DNA from: Bradyrhizobium sp. CIAT3101
GTDB taxonomy: Bacteria; Pseudomonadota; Alphaproteobacteria; Rhizobiales; Xanthobacteraceae
Length of the DNA: 64,000 bases
Reading direction: 5' to 3'
Assembly (NCBI RefSeq): GCF_029714945.1
Contig: NZ_CP121634.1
Location: 1,385,001-1,449,000, forward strand
The position numbers were made by a program, and so were the translations under genes. A model generated the notes under the pieces. The model was given only the letters and a program-made list of their open reading frames with translations. It did not search any database and was not told where the DNA came from. Of the stretch, positions 1 to 64,000 are shown in pieces (position 1 is the first letter of the stretch; each line of letters starts with the position of its first letter).

Positions 1-1125
1 CTCGGCCAGGAAGCGCAGCCTGCGCTCGCGCAGCAAAATGGCGATCATCAGCGCCTGCGTCAGCACTACGGCGGCAACGAGCATGGTGTGCCAATAGTAC
101 TGCTCCCAGAAGCCCAGCTCGCGGAAGCGCACCTCGCTGCCCGGAGGCAGATTGGCTTCGTCGACGTTCCAGCGTTTCAGTTGCCGCCAGTCGAAGATCG
201 GCTTGACGTTGTCGCCGTCGAAGGCTGCGATGCTCGACGGCGCTTCGCCAGCGAGAATCCGCGTCGCGACGCCGCCGGCTTCCCGTCCGATGACATCCGG
301 CAGCAGCAGGAAGCCACCCACGCCCGATCGTCCGAGGAACGTATCGGACGTGATGATGACCGGGCGGTTTGCGCTCTCGGCGACGCGTGCGAGCGCCGAG
401 GCCGGCGAATAATAGGTGCCTTCGCCGTCGGAATACATCGCCGAGGTCAGGATCGCGGAGCCGGCGGGCAGGGTCGCGACTTGATTGCGGACCTCGCGCA
501 GCGTGGCGTCGGAAAGATCGGTGACCTCGAGACCGGGCATCGCGGCCGCGAAGTCCTGCTTCCAGTGTCCATAGACCAGCGGATTCCTCCAGGCACCGCC
601 GACGAGGACGACACGGGTCAGGTCGGGAACGATCGCGCGCGCGGCCGTCAGGAGATGTGTCGGCCTCACCCTTGCGAAGATGGCGGTCGTGTCCGGCAGA
701 AACAGCGCACGCACCTCGGGCAGATCGGGGACGAAGGCGTACACGACAGGCGCGGCGGGCCAGATGTCCTGCTTGTGCTTCTGGAGGAATTTCGCCGCTG
801 CGACGCCGATCGAAATGATGACCTCGATGGACCGGTCGGCAAATTTGGTCTTGAGGTGACCGACGAGGCTGTCTTCGTAGTCCGGTCCGGGGAAGCGCGC
901 GAGATCGAGGCTCTCGCCGTAGATCACGGTGTGAGCATGGCCGTTCTGCTTCGCGGCGGCGCGGATGCCGTCAAAGATCTCCGAATAAAACGGCGAGCGA
1001 AAATCGGCTTCTTCCAGCACCAGGATGGAGCGCTGCCGCGGACCGTCGGCCGCACTGCATTCACGCGACAGGCAAGCGAACAGGAGGACAATCAGGATGC
1101 GCCCGAGCCCGGTGATGATACGCAT
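1..1125 (-). CDS. Sensor histidine kinase, periplasmic substrate-binding-like domain (partial)
   Basis: The gene runs off the left edge of the window; only its first 375 codons are present. Reading the minus strand from the ATG at 1125 gives a signal peptide (about residues 1-25), a periplasmic domain resembling the ABC substrate-binding family often found in rhizobial sensor kinases (residues about 30-335), and one membrane helix at about 345-363, followed by a basic juxtamembrane stretch ending in RERRLRFLAE at the edge. This layout, with a receptor-like domain before a helix leading into a cytoplasmic RERRLR segment, is typical of hybrid or simple sensor kinases. The kinase domain lies outside the window, so that part of the call is inferred. 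A lone membrane-anchored binding protein is the alternative. Confidence 0.72.
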   Translation of the reverse strand, partial: MRIITGLGRILIVLLFACLSRECSAADGPRQRSILVLEEADFRSPFYSEIFDGIRAAAKQNGHAHTVIYGESLDLARFPGPDYEDSLVGHLKTKFADRSIEVIISIGVAAAKFLQKHKQDIWPAAPVVYAFVPDLPEVRALFLPDTTAIFARVRPTHLLTAARAIVPDLTRVVLVGGAWRNPLVYGHWKQDFAAAMPGLEVTDLSDATLREVRNQVATLPAGSAILTSAMYSDGEGTYYSPASALARVAESANRPVIITSDTFLGRSGVGGFLLLPDVIGREAGGVATRILAGEAPSSIAAFDGDNVKPIFDWRQLKRWNVDEANLPPGSEVRFRELGFWEQYYWHTMLVAAVVLTQALMIAILLRERRLRFLAE

Positions 1126-1254
1126 TGCTGGACTCTCGGCCCCGCCTTCGGTTGCTATCGGGCTTCCTCATGAGGACGCACGAAAGAGCATACCCGGCCA
1201 ACCCGGAGTTTCAACGGAAGGATGCTGTGTCAGGCAGGGTGAGGCGACGGGCCG

Positions 1255-1845
1255 CTACTTGAACGGATCCTGGACTGAGGGCTGCGACTGCCTGATGCGT
1301 CGCACGCTCACCGGCGTACCGTCGGAGACGAACAGCAGTTCATACTTGCGGCCTTCGGTGTCGGTCGCAGAGCAGGTGACGTCGTTGACCTTCCTGGCCG
1401 AGAAATTACCGGTCTGGCGGCAGCTACCGGTGGAGGTCTGCGCAGCCGGGACCGGAAGGCCGTCGACCTTCGGCCGGGTCTTGGAGTTGAGCAGCATGCG
1501 GTCGACCGGCAACTCGTAGGAATTGTCGTCGGCCCGCTTGCCGTTCTCGCCGGAGAACGACACGACGTGGTTCTCGTCGTTGGGATCGTCGACGGCGACC
1601 GCGAAATTGACCCGGCCCTTGTCATCATGGGCAAAGGCCACGGTCTTGCAGGCGAAGGGGCGACCCGCGACCTTCAGCGTCTTGCAGTGGCCCGACATCA
1701 GCGCCAGCATGTCGACGAGGGAATTTTGTTGCGCCGGCGGATTGTTGACCGCAATCGCCGTGGAAGACTCGGCAAAACAAGGACTTGCGAGAGCAACGAA
1801 GGGGGTAACCAGGACCAGTCGGCGGAGGCGCATCGTCAGGCTCAT
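1255..1845 (-). CDS. Conserved hypothetical secreted protein
   Basis: This 196-residue protein starts with MSLTMRLRR followed by a hydrophobic stretch and a likely cleavage site after SPCFA, so it is probably exported. I chose the start at 1845 because the open frame upstream of it does not look like a signal peptide. The mature part has four cysteines (in the contexts GHCKT, FACKT, GSCRQ and VTCSA), which may form two disulphides. No family is recognised. It is monocistronic on the minus strand, with about 130 bases to the sensor gene downstream and about 200 bases to the CoA-transferase genes upstream. Confidence 0.7.
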   Translation of the reverse strand: MSLTMRLRRLVLVTPFVALASPCFAESSTAIAVNNPPAQQNSLVDMLALMSGHCKTLKVAGRPFACKTVAFAHDDKGRVNFAVAVDDPNDENHVVSFSGENGKRADDNSYELPVDRMLLNSKTRPKVDGLPVPAAQTSTGSCRQTGNFSARKVNDVTCSATDTEGRKYELLFVSDGTPVSVRRIRQSQPSVQDPFK

Positions 1846-2051
1846 GTGCCAGGGGGCCAAGGAGGGGGCCACGGAGCGGCAGAGGTTCCGCCCAACAACC
1901 ATCGAATCGCAAATTGGTTGCGATACCGTTTGCTCCGCCAATCCCGACTGGAATACCACCGCGCCACCCATCGGCGATTCACCTCGATCGCTTCAGCCCG
2001 TCCCGGGAGGCACATGCCGCCAGACCGATGTTTTTTTCGTGGCAGACCGCC

Positions 2052-2795
2052 TCACGCCGCCTGTTTCATGGTCCGCGCAAAGGCCGGATAAGTCTCGGCC
2101 AGCTCCGTGAAAACCCGCCCGCGCAGCAGCGACAGCGTTGCGGCGTCCGGCCGCGGCGTTTCGCGCACCACCTCCGGCTCCTGATAGGCGAAGCCGGTGC
2201 TCTCGCGGATGTCGGCCGGGGTGAAGGGCGGATGCACGGAGCGAAGCGCAAAGCCGCCTGCCTCACGATCGAAATCGAACAACGCCATGTTGGTCAGCAG
2301 CGCATGCGGCCCGCCGCGACGCGGCACCTCCGGCGTGATGGCGCGCGCGCTGACGAAATCGACCTTGCGCACGAACACGCGCGGCGAATGCTCCTCGCGA
2401 AACAGGATCACGCGAGGAATGAGATGATAGAGATAGGCCGAGCCGAACGAGCCCGGCCAGCGCACGTGGCTGGTGGGATAATCGCCGGTGCCGACTAGGT
2501 TGATGTTGCCGTGGCCGTCGATCTGGCCGCCGCCGAGAAAGAAGGCGTCGACCCTGCCTTGTGCGGCGCAGTCGAACAGCTCGATGCCGCCATTGGTGAA
2601 GAAATTGTGCGCCTGCGATCCCAGGATCGAGATGCGTACCGGCGGTTTGCCGTCGCGTTCGTTGCGGGCCCGCAGCAGCATGGCGCCGGCCGCGGGGATC
2701 GGCGACGACGCGCCGACCGCGACGTGACGGATGCCGTCGAGCAGATCGGCAATGGTAACGATCAGGATCTCGCGCCGCTCGCGCTCGGTCGACAT
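2052..2795 (-). CDS. CoA-transferase family I, beta subunit
   Basis: A 247-residue protein beginning MSTERERRE. It resembles the beta subunits of glutaconate CoA-transferase and IpdB-type enzymes: a GASSPIPAAGAMLLR segment near the N-terminus and a characteristic FLGGGQIDGHGNINL segment in the middle. Its start overlaps the stop of the alpha subunit by one base (TGATG), so the two are translationally coupled and probably form an alpha2beta2 or alpha-beta complex acting on a CoA thioester. The glutamate motif (ESG or ENG) expected near the strand ISILGSQ is not seen, so a hydrolase-like activity is possible. The substrate cannot be told from sequence. An open frame continues upstream of 2795, but it lies inside the alpha subunit gene. 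Confidence 0.82.
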   Translation of the reverse strand: MSTERERREILIVTIADLLDGIRHVAVGASSPIPAAGAMLLRARNERDGKPPVRISILGSQAHNFFTNGGIELFDCAAQGRVDAFFLGGGQIDGHGNINLVGTGDYPTSHVRWPGSFGSAYLYHLIPRVILFREEHSPRVFVRKVDFVSARAITPEVPRRGGPHALLTNMALFDFDREAGGFALRSVHPPFTPADIRESTGFAYQEPEVVRETPRPDAATLSLLRGRVFTELAETYPAFARTMKQAA

Positions 2796-3613
2796 CAGGC
2801 CACCTGCTTGCGATGCGTCAGGAATGCCGACAGATAGGCGCGAAAGCCGTCCTCGCTGCGCGCCATTGCCGCGTAGCGCGCGATCTCGGCCTCGTCGGCC
2901 GGATATTCGTCCCACAGCGCCAGCGGCCAGGCGCCGCGTGCGGCGACCGCGACGGCATCGACATAGAGCGAGGGCAGCACGCCTGCGGCGGAATCCTCGC
3001 TGTCCAGCAAATTGCGCTCGACGATGCGCTCCACCGTGACCAGCGTGCGCCTGGAGGCGTAAGCGAGATCGGCGAGCTCGCGATGCCGGCCGATGCGGAC
3101 ATTGCCGGCGCGGTCGGCCTCGGGCGCGTGAAACAGCGCGACGTCAGGCGAGATCGCGGGCACCACGACGACCTTGCGTGCCTCGCCTACGGGACTGTCG
3201 ATCACCTGCCAGTCCGGCCGCACCTCGAGGAGATCGCTGCCGATGATGCCGGCGATCGGCATGAACGGCACGCCCTTTTGGCTCGCGAGCAGGCCGGCAT
3301 AGATCGCGGGGCAGGTCGAATCGCGCATCGTGAAGGCGCCGCTCTTGATGCCAGCGGTGAAACGCGGTGCGGCGCCGGCTTCGCCGAGCGACACGGCGCT
3401 GGTTTCCAGCGAGGCGATCGCGCCGGCGCCGATCAGGAGATCGGCCTGCATGCCGGAGATCGGCACGCAGATCAGCCTGAGGTCACGGATGCCGGACTCC
3501 AGCAGCGCTGCGGTCGCCGCCATCGCCACGCCAGAACCGTCGACCGGGATCGCCAGCGACTGCCCGGATGCAACGCGCGCAGCCAGCGCCTCCAGCGCAA
3601 CGATCTCGGTCAT
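2795..3613 (-). CDS. CoA-transferase family I, alpha subunit
   Basis: A 272-residue alpha subunit of the glutaconate CoA-transferase/IpdA group. The glycine-containing segment GQSLAIPVDGSGVAM near residue 20 and the RLICVPISGMQADLLIGAGAI segment near 45 match the CoA-binding N-terminal fold of the family. It is the first gene of a tight pair with the beta subunit, which starts on the stop codon of this gene. A TPR gene and an aldo/keto reductase gene lie upstream on the same strand with short gaps, so one transcript may cover all four. The role is probably activation or ring-fragment processing of an organic acid; the substrate is unknown. Confidence 0.82.
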   Translation of the reverse strand: MTEIVALEALAARVASGQSLAIPVDGSGVAMAATAALLESGIRDLRLICVPISGMQADLLIGAGAIASLETSAVSLGEAGAAPRFTAGIKSGAFTMRDSTCPAIYAGLLASQKGVPFMPIAGIIGSDLLEVRPDWQVIDSPVGEARKVVVVPAISPDVALFHAPEADRAGNVRIGRHRELADLAYASRRTLVTVERIVERNLLDSEDSAAGVLPSLYVDAVAVAARGAWPLALWDEYPADEAEIARYAAMARSEDGFRAYLSAFLTHRKQVA

Positions 3614-3647
3614 GGGCGTCCTCCGGCCGTGTTTTCTCCATCCTGCC

Positions 3648-4961
3648 TCAGGCCATCGCCGCCTGCCAGCGCGTATCGCGCAAGGACGGGCGGCGGTGGA
3701 GGCGGGCGTCGAGGAGCTTGCGGGCGCGCGGCAGCTCGCCGCTGCGTATCAGGGCAACGAGGTACGTATCCTCGATCAGCTCGCGCTGGGCGTGGCTGCC
3801 GCCGATGCGCACGACCTCGGTGAGGACCGGCGCGAGATCGCGCACGCAAGCCGCGTAATTTTCGTCCGCAAAGGCCGCAAGCGCGCGACAGATCGCCGGC
3901 ACCACAGGGCCTGCCGGCAGCTTGCCGTCGACAAGCCGCTGCTCGATTACGGCAAGGCGCGCGGCCAATGCTTCCTGATTTTGTGTCGCGGCCGCGAACA
4001 GCGCCATGTGGACGTCGGCGAAGGCCAGGCCCGATTTGGGGAACAGTTTTTGCGCGGTAGCGTCGGCCTCGGCCCAGAGCGCTTGCGGCACGGCATGGCC
4101 GTAAGCCGACAAGCGCCACAGCAGCGAGGCGCTGTCGGTGATGACGTTGAGCGGCGGCGCCTGCGTGGCGCTGGGCTGCAGCACGTCGTCATAGATTTTG
4201 AGCGCACGGGCCGCATCGCCATGCTCGAGCGCGCCAAGTGCCTGGTGCCAGAGGATATGGCCGTGGAGAATTCCCGCGCGGTCATAGGTCGGGAGCCATT
4301 CTTCGACGAGACGATCGGCCGCCTCGATCGATCCGTCCTCGAACATCGCATGCAGCACGGCATGCGCGGCGTGCGCGTTGGCGCGGCGGAGGTCAAAACC
4401 GCGCTCGGTGACGGCGCGGCCGCGTCCGACGTCGCCATTCTCGGTCATCGCCCAGCCGGACATGGTGAGAAACCACCAGTCCTCGCCGTAATGATGCGCG
4501 ACGCGTTCGCACAGCTCGTGCCGGGCGCGGTCGTGATCGGCCATGCCGGAGAAGGCGAACAGGCCGAACGCGCCGAGCGGCAACGACAGCACCATGGCAT
4601 CGCGCGGCCAGCGCTCGATATGCCCGGACATCGCCGCGATCGCGTCGGGCCCGCGTCCCTCGATCGCGAGCGCCAGCGTCTCGACATGCGAGCGCTCGCG
4701 CTCGCTGCCGCGCCTGGCCACAAGCTCGCGTGCCAGTGCCGCTTTCTGCCGCGCAAGATCGCCCTGCTGGTAGAATGCATGCACGCGGCCGCGGGCGATA
4801 TGGGCGAGGGCAAAGTCTGGATCGGCCACGATCGCACGCTCCAGCGCCTCCGCCGTGCCGGTCCAGCCGGCGAGCATGAGATCGATGCCGTCGCGATAAG
4901 CGGTCGCGGCGGAATCGGACGTGGTGGAGAGCGGCAAGCCGTAGCGGTCTTCAAGCGCCAT
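3648..4961 (-). CDS. Tetratricopeptide repeat protein (TTC38-like)
   Basis: A soluble 437-residue protein with no signal peptide, made of helical pairs of the TPR type, for example GTAEALERAIVADPDFALAHIARG near residue 40. Its overall form resembles the bacterial homologues of tetratricopeptide repeat protein 38. The start MALEDRYG at 4961 was chosen over an in-frame ATG 63 bases upstream because that one lies inside the end of the aldo/keto reductase gene. It sits 16 bases downstream of the reductase and 34 bases upstream of the CoA-transferase pair, which suggests cotranscription. It is presumably a protein-protein interaction scaffold; no enzymatic motif is visible. Confidence 0.72.
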   Translation of the reverse strand: MALEDRYGLPLSTTSDSAATAYRDGIDLMLAGWTGTAEALERAIVADPDFALAHIARGRVHAFYQQGDLARQKAALARELVARRGSERERSHVETLALAIEGRGPDAIAAMSGHIERWPRDAMVLSLPLGAFGLFAFSGMADHDRARHELCERVAHHYGEDWWFLTMSGWAMTENGDVGRGRAVTERGFDLRRANAHAAHAVLHAMFEDGSIEAADRLVEEWLPTYDRAGILHGHILWHQALGALEHGDAARALKIYDDVLQPSATQAPPLNVITDSASLLWRLSAYGHAVPQALWAEADATAQKLFPKSGLAFADVHMALFAAATQNQEALAARLAVIEQRLVDGKLPAGPVVPAICRALAAFADENYAACVRDLAPVLTEVVRIGGSHAQRELIEDTYLVALIRSGELPRARKLLDARLHRRPSLRDTRWQAAMA

Positions 4962-4977
4962 CGTGATCCCCGAGACT

Positions 4978-6000
4978 TCAAGCCGTCCGCGCGCGCCGTC
5001 CCTCGATCGGATAGGCCGGGTCATTGTAGCCCGGTGTCGACGGATGACCCGGTACCACCAGCCGGTCGATCAGCGCCTCATCCTCTGCGGTAAAGCGATA
5101 GTCGAGTGCGCTGATATAGCCATCCCACTGTTCTTCCGTGCGCGGGCCCGCGACGATCGACGAGACGAAAGCGGAGTTGAGCACCCAGGCCACCGCGAAC
5201 TGGCCGGCGGTGATGCCGTTCTTCTCGGCGTGGCTCTTGATCTCCTGCGCGAGCTGCAGTGATTCCGGCCGCCATTCGGTCTGCATCATGCGGGTGTCGT
5301 TGCGGCCGGCGCGCGTCTCCTTGTCGGGGGCTGCGTCCGGCTTGTACTTGCCGGTGAGCACGCCACGCGCCAGCGGGCTGTAGGGCACGATGCCGAGGCC
5401 GTAATAGGAGCAGGCCGGAAAGTGCTCGACCTCGGGCATGCGGTTCATCGCGTTGTAGTAAGGCTGGCTCACCACGGGGCGGTCGATGCCGAGCCGGTCG
5501 CAGATGTTGCAGATCTCGGCGACGCGCCAGGCGCGGTAGTTGGAGACGCCGAAATAGCGGATCTTGCCGGCGCGGATCAGATCACCCATCGCGCGCACCG
5601 TCTCTTCGAGCGGCGTCGCATGATCTTCCTTGTGCAGATAGTAGATGTCGATGTGGTCGGTGCCGAGCCGCTTCAGGCTCTCCTCGGCCGCTTGCAACAC
5701 CCAGCGCCGCGACAGCCCGACGCGATTGGGATCGTTGCGCGTGTCGTTGTTCATGGGGTTAGCAAGCTTCGTCGCGAGCACCCAGGCATGACGGTTGTTG
5801 CCGATGGCCCGGCCGACGACTTCTTCGGAGCCGCCCTTCGAATAGGCATCCGCGGTGTCGATGAAATTGATGCCGGCTTCATGCGCCTTGGCGATGATCC
5901 GCTTTGATGCCGCCTCATCCGTCGGCCCGCCGAACATCATGGTACCCAGGCAGATCGGCGAGACTTTCAGGCCGCTGCGGCCAAGTTGGCGGTAGTGCAT
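4978..6000 (-). CDS. Aldo/keto reductase
   Basis: A 340-residue NADPH-dependent oxidoreductase of the AKR superfamily (TIM barrel). The catalytic tetrad is visible: Asp48 and Tyr53 in DTADAYSKG, Lys78 in LATKLA, and His123 in YYLHKED. The C-terminal VAGPRTEEQ segment matches the nicotinamide phosphate-binding region. It reduces aldehydes or ketones in the cytoplasm; the natural substrate is not predictable. It is the promoter-proximal gene of a minus-strand run that continues into the TPR and CoA-transferase genes. The start MHYRQLGRSGLKVS is the usual one for the family. Confidence 0.9.
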   Translation of the reverse strand: MHYRQLGRSGLKVSPICLGTMMFGGPTDEAASKRIIAKAHEAGINFIDTADAYSKGGSEEVVGRAIGNNRHAWVLATKLANPMNNDTRNDPNRVGLSRRWVLQAAEESLKRLGTDHIDIYYLHKEDHATPLEETVRAMGDLIRAGKIRYFGVSNYRAWRVAEICNICDRLGIDRPVVSQPYYNAMNRMPEVEHFPACSYYGLGIVPYSPLARGVLTGKYKPDAAPDKETRAGRNDTRMMQTEWRPESLQLAQEIKSHAEKNGITAGQFAVAWVLNSAFVSSIVAGPRTEEQWDGYISALDYRFTAEDEALIDRLVVPGHPSTPGYNDPAYPIEGRRARTA

Positions 6001-6049
6001 GGGGCTGTTTCCTCAACGCTTCTGTTGCGGGGGCACCATAACCAGCTCT

Positions 6050-6123
6050 GCCCATCATTGCGAGCGCAGCGAAGCAATTCAGCAATGCTCTATCTCGTCG
6101 TCCCCGCGTTCGCGGGGACGACG
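6050..6123. repeat. Intergenic palindromic repeat
   Basis: The stretch at 6096-6123 is a near-perfect hairpin of 13-bp arms around two bases, built on CGTCGTCCCCGCG. It follows a CATTGCGAGCGCAGCGAAGCAATT element that I recall as a common rhizobial intergenic repeat. It lies between the aldo/keto reductase start and the thioesterase gene. Confidence 0.7.
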
Positions 6124-6167
6124 ACCGAGGGTGTGGTGCACAGCGGTGGTAGTCTCGCGGAGCGAGC

Positions 6168-6605
6168 CTACGCGGGCCCCTTCAAGATCTTGAACACACC
6201 GTTCGCCATCACCACGCAGCGGTCATCGACCGTGATCTCGGTGCTCATGAAGATCAGGCTGCGGGTCGCGCGCACCACGCGGGGGCGGGAGATCAGGATG
6301 TCGCCGATCTGGCCGGCCTCGACGAAATGGGTATCGAGCTGCACCGTCGCCATGTAGTCCTTGCCCGACGTGTAGCGAGCGGTCATGCCGCAGGTGCGAT
6401 CGGCGAACGTCATCATCACGCCGCCCTGGACCATGCCGCGGCGATTGTGGTGCTTGTCTTCGGTGGCGAGTGCGAATTCATATCGGCCGTCGACCTTGCG
6501 CTCCCACAGGGGGCCGACCAGGTGCATGAAGCCCGTGGTCACCAGGATGGTCCAGCCGTCTGATTTGAGCTTTGCGGCAGTCTTGCTGGTCATCGCCCCG
6601 TCCAT
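6168..6605 (-). CDS. PaaI-family thioesterase (hotdog fold)
   Basis: A 145-residue single hotdog-fold protein. The segment HHNRRGMVQGGVMMTFADRTCG carries the hotdog helix with the catalytic-type N/G/H-rich turn, followed by the strand TVQLDTHFVEAGQIGD typical of PaaI-like acyl-CoA thioesterases (4HBT). It hydrolyses acyl-CoA or aryl-CoA esters in the cytoplasm. MTSKTAAKLK at 6593 is an equally good start. It is transcribed alone and divergently from the NUDIX gene, 60 bases away. Confidence 0.85.
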   Translation of the reverse strand: MDGAMTSKTAAKLKSDGWTILVTTGFMHLVGPLWERKVDGRYEFALATEDKHHNRRGMVQGGVMMTFADRTCGMTARYTSGKDYMATVQLDTHFVEAGQIGDILISRPRVVRATRSLIFMSTEITVDDRCVVMANGVFKILKGPA

Positions 6606-6665
6606 CCTTGCAACGCTTGATCTCTCCTCGTTTCATCGAGCGCGGTCCTGGTGTAGTCAAGCATC

Positions 6666-7292
6666 ATGAGAGCTTTCGGCGATGCCACCAGACGGAATAT
6701 CGCAGAGGCCTGCGCGTCATTCGCGCGGCTACCCGAAGCGGCCGAGCCGTCGGCGCTGAAGCGCGCCGCGGTGGTGCTGGCGCTCACCGCATCCCATGAC
6801 GGCGATGACACTGCGTTTCTGCTGACCAGGCGTGCATCGAGCTTGCGCTCTCATCGCGGTCAGTGGGCGCTGCCGGGCGGACGCTGCGACGCCGGCGAGA
6901 CACCGGTCGAGGCGGCGCTGCGTGAGCTCGACGAGGAGCTCGCGCTCAGGCTTCCCGCCGACGCGGTGCTCGGTCTGCTCGACGATTATCCGACGCGCTC
7001 CGGTTATCTGATCACGCCGGTCGTGGTCTGGGCTGCCGAGAGCAATGCCATCACGCCGAATCCGGACGAGGTCGCCTCGGTCCATCGCATCGCGCTCGAC
7101 ACGATCGAGCGCGACGATGCCTTCGATTTCACGGATATCCCCGAAAGCAGCCGTCGCGTGATCCGCTTCCATCACCGGATGAGCCTGATCCACGCGCCGA
7201 CGGCGGCGCTGATCTACCAGTTCCGCGAGGTGCTGGCGGGCCGGCAGACCCGCGTCACCGACCTGGAACAGCCGGTTTTCGCTTGGAAATGA
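6666..7292 (+). CDS. NUDIX hydrolase, CoA pyrophosphatase type
   Basis: A 208-residue NUDIX protein. The NUDIX helix starts at GGRCDAGE and continues AALRELDEELAL. Just before it, LLTRRASSLRSHRGQWALPGG matches the NuCoA signature of coenzyme A pyrophosphatases (NudL). It should hydrolyse CoA or its derivatives to phosphopantetheines and 3',5'-ADP. The last glycine of the generic NUDIX box is Ala, which is usual in NudL. It is divergent from the thioesterase gene, and a secreted-protein gene follows 53 bases downstream. Confidence 0.88.
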   Translation: MRAFGDATRRNIAEACASFARLPEAAEPSALKRAAVVLALTASHDGDDTAFLLTRRASSLRSHRGQWALPGGRCDAGETPVEAALRELDEELALRLPADAVLGLLDDYPTRSGYLITPVVVWAAESNAITPNPDEVASVHRIALDTIERDDAFDFTDIPESSRRVIRFHHRMSLIHAPTAALIYQFREVLAGRQTRVTDLEQPVFAWK

Positions 7293-7345
7293 TGGTAAAC
7301 GGCGCGTTAACGTGACGGTTACCGGATGCCTGCTAAGAGGGCAGC

Positions 7346-8563
7346 ATGCATCATTCGATTCGAACACATCTGGCGCTGGTTCCACTCGCGCTCGTCCTGC
7401 TCGTTCCCGCCGCGCGTGGCGGCGAGTCCGACGCACTGCCATCAAACGTCAGCAATGCCAACGCCCAGCTGTTGTCGCAGTTCTTTGCGCAAAGCGGCGG
7501 TGCATCGCCGGCGGTGCTCGAATATCGCCGCAAGCTGGCCGAGTACCAGCAGATCCGCGGCGCCTTCGACCAGGAGGCCGGTGCCTATTGGAGCCAGGTC
7601 TCGGAGAAGCGGAAAGGCCGCAACGCCAAGCGGCGCAGCGGGCAGCAGATCACGCTTGACGATTACATGCTCGACCAGCCGCCGGTCTATACCGGGCCGA
7701 AGCGGCCGGTGAATCCGGAGCCCGAGGAAACGCCGGAGCGCCCGGCGCGCAAACCGCTTCCGGTGGCCTCCGACCTTCTGCGCGCCGCGCAGGATCTCTA
7801 TCAGTTCACGCCGCAGCGCCCCTCAAACGAAGTCGAGTTCAAGCGTGCCTATGCGCGCTACGCGCTCGCCTCGGGGCTGACGCGCGAGCAGGCGGTGCGG
7901 GTCTATTCGTTCGAGACCGGCGGCACCGGTAATTACGACGTGCAGGCCGGCATCGAGCATGGCGGCAAGCGCGCGATCTCGACCGCGATGGGCTACAACC
8001 AGCTGCTCACCACCAACAGCGTCGAGCTGCTGGCCGAGCAGGGCCATGAGTTCATTCGCGCACTCTCCGACAAGGTGGCGCGCACCTCGGGGCCGTCGCG
8101 GCAGTCGCTCGAGCACAAGCTCAGCGTTTTGAAGAAGATGGTGGCGCATGCGAAGTCGGTGCCCGACACCTGGTCGGAGCACGAGAAGATCGGCGACACC
8201 GCGCAGGGCTGGGCCATGCATGCGATGGTGCTCGACATCGACATCGGGCCGATGCTGCAGACCCACAAGCTCCTGACCTCGGTGCTGTTCGCCCGCGCCA
8301 AGGGCTACACCCGTCCGCTCACCGCCGCCGAGCTCGAGATGATGAACCTCACCGGCGACGGCACCGGCCTCGACATGGTGACGATGCCGCAGGCGATGCG
8401 CGAGCAGGTGCCGACCTCGAACTTCTTCCAGCGCGGCGGCTACGAGCGCAACCCGGTCGCGATCCGCCACAACACGGTCGCGAAGCTGCTCGCGGTCACG
8501 GATGCGCGAATGGACAGCAACAGCAACAATGCCGGCGCGCGGGAGCTGGCGGCGGCATTTTAG
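7346..8563 (+). CDS. Secreted protein with possible lysozyme-like domain
   Basis: A 405-residue protein with a signal peptide (MHHSIRTHLALVPLALVLLVPAARGG). A charged proline-rich linker (about residues 85-145) precedes a conserved helical domain. Within it, VYSFETGGTGNYDVQAGIEHGGKRAISTAMGYNQLL has the order Glu, then Gly-rich turn, then Ser-x-Ala-x-Gly-Tyr-Asn-Gln, recalling the catalytic Glu and S-x-G-Y-x-Q signature of SLT-type transglycosylases. It may therefore cut peptidoglycan in the periplasm. This is inference from a short motif; the rest of the protein is not recognised. Monocistronic, followed by a repeat cluster. Confidence 0.7.
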   Translation: MHHSIRTHLALVPLALVLLVPAARGGESDALPSNVSNANAQLLSQFFAQSGGASPAVLEYRRKLAEYQQIRGAFDQEAGAYWSQVSEKRKGRNAKRRSGQQITLDDYMLDQPPVYTGPKRPVNPEPEETPERPARKPLPVASDLLRAAQDLYQFTPQRPSNEVEFKRAYARYALASGLTREQAVRVYSFETGGTGNYDVQAGIEHGGKRAISTAMGYNQLLTTNSVELLAEQGHEFIRALSDKVARTSGPSRQSLEHKLSVLKKMVAHAKSVPDTWSEHEKIGDTAQGWAMHAMVLDIDIGPMLQTHKLLTSVLFARAKGYTRPLTAAELEMMNLTGDGTGLDMVTMPQAMREQVPTSNFFQRGGYERNPVAIRHNTVAKLLAVTDARMDSNSNNAGARELAAAF

Positions 8564-8577
8564 AGCGCTGGGCGAGC

Positions 8578-8727
8578 TGCCCTTCACCTCGCCCCGCTTG
8601 CGGGGAGAGGTCGGATTGCATCGAAGATGCAATCCGGGTGAGGGGGTACAGGTCCGTCGATCATCTCATGCGCGGAGAGAAGCCCCTCACCCCAACCCTC
8701 TCCCCGTAAGAACGGGGCGAGGGAGCG
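8578..8727. repeat. Composite intergenic palindromic repeat
   Basis: Two halves related to CTCGCCCCGCTTGCGGGG and CTCTCCCCGTAAGAACGGGG flank a perfect hairpin at 8613-8635 (10-bp arms, loop GAA) and a GGGTGAGGGG/CCCCTCACCC pair. The same half-element recurs near 18419-18442, 36146-36264 and 48355-48376. Confidence 0.75.
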
Positions 8728-8744
8728 CACCGTGATCGCGTCCC

Positions 8745-9062
8745 CTAGTGGTCCGACCCGAACTTGAACCTGCCGTCGCCTTCGAGATATTGCCCGCTGC
8801 GCATGTAGAGCTGGCCGTTCTGGCCAATGAAGAACAGCGTGCCCTTCGGCACCTTCTTGGCGCCTTTCAGCAGCTCGCCGGCATTGTTGGTGCCCATCTT
8901 GTAGGAGAAGGTCTTGCCTTCCTTGTCATAGGCATAGCCGGTGTCAGCCTTGAGCTCCCACGGCGTCGCCGCGTTCTGTGCGCATGCGGGAGCGGCGAGC
9001 GCGCCCAGCGCGGCTGCAATTGCAAATGTCCTGGTCGAAAATGCCATCATTGAAAACGCCAT
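8745..9062 (-). CDS. Small secreted hypothetical protein
   Basis: A 105-residue protein beginning MAFSMMAFSTRTF with a signal peptide ending at ACAQ. The mature part is glycine and lysine rich with KGTLFFIGQNGQLYMRSGQYL, suggesting a small beta-rich periplasmic protein. The start at 9062 is preceded by a good GGGAGG ribosome-binding site on the minus strand. No family recognised. Confidence 0.7.
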   Translation of the reverse strand: MAFSMMAFSTRTFAIAAALGALAAPACAQNAATPWELKADTGYAYDKEGKTFSYKMGTNNAGELLKGAKKVPKGTLFFIGQNGQLYMRSGQYLEGDGRFKFGSDH

Positions 9063-9256
9063 CGGTCCATCCTCCCCGTCGTTGGGGTGCCGGTTTGAAC
9101 AAATCACGAACGACGTTTCCGGGTCAATCCGCGATGACGCCGCAGCGCATCACGTCCCGCCCAGCAGTTTGTGATTTTCCCTTCGTCCCCTCGCGACTAT
9201 GTTCCGCTTTCAGTCTAGAACGCAACACGACAAAGATATTGGTGGGGATGATTCGA

Positions 9257-9736
9257 ATGCGCCACGTCATGAAATTTTGCTGGATTGCCGGGTTGTCGCT
9301 GACGGCGCTCGCGCCGGACGCCCGGGCCGATGACTTCCAGCTCAGCCACAACCAGCGGATTTCGTGCAGCCGCGGCCTTGCCCCGGGCAAGCTCAACACC
9401 GCAACCTGCAAGTCTTACACCTATCTCTTCAATAGCAAGACCTCGGAATACTTCCGCTGCCAGGTCTCGCTGGCGCTGACCCGCGACAACAAGGAAGTCA
9501 TCAACGTCCAGACCGACGGCGGCTGCACCAAGAAGCCGCGCATCTTCGAGACCGACGGGCACTATGATTTCGACGCGACCGAGACCGAGCCGCCGAACAC
9601 CAACTCGTTCTTCGGTCCCGGCGGCTACTCGATCTGGGCCGCCGACATGGCCGCACAGAAGATCCGCGGCTGCATCACCATCTCCTCGGGCCTCGGCTCC
9701 GACATCTCCAAGTGCCTGGACATGACGTTTCAGTAA
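9257..9736 (+). CDS. Secreted hypothetical protein
   Basis: A 159-residue protein with a signal peptide (MRHVMKFCWIAGLSLTALAPDARA). The mature part has six cysteines (SCSRG, ATCKS, FRCQV, GGCTK, RGCIT and SKCLD) that could form three disulphides. The GGTGGGG stretch at 9241-9247 suits the ATG at 9257; an in-frame ATG at 9248 is possible. It is divergent from the small secreted gene at 8745-9062. Function unknown. Confidence 0.72.
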   Translation: MRHVMKFCWIAGLSLTALAPDARADDFQLSHNQRISCSRGLAPGKLNTATCKSYTYLFNSKTSEYFRCQVSLALTRDNKEVINVQTDGGCTKKPRIFETDGHYDFDATETEPPNTNSFFGPGGYSIWAADMAAQKIRGCITISSGLGSDISKCLDMTFQ

Positions 9737-9934
9737 CGGCTCGCTGGTGACGGCTTTCTAACGAGCGCGAGGCGCACGCCGGCGATCCGGCTGCGCCACG
9801 TCGCCGCACCCAGCGGGTTCCATCAAAACGCAGCTAAAACAGGGGCTTCCGCAGCCCTGTTGTGCCTTTTGGATGGGTTGACCCGCCCTCCTCATCCGGC
9901 CAATTTCGCCGCCGGTTTGGGGAGAATAACAACC

Positions 9935-10882
9935 ATGAAACGTACGTTTATCGGCGCAGCCGCGGCTTTTGCTCTGGCGGCGTCGGCACCTTGCGCGCAT
10001 GCGCAGTCCTTCATCAACGTGCTGACCGGGGGCACCTCCGGCGTCTACTACCCGCTCGGCGTCGCGATCGGGAAGATCTACGGCGACAAGATTCCGAACG
10101 TGAAGACGCAGGTGCAGGCCACCAAGGCGTCGGTCGAGAATCTCATCCTGCTGCAGCAGGGCCGTGGCGAAATCGCTTTCACGCTGGGCGACTCGCTGAA
10201 GGCCGCCTGGGAGGGCGAGGAGGAGGCCGGCTTCAAGACCAAGCTCGACAAGCTCAGGACCATCGGCGCGATCTATCCGAACTACATCCAGATCGTCGCG
10301 ACCGCGGAGAGCGGCATCAAGACGCTGGCCGACCTCAAGGGCAAGAGTCTCTCGGTCGGCGCGCCGAAATCGGGCACCGAGCTGAACTCGCGCGCGATCC
10401 TGGCCGCCGCCGGCATGACCTACAAGGATCTCGGCAAGGTTGAATATCTGCCGTTCGCCGAATCCGTCGACCTCATGAAGAACCGGCAGCTTGGCGCGAC
10501 CTTGCAGTCGGCCGGCCTCGGCGTCGCCTCGCTGAAGGACCTGTCGACCTCGGCCTCGATCAATGTGGTGGCCGTGCCGAAGGAGACCGTCGACAGGATC
10601 GGCCCGCCCTTCATCGCGGCGACGATCCCGGCCAACACCTATACCGGCCAGGACAAGGACGTGCCGACCGCGGCCGTGGTCAACTATCTCGTCACCAGCT
10701 CGGCCGTGTCCGACGACCTTGCCTATCAGATGACAAAGCTGGTCTACGAGTCGCTCCCCGAGCTTGCCAACGCACATGCGGCCGGCAAGGAGATCAAGCT
10801 CGAGACGGCCGCCACCGGCAGCCCGATCCCGCTGCATCCCGGCGCGATCCGCTATTACAAGGAAAAAGGGCTGATCAAGTAA
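9935..10882 (+). CDS. TAXI-type TRAP transporter substrate-binding protein
   Basis: A 315-residue periplasmic binding protein of the TAXI family. After the signal peptide (MKRTFIGAAAAFALAASAPCAHAQ) comes the family hallmark VLTGGTSGVYYPLGVAIGK, and later the GKSLSVGAPKSGTELNSRAIL segment of the second lobe. It captures a carboxylate-type ligand and hands it to the fused permease encoded 200 bases downstream. The ligand is unknown. The start at 9935 is the one that puts the signal peptide at the N-terminus. Confidence 0.92.
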   Translation: MKRTFIGAAAAFALAASAPCAHAQSFINVLTGGTSGVYYPLGVAIGKIYGDKIPNVKTQVQATKASVENLILLQQGRGEIAFTLGDSLKAAWEGEEEAGFKTKLDKLRTIGAIYPNYIQIVATAESGIKTLADLKGKSLSVGAPKSGTELNSRAILAAAGMTYKDLGKVEYLPFAESVDLMKNRQLGATLQSAGLGVASLKDLSTSASINVVAVPKETVDRIGPPFIAATIPANTYTGQDKDVPTAAVVNYLVTSSAVSDDLAYQMTKLVYESLPELANAHAAGKEIKLETAATGSPIPLHPGAIRYYKEKGLIK

Positions 10883-10898
10883 GGTCGGCTCTCTCCAC

Positions 10899-11023
10899 GT
10901 CGTCATGCCCGGGCTTGTCCCGCCTGCGCGGCCGAAGCCGCTTCGGCGAGGCGAAGGCCCGGGCATCCACGTTCTTGGAGGCGCCGTAAGGCGTGGATGG
11001 CCGGGACAAGCCCGGCCATGACG
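10899..11023. repeat. Intergenic inverted repeat
   Basis: The outer arms (CATGCCCGGGCTTGTCCC and its counterpart GGGACAAGCCCGGCCATG) enclose a GC-rich centre with smaller hairpins. It separates the TAXI binding-protein gene from the permease gene, so it may lower read-through or stabilise the upstream mRNA. A short relative is at 16922-16955 and another core at 53934-53955. Confidence 0.7.
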
Positions 11024-11082
11024 GTCCGATTGGATCGTGTTGCTGCTATAATTGAATGGGCTTGGACTGGGGCGATTTGAAA

Positions 11083-13197
11083 ATGTTGGAAAAGGCAGAG
11101 GGCGCAGAAGCGGCGCCCATCAAGGTTGAGTTCGACAATTTCGAGCATGGTTTTCCGGAGGGCTTTGGCCCGGGTTGGTGGGGTACGCTCGCCTACTGGA
11201 TCGGCATCGCCTTTGCGACCTTCCAGCTCTATGTCGCCGCCTTCAACTATCTGCCGAGCCAGGTGGTGCGCGGCGTCCATGTCGGCTTCCTGGTCCTGCT
11301 CACGTTCGGCCTGATCGCCAATTTCACCGCGAAGAGCAGCGCTGGCCGTGCGCTCGGCTGGGTGATCGGCGGCGCCGGATTCTTCTGCGGGCTCTATCAA
11401 TGGATATTCTACGCCGATTTGATCGCGCGCGATGGCGATCCGACCAGGCTTGACCTCGCCGTCGGCACGCTGCTCGCGGTCCTGATCTTCGAAGGCACGC
11501 GGCGCCTGATGGGCGCGGCGCTGCCGCTGATGTGCGGCGCCTGCCTCCTCTACTGGTTCTTCGGGCAGTACCTGCCGTCGCCGCTTAATCATCGCGGTTA
11601 TGATTTCGACCAGATCGTCACGCATCTGTCCTACGGTACCGAAGGCTTCTACGGCGTGCCGATCTACGTCTCGGCGACCTACATCTTCCTGTTCATCCTG
11701 TTCGGCTCGTTCCTGGAGCGCGCTGGCATGATCCAGCTCTTCACCGACGTCTCGCTCGGTCTGTTCGGCCGCACCCGCGGGGGACCTGCGAAGGTCGCGG
11801 TGTTTGCCTCGGGCATGATGGGCACGATCTCCGGCTCCGGCGTCGCCAACGTCGTCACCGTCGGCCAGTTCACGATTCCGCTGATGATACGGTTCGGCTA
11901 TCGCCGCGCGTTTGCCGCGGGCGTCGAGGCGACGGCCTCGATGGGCGGGCAGATCATGCCGCCGGTGATGGGCGCGGTCGCCTTCATCATGGCGGAGACG
12001 CTCGGCGTCCAGTACTCGGAGATCGTCAAGGCCGCCGCAATTCCGGCGGTGCTCTACTTCGCCTCGGCGTTCTGGATGGTGCATCTCGAAGCCGGCAAGC
12101 ACGGCCTCGTCGGCATGAAGCGCTCGGAAATCCCGAGCGCCTGGCGGGCGCTGGTGACACGCTGGTACCTCGTGCTGCCGCTTGCAGCCCTGGTCTACAT
12201 GCTGTTCGAGGGCTTTACCCCGCTCTATGCCGGCAGCATGGGCCTCGCGCTCACCGTGACGTTGATCCTGGGCGCCAGCATCACGGCCGGCGCGTCCTCC
12301 ATGGTGATCCGCACCATCTTCTGGGTCGGGCTTGCGCTGGTCGTGGCGGCGCTGTCGCGCGACGGCCTGCAGATCGTGCCGGTCGCAAGCGTCGTCGTCG
12401 CGCTGATCGTGATCACCGCCTTCATCCGCGGCGGTCTCAAGGCTCTGCGTGAGTGCCGCGATGCCCTGGCCGAGAGCGCAAAATCCGCCATCACCGTCGG
12501 CATGGCCTGCGCCATCGTCGGCGTCATCATCGGCATGATGTCGCAGACCGGCGTCGGCACCATCTTCGGCAGCTGGGTGATCGGGCTCGGTGAGAAGAGC
12601 CTGTTCCTGGCGCTGATCATGACCATGCTGCTGTCGATCCTGCTCGGCACCGGCATCCCGACCATCCCGACCTACATCATCACCGCTGCGCTTGCGGCAC
12701 CCGCGCTGGCCAAACTCGGCGTGCCCCTGATCGCGAGCCACATGTTCGCGTTCTACTACGGCATCATGGCCGACCTCTCGCCGCCGGTGGCGCTCGCGGC
12801 GCTGGCGGCAGCTCCGATCGCGAAGGAGAATCCGGACAAGATCGGCTGGGAGGCGATGCGCATCGCGCTCGCCGGCTACGTCATCCCCTTCATCTTCGTC
12901 TATTCGCCGGCGCTGATGCTGCAGGCCGGCGATCCCATGGCGGCGAAGCTCGGCTTCTATGGCGCGGTGGCGCTCGCGACCTTCAAGGCGCTGGTGGCGA
13001 TCGCGCTGTTCGGCATGGTCGCGATCGGCTTCCTGTTCACGCGGATGTCGCTGCTCGAGCGAGTTGTCGCGCTCGGCGCCGCGTTGTGCCTGCTCGGCGA
13101 CTTCCCGTTCAGCGACACCGCGGGCTTCGTGCTCTCGGCGGCGCTGGTGCTGTGGCAGTGGCGGCAGCGTCCGCCCGCCGTGGTCGAGGCGGTGTGA
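11083..13197 (+). CDS. TRAP transporter permease, 4TM/12TM fusion
   Basis: A 704-residue inner membrane protein combining the small (DctQ-like) and large (DctM-like) TRAP permease subunits, as is normal for TAXI systems. Numerous hydrophobic helices are visible, with the DctM hallmark segments GTISGSGVANVVTVGQFTIPLM and ATASMGGQIMPPVMGA, and the second-half repeat LLGTGIPTIPTYIITAALAAPAL. It drives Na+- or H+-coupled uptake of the ligand bound by the TAXI protein. I prefer the start at 11083, which has a GGGGCGAT stretch upstream; an in-frame ATG at 11056 lacks one. The stop overlaps the GTG start of the next gene. Confidence 0.92.
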   Translation: MLEKAEGAEAAPIKVEFDNFEHGFPEGFGPGWWGTLAYWIGIAFATFQLYVAAFNYLPSQVVRGVHVGFLVLLTFGLIANFTAKSSAGRALGWVIGGAGFFCGLYQWIFYADLIARDGDPTRLDLAVGTLLAVLIFEGTRRLMGAALPLMCGACLLYWFFGQYLPSPLNHRGYDFDQIVTHLSYGTEGFYGVPIYVSATYIFLFILFGSFLERAGMIQLFTDVSLGLFGRTRGGPAKVAVFASGMMGTISGSGVANVVTVGQFTIPLMIRFGYRRAFAAGVEATASMGGQIMPPVMGAVAFIMAETLGVQYSEIVKAAAIPAVLYFASAFWMVHLEAGKHGLVGMKRSEIPSAWRALVTRWYLVLPLAALVYMLFEGFTPLYAGSMGLALTVTLILGASITAGASSMVIRTIFWVGLALVVAALSRDGLQIVPVASVVVALIVITAFIRGGLKALRECRDALAESAKSAITVGMACAIVGVIIGMMSQTGVGTIFGSWVIGLGEKSLFLALIMTMLLSILLGTGIPTIPTYIITAALAAPALAKLGVPLIASHMFAFYYGIMADLSPPVALAALAAAPIAKENPDKIGWEAMRIALAGYVIPFIFVYSPALMLQAGDPMAAKLGFYGAVALATFKALVAIALFGMVAIGFLFTRMSLLERVVALGAALCLLGDFPFSDTAGFVLSAALVLWQWRQRPPAVVEAV

Positions 13198-13577
13198 GCC
13201 TCTGCCTTGCAACAGCCGGGGCTGTGAAGGCGCTGGCGCTGTCCGCGTTCACGCTCGCGTGGACGCATTCGATCGCGAAGGTCGAGTGGCAGGAAGACTG
13301 GCGCGTCACGCCTGCCGGCCTCGAACTGGTGCAGGCGCGCGTCAAGGGCACCGGTCCCGGCATGGAGCCGCCGCCCGAGGCGCGGCTCGTCGACGGCTGG
13401 TTTCAATGGAGGCCTGCGCGCGCGCCGATGCCGGAAGTCGTGCTCGGCAATTCCGGCGCGGCCGGTGAATGGCGGCTATGCCGTGACGGGACGTGCCGGA
13501 CATTGTCCGAGATTGTCGGCCACGCAATCGGTGCTAATTTCACCAGGATGAGCATCTGCGACGAACAGCAGAAATAA
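13194..13577 (+). CDS. DUF1850 domain protein linked to TAXI-TRAP system
   Basis: A 127-residue protein starting with GTG at 13194, which overlaps the permease stop codon by four bases (GTGA), so translation is coupled. It has a short N-terminal hydrophobic segment (ATAGAVKALALSAFTLAWTHSI) and then a small beta-rich domain with VEWQEDWRVTPAGLELVQARVKGTGPGMEPP, the pattern of DUF1850. This family is known to sit beside TAXI-TRAP permeases. Its role in transport is not established. The open frame extends upstream into the permease gene, which is not coding in that frame. Confidence 0.82.
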   Translation: MSLCLATAGAVKALALSAFTLAWTHSIAKVEWQEDWRVTPAGLELVQARVKGTGPGMEPPPEARLVDGWFQWRPARAPMPEVVLGNSGAAGEWRLCRDGTCRTLSEIVGHAIGANFTRMSICDEQQK

Positions 13578-13589
13578 GGGAGACACGCG

Positions 13590-14396
13590 ATGGACCGGCT
13601 CAAGGGCAAGGTTGCGATGGTTGTGGGCGCCGGCTCGATCGGACCCGGTTGGGGCAACGGCAAGGCGACCGCGGTGACCTTTGCGCGCGAGGGCGCGCAG
13701 GTGTTTTGCGTCGACCGCAACGGCGCTGCCGCCGAGGAGACCGCCAGGATCATCGCCGGCGAAGGCGGCAAGGCGACCGCGTTCACGGCGGACGTCGCGC
13801 GACATGCCGAGATCGAGGGAATGGTGGCGGCCTGCCTGAAGGCCTATGGCCGCATCGACGTGCTCGACAACAATGTCGGCATCGCCGAGATCGGCAGCGT
13901 GGTCGACCTCGACGAAGAGAACTGGGACCGCGTCTTCACCGTCAACCTCAAGAGCGCCTATCTCGCCATGAAGCACGTCGTCCCTGTGATGGTGAAGCAG
14001 GGCGGCGGCTCCATCATCAACATCTCCTCGATCGCCTCGATCCGCCATGTCGGAATCTCCTATGTCAGCTACAACGCTAGCAAGGCAGCGATGAACCAGC
14101 TGACGCGCTCCACCGCGATCGAGTTCGCCAAGAGCCATGTGCGGGTGAATGCGATCCTGCCCGGCCTGATGAAGACGCCGATGGTGGAGCATTCCGCCGG
14201 CCTCGCCAACAGCTATGCCAAGGGCGACGTCGAGGCGATGTGGCGCGCCCGCGATGCGCAGGTGCCGATGGGCCACATGGGCGAGGCTTGGGACGTCGCC
14301 AACGCCGCGCTGTTCCTGGCGTCGGACGAGTCGAAATATGTGACGGGGATCGAGCTCGTGGTCGACGGCGGGATCACGTGCAAGGCGGGGGCGTAG
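13590..14396 (+). CDS. Short-chain dehydrogenase/reductase
   Basis: A 268-residue classical SDR. The Rossmann glycine motif is GAGSIGPGWGNGKA (residues 13-26), the NNVG variant of the NNAG motif is at 94-97, and the catalytic Tyr161-x-x-x-Lys165 is in SYNASK. The C-terminal GIELVVDGG matches the family. It oxidises or reduces an alcohol/ketone pair with NAD(P). It follows the TRAP operon by 12 bases, so it may act on the imported compound; that link is inference. Confidence 0.9.
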   Translation: MDRLKGKVAMVVGAGSIGPGWGNGKATAVTFAREGAQVFCVDRNGAAAEETARIIAGEGGKATAFTADVARHAEIEGMVAACLKAYGRIDVLDNNVGIAEIGSVVDLDEENWDRVFTVNLKSAYLAMKHVVPVMVKQGGGSIINISSIASIRHVGISYVSYNASKAAMNQLTRSTAIEFAKSHVRVNAILPGLMKTPMVEHSAGLANSYAKGDVEAMWRARDAQVPMGHMGEAWDVANAALFLASDESKYVTGIELVVDGGITCKAGA

Positions 14397-14408
14397 CTCC
14401 AATCTCCG

Positions 14409-14438
14409 CTGTCGTCCCGGCGTTCGCCGGGACGACAG
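14409..14438. repeat. Perfect palindrome in convergent intergenic region
   Basis: A hairpin with arms CTGTCGTCCCGGCG and its exact complement around two bases. It lies between the convergent SDR and antiporter genes and may end transcription from both sides, though no T-run follows. The same arm recurs at 21105-21148. Confidence 0.7.
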
Positions 14439-14463
14439 CGAGTTTGTGGGGCGACCGAAAACA

Positions 14464-16041
14464 TTATCCCCCCGCACTCAGCTCCGCCCGATCGAGCTCT
14501 TCCTCGAGCCGGTGGAACGCATCATCGCCGATCACTTCGGTGGTGCGCAGGTTGAAGATCGATTTGCGTGCGGCCTCGATGGCGCGGCGGCGCAGCGGAT
14601 CGGCGGGCAGCTCGCCGTTGGCGATGCCGCCGTGCGGATCGTCGTCGGCCTGCATCAGGATGGCGCGATATTCGAGCCTGAGGATTTCGGCCTCCTCCGA
14701 CGGATCGTCCTCGATCGCGTCAAGCGCGGCGCGATAGGCGACGGCGCGTGCGCGCGCGACTTCGATGCCGACGGGATCGTCGTCCTTGAGGCCGAAGGCG
14801 AGGATCAGCGGCCGCAGCGTCAGGCCCTGGATGATCAGCGAGCCCAGCACCACCGCGAAGGCGATGAAGACGATGAAGTCGCGATAGGGGAAATTCTCCG
14901 GCAGCGCGAAGGCGGTGGCGAGCGTGACCAGGCCGCGCATGCCGCACCAGGAGATGATGAGGCCGCCCTTCGGCGAGGCGACCTGCTTCGGGTCTTTCGG
15001 GTGATAGATGCCGCGCGCGATCAGCACGCGCAGCGTCGTGCGGTAGAACGTGATCCAGAGCAGCCGCACCAGGACAACCGTGAGCAGGATCCAGGCGGCG
15101 GCCACGCAATATTCCCAGCGCACGTCTGCGTCGAGCTTGGTCCAGATCGGCCGCATCTGCATGCCGATCAGCATGAAGGCGAGAACGTTGAGTACGAACA
15201 CCGTGGTCTCCCACACCGCGTAGGACGGCACCCGCAGCCGCGCCGGGATACGGGCCGGCGCCGTTTGTGCGACGGTGATGGCGTAGACGACGATGGTGAG
15301 GATGCCGGAGAGGCCGAGATGCTCGGCGGCGATCCAGACCATGAAGGTGGTGGCGAACTGCATGATGATCGCGCTCGGCACTTCCCTCACGCGTTCCATG
15401 AACAACGGGATGATGCGCCCCGCGAGAAGGCCGGCCAGCACGCTGCCGACCAGTCCCAGCGCGATCGTCGGCGCGACCTCGCTCCATTTGAGGTGTTCCA
15501 TGACGACCGCGCCGACGGCGATGCGATAGATCAGGAGCGCAGTGGCGTCGTTGAGCAGGCTCTCGCCCTCGAGCACCTTGACCATGCGGTAGGGCAGCTT
15601 GACCTGGCTCAGGATCGCGACGGCGGCCGCGGCATCCGGCGGCGCCACGATGGCGCCGAGCGCCACCGCGGCGGCCCAGGGCATGTCCGGGAACAGCCGG
15701 TGCGCGACAAAGGCCACGCCGATCGTGGTCAGGCCGACCGCCGCGACCACCAGGGTCGCGACCGGGACCCAGTTGTTGCGGAGATCGCGCAAGGATGTGT
15801 CGAAGGCGGCGTCCAGCAGCACCGGTGCGACAAAAAGCGCCAGCGCCAGGTCCGGCTCCAGCGTCCAGGTCGGGCTGTTCGGCACGAAGGCGATGGCCGC
15901 GCCGCCGATGGCGAGAAAGGTCGGATAGGGGACCTTGATCCGCCGGGCCAGCGCCGATAATGCAACGGCGCCGAGCAGAAGCGCGATGATCCATTCGAAT
16001 GTCGACACGACGATCCCCGAAACCGATGTGAGCAGCGCCAC
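14464..16041 (-). CDS. Na+/H+ antiporter, CPA1 family
   Basis: A 525-residue polytopic membrane protein with about 11-12 helices followed by a cytoplasmic tail from about residue 415. The segment AAAVALGAIVAPPDAAAAVAIL corresponds to the CPA1 unwound helix (here PPDA), and VLEGESLLNDATALLIYRIA carries the conserved ES-LNDATALV motif of the family. It exchanges Na+ or K+ for protons across the inner membrane. Monocistronic, convergent with the SDR gene and divergent from the TPR-LprI gene at 16137. Confidence 0.9.
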   Translation of the reverse strand: MALLTSVSGIVVSTFEWIIALLLGAVALSALARRIKVPYPTFLAIGGAAIAFVPNSPTWTLEPDLALALFVAPVLLDAAFDTSLRDLRNNWVPVATLVVAAVGLTTIGVAFVAHRLFPDMPWAAAVALGAIVAPPDAAAAVAILSQVKLPYRMVKVLEGESLLNDATALLIYRIAVGAVVMEHLKWSEVAPTIALGLVGSVLAGLLAGRIIPLFMERVREVPSAIIMQFATTFMVWIAAEHLGLSGILTIVVYAITVAQTAPARIPARLRVPSYAVWETTVFVLNVLAFMLIGMQMRPIWTKLDADVRWEYCVAAAWILLTVVLVRLLWITFYRTTLRVLIARGIYHPKDPKQVASPKGGLIISWCGMRGLVTLATAFALPENFPYRDFIVFIAFAVVLGSLIIQGLTLRPLILAFGLKDDDPVGIEVARARAVAYRAALDAIEDDPSEEAEILRLEYRAILMQADDDPHGGIANGELPADPLRRRAIEAARKSIFNLRTTEVIGDDAFHRLEEELDRAELSAGG

Positions 16042-16136
16042 AAGCTAGCACCAATCCGGCCGTATGATGGATAGTACGGCCCCAAGGCAAGCCCCCAAGA
16101 TAAGCTCCAAGACAAGACTTTCCGGCTGCAACGAGC

Positions 16137-16901
16137 ATGCGTTTTCAAAAACTTCTTCGATTGTCCGGGGCCGTGGTGCTCGCAACGCTTTCGCTCGGTG
16201 CCGCTCGGGCCGCGACCGGGGGTGAGCCGGCGGTGGCCGCGCAGATCGACGTCGCGGCCTGCCTGTCCGCAACTGCGGCCGATGACATGGACAAGGCGAC
16301 CTCGGCCTGTGCCGCAATCATCGACAACGAGAAGACCCCAAAGCCCGATCTGATCAAGGCGCTGGTCGCGCGCGGTGCGCTGCTGGCGCGGCACGACCAG
16401 ATCGATCGGGCCATCGCCGACGACAGCCGCGCCTTGCTGCTCGATCCTACCTTGGCCGACGTCTTCAACGCGCGTGGCGAGCTCTGGCTGAAGAAGGGCG
16501 ACAAGCCCAAGGCCGTGCAGGATTTCGGCGCGGCGCTGCGGATCGATCCGAACCACGAAAAGGCCAAGGCCAATCACAAGGCGATCGCGCGCGACCTCGA
16601 GCGGATCGGCGCACAGATGGCGGTCGCCGGCAAGCCCAGCTTCAATTGCGCGGGCGCGCGCCGCCCGGTCGAGAAGGCGATCTGCGGCAACCGCGAGCTC
16701 GCCGACCTCGACCGCGAGGTTTTTGCCGCCAATGCGCGCGTGCTGCGCGAGGCGCGCAACGAGGGCGAGGCGAGGAAAATCCAGCGCGAGCAGGATGATT
16801 TTGTTGCGCGTCGGAATGCCGGGTTCGGCCGGCCGGGATATGATTTGAAGAAGGCCATGCAGGATCGGCTGCAGCGGCTGAACGGGGTGGACGGGTATTG
16901 A
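16137..16901 (+). CDS. Secreted TPR protein with LprI-type C-terminal domain
   Basis: A 254-residue exported protein. The signal peptide ends near ARAA; residues about 40-165 hold two to three TPR units (for example DVFNARGELWLKKGDKPKAVQDFGAALRIDP). Residues about 175-254 form a DUF1311/LprI-like domain with FNCAGARRPVEKAICGNRELADLDREV. LprI-like domains are reported as lysozyme-inhibitor related in mycobacteria; the function here is unknown. It is paralogous to the next gene, sharing the C-terminus RPGYDLKKxMQDRLQRLN. Confidence 0.8.
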   Translation: MRFQKLLRLSGAVVLATLSLGAARAATGGEPAVAAQIDVAACLSATAADDMDKATSACAAIIDNEKTPKPDLIKALVARGALLARHDQIDRAIADDSRALLLDPTLADVFNARGELWLKKGDKPKAVQDFGAALRIDPNHEKAKANHKAIARDLERIGAQMAVAGKPSFNCAGARRPVEKAICGNRELADLDREVFAANARVLREARNEGEARKIQREQDDFVARRNAGFGRPGYDLKKAMQDRLQRLNGVDGY

Positions 16902-16921
16902 AGTTCCCCGCCTCATGAGAG

Positions 16922-16955
16922 GACGTCATGCCGGGACAAGCACGGCCATGACGTC
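16922..16955. repeat. Short inverted repeat
   Basis: Arms GACGTCATG and CATGACGTC enclose a GC-rich centre related to the longer element at 10899-11023. It lies between the two TPR-LprI paralogues. Confidence 0.6.
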
Positions 16956-17032
16956 AGGGACCGGCCCGATTTGAACCCATCACGCGTCCCCCGCGACAAT
17001 GGTGAAAACCTGATGTCACGGAGTGCTTCGGC

Positions 17033-18403
17033 ATGCGTACGCGTTCTTCCGGGCAGATTTCCAAAGTCTCGCTCCGCACTTTCCTTCTCGGCGCGGCGCT
17101 CAGCCTTGTGCTTGCCGCTCCGGCATCGGCCGCCGATTGCGTGATGGGCAGCAAGGCGGCGCCGGCGGACATCATCTCGGCGTGCAGTGCCATCATCGAC
17201 CAGACCTCAAATCCGAATGCCGACCGCGTCGCGGCGCTGCTGGTTCGGGCCGATGCCAATGCGCGGACCTCCGGCGGTCTCACGCAGGCGCTGCGGGATA
17301 TCGACCGCGCCATTGCGCTCGATGGCAAGAATGCGCGCGCCTGGCGCCTGCGCGGCGATCTGCTGCGCGAGGCGGGCGGCGACCTCAACCGCGCCACGGC
17401 CGATCTCAGCAAGGCGATCGAGCTCGATCCGCAGGATGCCGAAGCCTACGAACTGCGCGGCGTCGCCTACACCAACCAGCGCCGGCTCGACCGGGCGCTT
17501 GCCGATTACGACAAGGCGATCAAGCTGAAGCCGGATTATGCGCAGGCCTGGTCCGACCGCGGCGCGACCTTTTATCTCAATGGCGACAACGACAAGGCGG
17601 TCGCCGATCTCAGCCAGGCCTTGCTGCTCGATCCGAGCCGGGCGCGCAGCTACACCAATCGCGGCGCGGCCTACAAGAAGCTCGGCCAACTCGACAAGTC
17701 GATTGCCGACGACAGCGAGGCAATCAGGCTCGATCCGAAGGTGCCGGAATATTACGACAATCGCGGGCTCTCCTATGCCGCGATGAAGGACTACGACAAG
17801 GCGATCGCCGATTACGACCAGGCGCTGCGGCTGGCACCGCGGCCGAACTTCTTCACCAATCGCGGCGATTCCTACCAGTTCAAGGGCGAGTTCGGCGCCG
17901 CGCTCAGCGACTACAATGACGCGCTGAAGCTCGATCCTGACTTCGCGAAGACCTACAACAACCGCGCCGTGCTCTACACCAAGATGGGCGACCGCAAGAA
18001 GGCGCTGGCCGATTACGAGACGGCGCTGCGGCTCGATCCCGGCAACACCAACGCCGCGGATGGCCGCCGCACCATGATGGCGGAGATCGCGAAGTTCGGC
18101 GCCGAGCCGCCGCAGCCTTTGGCTGCGAATTCCGGCAACGGCCCCTCATTCGATTGCGCCTCCGCGAAGCGCGAGGTGGAGAAGGTGATCTGCGCCGATC
18201 CGCAGCTTGGCATGCTCGACCGCCAGCTCGCCGAGGCCTATGAGCGCGTGCTGAAATCGATGAGCCGGCGCTCGGCCGCCGACTTACGCAAATCCCAGCA
18301 TGATTTCCTCGCCACCCGCGACGCCAGCTTCCGCCGCCCCGGCTACGATCTGAAGAAGGTCATGCAGGACCGGTTGCAGCGGTTGAACGCGATGGAGGGG
18401 TAG
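17033..18403 (+). CDS. Secreted multi-TPR protein with LprI-type C-terminal domain
   Basis: A 456-residue exported protein: signal peptide (cut near PASAA), about eight consecutive TPR units (residues about 65-340, each close to LDPxxAxAYxNRGxAYxxxGxxDKAIADYDxAI), then a DUF1311/LprI-like domain (about 365-456) with FDCASAKREVEKVICADPQLGMLDRQLAEAYERVL. It is an expanded paralogue of the protein encoded just upstream, from which it differs mainly in TPR number. It probably acts as a periplasmic binding scaffold; no ligand is evident. Confidence 0.82.
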   Translation: MRTRSSGQISKVSLRTFLLGAALSLVLAAPASAADCVMGSKAAPADIISACSAIIDQTSNPNADRVAALLVRADANARTSGGLTQALRDIDRAIALDGKNARAWRLRGDLLREAGGDLNRATADLSKAIELDPQDAEAYELRGVAYTNQRRLDRALADYDKAIKLKPDYAQAWSDRGATFYLNGDNDKAVADLSQALLLDPSRARSYTNRGAAYKKLGQLDKSIADDSEAIRLDPKVPEYYDNRGLSYAAMKDYDKAIADYDQALRLAPRPNFFTNRGDSYQFKGEFGAALSDYNDALKLDPDFAKTYNNRAVLYTKMGDRKKALADYETALRLDPGNTNAADGRRTMMAEIAKFGAEPPQPLAANSGNGPSFDCASAKREVEKVICADPQLGMLDRQLAEAYERVLKSMSRRSAADLRKSQHDFLATRDASFRRPGYDLKKVMQDRLQRLNAMEG

Positions 18404-18418
18404 GCGCTTCTCTCGTCG

Positions 18419-18442
18419 CCTCTCCCCGCGCGCGGGGCGAGG
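18419..18442. repeat. Short GC-rich palindrome
   Basis: The half-element CCTCTCCCCGCGCGCGGGGCGAGG, of the same family as the repeats at 8578-8727 and 48355-48376, lies 15 bases after the TPR-LprI stop codon. The rest of the 223-base gap before prpE shows nothing else recognisable. Confidence 0.5.
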
Positions 18443-18626
18443 GAGCGCAGCACTGGCGCAGCCGCTGTCCCTCCTCCAAAAGGCCCATCCTTTTCAGCTT
18501 GAACCGCGGCCCGTTCCCGGGAAAATAGCCCTCAAACAAGGGCCGGCACTTGATCCCTGTCATGGCGGGACTTCCATCCAGCCGTCAGGTCAAGGCGAGG
18601 CCAATCAAGGGAACGGGAGCGCGGGA

Positions 18627-20549
18627 ATGAACGTCCGAGGGAACGGCGACGGAAAGAGTGCCTATCATGAGCTCCATGCGCGCTCGCTGGCCGATCCCGC
18701 GGGCTTCTGGGCCGAGGCGGCCAAGGAGATCGACTGGATCGAACCGCCGAAAAAGATCTTCGACCCCACCCAGGGCGTCTACGGCCGCTGGTTCGCCGGC
18801 GGCGTCGTCAACACCTGCTACAACGCGCTCGACCGCCATGTCGAACGCGGCCGCGCCGACCAGGTCGCGCTGATCCATGATTCGCCGCTGACCAATTCGG
18901 TCACGAAATTCACCTATGCCGAGCTGCTGGCCGAGGTGCAGGCGCTCGCCGCCGTCATGCAGGACTTTGGCGTCGCCAAGGGCGACCGCGTCATCCTCTA
19001 TATGCCGATGGTGCCGGAGGCCGTGGTTGCGATGCTCGCCTGCGCGCGCATCGGTGCGGTGCATTCCGTGGTGTTCGGCGGCTTTGCCGCAAAGGAGCTT
19101 GCGACCCGCATCGACGACGCGCAGCCAATGCTCATTCTCTCCGCGAGCTGCGGCATCGAACCCGGCCGCATCGTGCAGTACAAGCCGCTGCTCGACGAGG
19201 CGATCAAGCTGGCGTCCGCCAAGCCCAAGGCCTGCATCGTGCTGCAGCGTCCGCAGCTCACGTGCGACCTCATGCCGAAGCGCGACTATGACTGGGCGAG
19301 CCTGCGCCGCAAGGCGATGAACGACGGCAAGAAGGCGCCTTGCGTGCCCGTTGCCGCGACCGATCCGCTCTACATCCTCTACACGTCCGGCACCACCGGT
19401 ATTCCCAAGGGCGTCGTGCGCGACAATGGCGGGCACCTGGTTGCGGTGAAATGGTCGATGTTCAACCTCTATGGCGTCAAGCCGGGCGAGGTCTGGTGGT
19501 GCGGCTCCGACATCGGCTGGGTGGTCGGCCACAGCTACATCATCTACGGCCCGCTGCTGCACGGCGCGACTTCGATCATGTATGAAGGCAAGCCAGTCGG
19601 AACGCCCGACGCCGGCGCGTTCTGGCGGGTGATCAGCCAGCACAAGGCGGTCGCCTTCTTCACCGCGCCGACCGCGTTCCGCGCCATCCGCAAGGAGGAC
19701 CCGGAAGGCAAGTTCATCCGGCAATACGATCTGTCGACATTCCGCACACTGTTCCTCGCCGGCGAGCGTGCCGATCCGCCGACGGTGGAATGGGCGGAAC
19801 AGCAGTTGAAGGTGCCTGTCATCGACCATTGGTGGCAGACCGAGACAGGCTGGTGCATTGCCGGCAACCCGATCGGCCTCGGCCAGCTGCCGGTGAAGCA
19901 CGGCTCGCCGACGGTGCCGATGCCGGGCTACCAGGTCGACGTGGTGGATGAGGCAGCGAAGCCCGTGCCGGCGAACACCATGGGCTCGATCGTGATAAAA
20001 CTGCCGATGCCGCCGGGCTGCCTGCCGACGCTGTGGAATCAGGATGAACGATTCAAGGAGGCGTACCTCACCGAATTCCCCGGCTACTACAAGACCTCGG
20101 ATGCCGGTTACAAGGACGAGGACGGCTATGTCTTCGTGATGGGCCGCACCGACGACATCATCAACGTGGCCGGCCATCGTCTCTCCACCGGCGGCATGGA
20201 GGAGATTCTGGCGTCGCATCCGGATGTCGCCGAATGTGCCGTGCTCGGCGTCAAGGACGCGATCAAGGGCGAGGTGCCTTGCGGCTTCCTGGTGCTGAAA
20301 GCCGGCGTGAAGCGGCAGCCCGCCGAGATCGAGAAGGAGATCGTCGCACTTGTGCGCGACCGGCTCGGCCCCGTCGCCGCCTTCAAGCTCGCTATCACCG
20401 TCGGCCGCCTGCCCAAGACACGCTCGGGCAAGATTTTGCGCGGCACCATCAAGAAGATCGCCGACGGCGAGGCCTGGACCATGCCCGCCACGATCGAGGA
20501 CCCCAGGGTGCTGGACGAGATCGGCGAGGCGCTGAAGGGGCGGGTGTGA
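18627..20549 (+). CDS. prpE: Propionyl-CoA synthetase
   Basis: A 640-residue class I adenylate-forming ligase of the acetyl-/propionyl-CoA synthetase group. The AMP-binding loop YTSGTTGIPKGVVRDNGGH, the WWQTETGW motif and the C-terminal PKTRSGKILRG motif with the adenylation lysine are all present. The VRDNGGH extension after the loop is typical of PrpE rather than Acs. It converts propionate to propionyl-CoA through propionyl-AMP in the cytoplasm. It stands alone here, with no methylcitrate genes adjacent, so propionyl-CoA probably enters the methylmalonyl-CoA route encoded elsewhere (inference). Confidence 0.9.
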   Translation: MNVRGNGDGKSAYHELHARSLADPAGFWAEAAKEIDWIEPPKKIFDPTQGVYGRWFAGGVVNTCYNALDRHVERGRADQVALIHDSPLTNSVTKFTYAELLAEVQALAAVMQDFGVAKGDRVILYMPMVPEAVVAMLACARIGAVHSVVFGGFAAKELATRIDDAQPMLILSASCGIEPGRIVQYKPLLDEAIKLASAKPKACIVLQRPQLTCDLMPKRDYDWASLRRKAMNDGKKAPCVPVAATDPLYILYTSGTTGIPKGVVRDNGGHLVAVKWSMFNLYGVKPGEVWWCGSDIGWVVGHSYIIYGPLLHGATSIMYEGKPVGTPDAGAFWRVISQHKAVAFFTAPTAFRAIRKEDPEGKFIRQYDLSTFRTLFLAGERADPPTVEWAEQQLKVPVIDHWWQTETGWCIAGNPIGLGQLPVKHGSPTVPMPGYQVDVVDEAAKPVPANTMGSIVIKLPMPPGCLPTLWNQDERFKEAYLTEFPGYYKTSDAGYKDEDGYVFVMGRTDDIINVAGHRLSTGGMEEILASHPDVAECAVLGVKDAIKGEVPCGFLVLKAGVKRQPAEIEKEIVALVRDRLGPVAAFKLAITVGRLPKTRSGKILRGTIKKIADGEAWTMPATIEDPRVLDEIGEALKGRV

Positions 20550-20590
20550 GGCGAAGCGTCATGCGGGCGAGGTGCTGCCCCAACTTCCGC

Positions 20591-20761
20591 CGTCATCGCC
20601 CGAGCAGGCGGGCGATCCAGTACTCCGCGGCGGTAATTGTCTAACCCAATGTCCGCCGCGGTGTACTGGATTCCCCGCTTGCCGCCTACGCTAAAGCTTC
20701 GGCGCGCCCAAGACCGAAACCTCGGCGAAGCCTTGGCGTAGCCGGGTCGCGGGGAATGACA
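20591..20761. repeat. Intergenic repeat, GGGCGATCCAGTA family
   Basis: Hairpin CATCGCCCGAGCAGGCGGGCGATC followed by a conserved CCAGTA...GTACTGGAT core and a closing CCCCGC...GCGGGGAATGAC arm. The same unit occurs at 24641-24747. No coding sequence is visible in this 287-base gap. Confidence 0.75.
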
Positions 20762-20836
20762 GCGAGCTGGAACGGCGCCAGGACTTACAATCTCCGCATT
20801 CCGCGCTAAACAGGGCCGGCCAACAGGGGACCTGCT

Positions 20837-21097
20837 ATGTCATTCGCCACCGCGCCGCGGCTGCTCATTGCCGTGGGTCTCGTCATCGCTCTCTCCGCCT
20901 GCTCGGCGCGTTACCAGACGCCGGTTGCAATGGGCAACGACGACGATGATGCGGTGTGCCAGAGCCGCGGTTACGCTCAGGGCTCGCCGGAATATGTGGC
21001 CTGCCGCAAGGACCGCGACGTCCAGCGCAATGCGGCGATCGCCCGCGCCGACAGAAGTCAGCGTAATCTTGGCGAATACATGCTGAACCATCCGTAG
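20837..21097 (+). CDS. Small putative lipoprotein
   Basis: An 86-residue protein with a lipoprotein signal: hydrophobic stretch LLIAVGLVIALSAC with lipobox LSAC, predicting lipid attachment at Cys25. The mature part is short and polar with an acidic cluster (NDDDDAV) and two more cysteines (VCQSRGYA and VACRKDRD). Probably a small outer-membrane lipoprotein of unknown function. It is convergent with trcR. Confidence 0.72.
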   Translation: MSFATAPRLLIAVGLVIALSACSARYQTPVAMGNDDDDAVCQSRGYAQGSPEYVACRKDRDVQRNAAIARADRSQRNLGEYMLNHP

Positions 21098-21104
21098 CTC
21101 ACGT

Positions 21105-21148
21105 GTCGTCCCGGCCTAGCGCGCAATTGCGCGCTAGGCCGGGACGAC
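21105..21148. repeat. 44-base perfect palindrome
   Basis: A perfect inverted repeat with 22-bp arms meeting at AATT (arm start GTCGTCCCGGCCTAGC). It lies eight bases after the lipoprotein stop codon, in the convergent gap with trcR, and could act as a terminator or mRNA 3'-end stabiliser for the lipoprotein gene. Confidence 0.85.
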
Positions 21149-21170
21149 AGCGGAGAGTGTGGTCGCGGCA

Positions 21171-21205
21171 CAAACAAAAACGCGGCAGGTTTCCCCACCG
21201 CGTTT
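21171..21205 (-). terminator. Rho-independent terminator of trcR
   Basis: On the minus strand, arms AAACGCGG and CCGCGTTT (21178-21205) close a 12-base loop and are followed by a T-rich run (TTGTTTG) about 30 bases beyond the trcR stop codon. Confidence 0.6.
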
Positions 21206-21234
21206 GCATCTGACAACGAAAGAAAGAGCGAGGA

Positions 21235-21930
21235 CTACTCCTCCTCTTCCTCGTGCTTCTTGCCGCCGAGGGTCTTGAGCTTGGCGAACACGGCGTCGAC
21301 GTTGAGGTCGTCGCTCGACTTCTCGGACGGCTCGTACTCGTCCTTCTTGGTGGTCTCGGATGCCGGCAGCAGGGTGGCGCCGCCATAGGCTGCGTCGATC
21401 GGCTTCTCCTTCGCCGCGCGCGCCACTTCGAAATCGAGCTCGATCTGCGAGCAGAGGCCGAGGGTGACCGGGTCGATCGGGGTCAGCTGCGAGGTGTTCC
21501 AGTGGGTGCGGTCGCGGACGCTGGCGATCGTGCTCTTGGTGGTGCCGACCAGGCGCATGACCTGGGCGTCCTTGAGCTCCGGATGGCTGCGCAGCAGCCA
21601 GAGGATGGCGCTGGGGCGCTCGTGGCGGCGCGACACCGGGGTGTAGCGCGGGCCCTTGCGCTTGGGCTGGGGCGGCAGCACGACCTTGCTCTCCTGGAGG
21701 CGGAGCCGGTAGTCTTGGTTCCTCTCGCCCTTCTCGATCTCCTCGCGGGTCAGCTGGCCGTTCGAAATCGGGTCCATGCCCTTGATGCCCTGCGCGGCGT
21801 CACCGTCGGCGATCGCGCGTACCTCGAGGGGGTGCATCTTGGTGAAATCGGCGACCTGGTCGAAGGTCAGCGCGGTGTTGTCGAGCAGCCAGACGGCGGT
21901 CGCCTTGGGCATCAGAGGTGCGTTGCTCAT
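21235..21930 (-). CDS. trcR: Cell cycle transcriptional regulator TrcR (DUF1013)
   Basis: A 231-residue protein of the alphaproteobacterial DUF1013/TrcR family. The N-terminal half (ATAVWLLDNTALTFDQVADFTKMHPLEVRAIADG) looks like a helix-turn-helix, and a second HTH-like stretch is RLVGTTKSTIASVRDRTHWN. The tail is acidic (KKHEEEEE). TrcR is described as a cell-cycle-linked regulator conserved in Alphaproteobacteria. The start at 21930 has a strong AAAGGAG ribosome-binding site, and a candidate sigma-70 promoter lies about 80 bases upstream. Confidence 0.9.
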   Translation of the reverse strand: MSNAPLMPKATAVWLLDNTALTFDQVADFTKMHPLEVRAIADGDAAQGIKGMDPISNGQLTREEIEKGERNQDYRLRLQESKVVLPPQPKRKGPRYTPVSRRHERPSAILWLLRSHPELKDAQVMRLVGTTKSTIASVRDRTHWNTSQLTPIDPVTLGLCSQIELDFEVARAAKEKPIDAAYGGATLLPASETTKKDEYEPSEKSSDDLNVDAVFAKLKTLGGKKHEEEEE

Positions 21931-22008
21931 GGCAAATCTCCTTTGTGCTTCGCCCACCCCTCTGGAGGCGAAACCGGTGGTCATCAGCGATGACAGGGAA
22001 TTCGCGCT

Positions 22009-22037
22009 ATATAAGCCCGGAGGGGGTAGCCACGCAA
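22009..22037 (-). promoter_or_regulatory. Candidate sigma-70 promoter for trcR
   Basis: On the minus strand, TTGCGT (22037-22032) and TTATAT (22014-22009) are separated by exactly 17 bases, giving a transcription start near 22002 and a leader of about 70 bases before the trcR ATG. Seen by eye only. Confidence 0.5.
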
Positions 22038-22195
22038 TGGTTCTGCTATAGATAGTGCCTTGACAGCGCCCGAAAGGGGGCCCAATTCCCTCTCAAGTCG
22101 CTATAACGTCCAAGCCGACCGTTTTAGGCCCTTTTCCATCCATCGACCGTCCCCCGCCAGAAGGCGAATGGGTGATTCGGTCCCGAGATCGCTCA

Positions 22196-23164
22196 ATGTC
22201 AGCCAAACCAGACCTCAAGATCGTGCTTTGTTCTCCCCGCGGCTTCTGCGCCGGGGTGGTCCGGGCGATCGACACCGTGGAACGGGCGCTCGATAAATAC
22301 GGCGCCCCCGTCTATGTTCGCCATGAGATTGTGCACAACAAATACGTCGTCGACGGGTTGAAAAAGAAGGGCGCCATCTTCGTCGAGGAGCTGGCGGAGA
22401 TCCCGGAAAATACCACCGCGCCGGTGGTGTTCTCGGCCCATGGCGTGCCGAAGTCGGTTCCGGCCGATGCCACGTCCCGCAATCTGTTTTCGCTCGACGC
22501 GACCTGTCCGCTGGTGACCAAGGTGCACCGCGAGGCCGCGATCCACTTCAAGCGCGGCCGCGAGATCTTCCTGATCGGCCATTCGCATCATCCCGAAGTG
22601 GTCGGCACGCTCGGCCAGTTGCCGGTCGGCGCCGTCACCCTGATCGAGACCGCCGAGGACGCCAAGACCATCTCGCCGAAGGATCCGAACAACCTCGCCT
22701 TCGTGACCCAGACCACGCTGTCGATCGACGACACCGCGGAGATCGTGGCGCTGCTCAAGGAGCGCTTCCCGAACATCAACGGGCCGCACAAGGAAGACAT
22801 TTGCTACGCCACCACCAACCGCCAGCTCGCGGTGAAGAAGGTGGCGCCGGTGGTCGACGCGCTCATCGTGGTCGGCGCCCCCAATTCGTCGAACTCGCAG
22901 CGCCTGCGTGAGGTCGCCGAACGCGAAGGCTGCAGGATCGCGGTGCTGGCGCAGCGCGCCGCCGACATCGACTGGGACAAGTTCGGCAACATCGCGAGCC
23001 TCGGTATCACCGCGGGTGCGTCGGCGCCGGAAGTGATCGTCGAGGAGATCATGGACGCGTTCGCCGAGCGCTACACGCTGCATGTGGAGACGGTCTCGGC
23101 CGCGGAAGAGAACGAGTTCTTCCCGCTGCCGCGCCAGGTGCGCCCCGAAGCCGCCGCCGAGTAG
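22196..23164 (+). CDS. ispH: 4-hydroxy-3-methylbut-2-enyl diphosphate reductase
   Basis: A 322-residue IspH (LytB), the last enzyme of the MEP isoprenoid pathway, which reduces HMBPP to IPP and DMAPP. The three cysteine ligands of the [4Fe-4S] cluster are visible: Cys18 in RGFCAGV, Cys104 in DATCPLV and Cys203 in DICYATT. The conserved histidine contexts VRHEIVHN and FSAHGVP are also present. [11 protein letters not shown] at 22196 is chosen over an in-frame ATG 24 bases upstream. It starts a likely operon with thrB (6-base gap) and rnhA (overlap). The gene is divergent from trcR across 265 bases. Confidence 0.96.
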
Positions 23165-23170
23165 ACCTTT

Positions 23171-24154
23171 ATGGCGGTCTACACCGACGTTGCCGCCGAC
23201 GAGCTTGCGGATTTCCTGAGGCAATACGATCTCGGCGAGTTGCTCTCCTACAAGGGCATCGCCGAGGGCGTCGAGAACACCAACTTCCTGCTGCACACCA
23301 GCAAGGGCTCGTTCATCCTCACGCTCTATGAGAAGCGCGTGGCGAAGAACGACCTGCCGTTCTTCCTCGCACTGATGACGCATCTCGCCGAGCACGGCGT
23401 CAGCTGCCCGCTGCCGGTGAAGGCGAGAGACGGCGAGGCGCTGCACGAGCTGCAGGGACGGCCGGCTGCGATCATCACCTTTCTCGAAGGCATCTGGCCG
23501 CGCAAGCCGAACGCGACCCATTGCGCCGGTGTCGGAGAGGGGCTGGCGAAGATGCACCTGGCCGGCGCCAATTTTGCGATCAAGCGTGCCAACGCGTTGT
23601 CCGTCGCGGGCTGGCGGCCGCTGTTCGATGCCGCCGCGCACCGCGCCGACGAGGTGCAGCCGGGCCTGCATGCGTTCCTCGCGACCGAGCTCGATTATCT
23701 CTCGGGTGGCGTCTGGCCGACCAGTCTGCCCGAGGGCGTGATCCACGCCGACCTCTTCAACGACAACGTCTTCTTCCTCGGCGACAAGCTCTCGGGCATC
23801 ATCGACTTCACCTTCGCCTGCAACGACATGCTGGCCTATGACGTCGCGATCTGCCTGAACGCCTGGTGTTTCGAGCCGGATCATTCCTTCAACGTCACCA
23901 AGGCGCGCGCCTTTCTCAACGCCTATGGCCGTGTGCGAAAGCTGTCCGAGGCGGAAGAGGCTGCGCTGCCGCTGCTGGCGCGTGGCGCTGCGATCCGCTT
24001 CCTGCTGACGCGGCTGGTCGACTGGCTCAACGTGCCGCCGGGCGCGCTGGTGAAGCCGAAGGATCCGCTGGAGTATTTTCGCAAGCTGCGCTTCCACCAG
24101 AGCGTCTCCAGCGCGCGCGACTATGGGCTGATGCCGTCAGGATTGGTCGCGTGA
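23171..24154 (+). CDS. thrB: Homoserine kinase (phosphotransferase type)
   Basis: A 327-residue homoserine kinase of the aminoglycoside phosphotransferase-like (ThrB type II) family, which makes O-phosphohomoserine for threonine synthesis. The Brenner-type catalytic motif is [13 protein letters not shown] and the metal-binding IIDFTFA follows. The N-terminus [15 protein letters not shown] is typical for the family. It is six bases downstream of ispH, and its stop overlaps the GTG start of rnhA. Confidence 0.94.
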
Positions 24155-24615
24155 GCGAGCGTCCCGTTGTCACGATCTATACCGACGGCGCCTGCTCGGG
24201 AAATCCCGGGCCCGGCGGCTGGGGCGCGATCCTGAAGTTCGGCGACAAGGAAAAAGAGCTGAACGGCGGCGAGCGCCACACCACCAACAACCAGATGGAA
24301 TTGATGGCGGCGATCTCCGCGCTCGAGGCGCTGAAGAAGCCGTGCAGCGTCGATCTCTACACCGACAGCCAATATGTCCGGCAAGGCATCACCGGCTGGA
24401 TCCATGGCTGGAAGCGCAACGGCTGGCGCACCGCCGACAAGAAGCCGGTCAAGAACGTCGAGCTATGGCAGCGCCTCGATGCCGCGCTGAAGGCGCATGA
24501 GGTGCGCTGGCACTGGGTCAAGGGCCACGCCGGGCATCCGGAGAACGAGCGGGCGGACCAGCTCGCGCGCGACGGGATCGTGAAGGCGAGGACACAAGCG
24601 CGGGTGACGGAGTAG
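24151..24615 (+). CDS. rnhA: Ribonuclease HI
   Basis: A 154-residue RNase HI that removes RNA from RNA-DNA hybrids. The catalytic residues Asp12 ([11 protein letters not shown]), Glu50 (NNQMELMAA), Asp72 (YTDSQYV) and Asp136 ([10 protein letters not shown]) are present, as is the KGHAGH loop. The start is GTG at 24151, overlapping the thrB stop by four bases. The ispH-thrB-rnhA order is familiar in Rhizobiales. Confidence 0.96.
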
Positions 24616-24640
24616 GGCGCGCTGTTGGCGCGGTGGCCCA

Positions 24641-24747
24641 ACTGTCATCGCCCGCGAAGGCGGGCGATCCAGTATTCCAGAGACAATTGTGATTGAGCCG
24701 AGACGCCTCGGCGTACTGGATGCCCCGCCTTCGCGGGGCATGACAGT
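24641..24747. repeat. Intergenic repeat, GGGCGATCCAGTA family
   Basis: Hairpin CATCGCCCGCGAAGGCGGGCGATC, a CCAGTATTCC...GTACTGGATG core and a closing CCCCGCCTTCGCGGGGCATGACAG hairpin. It is a second copy of the unit at 20591-20761, between the convergent rnhA and peroxiredoxin genes. Confidence 0.8.
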
Positions 24748-24769
24748 GTCTCTTGCCGCTAAGAGATGC

Positions 24770-25255
24770 TCAGAGCTGCCCCAGCAGCGTATCGCCGCCG
24801 GAGACCTCGACCTTGCCGGGCATGGCTTCGAGGTTCAGCTTCTTGACCACGCCGTCCTCGACCAGCATCGAGTAGCGCTTGGAGCGGATGCCGAGGCCGT
24901 TGCCGGAGGCATCGAGCTCCATGCCGATCGCCTTGGCGAAGTCGGCATTGCCGTCGGCGAGGAAGATCGCCTCGTCGCGCTGGTCGGTGTCGCGCTTCCA
25001 GGCGTTCATGACGAAGGCGTCGTTGACGGAGACGATCGCGATGGTGTCGACGCCCTTGTCCTTCATGGCATAGGCGTTGAGGAAGATGCTCGGCAGATGC
25101 ATCTTGTGGCAGGTGCCGGTGTAGGCGCCGGGCACCGCGAACAGCGCCACCTTCTTGCCCTTGAAGATATCGTCGGTGGTCTTCACCTGCGGGCCTTCCG
25201 CCGTCATCACGCGGAATTTCGCCTCGGGCAGCTTGTCGCCAGTCTGGATCGCCAT
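24770..25255 (-). CDS. Peroxiredoxin, Prx5 (AhpC/TSA, 1-Cys) type
   Basis: A 161-residue peroxiredoxin that reduces hydroperoxides. The active site PGAYTGTCHKMHLPS keeps the PxxxTxxC pattern with peroxidatic Cys49, which is the only cysteine, so resolution must come from an external thiol such as glutathione or glutaredoxin. The C-terminal SKRYSMLVEDGVV strand is typical of Prx5. The start MAIQTGDKLP at 25255 matches the family N-terminus. Monocistronic, convergent with rnhA. Confidence 0.93.
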   Translation of the reverse strand: MAIQTGDKLPEAKFRVMTAEGPQVKTTDDIFKGKKVALFAVPGAYTGTCHKMHLPSIFLNAYAMKDKGVDTIAIVSVNDAFVMNAWKRDTDQRDEAIFLADGNADFAKAIGMELDASGNGLGIRSKRYSMLVEDGVVKKLNLEAMPGKVEVSGGDTLLGQL

Positions 25256-25363
25256 CGTCAGTCTCCCTGAAAATCGGTCCCGCTTTGTAGACCGTGCGGC
25301 CGGGAGGCACAATATTGCCAGCGCGGGAAGCAGTAAGGGCCTCAGCCCTTCACCGTTATGTCA

Positions 25364-25918
25364 TCAGCCGGCAAAACCGCCGCCGTCGAGGAAAGCCTGT
25401 TCGTCAGCCGTGGTTTCGCGGCCGAGGACATTGTTGCGGTGAGGGAAGCGACCGAACCGGCGGATGATCTCGGTGTGCTCTGCGGCCGATTTCTGGCTCT
25501 CTTTGTTGCCGGTCCCGCGAAACAGCGAGACGCAATGCTCCTGGTCGCCGAGATGCTCGGAATGCATCAGCGGCATATAGAGGAATTCGAGCAGGGCAGG
25601 ATCGACCCTGCCTCCGGCGCCCCTTTCGATGGCGCGCCGGGCAATGTCGAGCGCCAGCGCGTCGCTGGAAAAGGCCGCTTGCGTACCGCGAAACATATTG
25701 CGGGGAAACTGGTCGAGCACGATGAGGAGCGCCAGCGTGCCCTCATCGCTGGCCTCCCAGGACGCCAGCCGGCCGGCAGCGGCCTGTTCCCACACATTGA
25801 GATAGCGACGCCTGACCTCGGCGTCGAAAGCGTCGTTGCGCTTGTACCAGGCGTCGCGACCGGCCTCGCGCCAGAAGGCGAGAATGCCGGCTGGCGCCAC
25901 GTGAGAGATCTCTGACAT
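25364..25918 (-). CDS. DUF924 family protein
   Basis: A 184-residue all-helical protein of the DUF924 family: WYKRNDAFDAEV near the N-terminus, LLIVLDQFPRNMFRGT in the middle and RFPHRNNVLGRETTADEQAFL at the C-terminus are the conserved blocks. The function is unknown; the fold is TPR-like. It starts 14 bases downstream of the long-chain acyl-CoA ligase stop and is probably cotranscribed with it. Confidence 0.87.
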   Translation of the reverse strand: MSEISHVAPAGILAFWREAGRDAWYKRNDAFDAEVRRRYLNVWEQAAAGRLASWEASDEGTLALLIVLDQFPRNMFRGTQAAFSSDALALDIARRAIERGAGGRVDPALLEFLYMPLMHSEHLGDQEHCVSLFRGTGNKESQKSAAEHTEIIRRFGRFPHRNNVLGRETTADEQAFLDGGGFAG

Positions 25919-25932
25919 CAGCAAAAGACGGC

Positions 25933-27618
25933 TTACGCCGCCTGGGCCTTCTTCTCGTCGCGCAGCTCGCGGCGCAGGATCTTGCCGACATTGGTCTTGG
26001 GCAGGTCGGCACGGAATTCGATCTGCTTCGGCACCTTGTAGCCGGTGAGCTGCTCGCGGCAGAACTTGATGACGTCCTCGGCCGTGAGGTTCGGATCCTT
26101 CTTCACCACGAAGGCCTTCACCGCTTCGCCGGACCCGCTGTCGGGAACGCCGATCACGGCGCATTCCAGCACGCCCGGATGGCTCGCGATCACTTCCTCG
26201 ATCTCGTTCGGATAGACGTTGAAGCCGGAGACCAGGATCATGTCCTTCTTGCGGTCGACGATCTTGGTAAAGCCCTTCTCGTCCATCACGCCGATGTCGC
26301 CGGTGCGGAAATAGCCGTCCGCAGTCATGACCTTCGCGGTCTCCTCCGGCCTGTTCCAGTAGCCCGACATCACCTGCGGGCCCTTGGCGCAGATCTCGCC
26401 GGGCTGGCCGAGCGGGACTTCGTTGCCGTCGTCGTCGCGGATCGAGATCCAGGTCGAGGGCACGGGAATGCCGATCGATCCGGAGAATTCGGTCGTGGTC
26501 GCGGGATTGCACGTCAGCGTCGGCGAGGTCTCGGACAGGCCGTAGCCCTCGGCGATGAAGCAGCCGGTCACGTTTTTCCACTGCTCGGCCACCGGGCGCT
26601 GCACCGCCATGCCGCCGCCGTTCGATATCTTCAGCTTGGAGAAGTCGAGCTTCTTGAAATCAGGATGATGCATGAGGCCGTTGTAGAGCGTGTTGACGGC
26701 CGGGAAGCTGTTGACCTGGTATTTTGCGAGCTCCTTGACGAAGCCCGCGATGTCGCGCGGGTTGGGGATCAGGAGATTGCAGCCGCCGGCGCGCACCGCG
26801 AGCAGGTAGCAGGCCGTCAGCGCGAAGATGTGATAGAGCGGCAGCGCGCAGACGATCATCAGCTGCTCGACATGCGGCGGCGCATTGAGTGCCGGCTGCA
26901 GCCAGGCGTCGTTCTGCAGCACGTTGGCGACGATGTTGCGGTGAAGCAGCGTGGCGCCCTTGGAAACGCCGGTGGTGCCGCCGGTATATTGCAGGAAGGC
27001 GACGTCGCCGGGCGACAGCTTCGGCTTGTTGAAGGTCTGGCCACGTCCGGCCGACAGCGCGTCGTTGAACGAGACCGCGCCCGGCAGCGACCAGGCCGGC
27101 ACCATCTTCTTGACGCGGCGGACGACGACATTGACGATCACGCCCTTGAAGCCGAGCAGATCGCCCATGCTGGCGACGATGACATGCTTGACCGGCGTCT
27201 TCGCGACCACCTGCTCGACGGTGTGCGCAAAGTTCTCCAGCACGATGATGGCTTCGGCGCCGGAATCCTTGAGCTGATGCTCGAGCTCGCGCGGGGTGTA
27301 GAGCGGATTGACGTTGACGACGGCAAAACCGGCGCGCAGCACCGCGGCGGTGGCGACCGGATATTGCAGCACGTTCGGCATCATGATCGCGACGCGCGCG
27401 CCGCGCTGCAGACCGCGACCCTGCAGGTAAGCGGCGAGCGCCAGCGACATCTGGTCGAGGTCGCGATAGCTGATCGCCTTGTCCATGCAGATGAACGCCT
27501 TGCGGTCGGCGAACTTGGTGAAGCTCTCCTCCAAGAGGTCGACCAGCGATGCGTATTGCGTCGGCTCGATATCAGCGGGCACGCCGGGCGGATATTGCTT
27601 GAGCCAGATGCGCTCCAT
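25933..27618 (-). CDS. fadD: Long-chain fatty acid--CoA ligase
   Basis: A 561-residue class I adenylate-forming enzyme that activates long-chain fatty acids to acyl-CoA for beta-oxidation. Motifs in order: [12 protein letters not shown] (phosphate loop), [39 protein letters not shown] and [14 protein letters not shown] with the C-terminal lysine. Length and the N-terminus [17 protein letters not shown] match the bacterial FadD group. It heads a short minus-strand unit with the DUF924 gene. Confidence 0.9.
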
Positions 27619-27814
27619 GGAAACTCCCCTCTCTTATACCAGAGCCCGTTGTGTCTCGGGCTTGCCTCATTGCCGGCAGTATCGAGCCTGCCGGAACGGC
27701 TGGCAAGCGGTCGAGGCTTAGGGCAAAGGCCGGAGAGTGGCTACTGGAATCGTCGCAAGTCGCTGCCGCATGTGCGAAGTGCGGCTCGCGCGTCAACGGG
27801 ACTGCAGTGTTAAC

Positions 27815-29242
27815 CTAGCTGTTGTTGGGCGCAGGCTTCGGCTTGGTGGCCGCCTTGGGCTTGGCGGGCTTTGCGGCCTGATCGCCGCTCGCCGCCGGCT
27901 TATCCGCAGGCTTGGCCGCCGCGTGCTTGCTTGCCGTCGGCTTTGCCGCGGTCTTGGCATCTGTCTTGGCAGCCGCGTCAGGCTTGGCGGCCGCCGGTTT
28001 CGCCGCGGCCGTTTTGGCATCGCTGCCGGCGTCGGGCTTCTTGGCGGTACGCGACTTCTTGCCACGCGCCTTCGGCGGGGTCTGCTGATCGCTGTCGGCC
28101 GCGACCGCCGCGACCAGGGCCGCGCCGGTGCGGGTTGGGCCGGTGTAGACCACCACGGGCTCTGCAGCTTCCGGGGCCGAGGCCATCAGCTCGGACGCCT
28201 TCATCAGCGGCGGCTGGAGGCCGGCGGTGAAGAACGTCACCGGGGCGGCGCCGCCGGTTAAGGAGCCGCTGCCGGTGCCGTTGGTCGCGATCAGCGCATC
28301 GTCGTCGTCACTGGCCGGCCGCTTGCGGTGACCGCCGCACATCTCCTCGCGCAGGTTCGGCGGCGAGGCGTCGACAGGCACGAGGTTCTCGACGGTGCCG
28401 AGCGAGGGCCGCAGCCACGACAGATTGTCCTGGCTGAAGCCGCGCTCCAGCAGCTGCGCCGCCTTCACCGCGCGCGCGGTGCCGGAATTGGCGCCAAGCA
28501 CCACCGCGATCAGGCGGCGGCCGTTGCGCGTCGCGGAGGCCACCAGGTTGTAGCCGGAAGCGCAGATGAAGCCGGTCTTGAAACCGTCGGCACCGGGATA
28601 GCGGCCGATCAGCTTGTTGAAATTACCGGTGACGCGCTTGCCGAAGCGGATCGCCGGAATGTGCACGAAGTACTCGTATTCCGGCAGGTCGCGCAGGAAC
28701 GAGCGGGCGAGAATGCCGAGGTCGCGGGCCGAGGTGACGTGTCCGTCCGCAGGCAGGCCGTTCGGATTGACGTAGTTCGTCTGCGTCATGCCGAGCTTCT
28801 TCGCGGTGTCGTTCATCATCACGGAGAAGCCGTCGATCGAGCCGCCGAGGCCTTCGGCGAGCACCACGGCCATGTCGTTCGCCGACTTGACCATCATCAT
28901 CTTCAGCGCGTTGTCGACGGTGAGCTGTGTTCCCGGACGGAGGCCCATCTTCGAGGGCGACTGCGAGGCGGCCGTCGGCGACACCGTCAGCAGCGTGTCG
29001 AGCGTGATCTTGCCGTCCTTCACCGCCTTCAACGTCACATAGGCGGTCATGATCTTGGTGACGGAGGCCGGATACCAGGGGATCGTTGCGTTGTCCGCCT
29101 GCAGCACCTTGCCGCTGTCGGCTTCGATCAGAAGCAGCGCCTCTGCGTTTGCGATGCGCGGTGCGAGCAGCGCGCCGACTGCGAGAGCCGCGGCCAACAG
29201 GTTGAACAGGGGCTTGCGAAGCAGCGGGCGAAAGGCGTGCAC
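27815..29242 (-). CDS. D-alanyl-D-alanine carboxypeptidase with Lys/Ala/Pro-rich tail
   Basis: A 475-residue peptidase S11 (penicillin-binding protein 5/DacF type). After a signal peptide (ending at IANA, residue 33), the three active-site motifs are Ser60-x-x-Lys63 (PASVTKIM), Ser120-Ala-Asn122 (KSANDM) and Lys222-Thr-Gly224 (GFKTGF). It trims the terminal D-Ala from peptidoglycan stem peptides in the periplasm. Residues from about 385 to the end are almost only Ala, Lys, Pro, Asp and Thr, a low-complexity basic tail. No clear amphipathic C-terminal membrane anchor of the PBP5 kind is visible. Confidence 0.9.
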   Translation of the reverse strand: MHAFRPLLRKPLFNLLAAALAVGALLAPRIANAEALLLIEADSGKVLQADNATIPWYPASVTKIMTAYVTLKAVKDGKITLDTLLTVSPTAASQSPSKMGLRPGTQLTVDNALKMMMVKSANDMAVVLAEGLGGSIDGFSVMMNDTAKKLGMTQTNYVNPNGLPADGHVTSARDLGILARSFLRDLPEYEYFVHIPAIRFGKRVTGNFNKLIGRYPGADGFKTGFICASGYNLVASATRNGRRLIAVVLGANSGTARAVKAAQLLERGFSQDNLSWLRPSLGTVENLVPVDASPPNLREEMCGGHRKRPASDDDDALIATNGTGSGSLTGGAAPVTFFTAGLQPPLMKASELMASAPEAAEPVVVYTGPTRTGAALVAAVAADSDQQTPPKARGKKSRTAKKPDAGSDAKTAAAKPAAAKPDAAAKTDAKTAAKPTASKHAAAKPADKPAASGDQAAKPAKPKAATKPKPAPNNS

Positions 29243-29431
29243 TATCCGATTCCGGTCCTTGGAGATCCGCCGGTTCCGGTCGGGATCTCGTGATCTCTGT
29301 TCGGTTCTGAAATCCAGCGCCGCCGCTCGCGGCAGCGCAAACCTATACCGGCTCTTGCGTCGAGAATAGGGGCTTCGGCCGGGTATTCCGCAACGAAATA
29401 GGCCGAATTTCGACGGTGCTGCGGGGACTTG

Positions 29432-31225
29432 CTAAGGGGATTTGGCGGCAGAGGCCGCGGCCTCGGCGGCAACGCCAGCCTTCGCATGTTCCTGCACCAT
29501 GAACTGGGCCTTGGCGAGCTCGGCAAAATGGCCGCCTTTGGCCACGAGTTCATCGAAAGTTCCGCTTTCGATCACCCGGCCGTTCTGGAACACCAGGATC
29601 CGCGTGGCATTGCGGATGGTGGAGAGACGGTGGGCGATCACGAAGGTGGTGCGGCCCTTCATCACTTCATCGAGAGCAGCGTTCACCTTGGCCTCGGTGA
29701 CCGCATCGAGCGCGCTGGTCGCCTCGTCCAGGATCAGGATCGGCGGGTCCTTCAGCAGCGCCCGGGCGATCGACAGCCGTTGCCGCTCGCCGCCGGACAG
29801 CATGCGGCCACGCTCGCCGGCGTTGGTCTCGAAGCCGCCGCTGCGTTCGATGAATTCGATCGCCTGCGCACGCTCGGCGGCCTTGCGCATCTCGGCCTCG
29901 GTCGCGTCAGGCTTGCCGACGCGCAGATTCTCGGCGATCGAGCGGTTGAACAGCAGCGCTTCCTGGAACACGACTCCGATATTTCGCCGCAGCGATGTCA
30001 GCGTGACGCCGCGCACGTCCATGCCGTCGATCCTGATGATTCCGGATTGCGGATCGAAGGCGCGATGCAAGAGCGCAATCGCGGTCGATTTGCCGGCGCC
30101 GGTCGGGCCGACCAGCGCGATGGTCTGGCCGGGCAGCGCGGTGAAGGAGAGATCCTCGATCGCCGGCCGCTTGCCGTCATAGGAGAAGGTGACGTCGTTG
30201 AACTCGACGAGGCCGGAGAGGCGCCCCGCATCGATCGCGTCGGGCCGGTCGTGCACCGCAGGCACGGCATCGAGCACGTTGAAGAACTCGCGCAGGCGCG
30301 GCGCTTCCATGAACACGTTGTTGATGAAGCTCACGACCTGCTCGAGCTTCTGGATCAGCAGCGTCGCGAAGCTCACGAACATCACGATCTCGCCGACCGA
30401 GGTGAGGCCCTGGTCGTGCAGGGCGATGCCGAGCGTGAAGATCGCGAGCACGGTGATGGTGGTGGAGGCGCGCGTGATCACAGTGACGAGCGCCCACCAT
30501 GACAGCACCGGCATTTGCGCCGCGAGCAGCTGGTCGGCGACCGAGCGCAACCCCTGCACCTCGGACTCGACGCGCACAAAGCTCTGCACCAGCGCGACGT
30601 TGCCGAGCGCGTCGGAGGCGCGCGCGGACAGCTCGCTATACTGCTCCTCGACCGCCATCTGCATGCCGAAGGTCTTGCGCACCACGAAGGTGGTCAGCGC
30701 GGTGAAGACGACGCAGAGCACGAACAGCAGGATCGCCAGCCGCCAGTTCAGGTACAGCGACAGCGGCAGCAGCACCACCACCGACAGGATGGCGGCAAAG
30801 TGCTCGCGGAAGAAGCCGAGCCAGAGCCGCCACAGCGCGTCCGTGCCGTTGAGCATCACCTTCATCAGCCGGCCCGAATGCGTGCCGGAATGGAACGTCA
30901 GCGGCAGCTGCAGGATGTGCTCGAAATAGCTGGTCAGCACCGCCTGGCGCTGGCGGTGGGAGAGACGGTCGGCCTGCAAGGCCACCAGCGCGCTGCAGGC
31001 GATGGTGAACAATCCGAACGCGACCCATGCCATCAGGAACGGCCAGGCCGAGTTCGAGCCCGCGACCGTCTTGCCGGAGAGCACATCGACGATCCGGCCG
31101 AACAGCACCGGCTCGGCGAATTGTGAACCCGCCAGCAGGAGGTTGGCGAACGCCAGCAGCCAGCCAAGGCGCGCCTCCTTGCCGAGCAGCTCGAGAACGC
31201 GGGTGTAGAGTCGGAGGATGGGCAT
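29432..31225 (-). CDS. ndvA: Beta-glucan exporter-type ABC transporter (permease-ATPase)
   Basis: A 597-residue exporter with six N-terminal membrane helices (residues about 15-320) fused to an ATPase. Walker [10 protein letters not shown] is near residue 371, the signature [16 protein letters not shown] near 470 and Walker [10 protein letters not shown] near 493. The layout and N-terminal region resemble NdvA/ChvA, which exports cyclic beta-glucans needed for osmoadaptation and nodule invasion in rhizobia. The ndvA assignment rests on overall resemblance; no glucan synthase gene is adjacent. A lipid A (MsbA-like) or other exporter is the alternative. Confidence 0.82.
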
Positions 31226-31310
31226 GCGGGCGAAGAACTCGGGCGGGTCAGGGATCCGATATTCTAAGCAGGGATTGCCCGCGAGATACAGCAGAAGCTG
31301 CCGGTTTTGC

Positions 31311-32351
31311 TCAATTGATGAGCCGGCTTTCGACCGGCGGCAGGAACCGGTCGTCGAAGATGTCGCCCGCCGCCGGACGCTTGCGGAATCTGAAATCTTC
31401 CGCGATCTGGTCGATCGCGCGCTCCAGGCGTGCCGGGTCGACGCCGCCGAGGCCGTTACGCCGGACCTCGTCGGTCAGGATGTTGTCGGCGAGCACCGTG
31501 CGTAGGCGCGCGAGCTCGAGGTCGCGGTCGCCGTCGTCGATGCGGCCGGCGGCCTCGTCCGCCGCGCGCGCCGGCTCCTTCGCAGTGGCGTTGATGCCCG
31601 CAATCAGCGCGCGGACAAAACCTTTCACCGCATCCGGCTTCGCCGCAGCGAAGGCGGGATTGGCGACGACCGCAAAACCGTAGGCCTCGCAGCCATAGTC
31701 GGCATAGCGCAGCACGGCGAGGTCGTCGGCCGGCACGCCGCGGTCGCGCAAATTCACCGCCGAGAGATAGGAGAAGCCGGCGACGGCGTCGACCTGTCCC
31801 GCCGAGAGCACCGGCTCGCGCACCGCCGCGCTCATCTTGAAGAATTTCACGCGCGAGACGTCGATGCCGTTCTGCCGGGCCAGCGCCGGCCACAGCCGGA
31901 TCGAAAGATCGCTGTCGGCGACGCCGATGGTCTTGCCGTCGAGATCGGAGAGCAGATGGATGCCGCGGCTCTTGCGGGCGACGATCGCGTAAGGCGCGCG
32001 GTTGAACAGCACGAACACCGCCTTGACCGTCGGCACGTCGGCCTTGTCGCGAAAGCGAATGAGCTCGTTGATGTCGACGAGCGCGAGCTCGCTATCGCCT
32101 TTCGCAACGCGCGCAAGTGCCTCCGGCGAGCCGGCCGCGCTGTTGAAGGAGACGTTGAGGTGCTCGGCGCCGAACTGGCCGTCCTTCGCGGCCATGAAGA
32201 ACGGCGCCATGCTCGCATCGACCGGTCGGTCGAAGGTGAGGTGGATTGCCACAGACGGCGCGGCGCTCTCGGTCGCATGGACGTCGCGTGCGGCAAGCAC
32301 GAGCGAGAGGACCAACAGGACGTGAGAGACGATCGTCTTGATTCCAACCAT
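31311..32351 (-). CDS. ABC transporter substrate-binding protein, NMT1/SsuA-like
   Basis: A 346-residue periplasmic binding protein: signal peptide (cut near VHATE), then the type II binding fold with [44 protein letters not shown] and [22 protein letters not shown], typical of NMT1/THI5-like and sulfonate/nitrate-binding proteins. No permease or ATPase gene of an importer is adjacent (the neighbouring ABC protein is an exporter), so it either serves a distant transporter or acts as a sensor. It is divergent from the small secreted gene at 32579. Confidence 0.85.
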
Positions 32352-32465
32352 CGGTCGCGCCGGTTCCGCATTGTTGTGGTTTCGTGACGCTCGCAGCGCC
32401 GGCCGCGGACAACTCTGATCGCCTCAACCTGAACGGTAGATGAGCGGTGGTTGCGTCATGATCAC

Positions 32466-32514
32466 GCAGCCCCATTCATCTCCCGTTCGGGTTTGGGAAC
32501 CCAACATGGGCTGC
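32466..32514 (+). promoter_or_regulatory. Structured leader element
   Basis: GCAGCCCCAT and ATGGGCTGC form an imperfect outer stem, and GGGTT-TGGG-AACCC an inner one, about 65 bases before the ATG at 32579. It could be a leader hairpin or an operator in the divergent 227-base region. Weakly supported. Confidence 0.3.
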
Positions 32515-32578
32515 GGGTGTTTGGAAGACATGAGCCTGTCTCGAGGCACCAATGACGGTCCCAAGGAGGGTCCCAGCG

Positions 32579-32953
32579 ATGTTTGACCGATTTTCGAAAC
32601 TTGCCGGCCGCAAGGCCGTTCTCGCCACCGCCGCGGTGCTGGCGCTGACCACCGTCGCCCCCACCGCATCGTTCGCAGGCGGTCGCCACTGGCATGGTGG
32701 TGGCGGTGCGGCCTTCGCCGGCGCGGCCATTGCCGGCGCCATCGGCACCGGGCTTGCGATCGCCGCGACCCGTGACGCCTACGCCTACGACGCTCCCGCT
32801 TATTACGGTCCCGGTCCGGTCTATTACGATGAGGGCCCCGTCTACTACCATGGCCCGTACACCGGCCCGGGCAGCCGCGAATACCCGGGCAATGGCAGCG
32901 TCGGCCGCGACCCCTTCGCCAGCTGCAGCCGAAGCGGCGCCGGTTGTTGGTAA
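32579..32953 (+). CDS. Small secreted Gly/Tyr-rich protein
   Basis: A 124-residue exported protein. The ATG at 32579 has an AAGGAGG ribosome-binding site nine bases upstream. The signal peptide ends at SFAGG, followed by GGRHWHGGGGAAF and a glycine/alanine hydrophobic stretch (AAIAGAIGTGLAIAA), then a Tyr/Pro/Gly-rich region with repeated YY and GP pairs. Proteins of this style are common in Bradyrhizobium and may be envelope proteins. A strong terminator follows 14 bases after the stop. Confidence 0.78.
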   Translation: MFDRFSKLAGRKAVLATAAVLALTTVAPTASFAGGRHWHGGGGAAFAGAAIAGAIGTGLAIAATRDAYAYDAPAYYGPGPVYYDEGPVYYHGPYTGPGSREYPGNGSVGRDPFASCSRSGAGCW

Positions 32954-32967
32954 GTCATTGACCACGA

Positions 32968-33000
32968 AAGGCCGGCGCGCTTGCCGCGCCGGCCTTTTTT
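32968..33000 (+). terminator. Rho-independent terminator
   Basis: Arms AAGGCCGGCGCG and CGCGCCGGCCTT close a short loop and run into TTTTT. It ends the transcript of the small secreted protein gene and insulates the HisE-like gene 58 bases further on. Confidence 0.92.
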
Positions 33001-33057
33001 GTCCTTTATTGTCAACCGTTAACGCGTCGACCGTTTGTTTAGAGTAGTTTTGCGTAC

Positions 33058-33462
33058 ATGAGTGATTCGCTTGAGCGGCTATATCTGGCTGTGCTCGCGG
33101 CCAGGGACCTTGATCCGGCAACATCGCGCACTGCCCGGCTGTTTCAGCGTGGGCCCTCCAAAATGGCGAAGAAACTGGCCGAAGAGGCGATCGAGGTCGT
33201 GATCGATGCGGTCAACGGCGACACCGAGGCCGTGGTCCGGGAAAGTGCCGATCTGCTCTACAATCTCACCGTGCTCTGGGCTTCCGCCGGCGTGCGCCCC
33301 GAAGACGTCTGGCGTGAAATGTCGCGGCGTGAGGACATGTTGGGCATTGCCGAAAAGCTGCCGAAGTCGCCGGCGAAGCTGCCCAAAGTCGCGTCAGCGG
33401 GTATCTCGGCCCGGCGGCCAATTGTCGCCCTCGAAGGCCGCGCGGCGCGCAAGCGGCACTAA
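33058..33462 (+). CDS. Phosphoribosyl-ATP diphosphatase-like protein (HisE family)
   Basis: A 134-residue MazG-like protein of the HisE family, which hydrolyses phosphoribosyl-ATP to phosphoribosyl-AMP in histidine synthesis. The segment PSKMAKKLAEEAIEVVIDAVNGD carries the EExxE metal-binding motif and VRESADLLYNLTVL the ExxD motif. It is longer than typical HisE (about 90-110 residues) by a basic C-terminal tail (KSPAKLPKV...RRPIVALEGRAARKRH). No other his gene is nearby, so this may be a second copy with another nucleotide substrate. Confidence 0.82.
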   Translation: MSDSLERLYLAVLAARDLDPATSRTARLFQRGPSKMAKKLAEEAIEVVIDAVNGDTEAVVRESADLLYNLTVLWASAGVRPEDVWREMSRREDMLGIAEKLPKSPAKLPKVASAGISARRPIVALEGRAARKRH

Positions 33463-33518
33463 ATCGTCACAAAACTGGCGATGGACAAATCCGTCCCATG
33501 GTGCTTCATCGCGGCGCC

Positions 33519-34100
33519 ATGCTGAAACGTATCTACGACTGGTGCATCGACGCCGCCCACAAGCCTTACGCGCTCTGGATCATGGGGGCCGTGGCTTTTG
33601 CCGAAAGCTCCTTCTTTCCCGTTCCCCCGGACGTGATGCTGATCCCGATGTCGCTGGCGCGCCCACAGCGCGCCTGGCTCTATGCCGCGATCTGCACGGC
33701 CACCTCGGTGATCGGCGGCCTGCTCGGCTACGCCATCGGCGCGCTGCTGTTCGACTCGGTCGGTCACTGGCTGATCCAGGTCTACGGTCTCGGCGACAAG
33801 GTCGATGCCTTCCGCGCCTCCTACGCGGAGTGGGGCGCGGTGATCATCCTGCTCAAGGGCCTGACGCCGATCCCCTACAAGCTCGTCACCATCACCTCGG
33901 GCTTTGCCGGCTACAATCTCGTCCTTTTCGTCCTGTGCTCGATCGTCGCGCGCGGCGGCCGCTTCTTCATCGTGGCGATCCTGCTCAACCGCTACGGCGA
34001 CTGGATCCGGCACAAGCTCGAGGAGCATCTCGGATTGTGGGTGGCGCTCGGCGCCGCGGTGCTGGTGCTCGGCTTCGTGGTGGCGATCAAGCTGATCTAG
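33519..34100 (+). CDS. DedA-family membrane protein (YqaA-like)
   Basis: A 193-residue inner membrane protein with four or five hydrophobic segments. AESSFFPVPPDVMLIPMSLARP near residue 25 and GLTPIPYKLVTITSGFAGYN near 115 are the two conserved half-repeats of the DedA/SNARE-associated (VTT) family. Members are proposed to move lipids across the inner membrane. MLKRIYDWC at 33519 is chosen as start; an in-frame ATG at 33498 is possible. Monocistronic, following the HisE-like gene by 56 bases. Confidence 0.85.
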   Translation: MLKRIYDWCIDAAHKPYALWIMGAVAFAESSFFPVPPDVMLIPMSLARPQRAWLYAAICTATSVIGGLLGYAIGALLFDSVGHWLIQVYGLGDKVDAFRASYAEWGAVIILLKGLTPIPYKLVTITSGFAGYNLVLFVLCSIVARGGRFFIVAILLNRYGDWIRHKLEEHLGLWVALGAAVLVLGFVVAIKLI

Positions 34101-34168
34101 GCAAGCTGATCTAGGACTGAGATCCGCAACGCTTTCACGCCGCGCCGGCTTCGGTTACGGTTGTCCCT

Positions 34169-34690
34169 ATGATGGTTCGATCCGGAAACCCGGCAGTGCG
34201 GCTCGGGACGCTGATCTCAGCGGTGCTGCTGCTCCTGCCCGGTGCCGGCGGGATCGGGTGGGCGCAATCGGCGCCGCCGTCGCTCGGGTTGCAGGAGCAG
34301 GGGCCGCAGGCTGCGCCGCCGCCGTCGACGCCCGCGCCTTCTGAAAACCCCGGGCTGATCAATGAAATGGGCAAGCTGTTCGACAAGCTGCCCTCGATCC
34401 TGCCACCGATCAAAAGCCCGAGCGAGACCATGAACGATCTGTCGCGCCTGGCGCGGCCGTCCACCATGGTGTCGGGGCGCGTGGCCTGTCCGGTCTCGTC
34501 GAACGGCGGGGCCGACTGCAAGCTCGCAGCCAACCAGCTCTGCCAGAGCAAGGGCTACCAGGAAGGCAAGAGCCTCAACACCGATTCAGCCGAGAAGTGC
34601 TCGGCCAAGGTTCTCATTCCGGGCAGGCAACGCAAACCGGATGATTGCCGCACCGATACCGTCGTCACCAGCGCGCTATGCCAGAACTGA
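34169..34690 (+). CDS. Secreted hypothetical protein
   Basis: A 173-residue exported protein: signal peptide ending near GWAQS, a proline-rich linker (QAAPPPSTPAPSE), then a domain with six cysteines (VACPV, ADCKL, QLCQS, EKCSA, DDCRT and ALCQN). This suggests three disulphides in the periplasm. No family recognised. It ends 28 bases before the aspartate ammonia-lyase start and may share its transcript. Confidence 0.72.
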   Translation: MMVRSGNPAVRLGTLISAVLLLLPGAGGIGWAQSAPPSLGLQEQGPQAAPPPSTPAPSENPGLINEMGKLFDKLPSILPPIKSPSETMNDLSRLARPSTMVSGRVACPVSSNGGADCKLAANQLCQSKGYQEGKSLNTDSAEKCSAKVLIPGRQRKPDDCRTDTVVTSALCQN

Positions 34691-34718
34691 CGCCGCGCGC
34701 GAGCAGCAAGGAGTGCCC

Positions 34719-36119
<1,401 letters not shown>

Positions 36120-36145
36120 TTCCGTTGCGGCGCTGATGGTGCCAC

Positions 36146-36264
36146 ACCTCTCCCATAGGGAGAGGTCGGCGCGCAGCGCCGGGTGAGGGGTTTCGCTTGC
36201 TCGTGGACTTGATCCCCTCACCCGAATTGCTACGCAATTCGACCTCTCCCCATGGGAGAGGTGA
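36146..36264. repeat. Composite intergenic palindromic repeat
   Basis: Hairpins CACCTCTCCCATAGGGAGAGG and CCTCTCCCCATGGGAGAGGTG flank GGGTGAGGGG and CCCCTCACCC, with GAATTGCTACGCAATTC inside. It has the same architecture as 8578-8727. It fills most of the 283-base gap after aspA, and nothing else is recognised there. Confidence 0.78.
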
Positions 36265-36402
36265 AGCAGGAATTCCGCGCGTTGGAATTGCGGTAACGGC
36301 GTCCGCCACGGCGCCAAAACGCAATACTTGACAGTGGAAAGATTGCCTTGTTGGTATGGCCCCCAACCTTCAATGCGTCTGTCAGCAAAGGATCGCTCCG
36401 CA

Positions 36403-37371
36403 ATGTCCATGCCTGCTCTGTTCAAGGGACGCCTGTCGATCCCCGTGATCGGTTCGCCGCTCTTCATCATCTCGGTGCCCGACCTCGTGATCGCGCAGTG
36501 CAAGGCCGGTGTGGTCGGCTCTTTCCCGTCTCTGAACGCGCGGCCGCCGGAATTGCTCGACGAATGGCTGGCGCGGATCACCGAGGAACTCGCCGCCTAC
36601 GACCGCGCCCATCCCGACAAGCCGTCGGCGCCGTTTGCGGTCAACCAGATCGTGCACAAGTCGAACAACCGGCTCGACCACGACATGCAGCTCTGCGCCA
36701 AGTACAAGGTGCCGATGATCATCTCCTCGCTCGGCGCGCGCGAGGAGCTCAATCAAGCCGTTCACGGCTGGGGCGGCATCGTCTTCCACGACGTGATCAA
36801 TCAGAAGTTCGCCCACAAGGCGATCGAGAAGGGCGCCGACGGCCTGATCCTGGTCGCGGCCGGCGCCGGCGGCCATGCCGGCACCATCTCGCCGCTCGCC
36901 TTCGTTGCCGAAACCCGCAAGTGGTTTGACGGTCCGATCGCGCTGTCGGGCGCCATCGGCAACGGCAAGGCGATCCGTGCCGCGCGCATCCTCGGTGCCG
37001 ACTTCGCCTATATCGGCTCGGCCTTCATCGCCACCAAGGAAGCCAACGCGGTCGAGAAGTACAAGGAGATGATCGCGGGCTCGACGGCCGACGACATCGT
37101 CTATTCCAACCTCTTCACCGGCGTGCACGGCAATTACCTGAAGCCGTCGATCCTCGCCGCCGGCATGGATCCGGAAAACCTGCCGACATCCGATCCCTCC
37201 AAGATGAACTTCGGCACCGACGCCTCCGGCGAGCGCGCCAAGCCGAAGGCCTGGAAGGAAATCTGGGGCTCCGGCCAGGGCATCGGCAGCGTCGAGGGCA
37301 TCTTGCCCGCCGCCGATCTGATCGCGCGCTTCAAGAAGGAATACGACGAGGCGGTTGATCCGCCGCTATGA
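36403..37371 (+). CDS. Nitronate monooxygenase (NMO-1)
   Basis: A 322-residue FMN-dependent TIM-barrel enzyme of the 2-nitropropane dioxygenase/NMO family, which oxidises alkyl nitronates to carbonyl compounds and nitrite. The phosphate-binding GADGLILVAAGAGGHAGT contains His158, the expected catalytic base; LSGAIGNGKAIRAARILGADFAYIGSAFIAT is the FMN-binding segment. The stop overlaps the thioesterase start (ATGA), so they are coupled. A second copy is encoded at 40237-41202. The ATG at 36403 is chosen because sequence upstream does not match the family. Confidence 0.9.
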   Translation: MSMPALFKGRLSIPVIGSPLFIISVPDLVIAQCKAGVVGSFPSLNARPPELLDEWLARITEELAAYDRAHPDKPSAPFAVNQIVHKSNNRLDHDMQLCAKYKVPMIISSLGAREELNQAVHGWGGIVFHDVINQKFAHKAIEKGADGLILVAAGAGGHAGTISPLAFVAETRKWFDGPIALSGAIGNGKAIRAARILGADFAYIGSAFIATKEANAVEKYKEMIAGSTADDIVYSNLFTGVHGNYLKPSILAAGMDPENLPTSDPSKMNFGTDASGERAKPKAWKEIWGSGQGIGSVEGILPAADLIARFKKEYDEAVDPPL

Positions 37372-38156
37372 TGGCTGTCGCAATGCCCGCCATCTACCGT
37401 GTCGACGGCAACAGCGTCGTCACCAGCCCCGATGCCGCCGGTCCGTGGGACCGGCGCATGCAGCACGGCTCGGCGCCATCGGCGTTGGTGACGTGGGCGG
37501 CGGAGCGGATTCCGACGCCCGTGCCGATGCATATCGCGCGTGTCACCATCGATCTGATGCGCCCGGTGCCGGTGGCGCCGCTCGCGATCGAGAGCAAAGT
37601 GTTGCGCGAGGGCCGCAAGATCCAGCTCTGCGAGATCAAGCTGCTTGCCGACGGCGTGCAGGTCGTCGGCGCCACCGTGCTCAAGATCAAGCAGCAGTCA
37701 CAGCCGCTGCCCGACGACGTCAGGGAGTTGCCGGTCACGCTGCCGTCGCCGGAGGACTCGCTGGTCGAGGACGGCCACGGTGCGACCAGTCCGTTCGCGG
37801 GAATGATGTCGATGCGCGCCGCGCGCGGCCGTTTCGGCCAGGCCGGTGCCGGCGCGATCTGGTTTCGCCTCGACCATCCGCTGGTCGAAGGCGAGGTGGT
37901 TTCGCAGGCGATGCGAGCCGTGGTCGCCGCCGATTTCTCCAACGGCACCGCTTCGACGCTCGACTTCCGCACCTGGACCTACATCAACGCCGACCTCTCG
38001 GTGAGCCTGGCGCGTCAGCCGATCGGCGACTGGATCCTGCTCGACGGCGAATCCTGGATCGGCCCTGATGGCGCGGGCCTCGCGATGTCGCGGCTCGCTG
38101 ACCGCCAAGGCTATTTTGGCCGCGCGGTGCAGAGTTTGGTGATCGAGAAGCGTTGA
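37368..38156 (+). CDS. Acyl-CoA thioesterase (double hotdog, TesB-like)
   Basis: A 262-residue protein with two hotdog domains. The first contains PMHIARVTIDLMRPVPVAPLAIESKVLREGRKIQLCEIKL, a typical 4HBT_3/TesB strand-helix pattern, and the second DFRTWTYINADLSVSLARQPIGDWILLDGES. It should hydrolyse medium or long acyl-CoA esters. It is translationally coupled to NMO-1 by a four-base overlap. The acyl-CoA ligase encoded on the other strand 400 bases downstream suggests a shared acyl-CoA context (inference). Confidence 0.85.
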   Translation: MMAVAMPAIYRVDGNSVVTSPDAAGPWDRRMQHGSAPSALVTWAAERIPTPVPMHIARVTIDLMRPVPVAPLAIESKVLREGRKIQLCEIKLLADGVQVVGATVLKIKQQSQPLPDDVRELPVTLPSPEDSLVEDGHGATSPFAGMMSMRAARGRFGQAGAGAIWFRLDHPLVEGEVVSQAMRAVVAADFSNGTASTLDFRTWTYINADLSVSLARQPIGDWILLDGESWIGPDGAGLAMSRLADRQGYFGRAVQSLVIEKR

Positions 38157-38261
38157 GCGTTGCGGCATGCGCCGCGGTTGCTGCGTGGGCCGATTGAACG
38201 GCAGGCTTCCGCCGCCGCGGAAGGGATGCATGGCCGTGCTGGACCAGGGCATCCTGCCAGT

Positions 38262-38360
38262 TCACACTCCGTAGAAGATCTTGATCTCCCACAGCACCAC
38301 GACGATAGCCGTGATCAACGTGATCGCGGCGACTGCACTTTCCAGGGAAGCGACTCTCAT
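38262..38360 (-). CDS. Small single-helix membrane protein, 32 residues
   Basis: A short reading frame of 33 codons starting MRVASLESAVAAITLITAI. The middle (AVAAITLITAIVVVLW) is a clear membrane helix with a short polar C-terminus (EIKIFYGV). A GCGGAG ribosome-binding site lies six bases before the ATG on the minus strand. No family recognised. It sits alone between the thioesterase and ligase genes. The 206 bases between it and the ligase gene hold nothing I can name. Confidence 0.5.
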   Translation of the reverse strand: MRVASLESAVAAITLITAIVVVLWEIKIFYGV

Positions 38361-38566
38361 TGCTTACTCCGCTTCCCAGCCCCAATAGCGGTCTATTTGA
38401 TTCCTTGATTCGCCTGCAATCGGGCGGTCGCCACGGGCACGTACTCCGTCACGCATTGTGGTGCCGCGGCCACAACAGCTCCGTAGAATCCCGGATGGGA
38501 ATGCTGATCATTCCCGCCATTTCGCGCGATACGTGTATTCCGAACCCGTCGCTGCAATCAGGAAGA

Positions 38567-40129
38567 TTACCCGACCATCCGGTCGCGCCCGCTCCAGAAG
38601 CCGGCGCGCAGCACCTTCTTGTCGACCTTGCCGACTCCGGTCATCGGCAGCTGCTTGACGAACTGGATCTGTTTCGGCGCATGCGCGGAACCCTTTCGCG
38701 TCCGCACCAGATTGATCAGCTCGTCCGGATCGGGCTTGGCGCCCTCGCGCGGCACGACGATGGCCGTGACCGCTTCGCCCCATTTTTCGTCTGGCACGCC
38801 GACCACGGCGACCATCGCGACATCGGCATGTTGCGACAGCACGTCCTCCACCTCGCGCGGAAAGATGTTGAAGCCGCCGGTGACGATCATGTCCTTCTTG
38901 CGATCGAGAATGAACATGTAGCCGCGCTCGTCCTGGCGCGCGATGTCGCCGGTGTGGACCCAGCCGTTCTTCAACGTCTCCGCGGTGATGTCGGGCCGCT
39001 TCCAGTACTCAGCCATCACATGCGGCGCGCGCACGCAGATCTCGCCGGCTTCACCCGTCTGCACCTCCTGATCGTCGTCGTCGAGGATTTTGACCTCGCA
39101 CGCTGCGATCGGGAAACCGCAGGACAGGAATAATTCCGGCGTCCTGGGATCGTGATCCTTCTTCCGCAATACCGAGACCGGATAGCATTCGGTCTGGCCG
39201 TAGAGTTGCGAGAACACCGGTCCGATACGCTCGATGCCTTCGACCAGCCGGCTCGGCGACATCGCCGACGCGCCGTAGAGCACGAGCTCGAGCGAGGAGA
39301 GATCGGTCTTATCAAGCGCGGGATGATCGAGCAGCACATAGATCATGGTCGGCACGAACAGCGTGAAGTTGATGCGCTCGCGCGCGATCGTTGCCAGCAC
39401 GGCCTCGGGATCGAAGCCTTTCAGCATGTGCACGGTGCCGCCGCGCATCAGCGTCGGCAGCACCTTTGTGCCGGCGACGTGGCTGATCGGGGCGACGGTG
39501 AGATAGCGCGCGGCGTCGGGGATCTCGAAATCGGCGAGGATGGCGCCGGCCGCACCGGCGTTCTCGCGATGATAACGCAGCGCGCCCTTGGATTTTCCTG
39601 TCGTGCCGCCGGTGTAGTTGAGCGTGGAGAGATCATCGAGATTTGCGAGGCACCGCGCGCTGGCCTGTCCCGCGCCCTCGATCGCGTGCAAGAGGTCGAC
39701 GCCGTAGTCGGCCGGCCCCATCGTGAAGACCGCCTTGAGGCGGGTTGCCTTCGTAGCGAGCTCGCCGCCGCGATCACGGAAGGCGGCCACATCGACCACC
39801 AGCACGTCCGCTTCGGAATCTTCGAGCTGAAACAACTGGTCGCTCTCCGATCCCAGCGGATGCAGCCAGGTCGTGCAGCATCGCGACAATTGCGCGGCGA
39901 CACCGGCGCACCAGGTGTCGGCGCGGTTCGCGGTGAGGAAGGCGACGCGGGCGCCGGGCTGCAAGCCGAGCCGCATGAATACGCCCTGGATGCGTCCGAT
40001 CAGATCGAGCGTGCCCTGATAGCTCAGCGATCCGCCGGGCCATGCGAACGCCGTGCGGCCAGGATAGCGCGCCAACGCCCGTAGCGTCTGCGCACAAGTC
40101 GGTGACGATGCGTGGAGCGGATCGGACAT
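38567..40129 (-). CDS. Acyl-CoA synthetase, AMP-dependent
   Basis: A 520-residue class I adenylate-forming ligase. The motifs are NYTGGTTGKSKGAL (phosphate loop), LYGQTECYPVSV, GWVHTGDIARQDERG, DRKKDMIVTGGFNIFPREVED and a C-terminal MTGVGKVDKKVLR with the adenylation lysine. It activates a fatty or aromatic acid to its CoA ester; the substrate is not predictable. The start MSDPLHASS at 40129 is preceded by CGAGGAAA. It is divergent from NMO-2, with a 107-base shared upstream region. Confidence 0.88.
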   Translation of the reverse strand: MSDPLHASSPTCAQTLRALARYPGRTAFAWPGGSLSYQGTLDLIGRIQGVFMRLGLQPGARVAFLTANRADTWCAGVAAQLSRCCTTWLHPLGSESDQLFQLEDSEADVLVVDVAAFRDRGGELATKATRLKAVFTMGPADYGVDLLHAIEGAGQASARCLANLDDLSTLNYTGGTTGKSKGALRYHRENAGAAGAILADFEIPDAARYLTVAPISHVAGTKVLPTLMRGGTVHMLKGFDPEAVLATIARERINFTLFVPTMIYVLLDHPALDKTDLSSLELVLYGASAMSPSRLVEGIERIGPVFSQLYGQTECYPVSVLRKKDHDPRTPELFLSCGFPIAACEVKILDDDDQEVQTGEAGEICVRAPHVMAEYWKRPDITAETLKNGWVHTGDIARQDERGYMFILDRKKDMIVTGGFNIFPREVEDVLSQHADVAMVAVVGVPDEKWGEAVTAIVVPREGAKPDPDELINLVRTRKGSAHAPKQIQFVKQLPMTGVGKVDKKVLRAGFWSGRDRMVG

Positions 40130-40236
40130 ATGTTTCCTCGTTGCTTTGTCATCGGCTTGTGTCGTGCCAATGTTTGCGCGCAAGGCTAGCACAGCGAATG
40201 CGGGATGGAACGACAAAGCCCGCGCGGGAGATTTGC

Positions 40237-41202
40237 GTGACATCCGATCGACTTCAACGTTTTCGCGATCGTCTCGGCCTCCCCTTGATCGCGGCGCCGA
40301 TGTTTCTGGTGTCGGGCGTCGAACTGATGGTCGCAGCCTGCCGCAACGGCGTGATCGGTAGCTTTCCCACCGTGAATTGCCGCAGCACGGAACAGCTCGA
40401 CGACTGGCTCACCGAGATCGCGACGCGGTTGCGTGCACACGAGGATCAGACCGGCCGCAAGGCTGCGCCGCTCTGTCCGAATTTGATCGTGCATCGCTCC
40501 AACGCGCGGCTGGAGCAGGATCTTGCCGTGCTGCTCAAGCACGGGCCCGAGATCGTCATCACATCGGTCGGCTCGCCGGCGCCGGTGTTGAAGCCGTTGC
40601 ATGATGCGGGTGCATTGGTGCTGGCGGATGTTGCCTCGATCCGCCACGCCGAACGCGCGGCGGCGGCAGGCGCCGATGGATTGGTGCTGCTCACCGCGGG
40701 CGCGGGCGGACAGACCGGCTGGCTCAACCCGTTCGCCTTCGTCCGCGCCGTGCGCGCGTTCTACGATGGCATCATCGTGCTCGCCGGCGGCATCGGCGAC
40801 GGCCACGCGCTGCACGCGGCCGAGGTGCTCGGCTGCGATCTCGGCTACATGGGCACGAAGTTCATCGCGACGCGCGAGAGCATGGCGGACGAACGCCACA
40901 AGCAGATGCTGGTCGAGAGCAGCGCCGACGACATTCTGCTGACCACCGCCTTCACGGGCCTGCAGACCAGCATGCTGAAGCCGTCGATCGTCGCCGCCGG
41001 GCTCGATCCTGATGATCTCCCGGCGCGCGGCGCCATCGACATCGGCAAGGACATCGACGTCGGCGGGCGTGAGAACCGCCCCAAACGCTGGCGCGACATC
41101 TGGAGCGGCGGACATTCGACGTCCGGCGTCACCGAGGTGGTGGCTGTCGACGATCTCGTGGCCCGGACGGCCGCCGAATACCGTGAGGCGACGGGGCGAT
41201 AG
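40237..41202 (+). CDS. Nitronate monooxygenase-like protein (NMO-2)
   Basis: A 321-residue paralogue of NMO-1 with the same TIM-barrel layout. It starts with GTG at 40237, preceded by GGGAG. The FMN region is LAGGIGDGHALHAAEVLGCDLGYMGTKFIAT. Where NMO-1 has GGHAG, this protein has GGQTG (Gln159), so the catalytic histidine of the family is missing. It may use another base or act on a different substrate. It is divergent from the acyl-CoA synthetase gene. Confidence 0.85.
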   Translation: MTSDRLQRFRDRLGLPLIAAPMFLVSGVELMVAACRNGVIGSFPTVNCRSTEQLDDWLTEIATRLRAHEDQTGRKAAPLCPNLIVHRSNARLEQDLAVLLKHGPEIVITSVGSPAPVLKPLHDAGALVLADVASIRHAERAAAAGADGLVLLTAGAGGQTGWLNPFAFVRAVRAFYDGIIVLAGGIGDGHALHAAEVLGCDLGYMGTKFIATRESMADERHKQMLVESSADDILLTTAFTGLQTSMLKPSIVAAGLDPDDLPARGAIDIGKDIDVGGRENRPKRWRDIWSGGHSTSGVTEVVAVDDLVARTAAEYREATGR

Positions 41203-41326
41203 CGTTCCGTGCCGCCCAGCACGGTTAATCCCGCATGGCTCCGTAAGCCCGCACTTAACGGCAGATTAACCATCGCCCGCCAAGAATCCCCCTCACGGCC
41301 GCCAATCAGGACGAGAGGGACAGGCG

Positions 41327-41575
41327 ATGGATTTCGATTTTCTCAACAGCAAGACAGCCGCAACGCTGGACGAGATCCGCGTCCGCGTCGCGCATGCTCT
41401 GGCTCGCCACCCGCTCTGCCGCAATGTTCGCTTCGACATCGTCAGCGTCCCCCGCACCCGCCGGGGCGGCAATTGGACGGTGACGCTGCAATCGGTCGAG
41501 CCCCGCGCCGTCTGGGAGGCCTCGGAGATCGTCGCCGACATCCAGGACGCCTACGATCTGGCCGCAGCTGCCTGA
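41327..41575 (+). CDS. Small hypothetical protein
   Basis: An 82-residue soluble protein starting MDFDFLNSKTAATLDEIRVRVAHAL with a GAGGGACAGG ribosome-binding site. The middle (RHPLCRNVRFDIVSVPRTRRGGNWTVTLQSVEP) looks beta-stranded, with helices at both ends. No family recognised. It stands alone between NMO-2 and a secreted-protein gene. Confidence 0.72.
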   Translation: MDFDFLNSKTAATLDEIRVRVAHALARHPLCRNVRFDIVSVPRTRRGGNWTVTLQSVEPRAVWEASEIVADIQDAYDLAAAA

Positions 41576-41708
41576 TTTCATTCGGCTTTTTGGCCTCGTC
41601 GCCGCAGGCTTGGTGATTGTCGCCGCAAAGGCACACTCAAGCCTTATTTCGTGCCCTTTTGCCGGGCACCGTTGACAACATCGTGAAGCGGTTCTTCCGG
41701 AGAGACGT

Positions 41709-42431
41709 TTGTCCAGAGCCATCACCCTCATTGTGCTGACCTGTTTCCTCGTCCTCGGCGCCGCCACCACTGCCATCCTCGGGCGCGACAGCGTGCCCAG
41801 CGTCAGTGCCGAGATGATCACCCAGGCCCCGCCGAAGCCGCTCGCCGCCAATCGCGCCGCCAAGGCCGACCGGCTGGTTCCGACGCTGGCGCTGGCGTCG
41901 GCCGCGATCGATCCGGTGCAGGTTCCCGCCGACCGGCTGTCCCAGGCCCCCGTGCTGACCGAGCCGCTGCGCCAGGCCTTCGCCGCGGCAACCCCGTCCG
42001 ATTTCCCGATGCCCAAATCGGCTTCATCGGCCAGCGCGAACGAGGCGCCCGCTCCTGCGGAAACCACCGCCGCCATCGAGGCTGCGCCGAAGCCGAAGCC
42101 CGTCGCAAAGCCGCAGCCGCAAAAGACCTATTCGCTGCTCTCCGAGGTGCAGATCGCCGGCATCAGGGATCGGCTGAAGCTGTCGTCGTCGCAGGAATAT
42201 TACTGGCCTTCGGTCGAGTCGGCGCTGCGCAACGTCGTCCGCAAGATCTCGGCGAACAAGCTCTCCAATCCGAACGGCCCGAACGTGCAGATCGATCCGA
42301 ACTGCGACGAGGTTCAGCAGTTGAAGTCAGCCGCAATGCCGCTGCTGTTCCAACTGCGTGACGACCAGAAGGAAGAAGTGCGCAAGCTCGCCCGCATCAT
42401 CGGGCTCGAGAAGGTCGCGCAGCAGATCTGA
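41709..42431 (+). CDS. Secreted hypothetical protein with Pro/Ala-rich linker
   Basis: A 240-residue protein starting with TTG at 41709 (GGAGAG just upstream). A signal peptide or anchor (ITLIVLTCFLVLGAATTAILG) is followed by a long Pro/Ala-rich region to about residue 140, then a helical C-terminal domain (TYSLLSEVQIAGIRDRLKLSSSQEYYWPSVESALRNVVRKI). The LKLSSSQEYYWPSVE segment resembles helical Spy/LTXXQ-like periplasmic proteins only loosely. Function unknown. Confidence 0.72.
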   Translation: MSRAITLIVLTCFLVLGAATTAILGRDSVPSVSAEMITQAPPKPLAANRAAKADRLVPTLALASAAIDPVQVPADRLSQAPVLTEPLRQAFAAATPSDFPMPKSASSASANEAPAPAETTAAIEAAPKPKPVAKPQPQKTYSLLSEVQIAGIRDRLKLSSSQEYYWPSVESALRNVVRKISANKLSNPNGPNVQIDPNCDEVQQLKSAAMPLLFQLRDDQKEEVRKLARIIGLEKVAQQI

Positions 42432-42519
42432 AGCTAGAGTTCCTCAGAGGAACCGCGCGCTCATCAGGAACATCCGGTAATCGACAGGCGTTGCCCGCTC
42501 CAAACAGGGAGTGGGCCAA

Positions 42520-43215
42520 ATGCGCGCCTCGACAGCCTATTTCGTCGGTGCCGGATCGATCGTCGCCGCTATCGCCATTGGTCTCGGCGGCGGCATCGTC
42601 GCCGGCAATATCATGCATCCGATCGCGCCCAAGCAGGGCCCGGACACGAGCAAGATGGAACGGCGCGCGGAAGCCGCCAAGCCGGCCACAACGAGTGCGC
42701 CGTCGGAGCGCGTGCAATATCTTACGGGATCGCAATCCTTCGGTGCGATGATCGCGGCGCCGGCACAGGCGCAGGGTGACGCCAGGCCTGAAGTTAAGCC
42801 CGAAACCAAGCCTGATGTGCCGACCACCCAGGCAAGCGCTGAACCCGCGGCAGCGCCGCCTCCGCAGACGACGGCCGCGGTCGAGCCGCCCAAACCGGCT
42901 CCGCCGCTTCCGCAGGCGACAAAACCCGTCGAGCAGCAGTCTTCGACCGAACCGGCATCTTCGCCTGACAACTCCTATGCCAAGGCCAGGGAGTCTGACG
43001 TGAAGCGTGCCGCGTCCGAGCGGCGGCGTGCGGAACGGCACGAACGCTGGGCCGAGCGTCGCCGTTACGACACGCGCGATGCACGCGGCGGACGCGATCA
43101 GACCGATTGGGATGATGTCGCGCGCAACGTTCGCGCGGATTCCGATAGCCGTGATGTCGTCGTCCGCCGTCCGCGCGGTGGCTTCGCGTTGTTCGGTCCT
43201 GACGACGACGACTAG
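42520..43215 (+). CDS. Hypothetical protein, one membrane segment, Pro-rich and basic
   Basis: A 231-residue protein starting MRASTAYFVGAGSIVAAIAIGLGGGIVAG, so membrane-anchored or exported, followed by a long Pro/Ala/Glu-rich linker (residues about 45-150) and a strongly basic stretch (RAASERRRAERHERWAERRR), ending in DDDD. GGGAG about eight bases upstream supports the ATG at 42520; a GTG at 42511 is in frame. No domain recognised. Confidence 0.68.
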   Translation: MRASTAYFVGAGSIVAAIAIGLGGGIVAGNIMHPIAPKQGPDTSKMERRAEAAKPATTSAPSERVQYLTGSQSFGAMIAAPAQAQGDARPEVKPETKPDVPTTQASAEPAAAPPPQTTAAVEPPKPAPPLPQATKPVEQQSSTEPASSPDNSYAKARESDVKRAASERRRAERHERWAERRRYDTRDARGGRDQTDWDDVARNVRADSDSRDVVVRRPRGGFALFGPDDDD

Positions 43216-43348
43216 CATCCGACCGGCACGTCGCCGCGCACGCGAACGTGAGCGGCGGTTCGTTCGAGGGCAGCGCTTGCCTTAATTTTCAACTTCCGGA
43301 TGATCCCTGCGCAAGGCATGATCGACGCAGCCAGCCAGAGGCCGCGTC

Positions 43349-45091
43349 ATGGGAGTAGCGCTGCTAGCTTGGGGACGCTTCTTCGGGCCGCACGGCGAGC
43401 GCGTGACCGTGCCGGCGCCGGTCGACGGGCGCGGCGCACCCTGGCTGCTCGATTTCCTCGCCACGCATGTCCGCGCGCTGCGCGATGTCGGCTTCACCGC
43501 GATCCAGTTGCCGCCGACGTCGAAGGCGCAAGGCGGAGCGGGGCCCGGCTGTGACGGCTATGGTGTGTTCGATCCCCGCGATATCGGCAGCAAGAGCCAG
43601 CAAGGCTCGGTCGCCACGCGCTACGGCCCCAAAGCTTCGCTGACGCGTCTGGTCGCCGTCGCGCATGCCTGCGATATCGACGTCTATCTCGATCTCGTTC
43701 TGCATCAACGCAGCGGCGAGAACGGCGGTCCCGGCGTGTTCCGCTATCTCGGCGCGGACGGGCAGACGCTGAACGGACGGCACACCACTTCGCCCTCATG
43801 GTTTCGCGGCGTGCCGCCGGACGATCTGCCCGATGATGACGTGCCGAGCCCGCCCAACGATTTTCCGTTCGGTCGCGAGCTGTCCTACCAGCGCTGCCGC
43901 CCGCCGCGCGTCACGATCGAGGATGCGCTCGACTTCGGCGAATGGGTGTTCCGCACCACCGGCGCGGACGGCGCCCGCTTCGACGACGTCAAGGGCACCT
44001 GGGCGCCGTTCGTGCGCGAGTTCATGACGCACGGCGTGATGGCGTCGAAGTTTTTCTATTCGGAGTATTTTGACGGCAATCGCGCCATCCTCAACGGCTG
44101 GGCGACGCAGCCGCCGCTCAATGGTCGATCTCTCGTCGCCGACTTCCCGATGCATTGGGCGCTGCAATCCGCCTGCGATGGCGGCAATGCGCGCGTGCTT
44201 GATGGCGCCGGCTACACCAGCTGGCGTGCCGATCTCACCTGCACCTTTGTCGACAATCCCGATACCGACACCTCGCCGGGCCAGCAGGTCATCAGCAACA
44301 AGCTTCTGGCTTATGCCTTTCTGCTGTCGATCGAGGGCTACCCGTTTGTCTACGGCAAGGACTACTTCCCGCCCGACGTCTGGCCCGGCGCCTACGGGTT
44401 GAAGCCATGGATCGATAATCTGGTCTGGATCCACGAGCATCTCGCCAATGGGCCGACCAGCGGCCGCTTTCTGGATGACAAGGTGATCGTGCTCAATCGT
44501 ACCGGTGCACCCGGCCTGCTGACCGCGCTGAATTTCGACACCATGAATGCGCGTACGATCAGCTGCCAGACCGCGTTCGGAGCCAATGTCCAATTGCATG
44601 ACTACAGCGGCCATCATGCCGATATCCGCACTGACGGAAACGGCGTCGCGACTTTCACGATCCCGAGCAACGCTTTCAGCAAGGGACAGAGCTATCTGTG
44701 CTTCTCGCGTGCCGGCCTGAATGTCGCGTCGATCAGGCATCCCCGTCACACCACGCAAACGATCTTCGGCGCCGCCGATCTCGACACGCTGCCGGCCACC
44801 AATGCCGAGACCGAGACCGCGCGGATCTGGGTGGAGCAGGGCAGCAAGATCACCCTCAGGGTCAGTCTCGATCGCCACGGCGTGTCGCCAGATGGCTCGC
44901 TCAAGGTCACCGTCAGCGATGCGCACGGGCACAGTGTGGTCGAAGCCGTGTGCAGCGGCGACCATGTCAGCGCGGCCGGAACGGCCGGCGCGACCGGCGA
45001 GCATCATATTCGCGTCGCGGGCCGGCAATTGCCGGAGCACGGCGCGGCGTTTTCGATCGACGTCACCTACCTTGCTCCACAAATCGTTTGA
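43349..45091 (+). CDS. GH13-like alpha-amylase family protein with altered motifs
   Basis: A 580-residue protein with the alpha-amylase barrel (residues about 1-400) and C-terminal beta domains. The nucleophile Asp212 (GARFDD), the acid/base Glu239 (YSEYF) and the third acid Asp305 (FVDNPDT) are present. The barrel strand normally reading DVVxNH is DLVLHQ (115-120), and the usual NHD is NPD (303-305), so both conserved substrate-binding histidines are lost. No signal peptide is visible. It heads a tight run with a membrane protein (10-base gap) and a beta-propeller protein. It may be a glucan hydrolase/transferase with changed specificity or a binding protein. Confidence 0.8.
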   Translation: MGVALLAWGRFFGPHGERVTVPAPVDGRGAPWLLDFLATHVRALRDVGFTAIQLPPTSKAQGGAGPGCDGYGVFDPRDIGSKSQQGSVATRYGPKASLTRLVAVAHACDIDVYLDLVLHQRSGENGGPGVFRYLGADGQTLNGRHTTSPSWFRGVPPDDLPDDDVPSPPNDFPFGRELSYQRCRPPRVTIEDALDFGEWVFRTTGADGARFDDVKGTWAPFVREFMTHGVMASKFFYSEYFDGNRAILNGWATQPPLNGRSLVADFPMHWALQSACDGGNARVLDGAGYTSWRADLTCTFVDNPDTDTSPGQQVISNKLLAYAFLLSIEGYPFVYGKDYFPPDVWPGAYGLKPWIDNLVWIHEHLANGPTSGRFLDDKVIVLNRTGAPGLLTALNFDTMNARTISCQTAFGANVQLHDYSGHHADIRTDGNGVATFTIPSNAFSKGQSYLCFSRAGLNVASIRHPRHTTQTIFGAADLDTLPATNAETETARIWVEQGSKITLRVSLDRHGVSPDGSLKVTVSDAHGHSVVEAVCSGDHVSAAGTAGATGEHHIRVAGRQLPEHGAAFSIDVTYLAPQIV

Positions 45092-45101
45092 GAGGATTGC
45101 C

Positions 45102-45569
45102 ATGTCATTGCATTTGTTGTGGACGTCCGCCGACAGCCTGATTGCCGCCTTCGCGCTGTCCTTCGTTGTGCCGGGGCGGCATGCGCTGCCGCTCGCGCTG
45201 ATGTTCGGCCTGTGCGACGGGCTCGGCTCGGCGCTCGGCATCAGCGTGCCGCTTGCGGGTGGGCTTGGCGCGATGCTGCTGATGGCGTGGGGCGCGGCGC
45301 TTTTCGTTGGCCTGCCCATTGCGCAACGCCTGTCGAACGCGCCGGGCTGGCTCTATGTCCTGCCGCCGCTGCTGGCGATCGACAATGTCGTGTCACGTGC
45401 GGGCGACGCGCCGGTCCTTGCGGCGCTGTCGAGCGCGATCATGGCCGGGCTCGGCTTTGCCTGCGGAGCCGTCGTGCTGAACGGGGGCCGCGCAGGCTTG
45501 CGCAACGCGCGACCGCTGGCTGCGGCCTGCCTGATTGCAGCCGGAAGCCTGCTTGCCTGGGGAGCCTGA
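45102..45569 (+). CDS. Small polytopic membrane protein
   Basis: A 155-residue integral membrane protein starting MSLHLLWTSADSLIAAFALSF with about five or six helices. Acidic residues within helices (SADSLIAAF, LCDGLGSAL and LLAIDNVVSRAGD) recall the layout of MntP-type cation efflux proteins, but the match is weak. An AGAGGA ribosome-binding site precedes the ATG. It lies ten bases after the GH13-like gene and two bases before the beta-propeller gene, so all three are likely cotranscribed. Confidence 0.72.
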   Translation: MSLHLLWTSADSLIAAFALSFVVPGRHALPLALMFGLCDGLGSALGISVPLAGGLGAMLLMAWGAALFVGLPIAQRLSNAPGWLYVLPPLLAIDNVVSRAGDAPVLAALSSAIMAGLGFACGAVVLNGGRAGLRNARPLAAACLIAAGSLLAWGA

Positions 45570-45571
45570 CC

Positions 45572-47464
45572 ATGGCCGGCTCCGTCACCACCCGCAGCTA
45601 TGATCTCGCCAGAACCGGCGCGAATAATGCCGAGACCGTGCTGACGGCGACCGCCGTCCGCACCAAAGGCATCGTCAAGCTCTTCAGCATTCCCATTCCC
45701 GACGATCCCCGGCTCGAGGCGCAGCCGCTGGCCGTCGGCGGCGTGCATACGGTCGATGGCAAGACCCGCGACCTGATCTTCCAGGCCACCATGGGCAACT
45801 GGGTCTACGCTTTCGATGCGGTGACCGGCGAAAAAATCTGGGCGACGAATCTCGGCCGCCCCATCGTCGGAACGCCTGCCATCGATGGCCACATGACCAA
45901 TGTCGATTGGGGAATCCTCTCGACCCCCGTGATCGACGAAGCGGCCGGCATTCTCTACGCCTGCGCCTGGATCAGCGACGATGGCAGCGTGGCCAGGGCC
46001 CAGCATTTTCTTGCAGCGCTTCGGATCCGCGACGGCTCGAAGGTGCATGACAAGCTGTTGAATCTGGAAGGCGCGGTCTATACCCCGCCGGGTGGCTTGC
46101 CCGTGCAGAAATTCGTCTCGATCCAGCGCAAGCAACGCAGCGCACTGACGCTGACGCGTAACCACGTGCTGATCCCCTTCGGTACGGTCAGGGAGACCTC
46201 GGCGGCGGCGCGGGGCTGGCTGATCGCGGTCGACGTCCAGGCCTGGCATATTGCGGCTGCATGGTGCTCCACCGTGACCGGCTCCGGCGGCGGGCTGTGG
46301 CAGAGCGGGGCCGGCCCCGCCATTGCCCCCGACGGTTCGATCTATGTCATCACCGGCAACGGCGCGTTCTCGCCGCAGCAGGGCGATTTCGGCGAGAGCG
46401 TGGTGCGGCTGGCCTTGCACACCGGACCTCTCGCGCATTTCGAGGTGCTGTCGTGGTGGACGCCGTGGACGGATGCCAACCGTGTCGGCGCCGCGGCTGC
46501 GGCGCTGCTCGATGACGACGACGACGATGCGCACGCGCTGCCGTCGAACGTCTCGCTGACCGCGGTGATCGGCCACGCCAAGCGGATGGGAATGACGCTC
46601 ACGCCGCTTCATGCGCGCGAGTTGGCGCATGTCGCGGTGACGTCCGGGCCCGACCCGATGGATGCGCAGATCGCGGCGGCCGTGGCGCATCACTTGGCGG
46701 CGATGAAGGAATCGGCGTGGAGCGACCAGGATTTCGGTTCGGGAGGACCGGTCTATGTCGGATCGGCCAACGCCGTGCTCGCGGCGGGCAAGGACGGCAT
46801 TCTCTACACCGGTAACGCCGCGGCGCTCGGCGACACCCAGCCGGGCGATCTTCAGGCCGGTCACTTTGCCGCCAACTATGCCAAGCTCAAGATGCCGCCG
46901 ATCCTCTATACATTCTTCGATCCCGCCGTGCCGCCGGCGCCGGCCTCGCCGATGCAATTGAATCTGTATCCGGGCGGCGCGACGCGGCATCTGCATGGCA
47001 CGCCGCTGCTGTTCTCGTCCACGACGCATGGCGTGATGCATATCGTCGGCGGCGAGAACAGCGCGCTGCGGGCCTGGTCGATCGCGGCCGACGGGACCTC
47101 GACCTATCTCGCCGGATCGAACGAGATCGCGTCGCCGCAATCGCCGCGTCCATCGGGCGGCATGCCCGGCTGGAGCATCACGCTTGCCGCCAACAACGGG
47201 GCTGACGCCATCGTCGTCGCGATGGTCCCCTACAAGGACAGCAACATGATGCTCAGCCCCGGCCGCTTCCTGGTCTATGACGCGCAGAATTTCGCGACCA
47301 ATCCGGACGGCTCGCAACGGCTCCAGGTGATCTGGGACAGCGAGAACTGGGGCCCAGAGCACGCCTTCATGCATCCCAAGTTCAACCGTCCGATCGTCTG
47401 GAAGGGCCGCATCTATCGCCCGACCTATAATGGACAGCTCGACGTTTATGGACTGACGAACTAG
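45572..47464 (+). CDS. PQQ-type beta-propeller protein
   Basis: A 630-residue protein with repeated blades of the PQQ-dehydrogenase kind, for example LIFQATMGNWVYAFDAVTGEKIWATNLGRPIVGTPAIDG, LSTPVIDEAAGILYACAW, GGLWQSGAGPAIAPDGSIYVITGNG and VYVGSANAVLAAGKDGILYTGN. There is no signal peptide and no cytochrome or PQQ-enzyme active-site signature I can confirm, so it may be a non-enzymatic propeller. A run of six aspartates (314-319) lies in a long insertion between blades. The ATG at 45572 follows the membrane protein stop by two bases. Confidence 0.78.
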   Translation: MAGSVTTRSYDLARTGANNAETVLTATAVRTKGIVKLFSIPIPDDPRLEAQPLAVGGVHTVDGKTRDLIFQATMGNWVYAFDAVTGEKIWATNLGRPIVGTPAIDGHMTNVDWGILSTPVIDEAAGILYACAWISDDGSVARAQHFLAALRIRDGSKVHDKLLNLEGAVYTPPGGLPVQKFVSIQRKQRSALTLTRNHVLIPFGTVRETSAAARGWLIAVDVQAWHIAAAWCSTVTGSGGGLWQSGAGPAIAPDGSIYVITGNGAFSPQQGDFGESVVRLALHTGPLAHFEVLSWWTPWTDANRVGAAAAALLDDDDDDAHALPSNVSLTAVIGHAKRMGMTLTPLHARELAHVAVTSGPDPMDAQIAAAVAHHLAAMKESAWSDQDFGSGGPVYVGSANAVLAAGKDGILYTGNAAALGDTQPGDLQAGHFAANYAKLKMPPILYTFFDPAVPPAPASPMQLNLYPGGATRHLHGTPLLFSSTTHGVMHIVGGENSALRAWSIAADGTSTYLAGSNEIASPQSPRPSGGMPGWSITLAANNGADAIVVAMVPYKDSNMMLSPGRFLVYDAQNFATNPDGSQRLQVIWDSENWGPEHAFMHPKFNRPIVWKGRIYRPTYNGQLDVYGLTN

Positions 47465-47490
47465 GGCGGCTCGATTCGCGAGTCCGAAAT

Positions 47491-47570
47491 CGTAGGGTGG
47501 GCAAAGGCGCAAGGCGCCGTGCCCACCAATAGAAGGGGTGGGCACGCTGTCGCTTTGCCCACCCTGCGAT
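47491..47570. repeat. Intergenic repeat, GTAGGGTGGGCAAAG family
   Basis: An imperfect palindrome: CGTAGGGTGGGCAAAGGCG... and CGCTTTGCCCACCCTGCG enclose GCCCACC...GGTGGGC. It lies between the convergent beta-propeller and small Cys-rich protein genes and may mark the 3' ends of both transcripts. Confidence 0.75.
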
Positions 47571-47595
47571 TTTGCTCATGTGGAAAGATCGCGCT

Positions 47596-47820
47596 TCAGC
47601 CGCCGTGCGACTCCACCACCTTGCGGCAGCTGTCCGAAAGCTTGGCCTTGTTCTCGCGCAGGCAGGCGTTCATCTGCGGCGGCTTGCCGATATGCTCGGC
47701 GCAGAATTTGCCCGCATCGCTGCGGCAGGCCATCTGCTCCTGCGGCGTGGGGCCGGATTGCGCCGTGGCGGGAACGATGGCCGCGGCGAGCAGAAAGGCT
47801 GCGAGTACCGAAATTTTCAT
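47596..47820 (-). CDS. Small secreted cysteine-rich protein
   Basis: A 74-residue protein with a signal peptide (MKISVLAAFLLAAAIVPATAQ) and a short mature part carrying four cysteines in the pattern MACRSDAGKFC...NACLRENKAKLSDSC. This is the spacing of the Cys-rich repeat (GLG1-like, CRSDxxKFC...CLxxxxxxLSxxC) found in small rhizobial periplasmic proteins. Function unknown. The 232-base divergent gap to 48053 shows no further gene. Confidence 0.78.
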   Translation of the reverse strand: MKISVLAAFLLAAAIVPATAQSGPTPQEQMACRSDAGKFCAEHIGKPPQMNACLRENKAKLSDSCRKVVESHGG

Positions 47821-48052
47821 GAGGCATCTCCTCGGGAATGTCGTTGTCGGCTTGGGATCAAGCGGGCCGGACCATCTCGCGGAGATCCATGGCCGGTCCA
47901 TGCCATGTTCATGGCATCGGCGCGGCGGCTCGCGCATCGCACCCCCATCTTCATGGCATGTCTTGGCGCATCGTCTTTTGCCATTGAGGCTGCACGTCGG
48001 CTGCGAGACCCGGTGACTGCATCGGGCGCCGAACGGGAAGCAGGAGAGCAAG

Positions 48053-48340
48053 ATGTCGAAAATGGGAGCGCTGAGCGCCGGGCTGACGATGATGATGCTG
48101 GCGGGTGCGGCGATGGTGTCGCTGGGCACGAGCCCGGCGCAGGCGGTGGTTTATTGCAAGACGGTCGGCGTGCCCAAGGGTTGCGTGGTGCGGCCGGTCG
48201 GAGCGGTGGTGGTTGCGCCAGGCGCACCGGTTGCAGCCGCGGCCGTGGCCACGCCCGGCGTCGGTGCGCCCGGTGTCGGCGTCCGCGCCGGCACGCCCAT
48301 GAATCGTGGCGGTCCGGTCAATCGCGTCGGCGTGCGCTGA
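48053..48340 (+). CDS. Small secreted protein, Gly/Val/Pro-rich
   Basis: A 95-residue exported protein: signal peptide (MSKMGALSAGLTMMMLAGAAMVSLGTSPAQA), then VVYCKTVGVPKGCVVRP with two cysteines, and a low-complexity tail (repeated GVGAPGVGVRAG and NRGGPVNRVGVR). A GCAGGAGAGCAAG ribosome-binding site precedes the ATG. No function known. Confidence 0.7.
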   Translation: MSKMGALSAGLTMMMLAGAAMVSLGTSPAQAVVYCKTVGVPKGCVVRPVGAVVVAPGAPVAAAAVATPGVGAPGVGVRAGTPMNRGGPVNRVGVR

Positions 48341-48354
48341 GCCTCCTTCCTCAC

Positions 48355-48376
48355 CTCGCCCCGCAAGCGGGGCGAG
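48355..48376. terminator. Palindrome between convergent genes
   Basis: A perfect hairpin with arms CTCGCCCCGC and GCGGGGCGAG around two bases, between the small secreted protein gene (ends 48340) and the sensor kinase gene (ends 48391). It may terminate both; it lacks a T-run, and the same sequence is part of a dispersed repeat. Confidence 0.4.
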
Positions 48377-48390
48377 GGAGAAGAAGGACT

Positions 48391-50310
48391 TCAGCCCGTG
48401 GCCGCGTCGCTGTCGGGAAAGACCTGCGGCAATTGCAGCTGCACGCGCGTGCCCGAGGCATCCGAGCTCAGATCGAGCACTGCGCCGCAGCGCGTGGCGC
48501 GGTTTCGCATGTTGCGCAGGCCGCGTGCGCTCTGGCTCGCGCCCGCGGCTTCGCAATCGTCACCAAGCACAAAGCCGCGACCGTCGTCGGCGACGCTGAT
48601 CACGCCGTACGGTCCCTGGCCGTCGTCGCGCGTCTCGATGGCAACGGCGATGTGGCGCGCAGCCGCGTGCTTGACCGCATTGGTCACGGCCTCGTCCAGG
48701 ATGCGCACGATCTGGATGACGTGCCAGGGCCGCAGTTCGGGATGCAGCGGCAGGCCCTGCGGCGTCGCCACGCGCCAGTCGAGCGCGATGTCGTGCGGCC
48801 GCAACTGCATCGCCGCGCGTTCGCGCCAGGAGCCGAGTGCGAGCATGAGGTCGCCACCGATGTCGTCCATGGAATCGATGACCAGACGCAGATCCTTCAG
48901 CGCGGCGCGCGCCGCATCGGTGATGGTCGCGCCCTCCTGCCCGCGTTCGGAGAGCGCGACGATGCTGATCAACTGGCCGCCGAGGCCGTCATGCAAATCG
49001 CGCATCAGCCGCGTGCGCTCGTTGGCGAGGGCTGCGGCCCGCGCGCGGGCCTCCTCGCGGGCAAAACTTGCCTTCAGCCGCTCCTCGGCCTCGCGCACGC
49101 GCGCGACCAGCTGGCCGGCAAAGCTGTCGACCTGGTTGAGCGCGCGGGCGAAGCGCCAGGTCAGCCCGGCGCCGATCGCAATCAGCAGCGCCGAATAGGA
49201 CAGCCGCGAGACGAAGGTGCGCTCGTTGGGCATGATCTCGAACACCGAGAGCATATCGTGGACCCAGCAGGTCAGCACGATGGTGGCCGCGCAGCCGAGC
49301 GCGAAGCTCGCCACGTCCTTGCGCTTGAGCACGGCGTAGGCCGCGATGCCGGCCATCAGGACCAGGCAGAACCCGACCGTCGGGATGCCCAAAAGCAGGA
49401 AAAGAATGCGCGGCAGCGGCGGACCCGCGATGAGGCCGCCGGCGATCACGATGAGTCCCGGCACGAACAGCAGCGCGCCGTAGCGCGGCCAGCGCCAGCC
49501 GAGGAAGAGCACTGCCGACACCACAATCAGCGCGCTCTCGATCGGTGCGGACGAGAGCAGCACGCCGGCGAGCCGGGACGAGGTGGCCGGCGGCACCGGC
49601 GGCGTCAGGAAGGCCTGCACCACGCCGAGCACCATCGCCAACGCCAGCACGCCATAGACCGGCTCGTGGCGCCGCATCAGCCACATGATGGCGAGGATGA
49701 CGGCCAGGATCGACTGCCAGGCCGAGAACACCACGGGCAGCGTGACGAACAGCAGCGTGCGCGTCTCGTAGGCCGGGCGCAAGGCGGCATCCGGGCCGAC
49801 ATAGACGGTGTCGAGAAACCCGCGCAGCGGTCCCCATACGAACAGCCGGATAGTGATGTCGTTGCTGCCGTCGTGCAGCAGCGATGGCGGGATGACCGCA
49901 ATCTCGGGCGTGTTGCGGTCGGGCCGGTTGGCGGTGGGATCGCGCCGGGAGTCCAGGATCGCGACGCCGTTGACCGCGATCTCCGCGCCGTTGCTGAAGC
50001 GCGGCAGGAACACCGACCAGGTCGTACCGGCGGCATCGGGCTTGAAGATGAATTTGCCCGAATAGAGCGGCGGATCGGCCAGCGAATAACGCGACGCCGT
50101 GAAATGCGGCAGCGTCACGGGCCGCGTCGTGCCGGCCTCGTGCAACGAGAATTCGCCCACCGCAAAATCGTCGGGATCGTGCGGCTCCAGCAGCCGCAGC
50201 CCGAGCATGGTGGCAAGCACGATCAGCGCCTGGAGCAGCAGATACGGCACGATGCGCGCGAGCCGCAGCCTGTGCCGCGAGACCACGGCCTTCGCGGCAA
50301 TCTCGCTCAC
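48391..50310 (-). CDS. Sensor histidine kinase, NarL-type partner (HisKA_3)
   Basis: A 639-residue membrane kinase. The first helix is at about 20-42, a beta-rich periplasmic domain follows (45-190), then about six to seven helices (195-390), a coiled coil (395-435) and the kinase core. The phospho-accepting histidine is in LMRDLHDGLGGQL near residue 440, with N box DEAVTNAVKHA near 540 and G box VADDGRGF near 585. The layout resembles 7TM-DISM sensors. Its start overlaps the response regulator stop by four bases, so the two form a coupled pair. The signal is unknown. Confidence 0.9.
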   Translation of the reverse strand: MSEIAAKAVVSRHRLRLARIVPYLLLQALIVLATMLGLRLLEPHDPDDFAVGEFSLHEAGTTRPVTLPHFTASRYSLADPPLYSGKFIFKPDAAGTTWSVFLPRFSNGAEIAVNGVAILDSRRDPTANRPDRNTPEIAVIPPSLLHDGSNDITIRLFVWGPLRGFLDTVYVGPDAALRPAYETRTLLFVTLPVVFSAWQSILAVILAIMWLMRRHEPVYGVLALAMVLGVVQAFLTPPVPPATSSRLAGVLLSSAPIESALIVVSAVLFLGWRWPRYGALLFVPGLIVIAGGLIAGPPLPRILFLLLGIPTVGFCLVLMAGIAAYAVLKRKDVASFALGCAATIVLTCWVHDMLSVFEIMPNERTFVSRLSYSALLIAIGAGLTWRFARALNQVDSFAGQLVARVREAEERLKASFAREEARARAAALANERTRLMRDLHDGLGGQLISIVALSERGQEGATITDAARAALKDLRLVIDSMDDIGGDLMLALGSWRERAAMQLRPHDIALDWRVATPQGLPLHPELRPWHVIQIVRILDEAVTNAVKHAAARHIAVAIETRDDGQGPYGVISVADDGRGFVLGDDCEAAGASQSARGLRNMRNRATRCGAVLDLSSDASGTRVQLQLPQVFPDSDAATG

Positions 50311-50984
50311 AGCTTGATCAGGCCCTGCTGGACCGCTTCGAACACGGCTTCGCTGCGCGTGTGCACCTCGAGCTTGCGGTAGATGTTCTTGATGTGGCCG
50401 GGCACGGTCTGCCGGGACAGGCCGAGATGGCTCGCGATCTCGGCGTAGCTGAAGCCCTTGGCAATGCCCCAGAGGATGTCGATCTCGCGCGGCGTGAGTT
50501 TTGCAGTGTTGAGCACGGGCCCCGGCGGGGGCTCGGCGGAGTTTTGCGTTCGCCGCACGATGAAGCGCGCGATCGAGGCCGAAATCGGCGAATGCCCGGC
50601 GACCAGATCGCGCACGGTGGTGGCGATGTCGGTCGGGAAGGCGTCCTTGAGCAGATAGCCGGTGGCGCCGACGGTGATGGCGGAGATCACGCTTTCCTCG
50701 TCGCCCAGCGCCGAGATCACCATGATCTCGGTGTCCGGAAAGCGCCGTCTGGTCTCGCGGATCAGCTCGACTCCATGGCCGTCGGGCAGCCGCAAATCGG
50801 TCAGCAGCACGCGCGGCGCGCCGCCAGCAAGCGCACCGCGGGCCTCGCCGAGCGAGCCGGCCGTGCGCACCTCGTATCCGGCCTTCACCAGCGCGTCCTG
50901 AAGACGCCAGCAGGTCGGTGCGTCGTCTTCGACGAGGAGGATGGTGATGGCCTCACCGGTCTCGCCCTGGTCCGTCATGATCAT
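50307..50984 (-). CDS. Response regulator, NarL/LuxR family
   Basis: A 225-residue regulator: receiver domain (residues about 13-130) with acidic pocket Glu19-Asp20-Asp21 and phospho-acceptor Asp63 (LLTDLRLPDG), then a LuxR-type HTH (about 160-220) with LTPREIDILWGIAKGFSYAEIASHLGLS and HIKNIYRKL. The usual TVKxHI is TVPGHI here. It is the first gene of the pair with the downstream kinase (four-base overlap). Targets are unknown. Confidence 0.93.
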   Translation of the reverse strand: MIMTDQGETGEAITILLVEDDAPTCWRLQDALVKAGYEVRTAGSLGEARGALAGGAPRVLLTDLRLPDGHGVELIRETRRRFPDTEIMVISALGDEESVISAITVGATGYLLKDAFPTDIATTVRDLVAGHSPISASIARFIVRRTQNSAEPPPGPVLNTAKLTPREIDILWGIAKGFSYAEIASHLGLSRQTVPGHIKNIYRKLEVHTRSEAVFEAVQQGLIKL

Positions 50985-51056
50985 GGTCCCGGCCGCGCGT
51001 CCCCCGCGGCGCGCGAGCCAAGCTTAGCCGCGGCGCCACGTGCGCGACACCCATAA

Positions 51057-53750
51057 TCATGGGGGCGGGGGCGCTGGCAACCGCTGGAGCCGGATCGTCG
51101 CCGTTCCGCTGTTGTTTTTGTAGAACTGGACGCGCCGGCCCTGGACCGGCAGGAGCCAGCGCGGCGCGTGCCGCGTGGAGATGAATCGCGGGAAGAGCTG
51201 GACGGCGTCGTTGACGTAGAAGAACAATTCGCCGGCCTCGGGCGCCTCGAATTCCGCGACGAACAGCTCGGACAAGCCCTGCTTGCGCCAGAGCGCGCGC
51301 GCCGCCGGCAGCGCCGCTTCCGGGATCGGCTCGAAATCCCCGAACGGTTTCCAGACGCGATTCAATTCGCTGCCCGCTGTCTTGAACTCGGCGGAGTCCT
51401 CGACATGGATCGGGTAGTTGTTCTTGCTGTCGTCGTCATAGGCCGGCACCGTCGCGTTGACGCGCCGCGGCAGCTCGCTCGCCGGCACTCCGTTGATGGC
51501 CTGCAGCGGCAGATCGTATGATCCGCGCGCGCCGATCCGCACGACCGGCTGGAACCAGTTCGCGCCCTGAAGCCGCAGGATCGGAACGGCCATGCGATGG
51601 GTCAGATCCGGCGGGGTCGTGAATCCGTTCAGGCCGGTCATGATGGTGCGGTCGAACCACGGATCGGCCATTTGAATCCAGACGCGGTATTTGCGGCCCT
51701 TCTCGACCGCGAGGCGGCTTGGCCAGCAGAAATGGCTGACGTCGAACAATTCGCCGTCGCGCGCCGTCACCGGCGTGTCGCCGATGGCACGCGTCGAGGC
51801 GCTGCTCTTGCAGAAGTCGCCGACGCCCGCGCGCCATTCGAGATAGCCGCGCGACAGCAACAGCACAGCGGAGCCGAAAATGGCGATCAGGAAAATGCCC
51901 GGCATCAGCACGTTGGTGAAAGCCATGCGCACCGGCCAGGCGTGCAGTCGCATCCAGCGGCCGATCGCGAGCAGCCAGCCGGATTTGCTGACCCGCTTTC
52001 GCGAGGCCATCCGGTCGGGCCGGTACCAGGCCAGGCGCGCGCGTTCCTGGATGCTGTCGCGCAGCGCCGCATTCCTGTTCCACGCGATCAGGATGATGAT
52101 GACGAGGACCGTGGTGACGAAGGGATAATACAGCGCGATCGCAAGCCATGGCGCCGCGTAGGACGGCAGCACGCTCGCGAGCAGATCGGCGAACGGCTTG
52201 ACGACCGTGCTCGTGCCGTTGTCGATCGCCGTGATCACTTTGAGCAGCGTGGTGTCTTCGAGACCGTGCTCCTTGGTCGACCCTACGACGGAGCGCGCGA
52301 TCCACGGCCATGCGACCAGGACGCCGAGCGCGATCAGCAGCGAGAAATAGGCGAAGCGGCGCCACCACACGGTGTCGAGAACCTGACGCGCCATCTCGGG
52401 ATTCGGCGGGCTCATCGCCATGAAGGCGTCGGCTTCGGCCGCCCTGTGGCCATCGCCTTCTCGTTTCGCGTAGGCGGACCTCATGGCCTTGCGCGTTTCG
52501 TCCCGCGTCAGCGGCAGCACCTGTCCATCCGGCAGCAGCACCCTCGCATTGGCCGGAAGCATCAGCGGCGCATAATTGTCGCAGCCGTGCAGCATGCGCT
52601 CGACCACGCCGAAGTGCACCACCGGCGGTCCGCCATCTTCCACGCGGTCGTGGATCGGTCGCGGACCGTAGCGGTACAGCACGCCGGCCCCGCTGCGCGA
52701 ATCGTGGATCGGCCCGATCGCCGACTGATATTGGCGGAAGTGCTCGATCGTGCCGTCCTGGAAGCGGAGCTGGTCGCCGAGTTGCTCGGCCATCCACACC
52801 AGCGGCACGAAGGACAGCGTGGATTCCGGATAGCCGCCGCCGATGTCGGAATGGACGCCGGCGAACCACACCTCCTTGACGATTTGTCCCTCGGCAAGGC
52901 CGGCCTGGTCGATGCGCAGCGGATGGAAGGTGGTACGTTCGTCGTCGAGCGCGAGCGCATGACAGGCGTGCTTCACCTTGTCGGAGAGCCGGTAGTTTCG
53001 GAACGAGATCGGCCAGATCGCCCAGTCGATCGCGACACGGAGCTCCTCGATCGGAACCCCGAACGCCTCGACCGTGTCGAACAGTCCGAGGAATTCGATT
53101 CGGACCTCCTTGCGGCCGTCCATGGCCTCGCGAACCTCCGCATAGGAGCGCTGCCGAAAGACGAGTTGATAGAGATAGATCAGCACGTCGCGGATCCAGC
53201 GCACGATCCAGATCGTCGGCAGGCTGTAATAGCCGACCGATTGCTTGCGATACGCCCGCCACGCGGCCATCGTGTTGCGCTGCATCTCCGCATGCGACAC
53301 GGCGACCTTGTCGATGACGGCCGGCACCAGCCCCTGGCTCGCGATCAGCGCCGCCAGCGTGCGCGCGGTGAAGGCGCCGCGGCTGAAGCCGAAGATGTAG
53401 ATCTCGTCGCCCTCGCGCCAGTTCCAGCACAGGAAGCGATAGAGCTTGCGGACGTTGGCGGGCACGCCGATGCCGGTGGCACCGTCGAGGGCGGCGAGCG
53501 GCGCCCAGCCGGCGGTGCCGACACCCTTGATGTAGTAGGCGATCTGGTCGGGCTTGGTATGGTCGAGCGCCTCGTAGAGGCGCCAGACGCTGGATTCCTG
53601 GGTGGTGAAGGCGTTGCCGGTGCCATCGGCGAACAGCACCAGCTTGCGGGGCGCACGCGCGTCGGCCGCATTCGTCGTGGCATTGGAATCTTCGTGCGTT
53701 TGGTCCGGCCTTGCGGGACCGCCATGCAGCGCCCTGTCGTGGTGCGTCAT
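51057..53750 (-). CDS. DUF2235 (Tle1-like) alpha/beta hydrolase, membrane protein
   Basis: An 897-residue protein starting MTHHDRALHGG. Residues about 30-400 form a DUF2235 hydrolase domain: LVLFADGTGNAFTTQESSVWRL near the start and the nucleophile elbow GFSRGAF near residue 118. After it come three membrane segments (near 465-485, 525-550 and 615-640) and a large C-terminal region with no known domain. DUF2235 includes type VI secretion phospholipase effectors (Tle1), but no secretion, immunity or VgrG gene is nearby, so this may be a housekeeping or orphan lipase-like protein. The upstream in-frame ATG at 53807 is less likely. Confidence 0.85.
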   Translation of the reverse strand: MTHHDRALHGGPARPDQTHEDSNATTNAADARAPRKLVLFADGTGNAFTTQESSVWRLYEALDHTKPDQIAYYIKGVGTAGWAPLAALDGATGIGVPANVRKLYRFLCWNWREGDEIYIFGFSRGAFTARTLAALIASQGLVPAVIDKVAVSHAEMQRNTMAAWRAYRKQSVGYYSLPTIWIVRWIRDVLIYLYQLVFRQRSYAEVREAMDGRKEVRIEFLGLFDTVEAFGVPIEELRVAIDWAIWPISFRNYRLSDKVKHACHALALDDERTTFHPLRIDQAGLAEGQIVKEVWFAGVHSDIGGGYPESTLSFVPLVWMAEQLGDQLRFQDGTIEHFRQYQSAIGPIHDSRSGAGVLYRYGPRPIHDRVEDGGPPVVHFGVVERMLHGCDNYAPLMLPANARVLLPDGQVLPLTRDETRKAMRSAYAKREGDGHRAAEADAFMAMSPPNPEMARQVLDTVWWRRFAYFSLLIALGVLVAWPWIARSVVGSTKEHGLEDTTLLKVITAIDNGTSTVVKPFADLLASVLPSYAAPWLAIALYYPFVTTVLVIIILIAWNRNAALRDSIQERARLAWYRPDRMASRKRVSKSGWLLAIGRWMRLHAWPVRMAFTNVLMPGIFLIAIFGSAVLLLSRGYLEWRAGVGDFCKSSASTRAIGDTPVTARDGELFDVSHFCWPSRLAVEKGRKYRVWIQMADPWFDRTIMTGLNGFTTPPDLTHRMAVPILRLQGANWFQPVVRIGARGSYDLPLQAINGVPASELPRRVNATVPAYDDDSKNNYPIHVEDSAEFKTAGSELNRVWKPFGDFEPIPEAALPAARALWRKQGLSELFVAEFEAPEAGELFFYVNDAVQLFPRFISTRHAPRWLLPVQGRRVQFYKNNSGTATIRLQRLPAPPPP

Positions 53751-53933
53751 GGGCTCCTCCGAAAATCCAGTTGGGATGCTTAAACCTGCCCGGGCGGCAT
53801 CCTTCAAAATTCAATCAGTGGTTTTGTCGTGAATGAATGGATGTATTTCGCCCATAATCGCGCTGAGGTAGCAAGGACGATTGCGCCGTTTCGCTGCGGC
53901 TGTCTATGATCTCCGCCACAATCGGCAAAAGAA

Positions 53934-53955
53934 ATGCCCGGGCAAGCCCGGGCAT
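53934..53955. repeat. Short palindrome
   Basis: Arms ATGCCCGGGC and GCCCGGGCAT around two bases, the core of the 10899-11023 repeat family. It lies in the 257-base gap between the DUF2235 gene and the next small gene; nothing else is recognised there. Confidence 0.6.
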
Positions 53956-54007
53956 GACTCCCATCTGCGAAGCGGCCGCTCTTGCGAAGCGGTGGTGTGG
54001 TCGGCTC

Positions 54008-54259
54008 TTACCTGCCGTTGCCGCGGCAGGCCCCGCCAGGGCCGATATGGTAGCCGCGCGGGCAGGCATGCGCGGCGGGGTTGGCGAAATTGCGCAGGCA
54101 GCCGCCATAGGGGCCACGGTGCCAGCCGGCGCCGCAGCCGCCGGCGACCGCGATGACATAGCCATTGCCTTGTGCGCCGAACGGCGCCAGCGGCATGGCC
54201 TGGGCCGAGCTGACGATTGCGCCGAGCGCGAGCGCCGCGGCAAACACGGTTCGTATCAT
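54008..54259 (-). CDS. Small secreted GCG_CRPN-type protein
   Basis: An 83-residue exported protein: signal peptide (MIRTVFAAALALGAIVSSAQA), then GGCGAGWHRGPYGGCLRN and ACPRGYHIGPGGACRGNGR. The GCGxGWHRGPYGGC motif matches a recurrent domain in small Bradyrhizobium secreted proteins that I recall as GCG_CRPN. Four cysteines may pair. Function unknown. It lies 25 bases downstream of the next small gene on the same strand, so both may share one transcript. Confidence 0.78.
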   Translation of the reverse strand: MIRTVFAAALALGAIVSSAQAMPLAPFGAQGNGYVIAVAGGCGAGWHRGPYGGCLRNFANPAAHACPRGYHIGPGGACRGNGR

Positions 54260-54284
54260 GCGTCTTGCTCCCTGATGTCTGCGG

Positions 54285-54527
54285 TCAGTGGGTGGCTGCG
54301 AAAGCGATGCCGGCGCGTACTTCGGTGATCGCCTGGTCGATCAGCCCCAGCGCCCGTTCGCGATGACCGCCCTTGTTGGGCTCGGCCTTGACCAGCTCGG
54401 CGCGGGCCGATTGCAGGATCGCCACCGCCTCGTCCATGTGCGGTTGCGCGCCGAGCGCGTAGCCGATGCAGAGGCTGGTTGCGATGGCGCCGCCGAGCAC
54501 GAGGCTGCGGGGTAGAGAGGTTCGCAT
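54285..54527 (-). CDS. Small secreted hypothetical protein
   Basis: An 80-residue protein with an N-terminal hydrophobic signal (LVLGGAIATSLCIGYALGAQ) and a short helical mature part (DEAVAILQSARAELVKAEPNKGGHRERALGLIDQAITEVRAGIAFA), possibly a two-helix hairpin. A GGAGGAGACAACG ribosome-binding site precedes the ATG. No family recognised. The 295-base region up to the AraC gene holds no other gene I can support. Confidence 0.72.
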   Translation of the reverse strand: MRTSLPRSLVLGGAIATSLCIGYALGAQPHMDEAVAILQSARAELVKAEPNKGGHRERALGLIDQAITEVRAGIAFAATH

Positions 54528-54822
54528 GTCGTTGTCTCCTCCAGCGGGCGTCAGGCTGGGGCCGCCCGGTTGCCCGGACGCGATTCGCGTGTGGCGGGAT
54601 GTCGCATCCGCAGCCTGAATAGGATGGTGGCGTGCGGCTCGTCTTGGACTGTCCGGCGCCCGCGGCCTTGCCGCTTGGACTGACCGGCGCAGCTTGAATC
54701 GGGTGACGGTACTGGTAGCCTATGACCGTCGGCCTTCAGCGCGGGTCCATCCGCGGCTTGCAAGGCTCAGTCGTTTTCTGCGCGATTTTTTCCGAAAAAG
54801 CTTTTCCCGGAAGTCCTTGTCG

Positions 54823-55782
54823 ATGTCCGTCATCAGGAAGTCGCTCTCGACCGCGATGCTGCCGCAGGACTTGTCCGACCGGCAGCGCTTCATCCGTTTC
54901 GCCGAGCTGTTCGAGCATTTTTCCAACACCGGCGAGCTCGATCCGGCCTCCGACGTGCCGTTTCGCGCCGCCATGAACTCGATCCATATCGGCACCACCA
55001 TGCTCGGCCGCTGCGACGGCAGCTTCGTCACGGTGCGGCGGGAAAAGCGCCAGGTGATCGAGACCGGCGATGACCGCTTCTGCCTCGCGCGCAACACCGG
55101 CGATCTCTCCTCGCAGGTGATCCATCGCGGCCGCGAATTCACCATGCGGCCGGGATCGATGGTGTTGTTGAAGCTCGACGAGCCGTTCTTCGCTGCCGAC
55201 GGCGCGAGCCAGAAGCGTTTCACCAACGTGCATCTGCCGGTCGATTCACTGCGCGCGATGGTCACCGACGTCGACGACCTCGTTGGCTGCGAGCTTGAGC
55301 CCGGCGGCGCGCTGTCGCTCGTGATGGACTACAGCGATCTGCTGCTTCGTCATCCCTCGGCCGCCGACGAGGCCGGCATGGCGATCGCGTCCCATTTGCT
55401 CGATCTCGCCGCGATCGGCCTGGGTGCCCGCAGCGACGTTGCGGCCGCGGCACGACGCCGGGGCCTGCGCGCGGTACGGCTGAAGGCCGTGCAGTCGATT
55501 CTCGACGCGCGCTTCCACGAGCCGGATTTCTCCGCGCAAAAGCTCGCCACTGCCGCCGGTCTCTCCGAGCGCTACGTCAACGAGCTCTTGTTCGAGGCGG
55601 GCGCGAGCTTCACCACCCGGCTGACCGAGTTGCGCCTGCGCAAGGCGGCCGACCTGCTCGCCCATCGCGAGGGGCGCATCAGCGACATCGCGTTCGCCTG
55701 CGGCTTCAATGATCTGTCGTATTTCAATCGCTGCTTTCGCCGCAGGTTCGGCCTGACCCCGACCGCGGCGCGGGGCAAGTGA
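54823..55782 (+). CDS. AraC-family transcriptional regulator
   Basis: A 319-residue regulator: an N-terminal AraC-binding-like sensing domain (residues about 15-205) and a C-terminal AraC HTH pair (about 218-315) with FSAQKLATAAGLSERYVNELLF and RISDIAFACGFNDLSYFNRCFRRRFGLTPTAAR. The MSVIRKSLSTAML start at 54823 is preferred; the open frame continues 129 bases upstream without family-like sequence. The target is unknown. It is convergent with the short gene at 55790. Confidence 0.87.
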   Translation: MSVIRKSLSTAMLPQDLSDRQRFIRFAELFEHFSNTGELDPASDVPFRAAMNSIHIGTTMLGRCDGSFVTVRREKRQVIETGDDRFCLARNTGDLSSQVIHRGREFTMRPGSMVLLKLDEPFFAADGASQKRFTNVHLPVDSLRAMVTDVDDLVGCELEPGGALSLVMDYSDLLLRHPSAADEAGMAIASHLLDLAAIGLGARSDVAAAARRRGLRAVRLKAVQSILDARFHEPDFSAQKLATAAGLSERYVNELLFEAGASFTTRLTELRLRKAADLLAHREGRISDIAFACGFNDLSYFNRCFRRRFGLTPTAARGK

Positions 55783-55789
55783 GGCGCGC

Positions 55790-56023
55790 CTAAGGCGTCT
55801 CCACCCTCGGCGGCGGATATCGGCGCGCCAGCATCGACAGCGGCAGGCGCCGCTCGTCCAGCGGCAGCTCCAGCCAGGCCAGCACTAGCGGCCGCTTCCA
55901 GTCGCCGACACCGAACTCCATGTCGACCCATTTCTGCGGCTCGGGCCCGTCGAGGCCGCGGACCCAGACGAAATAGCGGGGCGAATCGTCGGCGCCGGTG
56001 TCCGTCGTCGGTCTCCTGGCCAT
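55790..56023 (-). CDS. Small hypothetical protein
   Basis: A 77-residue soluble protein: an N-terminal polar part (MARRPTTDTGADDSPRY) and FVWVRGLDGPEPQKWVDMEFGVGDWKRPLVLAWLELPLDERRLPLSMLARRYPPP. It is tryptophan and proline rich. No family recognised. It ends eight bases from the AraC gene end and is divergent from the DUF6314 gene. Confidence 0.65.
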   Translation of the reverse strand: MARRPTTDTGADDSPRYFVWVRGLDGPEPQKWVDMEFGVGDWKRPLVLAWLELPLDERRLPLSMLARRYPPPRVETP

Positions 56024-56146
56024 CACTTGCTCACTGTCTCGACACGCATTATCGCAAGGATATAGGTAGCGGCGCCGCAAAGTCGAACGCGGGCCCCGCG
56101 GATTTTGCGAAACCACGAAGCGGCCGGACGCCTGGGTCCAGAGCAC

Positions 56147-56608
56147 ATGAACGAAACCGTGATCGATGCTTGGGATGATGCGTCGCAGGTGATGACGCGG
56201 CTGGCGGGGCGCTGGTCGTTCGACCGGGTCATCGCAGGTCAAGGGAGCATGCGGGGTCTTGCGACCTTCACGCCGTTGGGCGCGGAGCGCCTCGCCTATC
56301 GCGAGCAAGGACGCTTGAGGCTCCAGAACGGCACCGAGCTCGAAGCGGAGCGGGAGTACGTCTTCCGCGGGCGCGACCGGGGATTCGAAGTCTTCTTCAA
56401 GGAGACGCCGCCACGGCTATTCCACGCGATTGAGCTTGCTGCATCCGATGGTGGCGCTCTGAACGGAAGCGCCGGCCATCTGTGCAATCTCGACAATTAT
56501 CAGTCGACCTACACCTTCCTGGCCGATGGTGGCTTCGTCATTCGTCACGTCGTGTCGGGTCCGCGCAAGGACTACACGATGATCACGACCTACACGCGGG
56601 CCGCGTGA
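56147..56608 (+). CDS. DUF6314 family protein
   Basis: A 153-residue beta-barrel-like protein, MNETVIDAWDDASQVMTRLAGRWSFDRVI, with blocks GSMRGLATFTPLGAERLAYREQGRLRLQNGTELEAEREYVFR and FFKETPPRLFHAIEL...HLCNLDNYQSTYTF, matching my memory of DUF6314. Probably a small lipocalin-like binding domain. The start at 56147 is preferred over an in-frame ATG at 56105. Function unknown. Confidence 0.75.
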   Translation: MNETVIDAWDDASQVMTRLAGRWSFDRVIAGQGSMRGLATFTPLGAERLAYREQGRLRLQNGTELEAEREYVFRGRDRGFEVFFKETPPRLFHAIELAASDGGALNGSAGHLCNLDNYQSTYTFLADGGFVIRHVVSGPRKDYTMITTYTRAA

Positions 56609-56677
56609 GGCTCGGGGATCGCGACAATCACGTTGCGTCGAAGCCACTGCGGATTGCCGAAGCGTCGTGCGCCACGG

Positions 56678-57535
56678 CTAGCGCTTCGGCTTGCGAAGCA
56701 CCATCCTGCCTTTTGAAGTCATGCCATCCCAGCTGGCGGACCAGCTGACTTCCGGGGCGGAGGACTTTTGATCCCAGGTCCCCTGCAGCGCAAACAGGCC
56801 GCCTTGGGGATCGACGCATCGCAGGATCCAGCAATCATCCGGCAACTCGATCGGCCCCTGGAGAATCCGGCCTCCGCCGGCATGGACCCGCCTGGCCGCC
56901 GCGCCGACGTCGTCGACATTGAAGTAGTGCAGCCAGCACGCGTGCGGCACGCTCGGAAGTTTGGTGAGCATGCCGCCGACCGTCCGTCCAGCCGCCGAGA
57001 ACAATTCATACACGCTCGCCGGATCGTTTTCGGGAGAGGCCTGTTGCCAGCCAAGGAGCTCTCCGTAGAACGCGAATATCCGGCTCCGATCCGCGGCAAG
57101 CAGCTCGTGCCAGCCCACGCGTCCGGGTTCATCCGATCCGCCCGGTTGCGATCGGCCATATGTCAATCCTGTGACCAGCGCAAACGTCGCTCCTTGCGGA
57201 TCGGCGACTACCGCAATGCGGCCGATGTTGCTGTCTGTCGGTGAGACCAGGATGGCGCCTCCAAGCAGGCCGATGTGAGCGGCCTTCGCATCAACGTCAT
57301 CGACGGCAACGTAGCCGAGCCATCTCGGCGTTGCCCCCATGCGCACTCCCTCTTCCGGAAGCGCCATGAGCCCGGCGACCGGAGCGTCAGCCGCATTCAG
57401 CAGCGTGTAGGCCAGTTCCGCGGTGGACGCATCCTTCGTGGTCCAGCCAACGATCTCGGCGTAAAAAGCAGCGGCCGACCGCCTGTCTGTCGTCAGCAGC
57501 TCATACCAGACGAAACCTCCGACCCGATCGATCAA
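56678..57535 (-). CDS. VOC family protein with two glyoxalase-like domains
   Basis: A 285-residue protein with two vicinal oxygen chelate modules. Domain one is VGGFVWYELLTTDRRSAAAFYAEIVGWT...ADPQGATFALV; domain two is VGWHELLAADRSRIFAFYGELLGWQ...VDPQGGLFALQG. Such tandem VOC proteins bind small molecules or metals; some give resistance to bleomycin-like glycopeptides. It lies next to, and divergent from, the TOMM precursor gene, but a link to self-protection is only a hypothesis. Confidence 0.86.
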   Translation of the reverse strand: MIDRVGGFVWYELLTTDRRSAAAFYAEIVGWTTKDASTAELAYTLLNAADAPVAGLMALPEEGVRMGATPRWLGYVAVDDVDAKAAHIGLLGGAILVSPTDSNIGRIAVVADPQGATFALVTGLTYGRSQPGGSDEPGRVGWHELLAADRSRIFAFYGELLGWQQASPENDPASVYELFSAAGRTVGGMLTKLPSVPHACWLHYFNVDDVGAAARRVHAGGGRILQGPIELPDDCWILRCVDPQGGLFALQGTWDQKSSAPEVSWSASWDGMTSKGRMVLRKPKR

Positions 57536-57675
57536 ATTGTCTTCTCCGTTCGGGCGGGCAGGCGATTGCGCACTGCATCATGCGCCATGGTCCGGCATGC
57601 TCGACGCAAAATTGCCGCGATGTCGTTCATGAAGATTACAAAGCAGCCTCTCGACATCTTGTCGATGCGCAATTC

Positions 57676-57704
57676 TTGCTCGCTTGGGTTGCTCGGCGTA
57701 GGAT
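57676..57704 (+). promoter_or_regulatory. Candidate promoter of the TOMM precursor gene
   Basis: TTGCTC (57676-57681) and TAGGAT (57699-57704) are 17 bases apart, about 50 bases before the precursor ATG. A small inverted repeat TCGAC-ATCTT-GTCGA (57651-57665) lies just upstream and could be an operator. Weak by eye. Confidence 0.3.
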
Positions 57705-57753
57705 GCCTAGAGGAATATCGTTCTCATTCTTCCCGGATTTGGAGGATGCGGCC

Positions 57754-58206
57754 ATGCGGCGAACGAAGCAAGCTTCGAAAAAAGTTCGAATGACCAAAGC
57801 CGCAGTGCCGGCCCTCGGAGTAGCCGGGCTGACTTTTTCGCTGGCAGGCAGCGCATATGCGACAGCCGCAGTTCCGGCAGGCGACGCGCCGCAAAGGCTG
57901 AACGTCATGCCTGGCCAGTTTACCCAGCTCAGCGAGGAAGAACTCGCCGATGTCAGCCTTGCCACTTTCCATCTCGCCAGCGATGAGAAAACCTTGAGCG
58001 GCATCCTGCTCGCGCGGGGATGCGGTGGCTGCGGTGGCTGTCGTGGCTGCGGCGGTTGTCGCGGCTGCGGTGGTTGCAGAGGCTGTGCGGGCTGCAGAGC
58101 CTGCCGCTGCGGCGTCGGTTGTGGCGTTGGCATTGGCTGCGCCATTGTTGCGCCCGTTGCATGCACCGGGTGCTGCGCATCGTGGGGCCGCTGCCGCTGG
58201 TGCTAG
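57754..58206 (+). CDS. TOMM precursor peptide, Cys/Gly-rich core
   Basis: A 150-residue ribosomal peptide precursor. GGAGG eight bases upstream supports the ATG at 57754. Residues 1-35 have a basic start (MRRTKQASKKVRMTK), a hydrophobic stretch (AVPALGVAGLTFSLAG) and AYA, like a signal peptide. Residues about 36-85 form an acidic leader with QLSEEELADVSLATFHLASDEK, a likely recognition element for the modification enzyme. The core (about 88-150) has 18 cysteines: CGGCRG units repeated about three times, decayed copies (CAGCRACRCG), then GVGCGVGIGC and a C-terminal CTGCCASWGRCRWC. Cysteines after Gly/Arg/Ala are classic substrates for thiazole formation. The gene for the modification enzyme follows 232 bases downstream. 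Related long precursors occur in Bradyrhizobium as far as I recall; the product is undescribed to me. Confidence 0.87.
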   Translation: MRRTKQASKKVRMTKAAVPALGVAGLTFSLAGSAYATAAVPAGDAPQRLNVMPGQFTQLSEEELADVSLATFHLASDEKTLSGILLARGCGGCGGCRGCGGCRGCGGCRGCAGCRACRCGVGCGVGIGCAIVAPVACTGCCASWGRCRWC

Positions 58207-58438
58207 GCGTTGGCGCTCCCTGACGGGACATCGACAGGTCGCGATTTCATTGGCCGGGCTCGCAAGGACCCGGCCAGTTTGCTGCGTGCGTCAGGACGTT
58301 CGTGTCATGCAGTCCGTCCGCTTGCCGATGGCGAGCGAGTATGTTCCAACTCATGCAGAGAAGGTCGGTGCCCGCGCGAAGCGTTCGTCGCGTGACGGCA
58401 ATCGGAAATGACGGGAACAGGATCAGCGTGCTGCCCCG

Positions 58439-60679
58439 ATGACAGTCGAGCGAAAGAGCCGCACCGCGAAGCAAACCCGCAAGGACATTTTGCGATTCGC
58501 GCCAAACTTCACCGCCTATCTGCTTCCTCCCAACGCGGTCTGTCTCTATTCCGAGGCCCGCAAGTTCTTTTTGCACGGCGACCTCTATTGTGAGTTGGCG
58601 CGTGCGATCGGAAAGAACGGCAAGGCTGCGTCCGAGCTCATCCGTGAGCTATCGAAGCGTTTTCCCGTGGCCGAGATCGAAGAGGCGATCAGGCGGTTGC
58701 TGGAGCGCCGATACGTCGTCAGCGGAGCATCGCATGGCGGCGTCGTTGACGGATATTGGGCAAGCCTCGGCCTGCCCCCCGACATCGCGGAAGAGAATCT
58801 CCGCAACTGGCCGGTGCGGGTGGAATCGATCGATGTCAAAGGCGCGAGCGAGCTGAGCGCGGCTTTGAGCAAGCTTGGGGTTCAGATCGCCAAGCGATCG
58901 CCCCGGCTCGTCGTCACACTCGTGAACGACTATCTCGATCGGCAACTCTCCGAGATGAACGAGAAGCGCGTGGCTGACAGGGCGCCCTGGCTGCTGGTGC
59001 AGCCATCAGGCGTGTTTCCGCTGGTGGGGCCCGTGTTCAAGCCGGGCGAGAGCGCCTGCTGGACTTGCCTGCATGATCGCATGATCCGCAATCGCGAGAT
59101 CAAGGGATTTCTCGACCGCGGAGCTGCGCAGGCCGTCGCCGTGTCGCCGCTCGTCAGCGGCACCGTCGGACAGACCGCGATCCACTTTGCCGCGGTTGAA
59201 ATCGCCAAGGCGATCGCCTCCGGATTTCGCACCGATCTCAGCGATCACATCGCAAGCTTCGACCTGACCGGAGCTGTCATCGCCAAGCACTACGTCGCGA
59301 AACGTCCGCAATGTTCGGCCTGCGGCAGCAAGAAGCTCCGGAATCCACGACGAGCGGCGGTGCCGATCGAGATCGCCGAAGGCAGAAAGCTCGTCATGAC
59401 CAGCGGTGGGTACCGCACCGTGACGTCGCGCGCCACGGTGGCGAGATTCCGCAAACACGTCAGTCCGCTGACCGGCGTGGTGTCGCGGCTCGAGCGGATC
59501 GAAGCCGATCTGCCGATGAACACCAATTTCTTCGCGCACCACAATTTCTCCGCGCCGGCCTGGAACGTCGACCAGCTCAGGTCCGGCCTGAGCGGGGGCA
59601 GCTTTGGCAAGGGCTCCACGGCCGAGCAGGGCGAGGCCAGCGCGCTGATGGAGGCGATCGAGCGCTACTCGGGCATTTTCCAGGGTGACGAGATCAGGGC
59701 GACGCGCCGCTTTGCCGATTTCGCGCCCGGTGATGCCCTTCTTCCCAACGACGTCCAGTTCTTCAGCGATGCGCAGTTTCAATACAGGCATGCCCCGTTG
59801 CCTGACGATTCGCATCCGGTTCCCGAGCCATTCGATCCCGCGAGCAGGACCGAATGGTCGCCGGTCTGGTCGCTGCGCGACAAGCGCTTCAAATATCTCC
59901 CGACCGGCCTGCTGTATTTCTTCTATGGCGGCTTCCACACCGATTCCAACGGATGCGCGGCCGGCAACACCCGCGAAGAGGCCATCGTTCAAGGCTTCCT
60001 CGAACTGGTCGAACGCGATGCCTATGCGATCTGGTGGTACAACCGCGTGCAGCGCGCCGAGCTTGATTTGACGCAGTTCGAGGATTCCTACGTGCGGGAT
60101 ATTCAGCGTCAGTTTGCCGATGCGGGGCGTCGGCTCTGGGTGCTCGATATCACCAGCGATCTCGGCATTCCTTCCTACGTCGCGATCATGCACTGGATGC
60201 AGAATGGGCACGAGAATATCGAGTTCGGATCCGGCTCGCATTTCGATCGCCGCATCGCGCTGTTGCGTTCCCTCACCGAGCTGACCCAGTTCATGTCGAT
60301 AGGCATGATGAGCGGTGGAAGCGGCGAGAAGCCGTCCCTCGACGGTGTTACGCCGCTGCGGCTGGACGATTATCCGTTCCTGATCCCCAGCGACAATCCC
60401 GTTCTGCCGCCTGCCCCCGGCCTCGAGGTCCATGACAATACCCGCGACCAGGTCAACGCCTGCGTCGAGATCGCAACGCGCGCAGGTTACGACTTCCTCG
60501 TGCTCGACCAGACGCGGCCCGATGTCGAAGTCCCCGTCGTCAGGGTGCTCGTTCCGGGCCTGCGGCATTTCTATCGCCGCTTTGGGCCAGGCCGGCTTTA
60601 CGATGTGCCGGTGAAGCTGGGGCTGCTGGACCGTCCGCGGCTGGAAAGCGAGCTGACTCCGTTCCTGCCACACACCTGA
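58439..60679 (+). CDS. TOMM cyclodehydratase, fused E1-like/YcaO protein
   Basis: A 746-residue fusion of the leader-binding/E1-like (C) and YcaO (D) parts of an azoline synthetase. Residues about 18-95 look like the winged-helix recognition element (RRE). An ocin-ThiF-like part follows with two CxxC pairs, CWTC (207-210) and CSAC (292-295), expected to hold a structural zinc. The YcaO domain (about 345-746) has the ATP/Mg motifs GSTAEQGEASALMEAIERYSG near 395-415 and GCAAGNTREEAIVQGFLELVERDA near 504-527. It should use ATP to turn core Cys (and Ser/Thr) into azolines. The C-terminus ends LTPFLPHT, without the PxPxP found in many such proteins. The 232-base gap upstream holds no convincing gene. 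Confidence 0.92.
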   Translation: MTVERKSRTAKQTRKDILRFAPNFTAYLLPPNAVCLYSEARKFFLHGDLYCELARAIGKNGKAASELIRELSKRFPVAEIEEAIRRLLERRYVVSGASHGGVVDGYWASLGLPPDIAEENLRNWPVRVESIDVKGASELSAALSKLGVQIAKRSPRLVVTLVNDYLDRQLSEMNEKRVADRAPWLLVQPSGVFPLVGPVFKPGESACWTCLHDRMIRNREIKGFLDRGAAQAVAVSPLVSGTVGQTAIHFAAVEIAKAIASGFRTDLSDHIASFDLTGAVIAKHYVAKRPQCSACGSKKLRNPRRAAVPIEIAEGRKLVMTSGGYRTVTSRATVARFRKHVSPLTGVVSRLERIEADLPMNTNFFAHHNFSAPAWNVDQLRSGLSGGSFGKGSTAEQGEASALMEAIERYSGIFQGDEIRATRRFADFAPGDALLPNDVQFFSDAQFQYRHAPLPDDSHPVPEPFDPASRTEWSPVWSLRDKRFKYLPTGLLYFFYGGFHTDSNGCAAGNTREEAIVQGFLELVERDAYAIWWYNRVQRAELDLTQFEDSYVRDIQRQFADAGRRLWVLDITSDLGIPSYVAIMHWMQNGHENIEFGSGSHFDRRIALLRSLTELTQFMSIGMMSGGSGEKPSLDGVTPLRLDDYPFLIPSDNPVLPPAPGLEVHDNTRDQVNACVEIATRAGYDFLVLDQTRPDVEVPVVRVLVPGLRHFYRRFGPGRLYDVPVKLGLLDRPRLESELTPFLPHT

Positions 60680-60691
60680 GGGCTGGCCTCG

Positions 60692-62149
60692 TTGCGCGCT
60701 CCCCGGAAAAAGCCGACCAGGACGAGCGCACCGATCATCGCCGCGCGACTGAACGGCCGTTTCTCCTTTCAAATGCAGGCGGATGGAAGCATCGCCGCCG
60801 TCTCGGCCGACTATTCGGTCAGTCTCGGGCAATTCGGCGCGGCGGCGATCGACCGTGCCGGACATCTCGTCACCGGCCTGCCGCTCACCGCCCTTGCCGG
60901 CAAGAGCGCGCTGGCCAAGCAGCTTCATGCGCTGGTGCAGCGACTGGCGCGGCACGGGCTGCTCGACTATCGCCTGTACTCTCCGCATGATGCGCAAGAT
61001 CTCGTGGTCATCGAGCCGCAGGTCGCCGAATACTGGCCGGAGCGCGCAAAGCTTTCGAGCGGCGATACGATTGTGTTGTCACGCTTCGCCTATCTGCGCC
61101 GGCGCGGGAACGAGATGGTGCTGGAATCGCCGCGCGCTGGCGCGTTATTCCGGATTTGCGATCCCGCCATCGCCGCGACGTTGGCTCGCTTGTCGCAGCC
61201 TCACAAGGTCAACGCGCTTCGCAAGCAAGTGGCTTCCCTGAACTCCGATCTGCTCGCCTTGCTGCTCGATAGCCGGATGCTATTCAAGCTCGGGGCGAAG
61301 GACGGCGACGGCACGCGGATGAGCGAAGGGGATGGCAATCTCGTGCTCTGGGATTTCCACGACCTGATGTTTCACACCCGGAGCACGGAGGGCCGCCATG
61401 CCGATCCGGTCGGTGGCGCCTACGCCTATGCAGGCGCCGTTCCGCCGCTGCCCGCAGTGCGCCCGCTCTGGCCCGGCAGGAAAATCTCCCTCGGCCAGCC
61501 GGCCAAGCCGGAGGCGGTGTCGCCCTTCGCAAGACTGTTGCGCGAACGCCATTCGACACGGGATTTCGACGACCGGCATCCGGTCACGCTCGTCGAGCTC
61601 GCGCAGTTTCTCGGCACCTCCGCCCGCGTGCTGTCGGAATGGAAGAGCGGTGCCGATTTCGACGAGGGCGTCGAGGTCACCTACAGTTCGAGGCCGTATC
61701 CGGCGGCAGGCAGCGCATACGAGCTTGAATTGTACCTGGCGGTCTCGAACTGCGAGGGGCTGGCTCCGGGACTTTATCATTACGACGCCGGCAGCCACGT
61801 GCTGGTCGCGATCGACGCCGCTGCCCAGCACCTGCGGGCGCTTTCAATGGCCGCCGAGTTTGCCATGGGCGCGTCCGGTCCGCCGCAAGTCCTGATCACG
61901 ATCGCCGCGCGTTTCGGACGGATCTCCTGGAAATACTCCTCGATCGCCTATTCGCTGATCCTGAAGGACGTCGGCAGCCTGATCCAGACATTCTACCTGG
62001 CGGCGACCGATATGGGCCTCGGCGGCTGCGCCATCGGCACCAGCAACATCGAACAGTTTGCAAAGATGACGGGGCTCGCACTCGACGTCGAAGGCCCGGT
62101 CGGCCAGTTCGCACTCGGACGCGGGAGCAAACCGCCGGGCGCGGGCTAG
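60692..62149 (+). CDS. SagB-type dehydrogenase (FMN nitroreductase family)
   Basis: A 485-residue protein starting with TTG at 60692, 12 bases after the cyclodehydratase stop, with GAGGG overlapping that stop, so coupled. The C-terminal half (about 270-480) is a SagB/McbC nitroreductase domain: RERHSTRDFDDRHPVTLVELAQFLG near the start, RPYPAAGSAYELELYLAV near 335, and the final DMGLGGCAIGTSNIEQFAKMTGL. The N-terminal half is the family-typical extra domain. With FMN it should oxidise azolines to thiazoles/oxazoles, completing the modification. Confidence 0.92.
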   Translation: MRAPRKKPTRTSAPIIAARLNGRFSFQMQADGSIAAVSADYSVSLGQFGAAAIDRAGHLVTGLPLTALAGKSALAKQLHALVQRLARHGLLDYRLYSPHDAQDLVVIEPQVAEYWPERAKLSSGDTIVLSRFAYLRRRGNEMVLESPRAGALFRICDPAIAATLARLSQPHKVNALRKQVASLNSDLLALLLDSRMLFKLGAKDGDGTRMSEGDGNLVLWDFHDLMFHTRSTEGRHADPVGGAYAYAGAVPPLPAVRPLWPGRKISLGQPAKPEAVSPFARLLRERHSTRDFDDRHPVTLVELAQFLGTSARVLSEWKSGADFDEGVEVTYSSRPYPAAGSAYELELYLAVSNCEGLAPGLYHYDAGSHVLVAIDAAAQHLRALSMAAEFAMGASGPPQVLITIAARFGRISWKYSSIAYSLILKDVGSLIQTFYLAATDMGLGGCAIGTSNIEQFAKMTGLALDVEGPVGQFALGRGSKPPGAG

Positions 62150-62179
62150 TCCGATATCTCCGGATGTCGCCGGCGCAAA

Positions 62180-62360
62180 CCGTAAGGGAGGTCCACCTTC
62201 ACCAAGGCTGCGGCGGGACAGCCTTCGCGGCTTCGCCCGGATCGGGCTTTGCGCTGCGTGGTTCGCGGTCCGTCTTCGCCAAGAGGCTTCGCCGGACACG
62301 CTTCGCCCGTTCGGCCTTGCGTGGCTGCGCCACGCGAAGCCCAACGGGCGAAGCGTGGTG
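62180..62360. repeat. Inverted-repeat block after the TOMM locus
   Basis: A large imperfect hairpin at 62297-62357 pairs CACGCTTCGCCCGTT...GCGTGGC with GCCACGCGAAGCCCAACGGGCGAAGCGTG. The stretch before it is rich in CTTCGCC/GGCGAAG variants. This is repeat DNA, not a gene. The remaining part of the 763-base gap (62360-62912) is less GC-rich and holds two AATACCGACA-type direct repeats (62429-62453) and the tRNA-like fragment listed separately. Confidence 0.65.
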
Positions 62361-62635
62361 CCCCTGGCCGATAATCAACTAGTCGCATAACAAATTGAAT
62401 TTGTGATACTTTTAGTCGTCGACTGCCTCAGATACCGACAGGAATACCGACAAGATGATGGACGGGAGGTGTTCGCAAAAAATAAATCTGCGAGCGCTCT
62501 GCAGCACGCACAGTCTTGCGGTTCTTGTCTTCATAACCGCCGGCCGGAGTCGAACCCGGCTCAGACTCGAAATCTTTAGGGAGGCGGGGCGAGCGCTTAC
62601 TCAGCAGCTTTCAGTTTTCTTCAAGAAGAGTGATT

Positions 62636-62670
62636 AAAGATTGTGAGTTTGACTCCCACTCTCTCCGCCA
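62636..62670 (+). other. tRNA-Ser-like 3' fragment, possible attachment site remnant
   Basis: The sequence ends TCTCTCC-G-CCA (acceptor strand, discriminator and CCA) and is preceded by a T-arm-like GTGAG-TTTGACT-CCCAC with one stem mismatch and a T-loop one base off consensus. This is what the 3' end of a tRNA-Ser gene looks like after integration of an element and later decay. No 5' half (GGAGAGA) is visible upstream, so it is not a functional tRNA. Confidence 0.4.
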
Positions 62671-62912
62671 TGTGCACGATTTCTACGCCAACCTGCGATT
62701 TTGAACGATTTTCTGCGCGGTAGCGCGCTGTCAGATTTGGTGCGTGCGCAAGGCAAAAATGCTCCGGTCGATAGCTCACGTTTGGTCGCAAACGGTGTCA
62801 GTCGGCTGACTGTCGAGGTTTCACACAAAGCCAATCAGTCGAGGTGAGGCCAGCCAGCGGTTCACATAATGAATGTTTGTGGAATGCCGGACGAAGGCAG
62901 TCCTGCTTGCCC

Positions 62913-63818
62913 TTACCTCGCAGTTCGGGGTGTAGGAGGGTATTCAATCAGGATCGGTGCAGCGATGTCGATCCGGCCGCTGTTGGCGACCTCGATGCCG
63001 AGCCCCAGCGACCACTTTCCTGTTGAAGCGGCCGGCATTCGCGCGCGCCATTTATCCGCAGAGATCCGCTCGGCCGCGACCGTAACGGGAGCGATCTGCT
63101 GATCCGATCTAGAAAGTGTCACAGACAGGGCTTGCGCGATCAAAGGCTGCTCGTTGGCATCTTCAAGCTCAATACGAACCACCACGTGACCCTCACGCTC
63201 GGGCGAAACTGTAACATTTGCCATGACTTGGGTCCCGCAGATGTGGGTGAAAAAATCCTCCGGCGCTGGCGCGCCGGAAGAAGTTGCCGGCGCAGCGGCC
63301 GCGGCCGCAGCAGCGATCATCTGGGGTCCCCGAGCTCCTATGCTTCCAACATCGAAAGTCACATCGATCTTGCCGGCTTTCTCGAAAATCAGCACAGCGT
63401 CAATGTGCTCGCCGTCGCTGAAGGGTGCTTTGATGCCGATGAACATCAGATGGCTGCTGCCAGAAGCGAGCGTCACGCTGCCGCCGGGCGGGATGGTGAG
63501 CCCATCCTCGACGGGCCGCATCACCATGATGCCGTTCAGAGTCATCATCTCGTGGATCTCGATCTTCGTGGCACCGGGCGTAGCCGCGGAAATCAGCCGA
63601 TCAGGGGAAGGGCCGTGGTTCTCAATGGTGAGGTAGCCGCCAGCAACCTGTGCGCCTTTCGGCGCGGCTCTGCTCCAGGCCTGCTTGACGCTGATTTCGC
63701 CAGCCCGCGCCGATGTCGCCGCCACGAGCAGGGCGATCGACGCTAATACGCCGTATAGTGACAGGCGAATGCGGGTGGGTCGCAAAGCGCATGCTGTCGT
63801 GGCAGCGATCGTCATCAT
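62913..63818 (-). CDS. PCuAC copper-binding protein fused to a second periplasmic domain
   Basis: A 301-residue exported protein: signal peptide (ending TSARAG, residue 40), a PCuAC domain (about 41-160) and, after a poly-alanine linker (IAAAAAAAAPATSSG), a C-terminal beta-rich domain (about 200-300). The Cu(I) ligands are visible as His89 and Met91/92 in HEMM, Met98/100 and His123-x-Met125 in SSHLMF. PCuAC proteins carry copper to cytochrome oxidase. The C-terminal domain resembles YtkA/FixH-like domains and has one cysteine (THICGT). Usual PCuAC proteins are about 160 residues, so the fusion is unusual. The last 182 bases of the window, upstream of this gene, show no clear gene. Confidence 0.85.
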   Translation of the reverse strand: MMTIAATTACALRPTRIRLSLYGVLASIALLVAATSARAGEISVKQAWSRAAPKGAQVAGGYLTIENHGPSPDRLISAATPGATKIEIHEMMTLNGIMVMRPVEDGLTIPPGGSVTLASGSSHLMFIGIKAPFSDGEHIDAVLIFEKAGKIDVTFDVGSIGARGPQMIAAAAAAAAPATSSGAPAPEDFFTHICGTQVMANVTVSPEREGHVVVRIELEDANEQPLIAQALSVTLSRSDQQIAPVTVAAERISADKWRARMPAASTGKWSLGLGIEVANSGRIDIAAPILIEYPPTPRTAR

Positions 63819-64000
63819 GGTTCATTTCCATCTGCAGCAGCAGGCCTGCGGACCGGCGGTCATTGTGTTCAGTTTGTCTTCGGCGGGTGCGAACCTCTTC
63901 CAGTGTTCACTAAGTTAGCGCTTCCCTGTCGCAACGGCTGGAGGCGACGACGGCGATAGCGAGCGACCGAGAGCGCTAGTTTCTCTGTCTTGCACCGGAT

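Follow-up and report, generated by a model that had tools for sequence, protein, structure and literature searches.

Which product is encoded by the azole-peptide gene set at positions 57754-62149 of the Bradyrhizobium window (the whole stretch of DNA analysed, 64,000 nucleotides), and is this set confined to a precursor and its modifying enzymes? The sequence-only reading proposed a unit of three genes, and the corresponding open reading frames were recovered on the plus strand in the proposed order, i.e. precursor (57754-58206), fused cyclodehydratase (58439-60679) and dehydrogenase (60692-62149), as expected from profile and structure-database matches for a locus of the TOMM or linear azol(in)e-type RiPP class. 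The TOMM features found are a precursor with a leader and a Cys/Ser/Thr-rich core beside the enzymes, an E1-like plus YcaO protein and a SagB-type dehydrogenase; at the level of sequence, the assignment as a TOMM or linear azole-peptide locus is confirmed. Its proposed extent needs correction. Precursor, fusion and dehydrogenase do belong to the unit, but a consistently linked gene for a VOC protein constitutes a fourth member, and the proposed start at 57536 is only the edge of the intergenic region, since the unit also takes in the VOC gene on the other strand (56678-57535).

The domain matches of both enzymes are far above chance. The fused leader-binding/E1-like and YcaO cyclodehydratase (746 aa) matches PF02624 (E 1.1e-89) and TIGR03882 (E 5.2e-43) and aligns nearly end to end with LynD (4v1t, E 4e-139, residues 17-741) and with TruD (4bs9, E 1.9e-136), while its score of 216.9 bits against TIGR03604 (SagD family) falls slightly short of the 219.25 cut-off. 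The predicted CxxC pairs are present (CWTC at 207, CSAC at 292), as are YcaO blocks common to LynD, and a grouping with non-RiPP YcaO families is not indicated: the nearest solved structures by sequence are the RiPP cyclodehydratases LynD, TruD and MusD. The SagB/ThcOx-type FMN dehydrogenase (485 aa) likewise carries the expected nitroreductase domain (PF00881), matches TIGR03605 (E 2.4e-50), PF22767 for ThcOx (E 1.1e-34) and CyaGox (8pz5/5lq4, E 5.2e-55), and possesses a WKY motif at 413 in columns invariant across 56 aligned sequences.

The precursor gene is preceded by GGAGG at 57741-57745 (ATG at 57754, stop at 58206) and encodes the predicted Cys/Gly-rich peptide of 150 residues, whose 18 cysteines all lie within the last 62. 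Related precursors were extracted at 51 of 52 cassette loci, the single miss being a 3-kb contig (L014), which rules out a chance reading frame; this set leaves aside L038, L039 and L095-L099, which are truncated contigs or lineages of 31-36% identity, and the precursor lies upstream of the YcaO gene wherever positions were printed. At E<=1, the window precursor has no match in NCBIfam or Pfam; solved structures match it only weakly (best E 0.032). Its N-terminus (residues 1-36, 57754-57861) resembles a signal peptide, with a basic and a hydrophobic part ending in GSAYA followed by TA. Over 51 cassette and 31 unlinked precursors, the n-region has a net charge of +2 to +9, with a median of +7. 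By a loose, composition-based test, 81 of the 82 also possess an AxA-like site behind the hydrophobic part. The conserved leader LSEEELADVSLATFH... (residues 59-83, 57928-58002) reads L.EEE.ADVSLATF. Its conservation among the 82 precursors is partly built in, since the part EEE.AD.SL, together with at least 8 cysteines, served as the extraction pattern; Phe at position 13 (82/82) and Thr at position 12 (81/82) lie outside this pattern, and an alignment of 16 homologues provides an independent check, in which the columns L, EE, DV and LATF are invariant (16/16). The Cys/Gly/Arg core (residues 89-150, 58018-58203) terminates in the cap CCASWGRCRWC (58171-58203, read in the sequence), the pattern CC.[SR]WG.C..C of which is shared by 48 of the 51 cassette precursors and 27 of the 31 unlinked ones. 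Between the conserved ends the core is variable, with lengths of 50-157 and widely differing numbers of cysteines, but keeps a Cys-Xaa-Xaa periodicity: 51% of 1244 Cys intervals have a spacing of three versus 14% in shuffled sequences.

Between the precursor and enzyme genes a hairpin, TGGCCGGG...CCCGGCCA (58251-58276, plus strand), resembles an attenuator or terminator. A perfect stem of at least 7 bp with a CCGG arm is found at 44 of 51 cassette precursors versus 1 of 30 unlinked ones, and L027 and L033 show paired changes in it; probably, the hairpin allows the precursor to be made in excess over the enzymes. Upstream, a putative sigma-70-like promoter (TTGCTC, 17-nt spacer, TAGGAT; 57676-57704, plus strand) was located by eye in the upstream alignment. 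A palindrome TTCAT-N4-ATGAA is exact at 31 of 36 cassettes of the Bradyrhizobium set; for unlinked precursors the count is 11 of 31, and for loci of other genera 1 of 15. The window has no exact copy but a degenerate one with altered right half (57626-57639, plus strand). As the exact form is missing at most loci of other genera (14 of 15) and most unlinked precursors (20 of 31), and the window copy is degenerate, we rejected the palindrome as a family-wide feature. Searches for tRNAs (whole window) and Rfam families (50000-64000, gathering scores) were empty.

The cassette occurs in 87 of 195 sampled Bradyrhizobium species genomes, which, as members of one genus, are not independent. Positive genomes were defined by a YcaO match of at least 69% identity (G091 and G185 being partial), matches of 35-38% identity or to the YcaO domain only being left out of the count. 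Precursors detected at E<=1e-9 are present in 86 of the 195 genomes, every one of them cassette-positive. In addition, 37 precursor genes lie away from the enzymes, spread over 22 genomes, again all cassette-positive; six of these loci (L137, L148, L150, L151, L162, L164) have no pattern-readable precursor and stand outside the motif counts. Neighbour clustering over 34 loci returned YcaO in 34, SagB in 32, VOC in 31 and the precursor in 15, the last number reflecting undercounting by the ORF caller (tblastn gives more). No other gene cluster is found at more than 9 of the 34 loci, and the other flanking genes differ between clades; in the 14-kb window end they are Tle1-like, AraC, DUF6314 and PCu(A)C genes.

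The VOC gene, divergent from the precursor gene, encodes a two-domain protein of the glyoxalase/bleomycin-resistance superfamily (285 aa; PF18029, PF00903) with no signal peptide evident by eye. It is present in 86 of 87 cassette-positive but 0 of 108 cassette-negative Bradyrhizobium genomes, and adjacent and divergent to the cassette in 84 of the 87; the corresponding Fisher value takes no account of relatedness and is given no weight here. At 11 loci of other genera it lies instead downstream of the dehydrogenase gene in antiparallel orientation, which represents a second gene arrangement. In a tree that took 12 of the available VOCs of the Bradyrhizobium set (L089 yielded none), a branch with support 100/98 divides 30 linked-type VOCs from 14 unlinked VOCs. 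By this association the VOC gene belongs to the cassette as a dedicated partner. It is not attached to every precursor, as only 1 of 37 unlinked precursors has a linked-type VOC beside it; around this precursor (L128), the 14 kb examined contain none of the enzyme genes. A VOC about 2 kb from a second unlinked precursor (L149) was dropped as a candidate (29% identity over 125 residues). No VOC was found in three fragmented cassette-bearing genomes of the family, nor, at E<=1e-15, near a more distant cassette (L104, YcaO 57-58% identical) or elsewhere in its genome. Among the matches listed, the nearest solved relatives are Rv0577 (3oxh) and AbxF, both at ca. 30% identity. Rv0577 is a kinase-inhibitor homologue and AbxF a natural-product enzyme with catalytic function; neither is a bleomycin-binding protein. 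The KbpA model NF053614 is matched with E 1.6e-24 and 86.9 bits, compared to a cut-off of 250. The double-VOC fold is common to AbxF, Rv0577, KbpA and the window protein, and the literature matches listed link none of the three to azole peptides.

Comparison with known systems does not bear out the proposed microcin B17-type likeness. In microcin B17 the B, C and D components are separate proteins and the cluster contains an exporter and an McbG-type immunity gene, whereas in the window C and D are fused and no exporter recurs across clades; membership was dropped on architecture. The enzymes most resemble those of cyanobactins, sharing the fused E1-like/YcaO architecture of LynD/TruD and the ThcOx-type dehydrogenase of ThcOx/CyaGox, and the leader carries an LSEE-type motif which we take to be like the cyanobactin recognition sequence. 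In contrast to cyanobactins, the window cassette has a long Cys-Xaa-Xaa core, a signal-like N-terminus, a VOC partner and, in 22 cassette genomes, extra precursors remote from the enzymes. No protease- or macrocyclase-like gene recurs across clades, as judged from clusters that were not annotated singly, and neither a PatA/PatG-type protease nor a macrocyclase emerges among the recurrent neighbours of the 34 loci or the genes named for the 14-kb window end; cyanobactin membership was dropped on this ground. The proposed plan of one enzyme for many precursors is shared with the prochlorosins, which are lanthipeptides with other enzymes and a different leader. For these, the abstract of PMC10783134 describes a single modifying enzyme with multiple precursors. 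Heterocycloanthracins (HCA) and sonorensin of Bacillus show the same Cys-Xaa-Xaa core of variable length, fixed C-terminal motif and precursor genes far from the enzymes, according to the sections available (PMC2674419, PMC4603692). However, the HCA cyclodehydratase is described there as truncated and in need of a separate F protein (PMC4603692), whereas the window protein is a full-length fusion aligning to LynD from residue 17. The HCA model TIGR03601 does not match the window precursor and only weakly 4 of 16 relatives (best E 0.018); together with a cyclodehydratase that is not truncated at its N-terminal C-protein domain, this led us to drop HCA membership. The F-protein model TIGR03693 (ocin-ThiF-like) has no match in the window's own genome, nor in any of 14 control genomes. 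One UniRef entry among the precursor relatives (P0006) bears an HCA label. The available part of Haft 2009 names a Bradyrhizobium japonicum TOMM precursor among those that Lee et al. had proposed; with its Cys-Arg-Gly repeats, it very probably belongs to the same family as the window precursor. Neither a VOC partner nor unlinked precursors are mentioned for it in that part, nor is a cap or a hairpin. TOMM genes are also reported in the accessible text of the Ash2021 genome announcement (PMC11737075). New here are the VOC protein as cassette member, the unlinked precursors, the combination of signal-like N-terminus, leader and cap, the hairpin and the upstream palindrome.

We propose, with a probability of roughly 0.6, a four-gene cassette that installs thiazoles, exports the product via Sec and uses the VOC protein to bind it for self-protection, a scenario whose chemistry, export and VOC role we infer from homology or association. 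By analogy to the homologous enzymes, the N-terminal/E1-like part of the fusion would bind the leader LSEEELADVSL, the YcaO part would cyclise core cysteines to thiazolines using ATP, and the SagB/ThcOx protein would oxidise these to thiazoles, with the hairpin probably providing the precursor in excess. As supported by co-occurrence, the same enzymes would in some genomes also serve the distant precursors, in which leader and cap are kept and the core is varied. The signal-like segment would direct the modified peptide out via Sec and signal peptidase would remove the first ca. 36 residues; export by Sec is proposed because neither a dedicated exporter nor a dedicated protease is a recurrent neighbour in the different clades. 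At 8 of 34 loci, all of one clade, oligopeptide ABC transporter-family genes lie downstream on the other strand and may represent a linked transporter. The VOC protein would take charge of the azole product until its export from the cytoplasm, in the simplest case as a non-catalytic binder. VOC-fold resistance proteins bind bleomycin and phenazines, and a VOC fold encoded together with biosynthetic genes is a feature shared with VOC-fold self-resistance proteins; among the literature matches listed, none gives such a role for azole RiPPs.

A serious rival, which we consider possible but distinctly less probable, is that the VOC protein acts as a tailoring enzyme which modifies the azole peptide further by catalysis, the C-terminal cap being a conceivable site. 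The kinship with Rv0577 and AbxF counts against the binder, whereas most metal-binding residues of glyoxalases look absent in our reading of the alignment and L087 and L092 possess the VOC although their cap is altered. That the VOC gene is a mere hitch-hiker, moved with the cassette by virtue of its position, appears very improbable. VOC relatives of 41-50% identity do exist in 12 cassette-negative genomes of a family sample of 248, and the stretches examined around them contain neither precursor nor enzyme genes; yet the linked VOCs form a separate group, stay linked on the opposite side of the cassette in the other genera while the remaining flanks change by clade, and in L128 pair with a lone precursor.

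The export step may be questioned by regarding the N-terminal segment as an extended leader without a Sec signal, the peptide leaving the cell through a different exporter or upon lysis. The segment AVPALGAAGLTFSLAG is indeed conserved beyond the need of a plain signal peptide and the ABC transporter genes would suit such a route, but the basic n-region, hydrophobic stretch and AxA-like site persist even in diverged precursors, and we judge this alternative rather unlikely. Somewhat less likely still is a product that serves metal or sulfur handling, as a buffer or metallophore, and not competition. The signal-like N-terminus, the many cysteines, the nearly invariant CC...C..C cap and the downstream PCu(A)C copper-chaperone gene are compatible with this function, and the palindrome of some relatives exactly fits the SqrR site ATTC-N8-GAAT deduced in the accessible part of PMC9774250. 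Most palindromes, however, have GTTC and the right half is changed in the window, the PCu(A)C gene is a non-recurring neighbour, and core length and Cys number vary widely.

Returning to the four-gene cassette with a self-protective VOC protein, we tentatively suggest, at less than even odds, a distinct Rhizobiales subclass of azole RiPPs: a single pair of LynD-like and ThcOx-like enzymes would act on dispersed, partly co-regulated precursors that are exported by Sec and combine hypervariable cores with a fixed leader and cap, and the VOC protein would confer self-protection by binding the product. If true, Bradyrhizobium, a common soil and legume-nodule genus, would harbour an azole system in which one enzyme acts on many substrates and whose natural libraries of cores could be used to study how thiazoles are installed. 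The VOC protein would then be a new kind of RiPP partner protein, and the product might play a part when rhizobia compete with one another.

The fused E1-like/YcaO protein (746 aa, 58439-60679) and the SagB/ThcOx dehydrogenase (485 aa, 60692-62149) are encoded in the same direction as the precursor (150 aa, 57754-58206), and the complete host genome (9.37 Mb) contains one YcaO gene and one precursor gene. Family searches matched the YcaO fusion to PF02624 (E 1.1e-89) and TIGR03882 (E 5.2e-43), its TIGR03604 (SagD) score of 216.9 bits lying slightly under the cut-off of 219.25, and the dehydrogenase to TIGR03605 (E 2.4e-50) and PF22767 (E 1.1e-34). Among solved structures, sequence searches retrieved LynD (4e-139) and TruD (1.9e-136) for the fusion and CyaGox (5.2e-55) for the dehydrogenase. 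The catalytic blocks are common to the fusion and LynD in the alignment, and the WKY columns of the dehydrogenase do not vary across 56 aligned sequences. In earlier work, Haft (2009) mentions Cys-Arg-Gly repeats of a B. japonicum precursor, taken from Lee et al. and very probably of this family, and the Ash2021 genome announcement (PMC11737075) reports TOMM genes.

Of 195 Bradyrhizobium genomes, 87 encode a YcaO relative with 69% identity or more. A family sample of 248 genomes, some of them Bradyrhizobium, yielded 26 matches (E<=1e-60) spread over 9 of 47 genera, 24 of them with about 60% identity or above. The order (297 genomes, E<=1e-100) and phylum (398 genomes, E<=1e-90) samples gave six and five matches, respectively, each including the window's own genome and two others of Bradyrhizobium. 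More distant YcaO fusions (L097, L098, L106-L111; 31-39% identical, 31-37% by tblastn) look like other azole-type clusters; the stretches examined held no related precursor or VOC, and L097 has two YcaO copies. A Bradyrhizobium-like cassette of 92% identity also occurs in a record labelled Frankia sp. (L005, JAUEPE010000004.1), a label which is probably wrong.

Neighbour clustering of 34 loci revealed one further recurring gene, the divergently oriented two-domain VOC gene (56678-57535, minus strand, in the window), called in 31 and detected by tblastn in 35 of 38 cassette loci; the contigs of L014, L038 and L039 stop short of its position. At E<=1e-60 it is present in 86 of 87 cassette-positive Bradyrhizobium genomes versus none of 108 cassette-negative ones, the single genome without a match being G185. 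In 84 genomes it lies next to the cassette in divergent orientation, 771-1127 bp away from the YcaO gene, and in two it sits on a separate contig. The family sample (E<=1e-45) gave a VOC in 21 of 24 cassette-positive genomes and none in the fragmented G268, G307 and G321. The fetched stretch includes it in 14 of 20 family loci, upstream and divergent in four (L080, L081, L082, L090) and downstream of, and antiparallel to, the dehydrogenase gene in ten, or eleven with L105 from another family. The six stretches without it are the cut-off contigs L095, L096 and L099, the distant lineages L097 and L098, and L089, whose genome carries a linked-type VOC on a different contig (L124). Twelve cassette-negative genomes of the family sample carry a VOC of 41-50% identity. 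In a midpoint-rooted tree of 44 VOCs, 12 of them from the Bradyrhizobium set, a branch with 100/98 support parts 30 linked-type sequences from 14 others, two of the latter being second copies in cassette-positive genomes. A strict cassette-VOC rule is counted against by the distant cassette L104 (G660; YcaO 57-58% identical), which has no VOC nearby or genome-wide at E<=1e-15 and whose precursor lacks the C-terminal cap.

None of the other window flanks, encoding a Tle1-like phospholipase catalytic domain protein (51057-53807, minus; PF09994, E 8.9e-69), AraC-type and DUF6314 proteins and a PCu(A)C copper chaperone domain (62913-63818, minus; PF04314, E 1.1e-35), recurs as a cassette neighbour in the 34 clustered loci. 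Eight of these loci, forming one clade (L026-L031, L033, L036), have genes downstream of the cassette on the opposite strand (about 12-17 kb) that match the permease, ATPase and binding protein of oligopeptide-type ABC transporters, as called by scanning one representative of each gene type. They were not counted as cassette members because they do not recur in the stretches of other clades, and possibly serve as transporter in that one clade.

Precursors were recovered from 51 of 52 cassette loci (the exception, L014, is a 3-kb contig) and 31 of 37 unlinked loci. Their ends are fixed and the core is variable. A loose test found a basic, then hydrophobic N-terminus followed by an AxA-like site in 81 of 82. 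The common leader, L.EEE.ADVSLATF, was partly built in by the extraction pattern; the same invariant columns recur in 16 homologues picked by homology rather than by that pattern. The core comprises 50-157 residues with 10-23 Cys, 51% of 1244 Cys-Cys intervals having a spacing of three versus 14% after shuffling. The cap CC.[SR]WG.C..C closes 48 of 51 cassette and 27 of 31 unlinked precursors; the unlinked L140, L146 and L147, the last two being copies within one genome, end in a Gly/Gln/Ser-rich stretch instead. L093, a locus of another genus, carries a further precursor-like gene (4688-5134, minus) whose leader is intact and whose core is reduced and degenerate; it is divergent from an adjoining VOC (5237-5980).

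The stop codon is followed by a TGGCCGGG...CCCGGCCA-type hairpin in 44 of 51 cassette versus 1 of 30 unlinked precursors (47 nt past it in the window), with paired changes in L027 and L033; mononucleotide shuffles give any 7-bp stem in about 6%. The upstream palindrome TTCAT-N4-ATGAA is present at 31 of 36 cassettes of the Bradyrhizobium set (102-135 nt away) and, at a similar distance (115-127 nt), at 11 of 31 unlinked precursors; among other-genus loci 1 of 15 has it, and shuffling predicts about 0.01 per set. Its recurrence may reflect shared regulation or mere inheritance when genes were duplicated. The palindrome is similar to the SqrR site deduced in PMC9774250, ATTC-N8-GAAT; however, GTTC is the reading in most copies and the copy in the window is degenerate, so that this likeness is a lead only.

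Neither the VOC link nor unlinked precursors appeared in a title or abstract among the literature matches listed, which cover subscription journals thinly. At E<=1e-9, precursors were found in 86 of the same 195 genomes, every one cassette-positive; G185, with a partial YcaO, is the sole cassette-positive genome without a match. The 37 additional copies are spread over 22 genomes, that of G031 about 20 kb from the cassette and the others farther away or on other contigs. Comparison of their neighbourhoods revealed no recurring neighbour; one copy in G053 (L128) is adjoined by its own linked-type VOC, with no enzyme gene within the 14 kb fetched. Prochlorosin precursors are likewise not necessarily encoded beside their enzyme genes. 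Since precursors in this sample occur only in cassette-positive genomes and the extra copies lie away from the cassette, precursors depend on the enzyme set without having to be adjacent to it, as also described for heterocycloanthracin precursors (PMC4603692).
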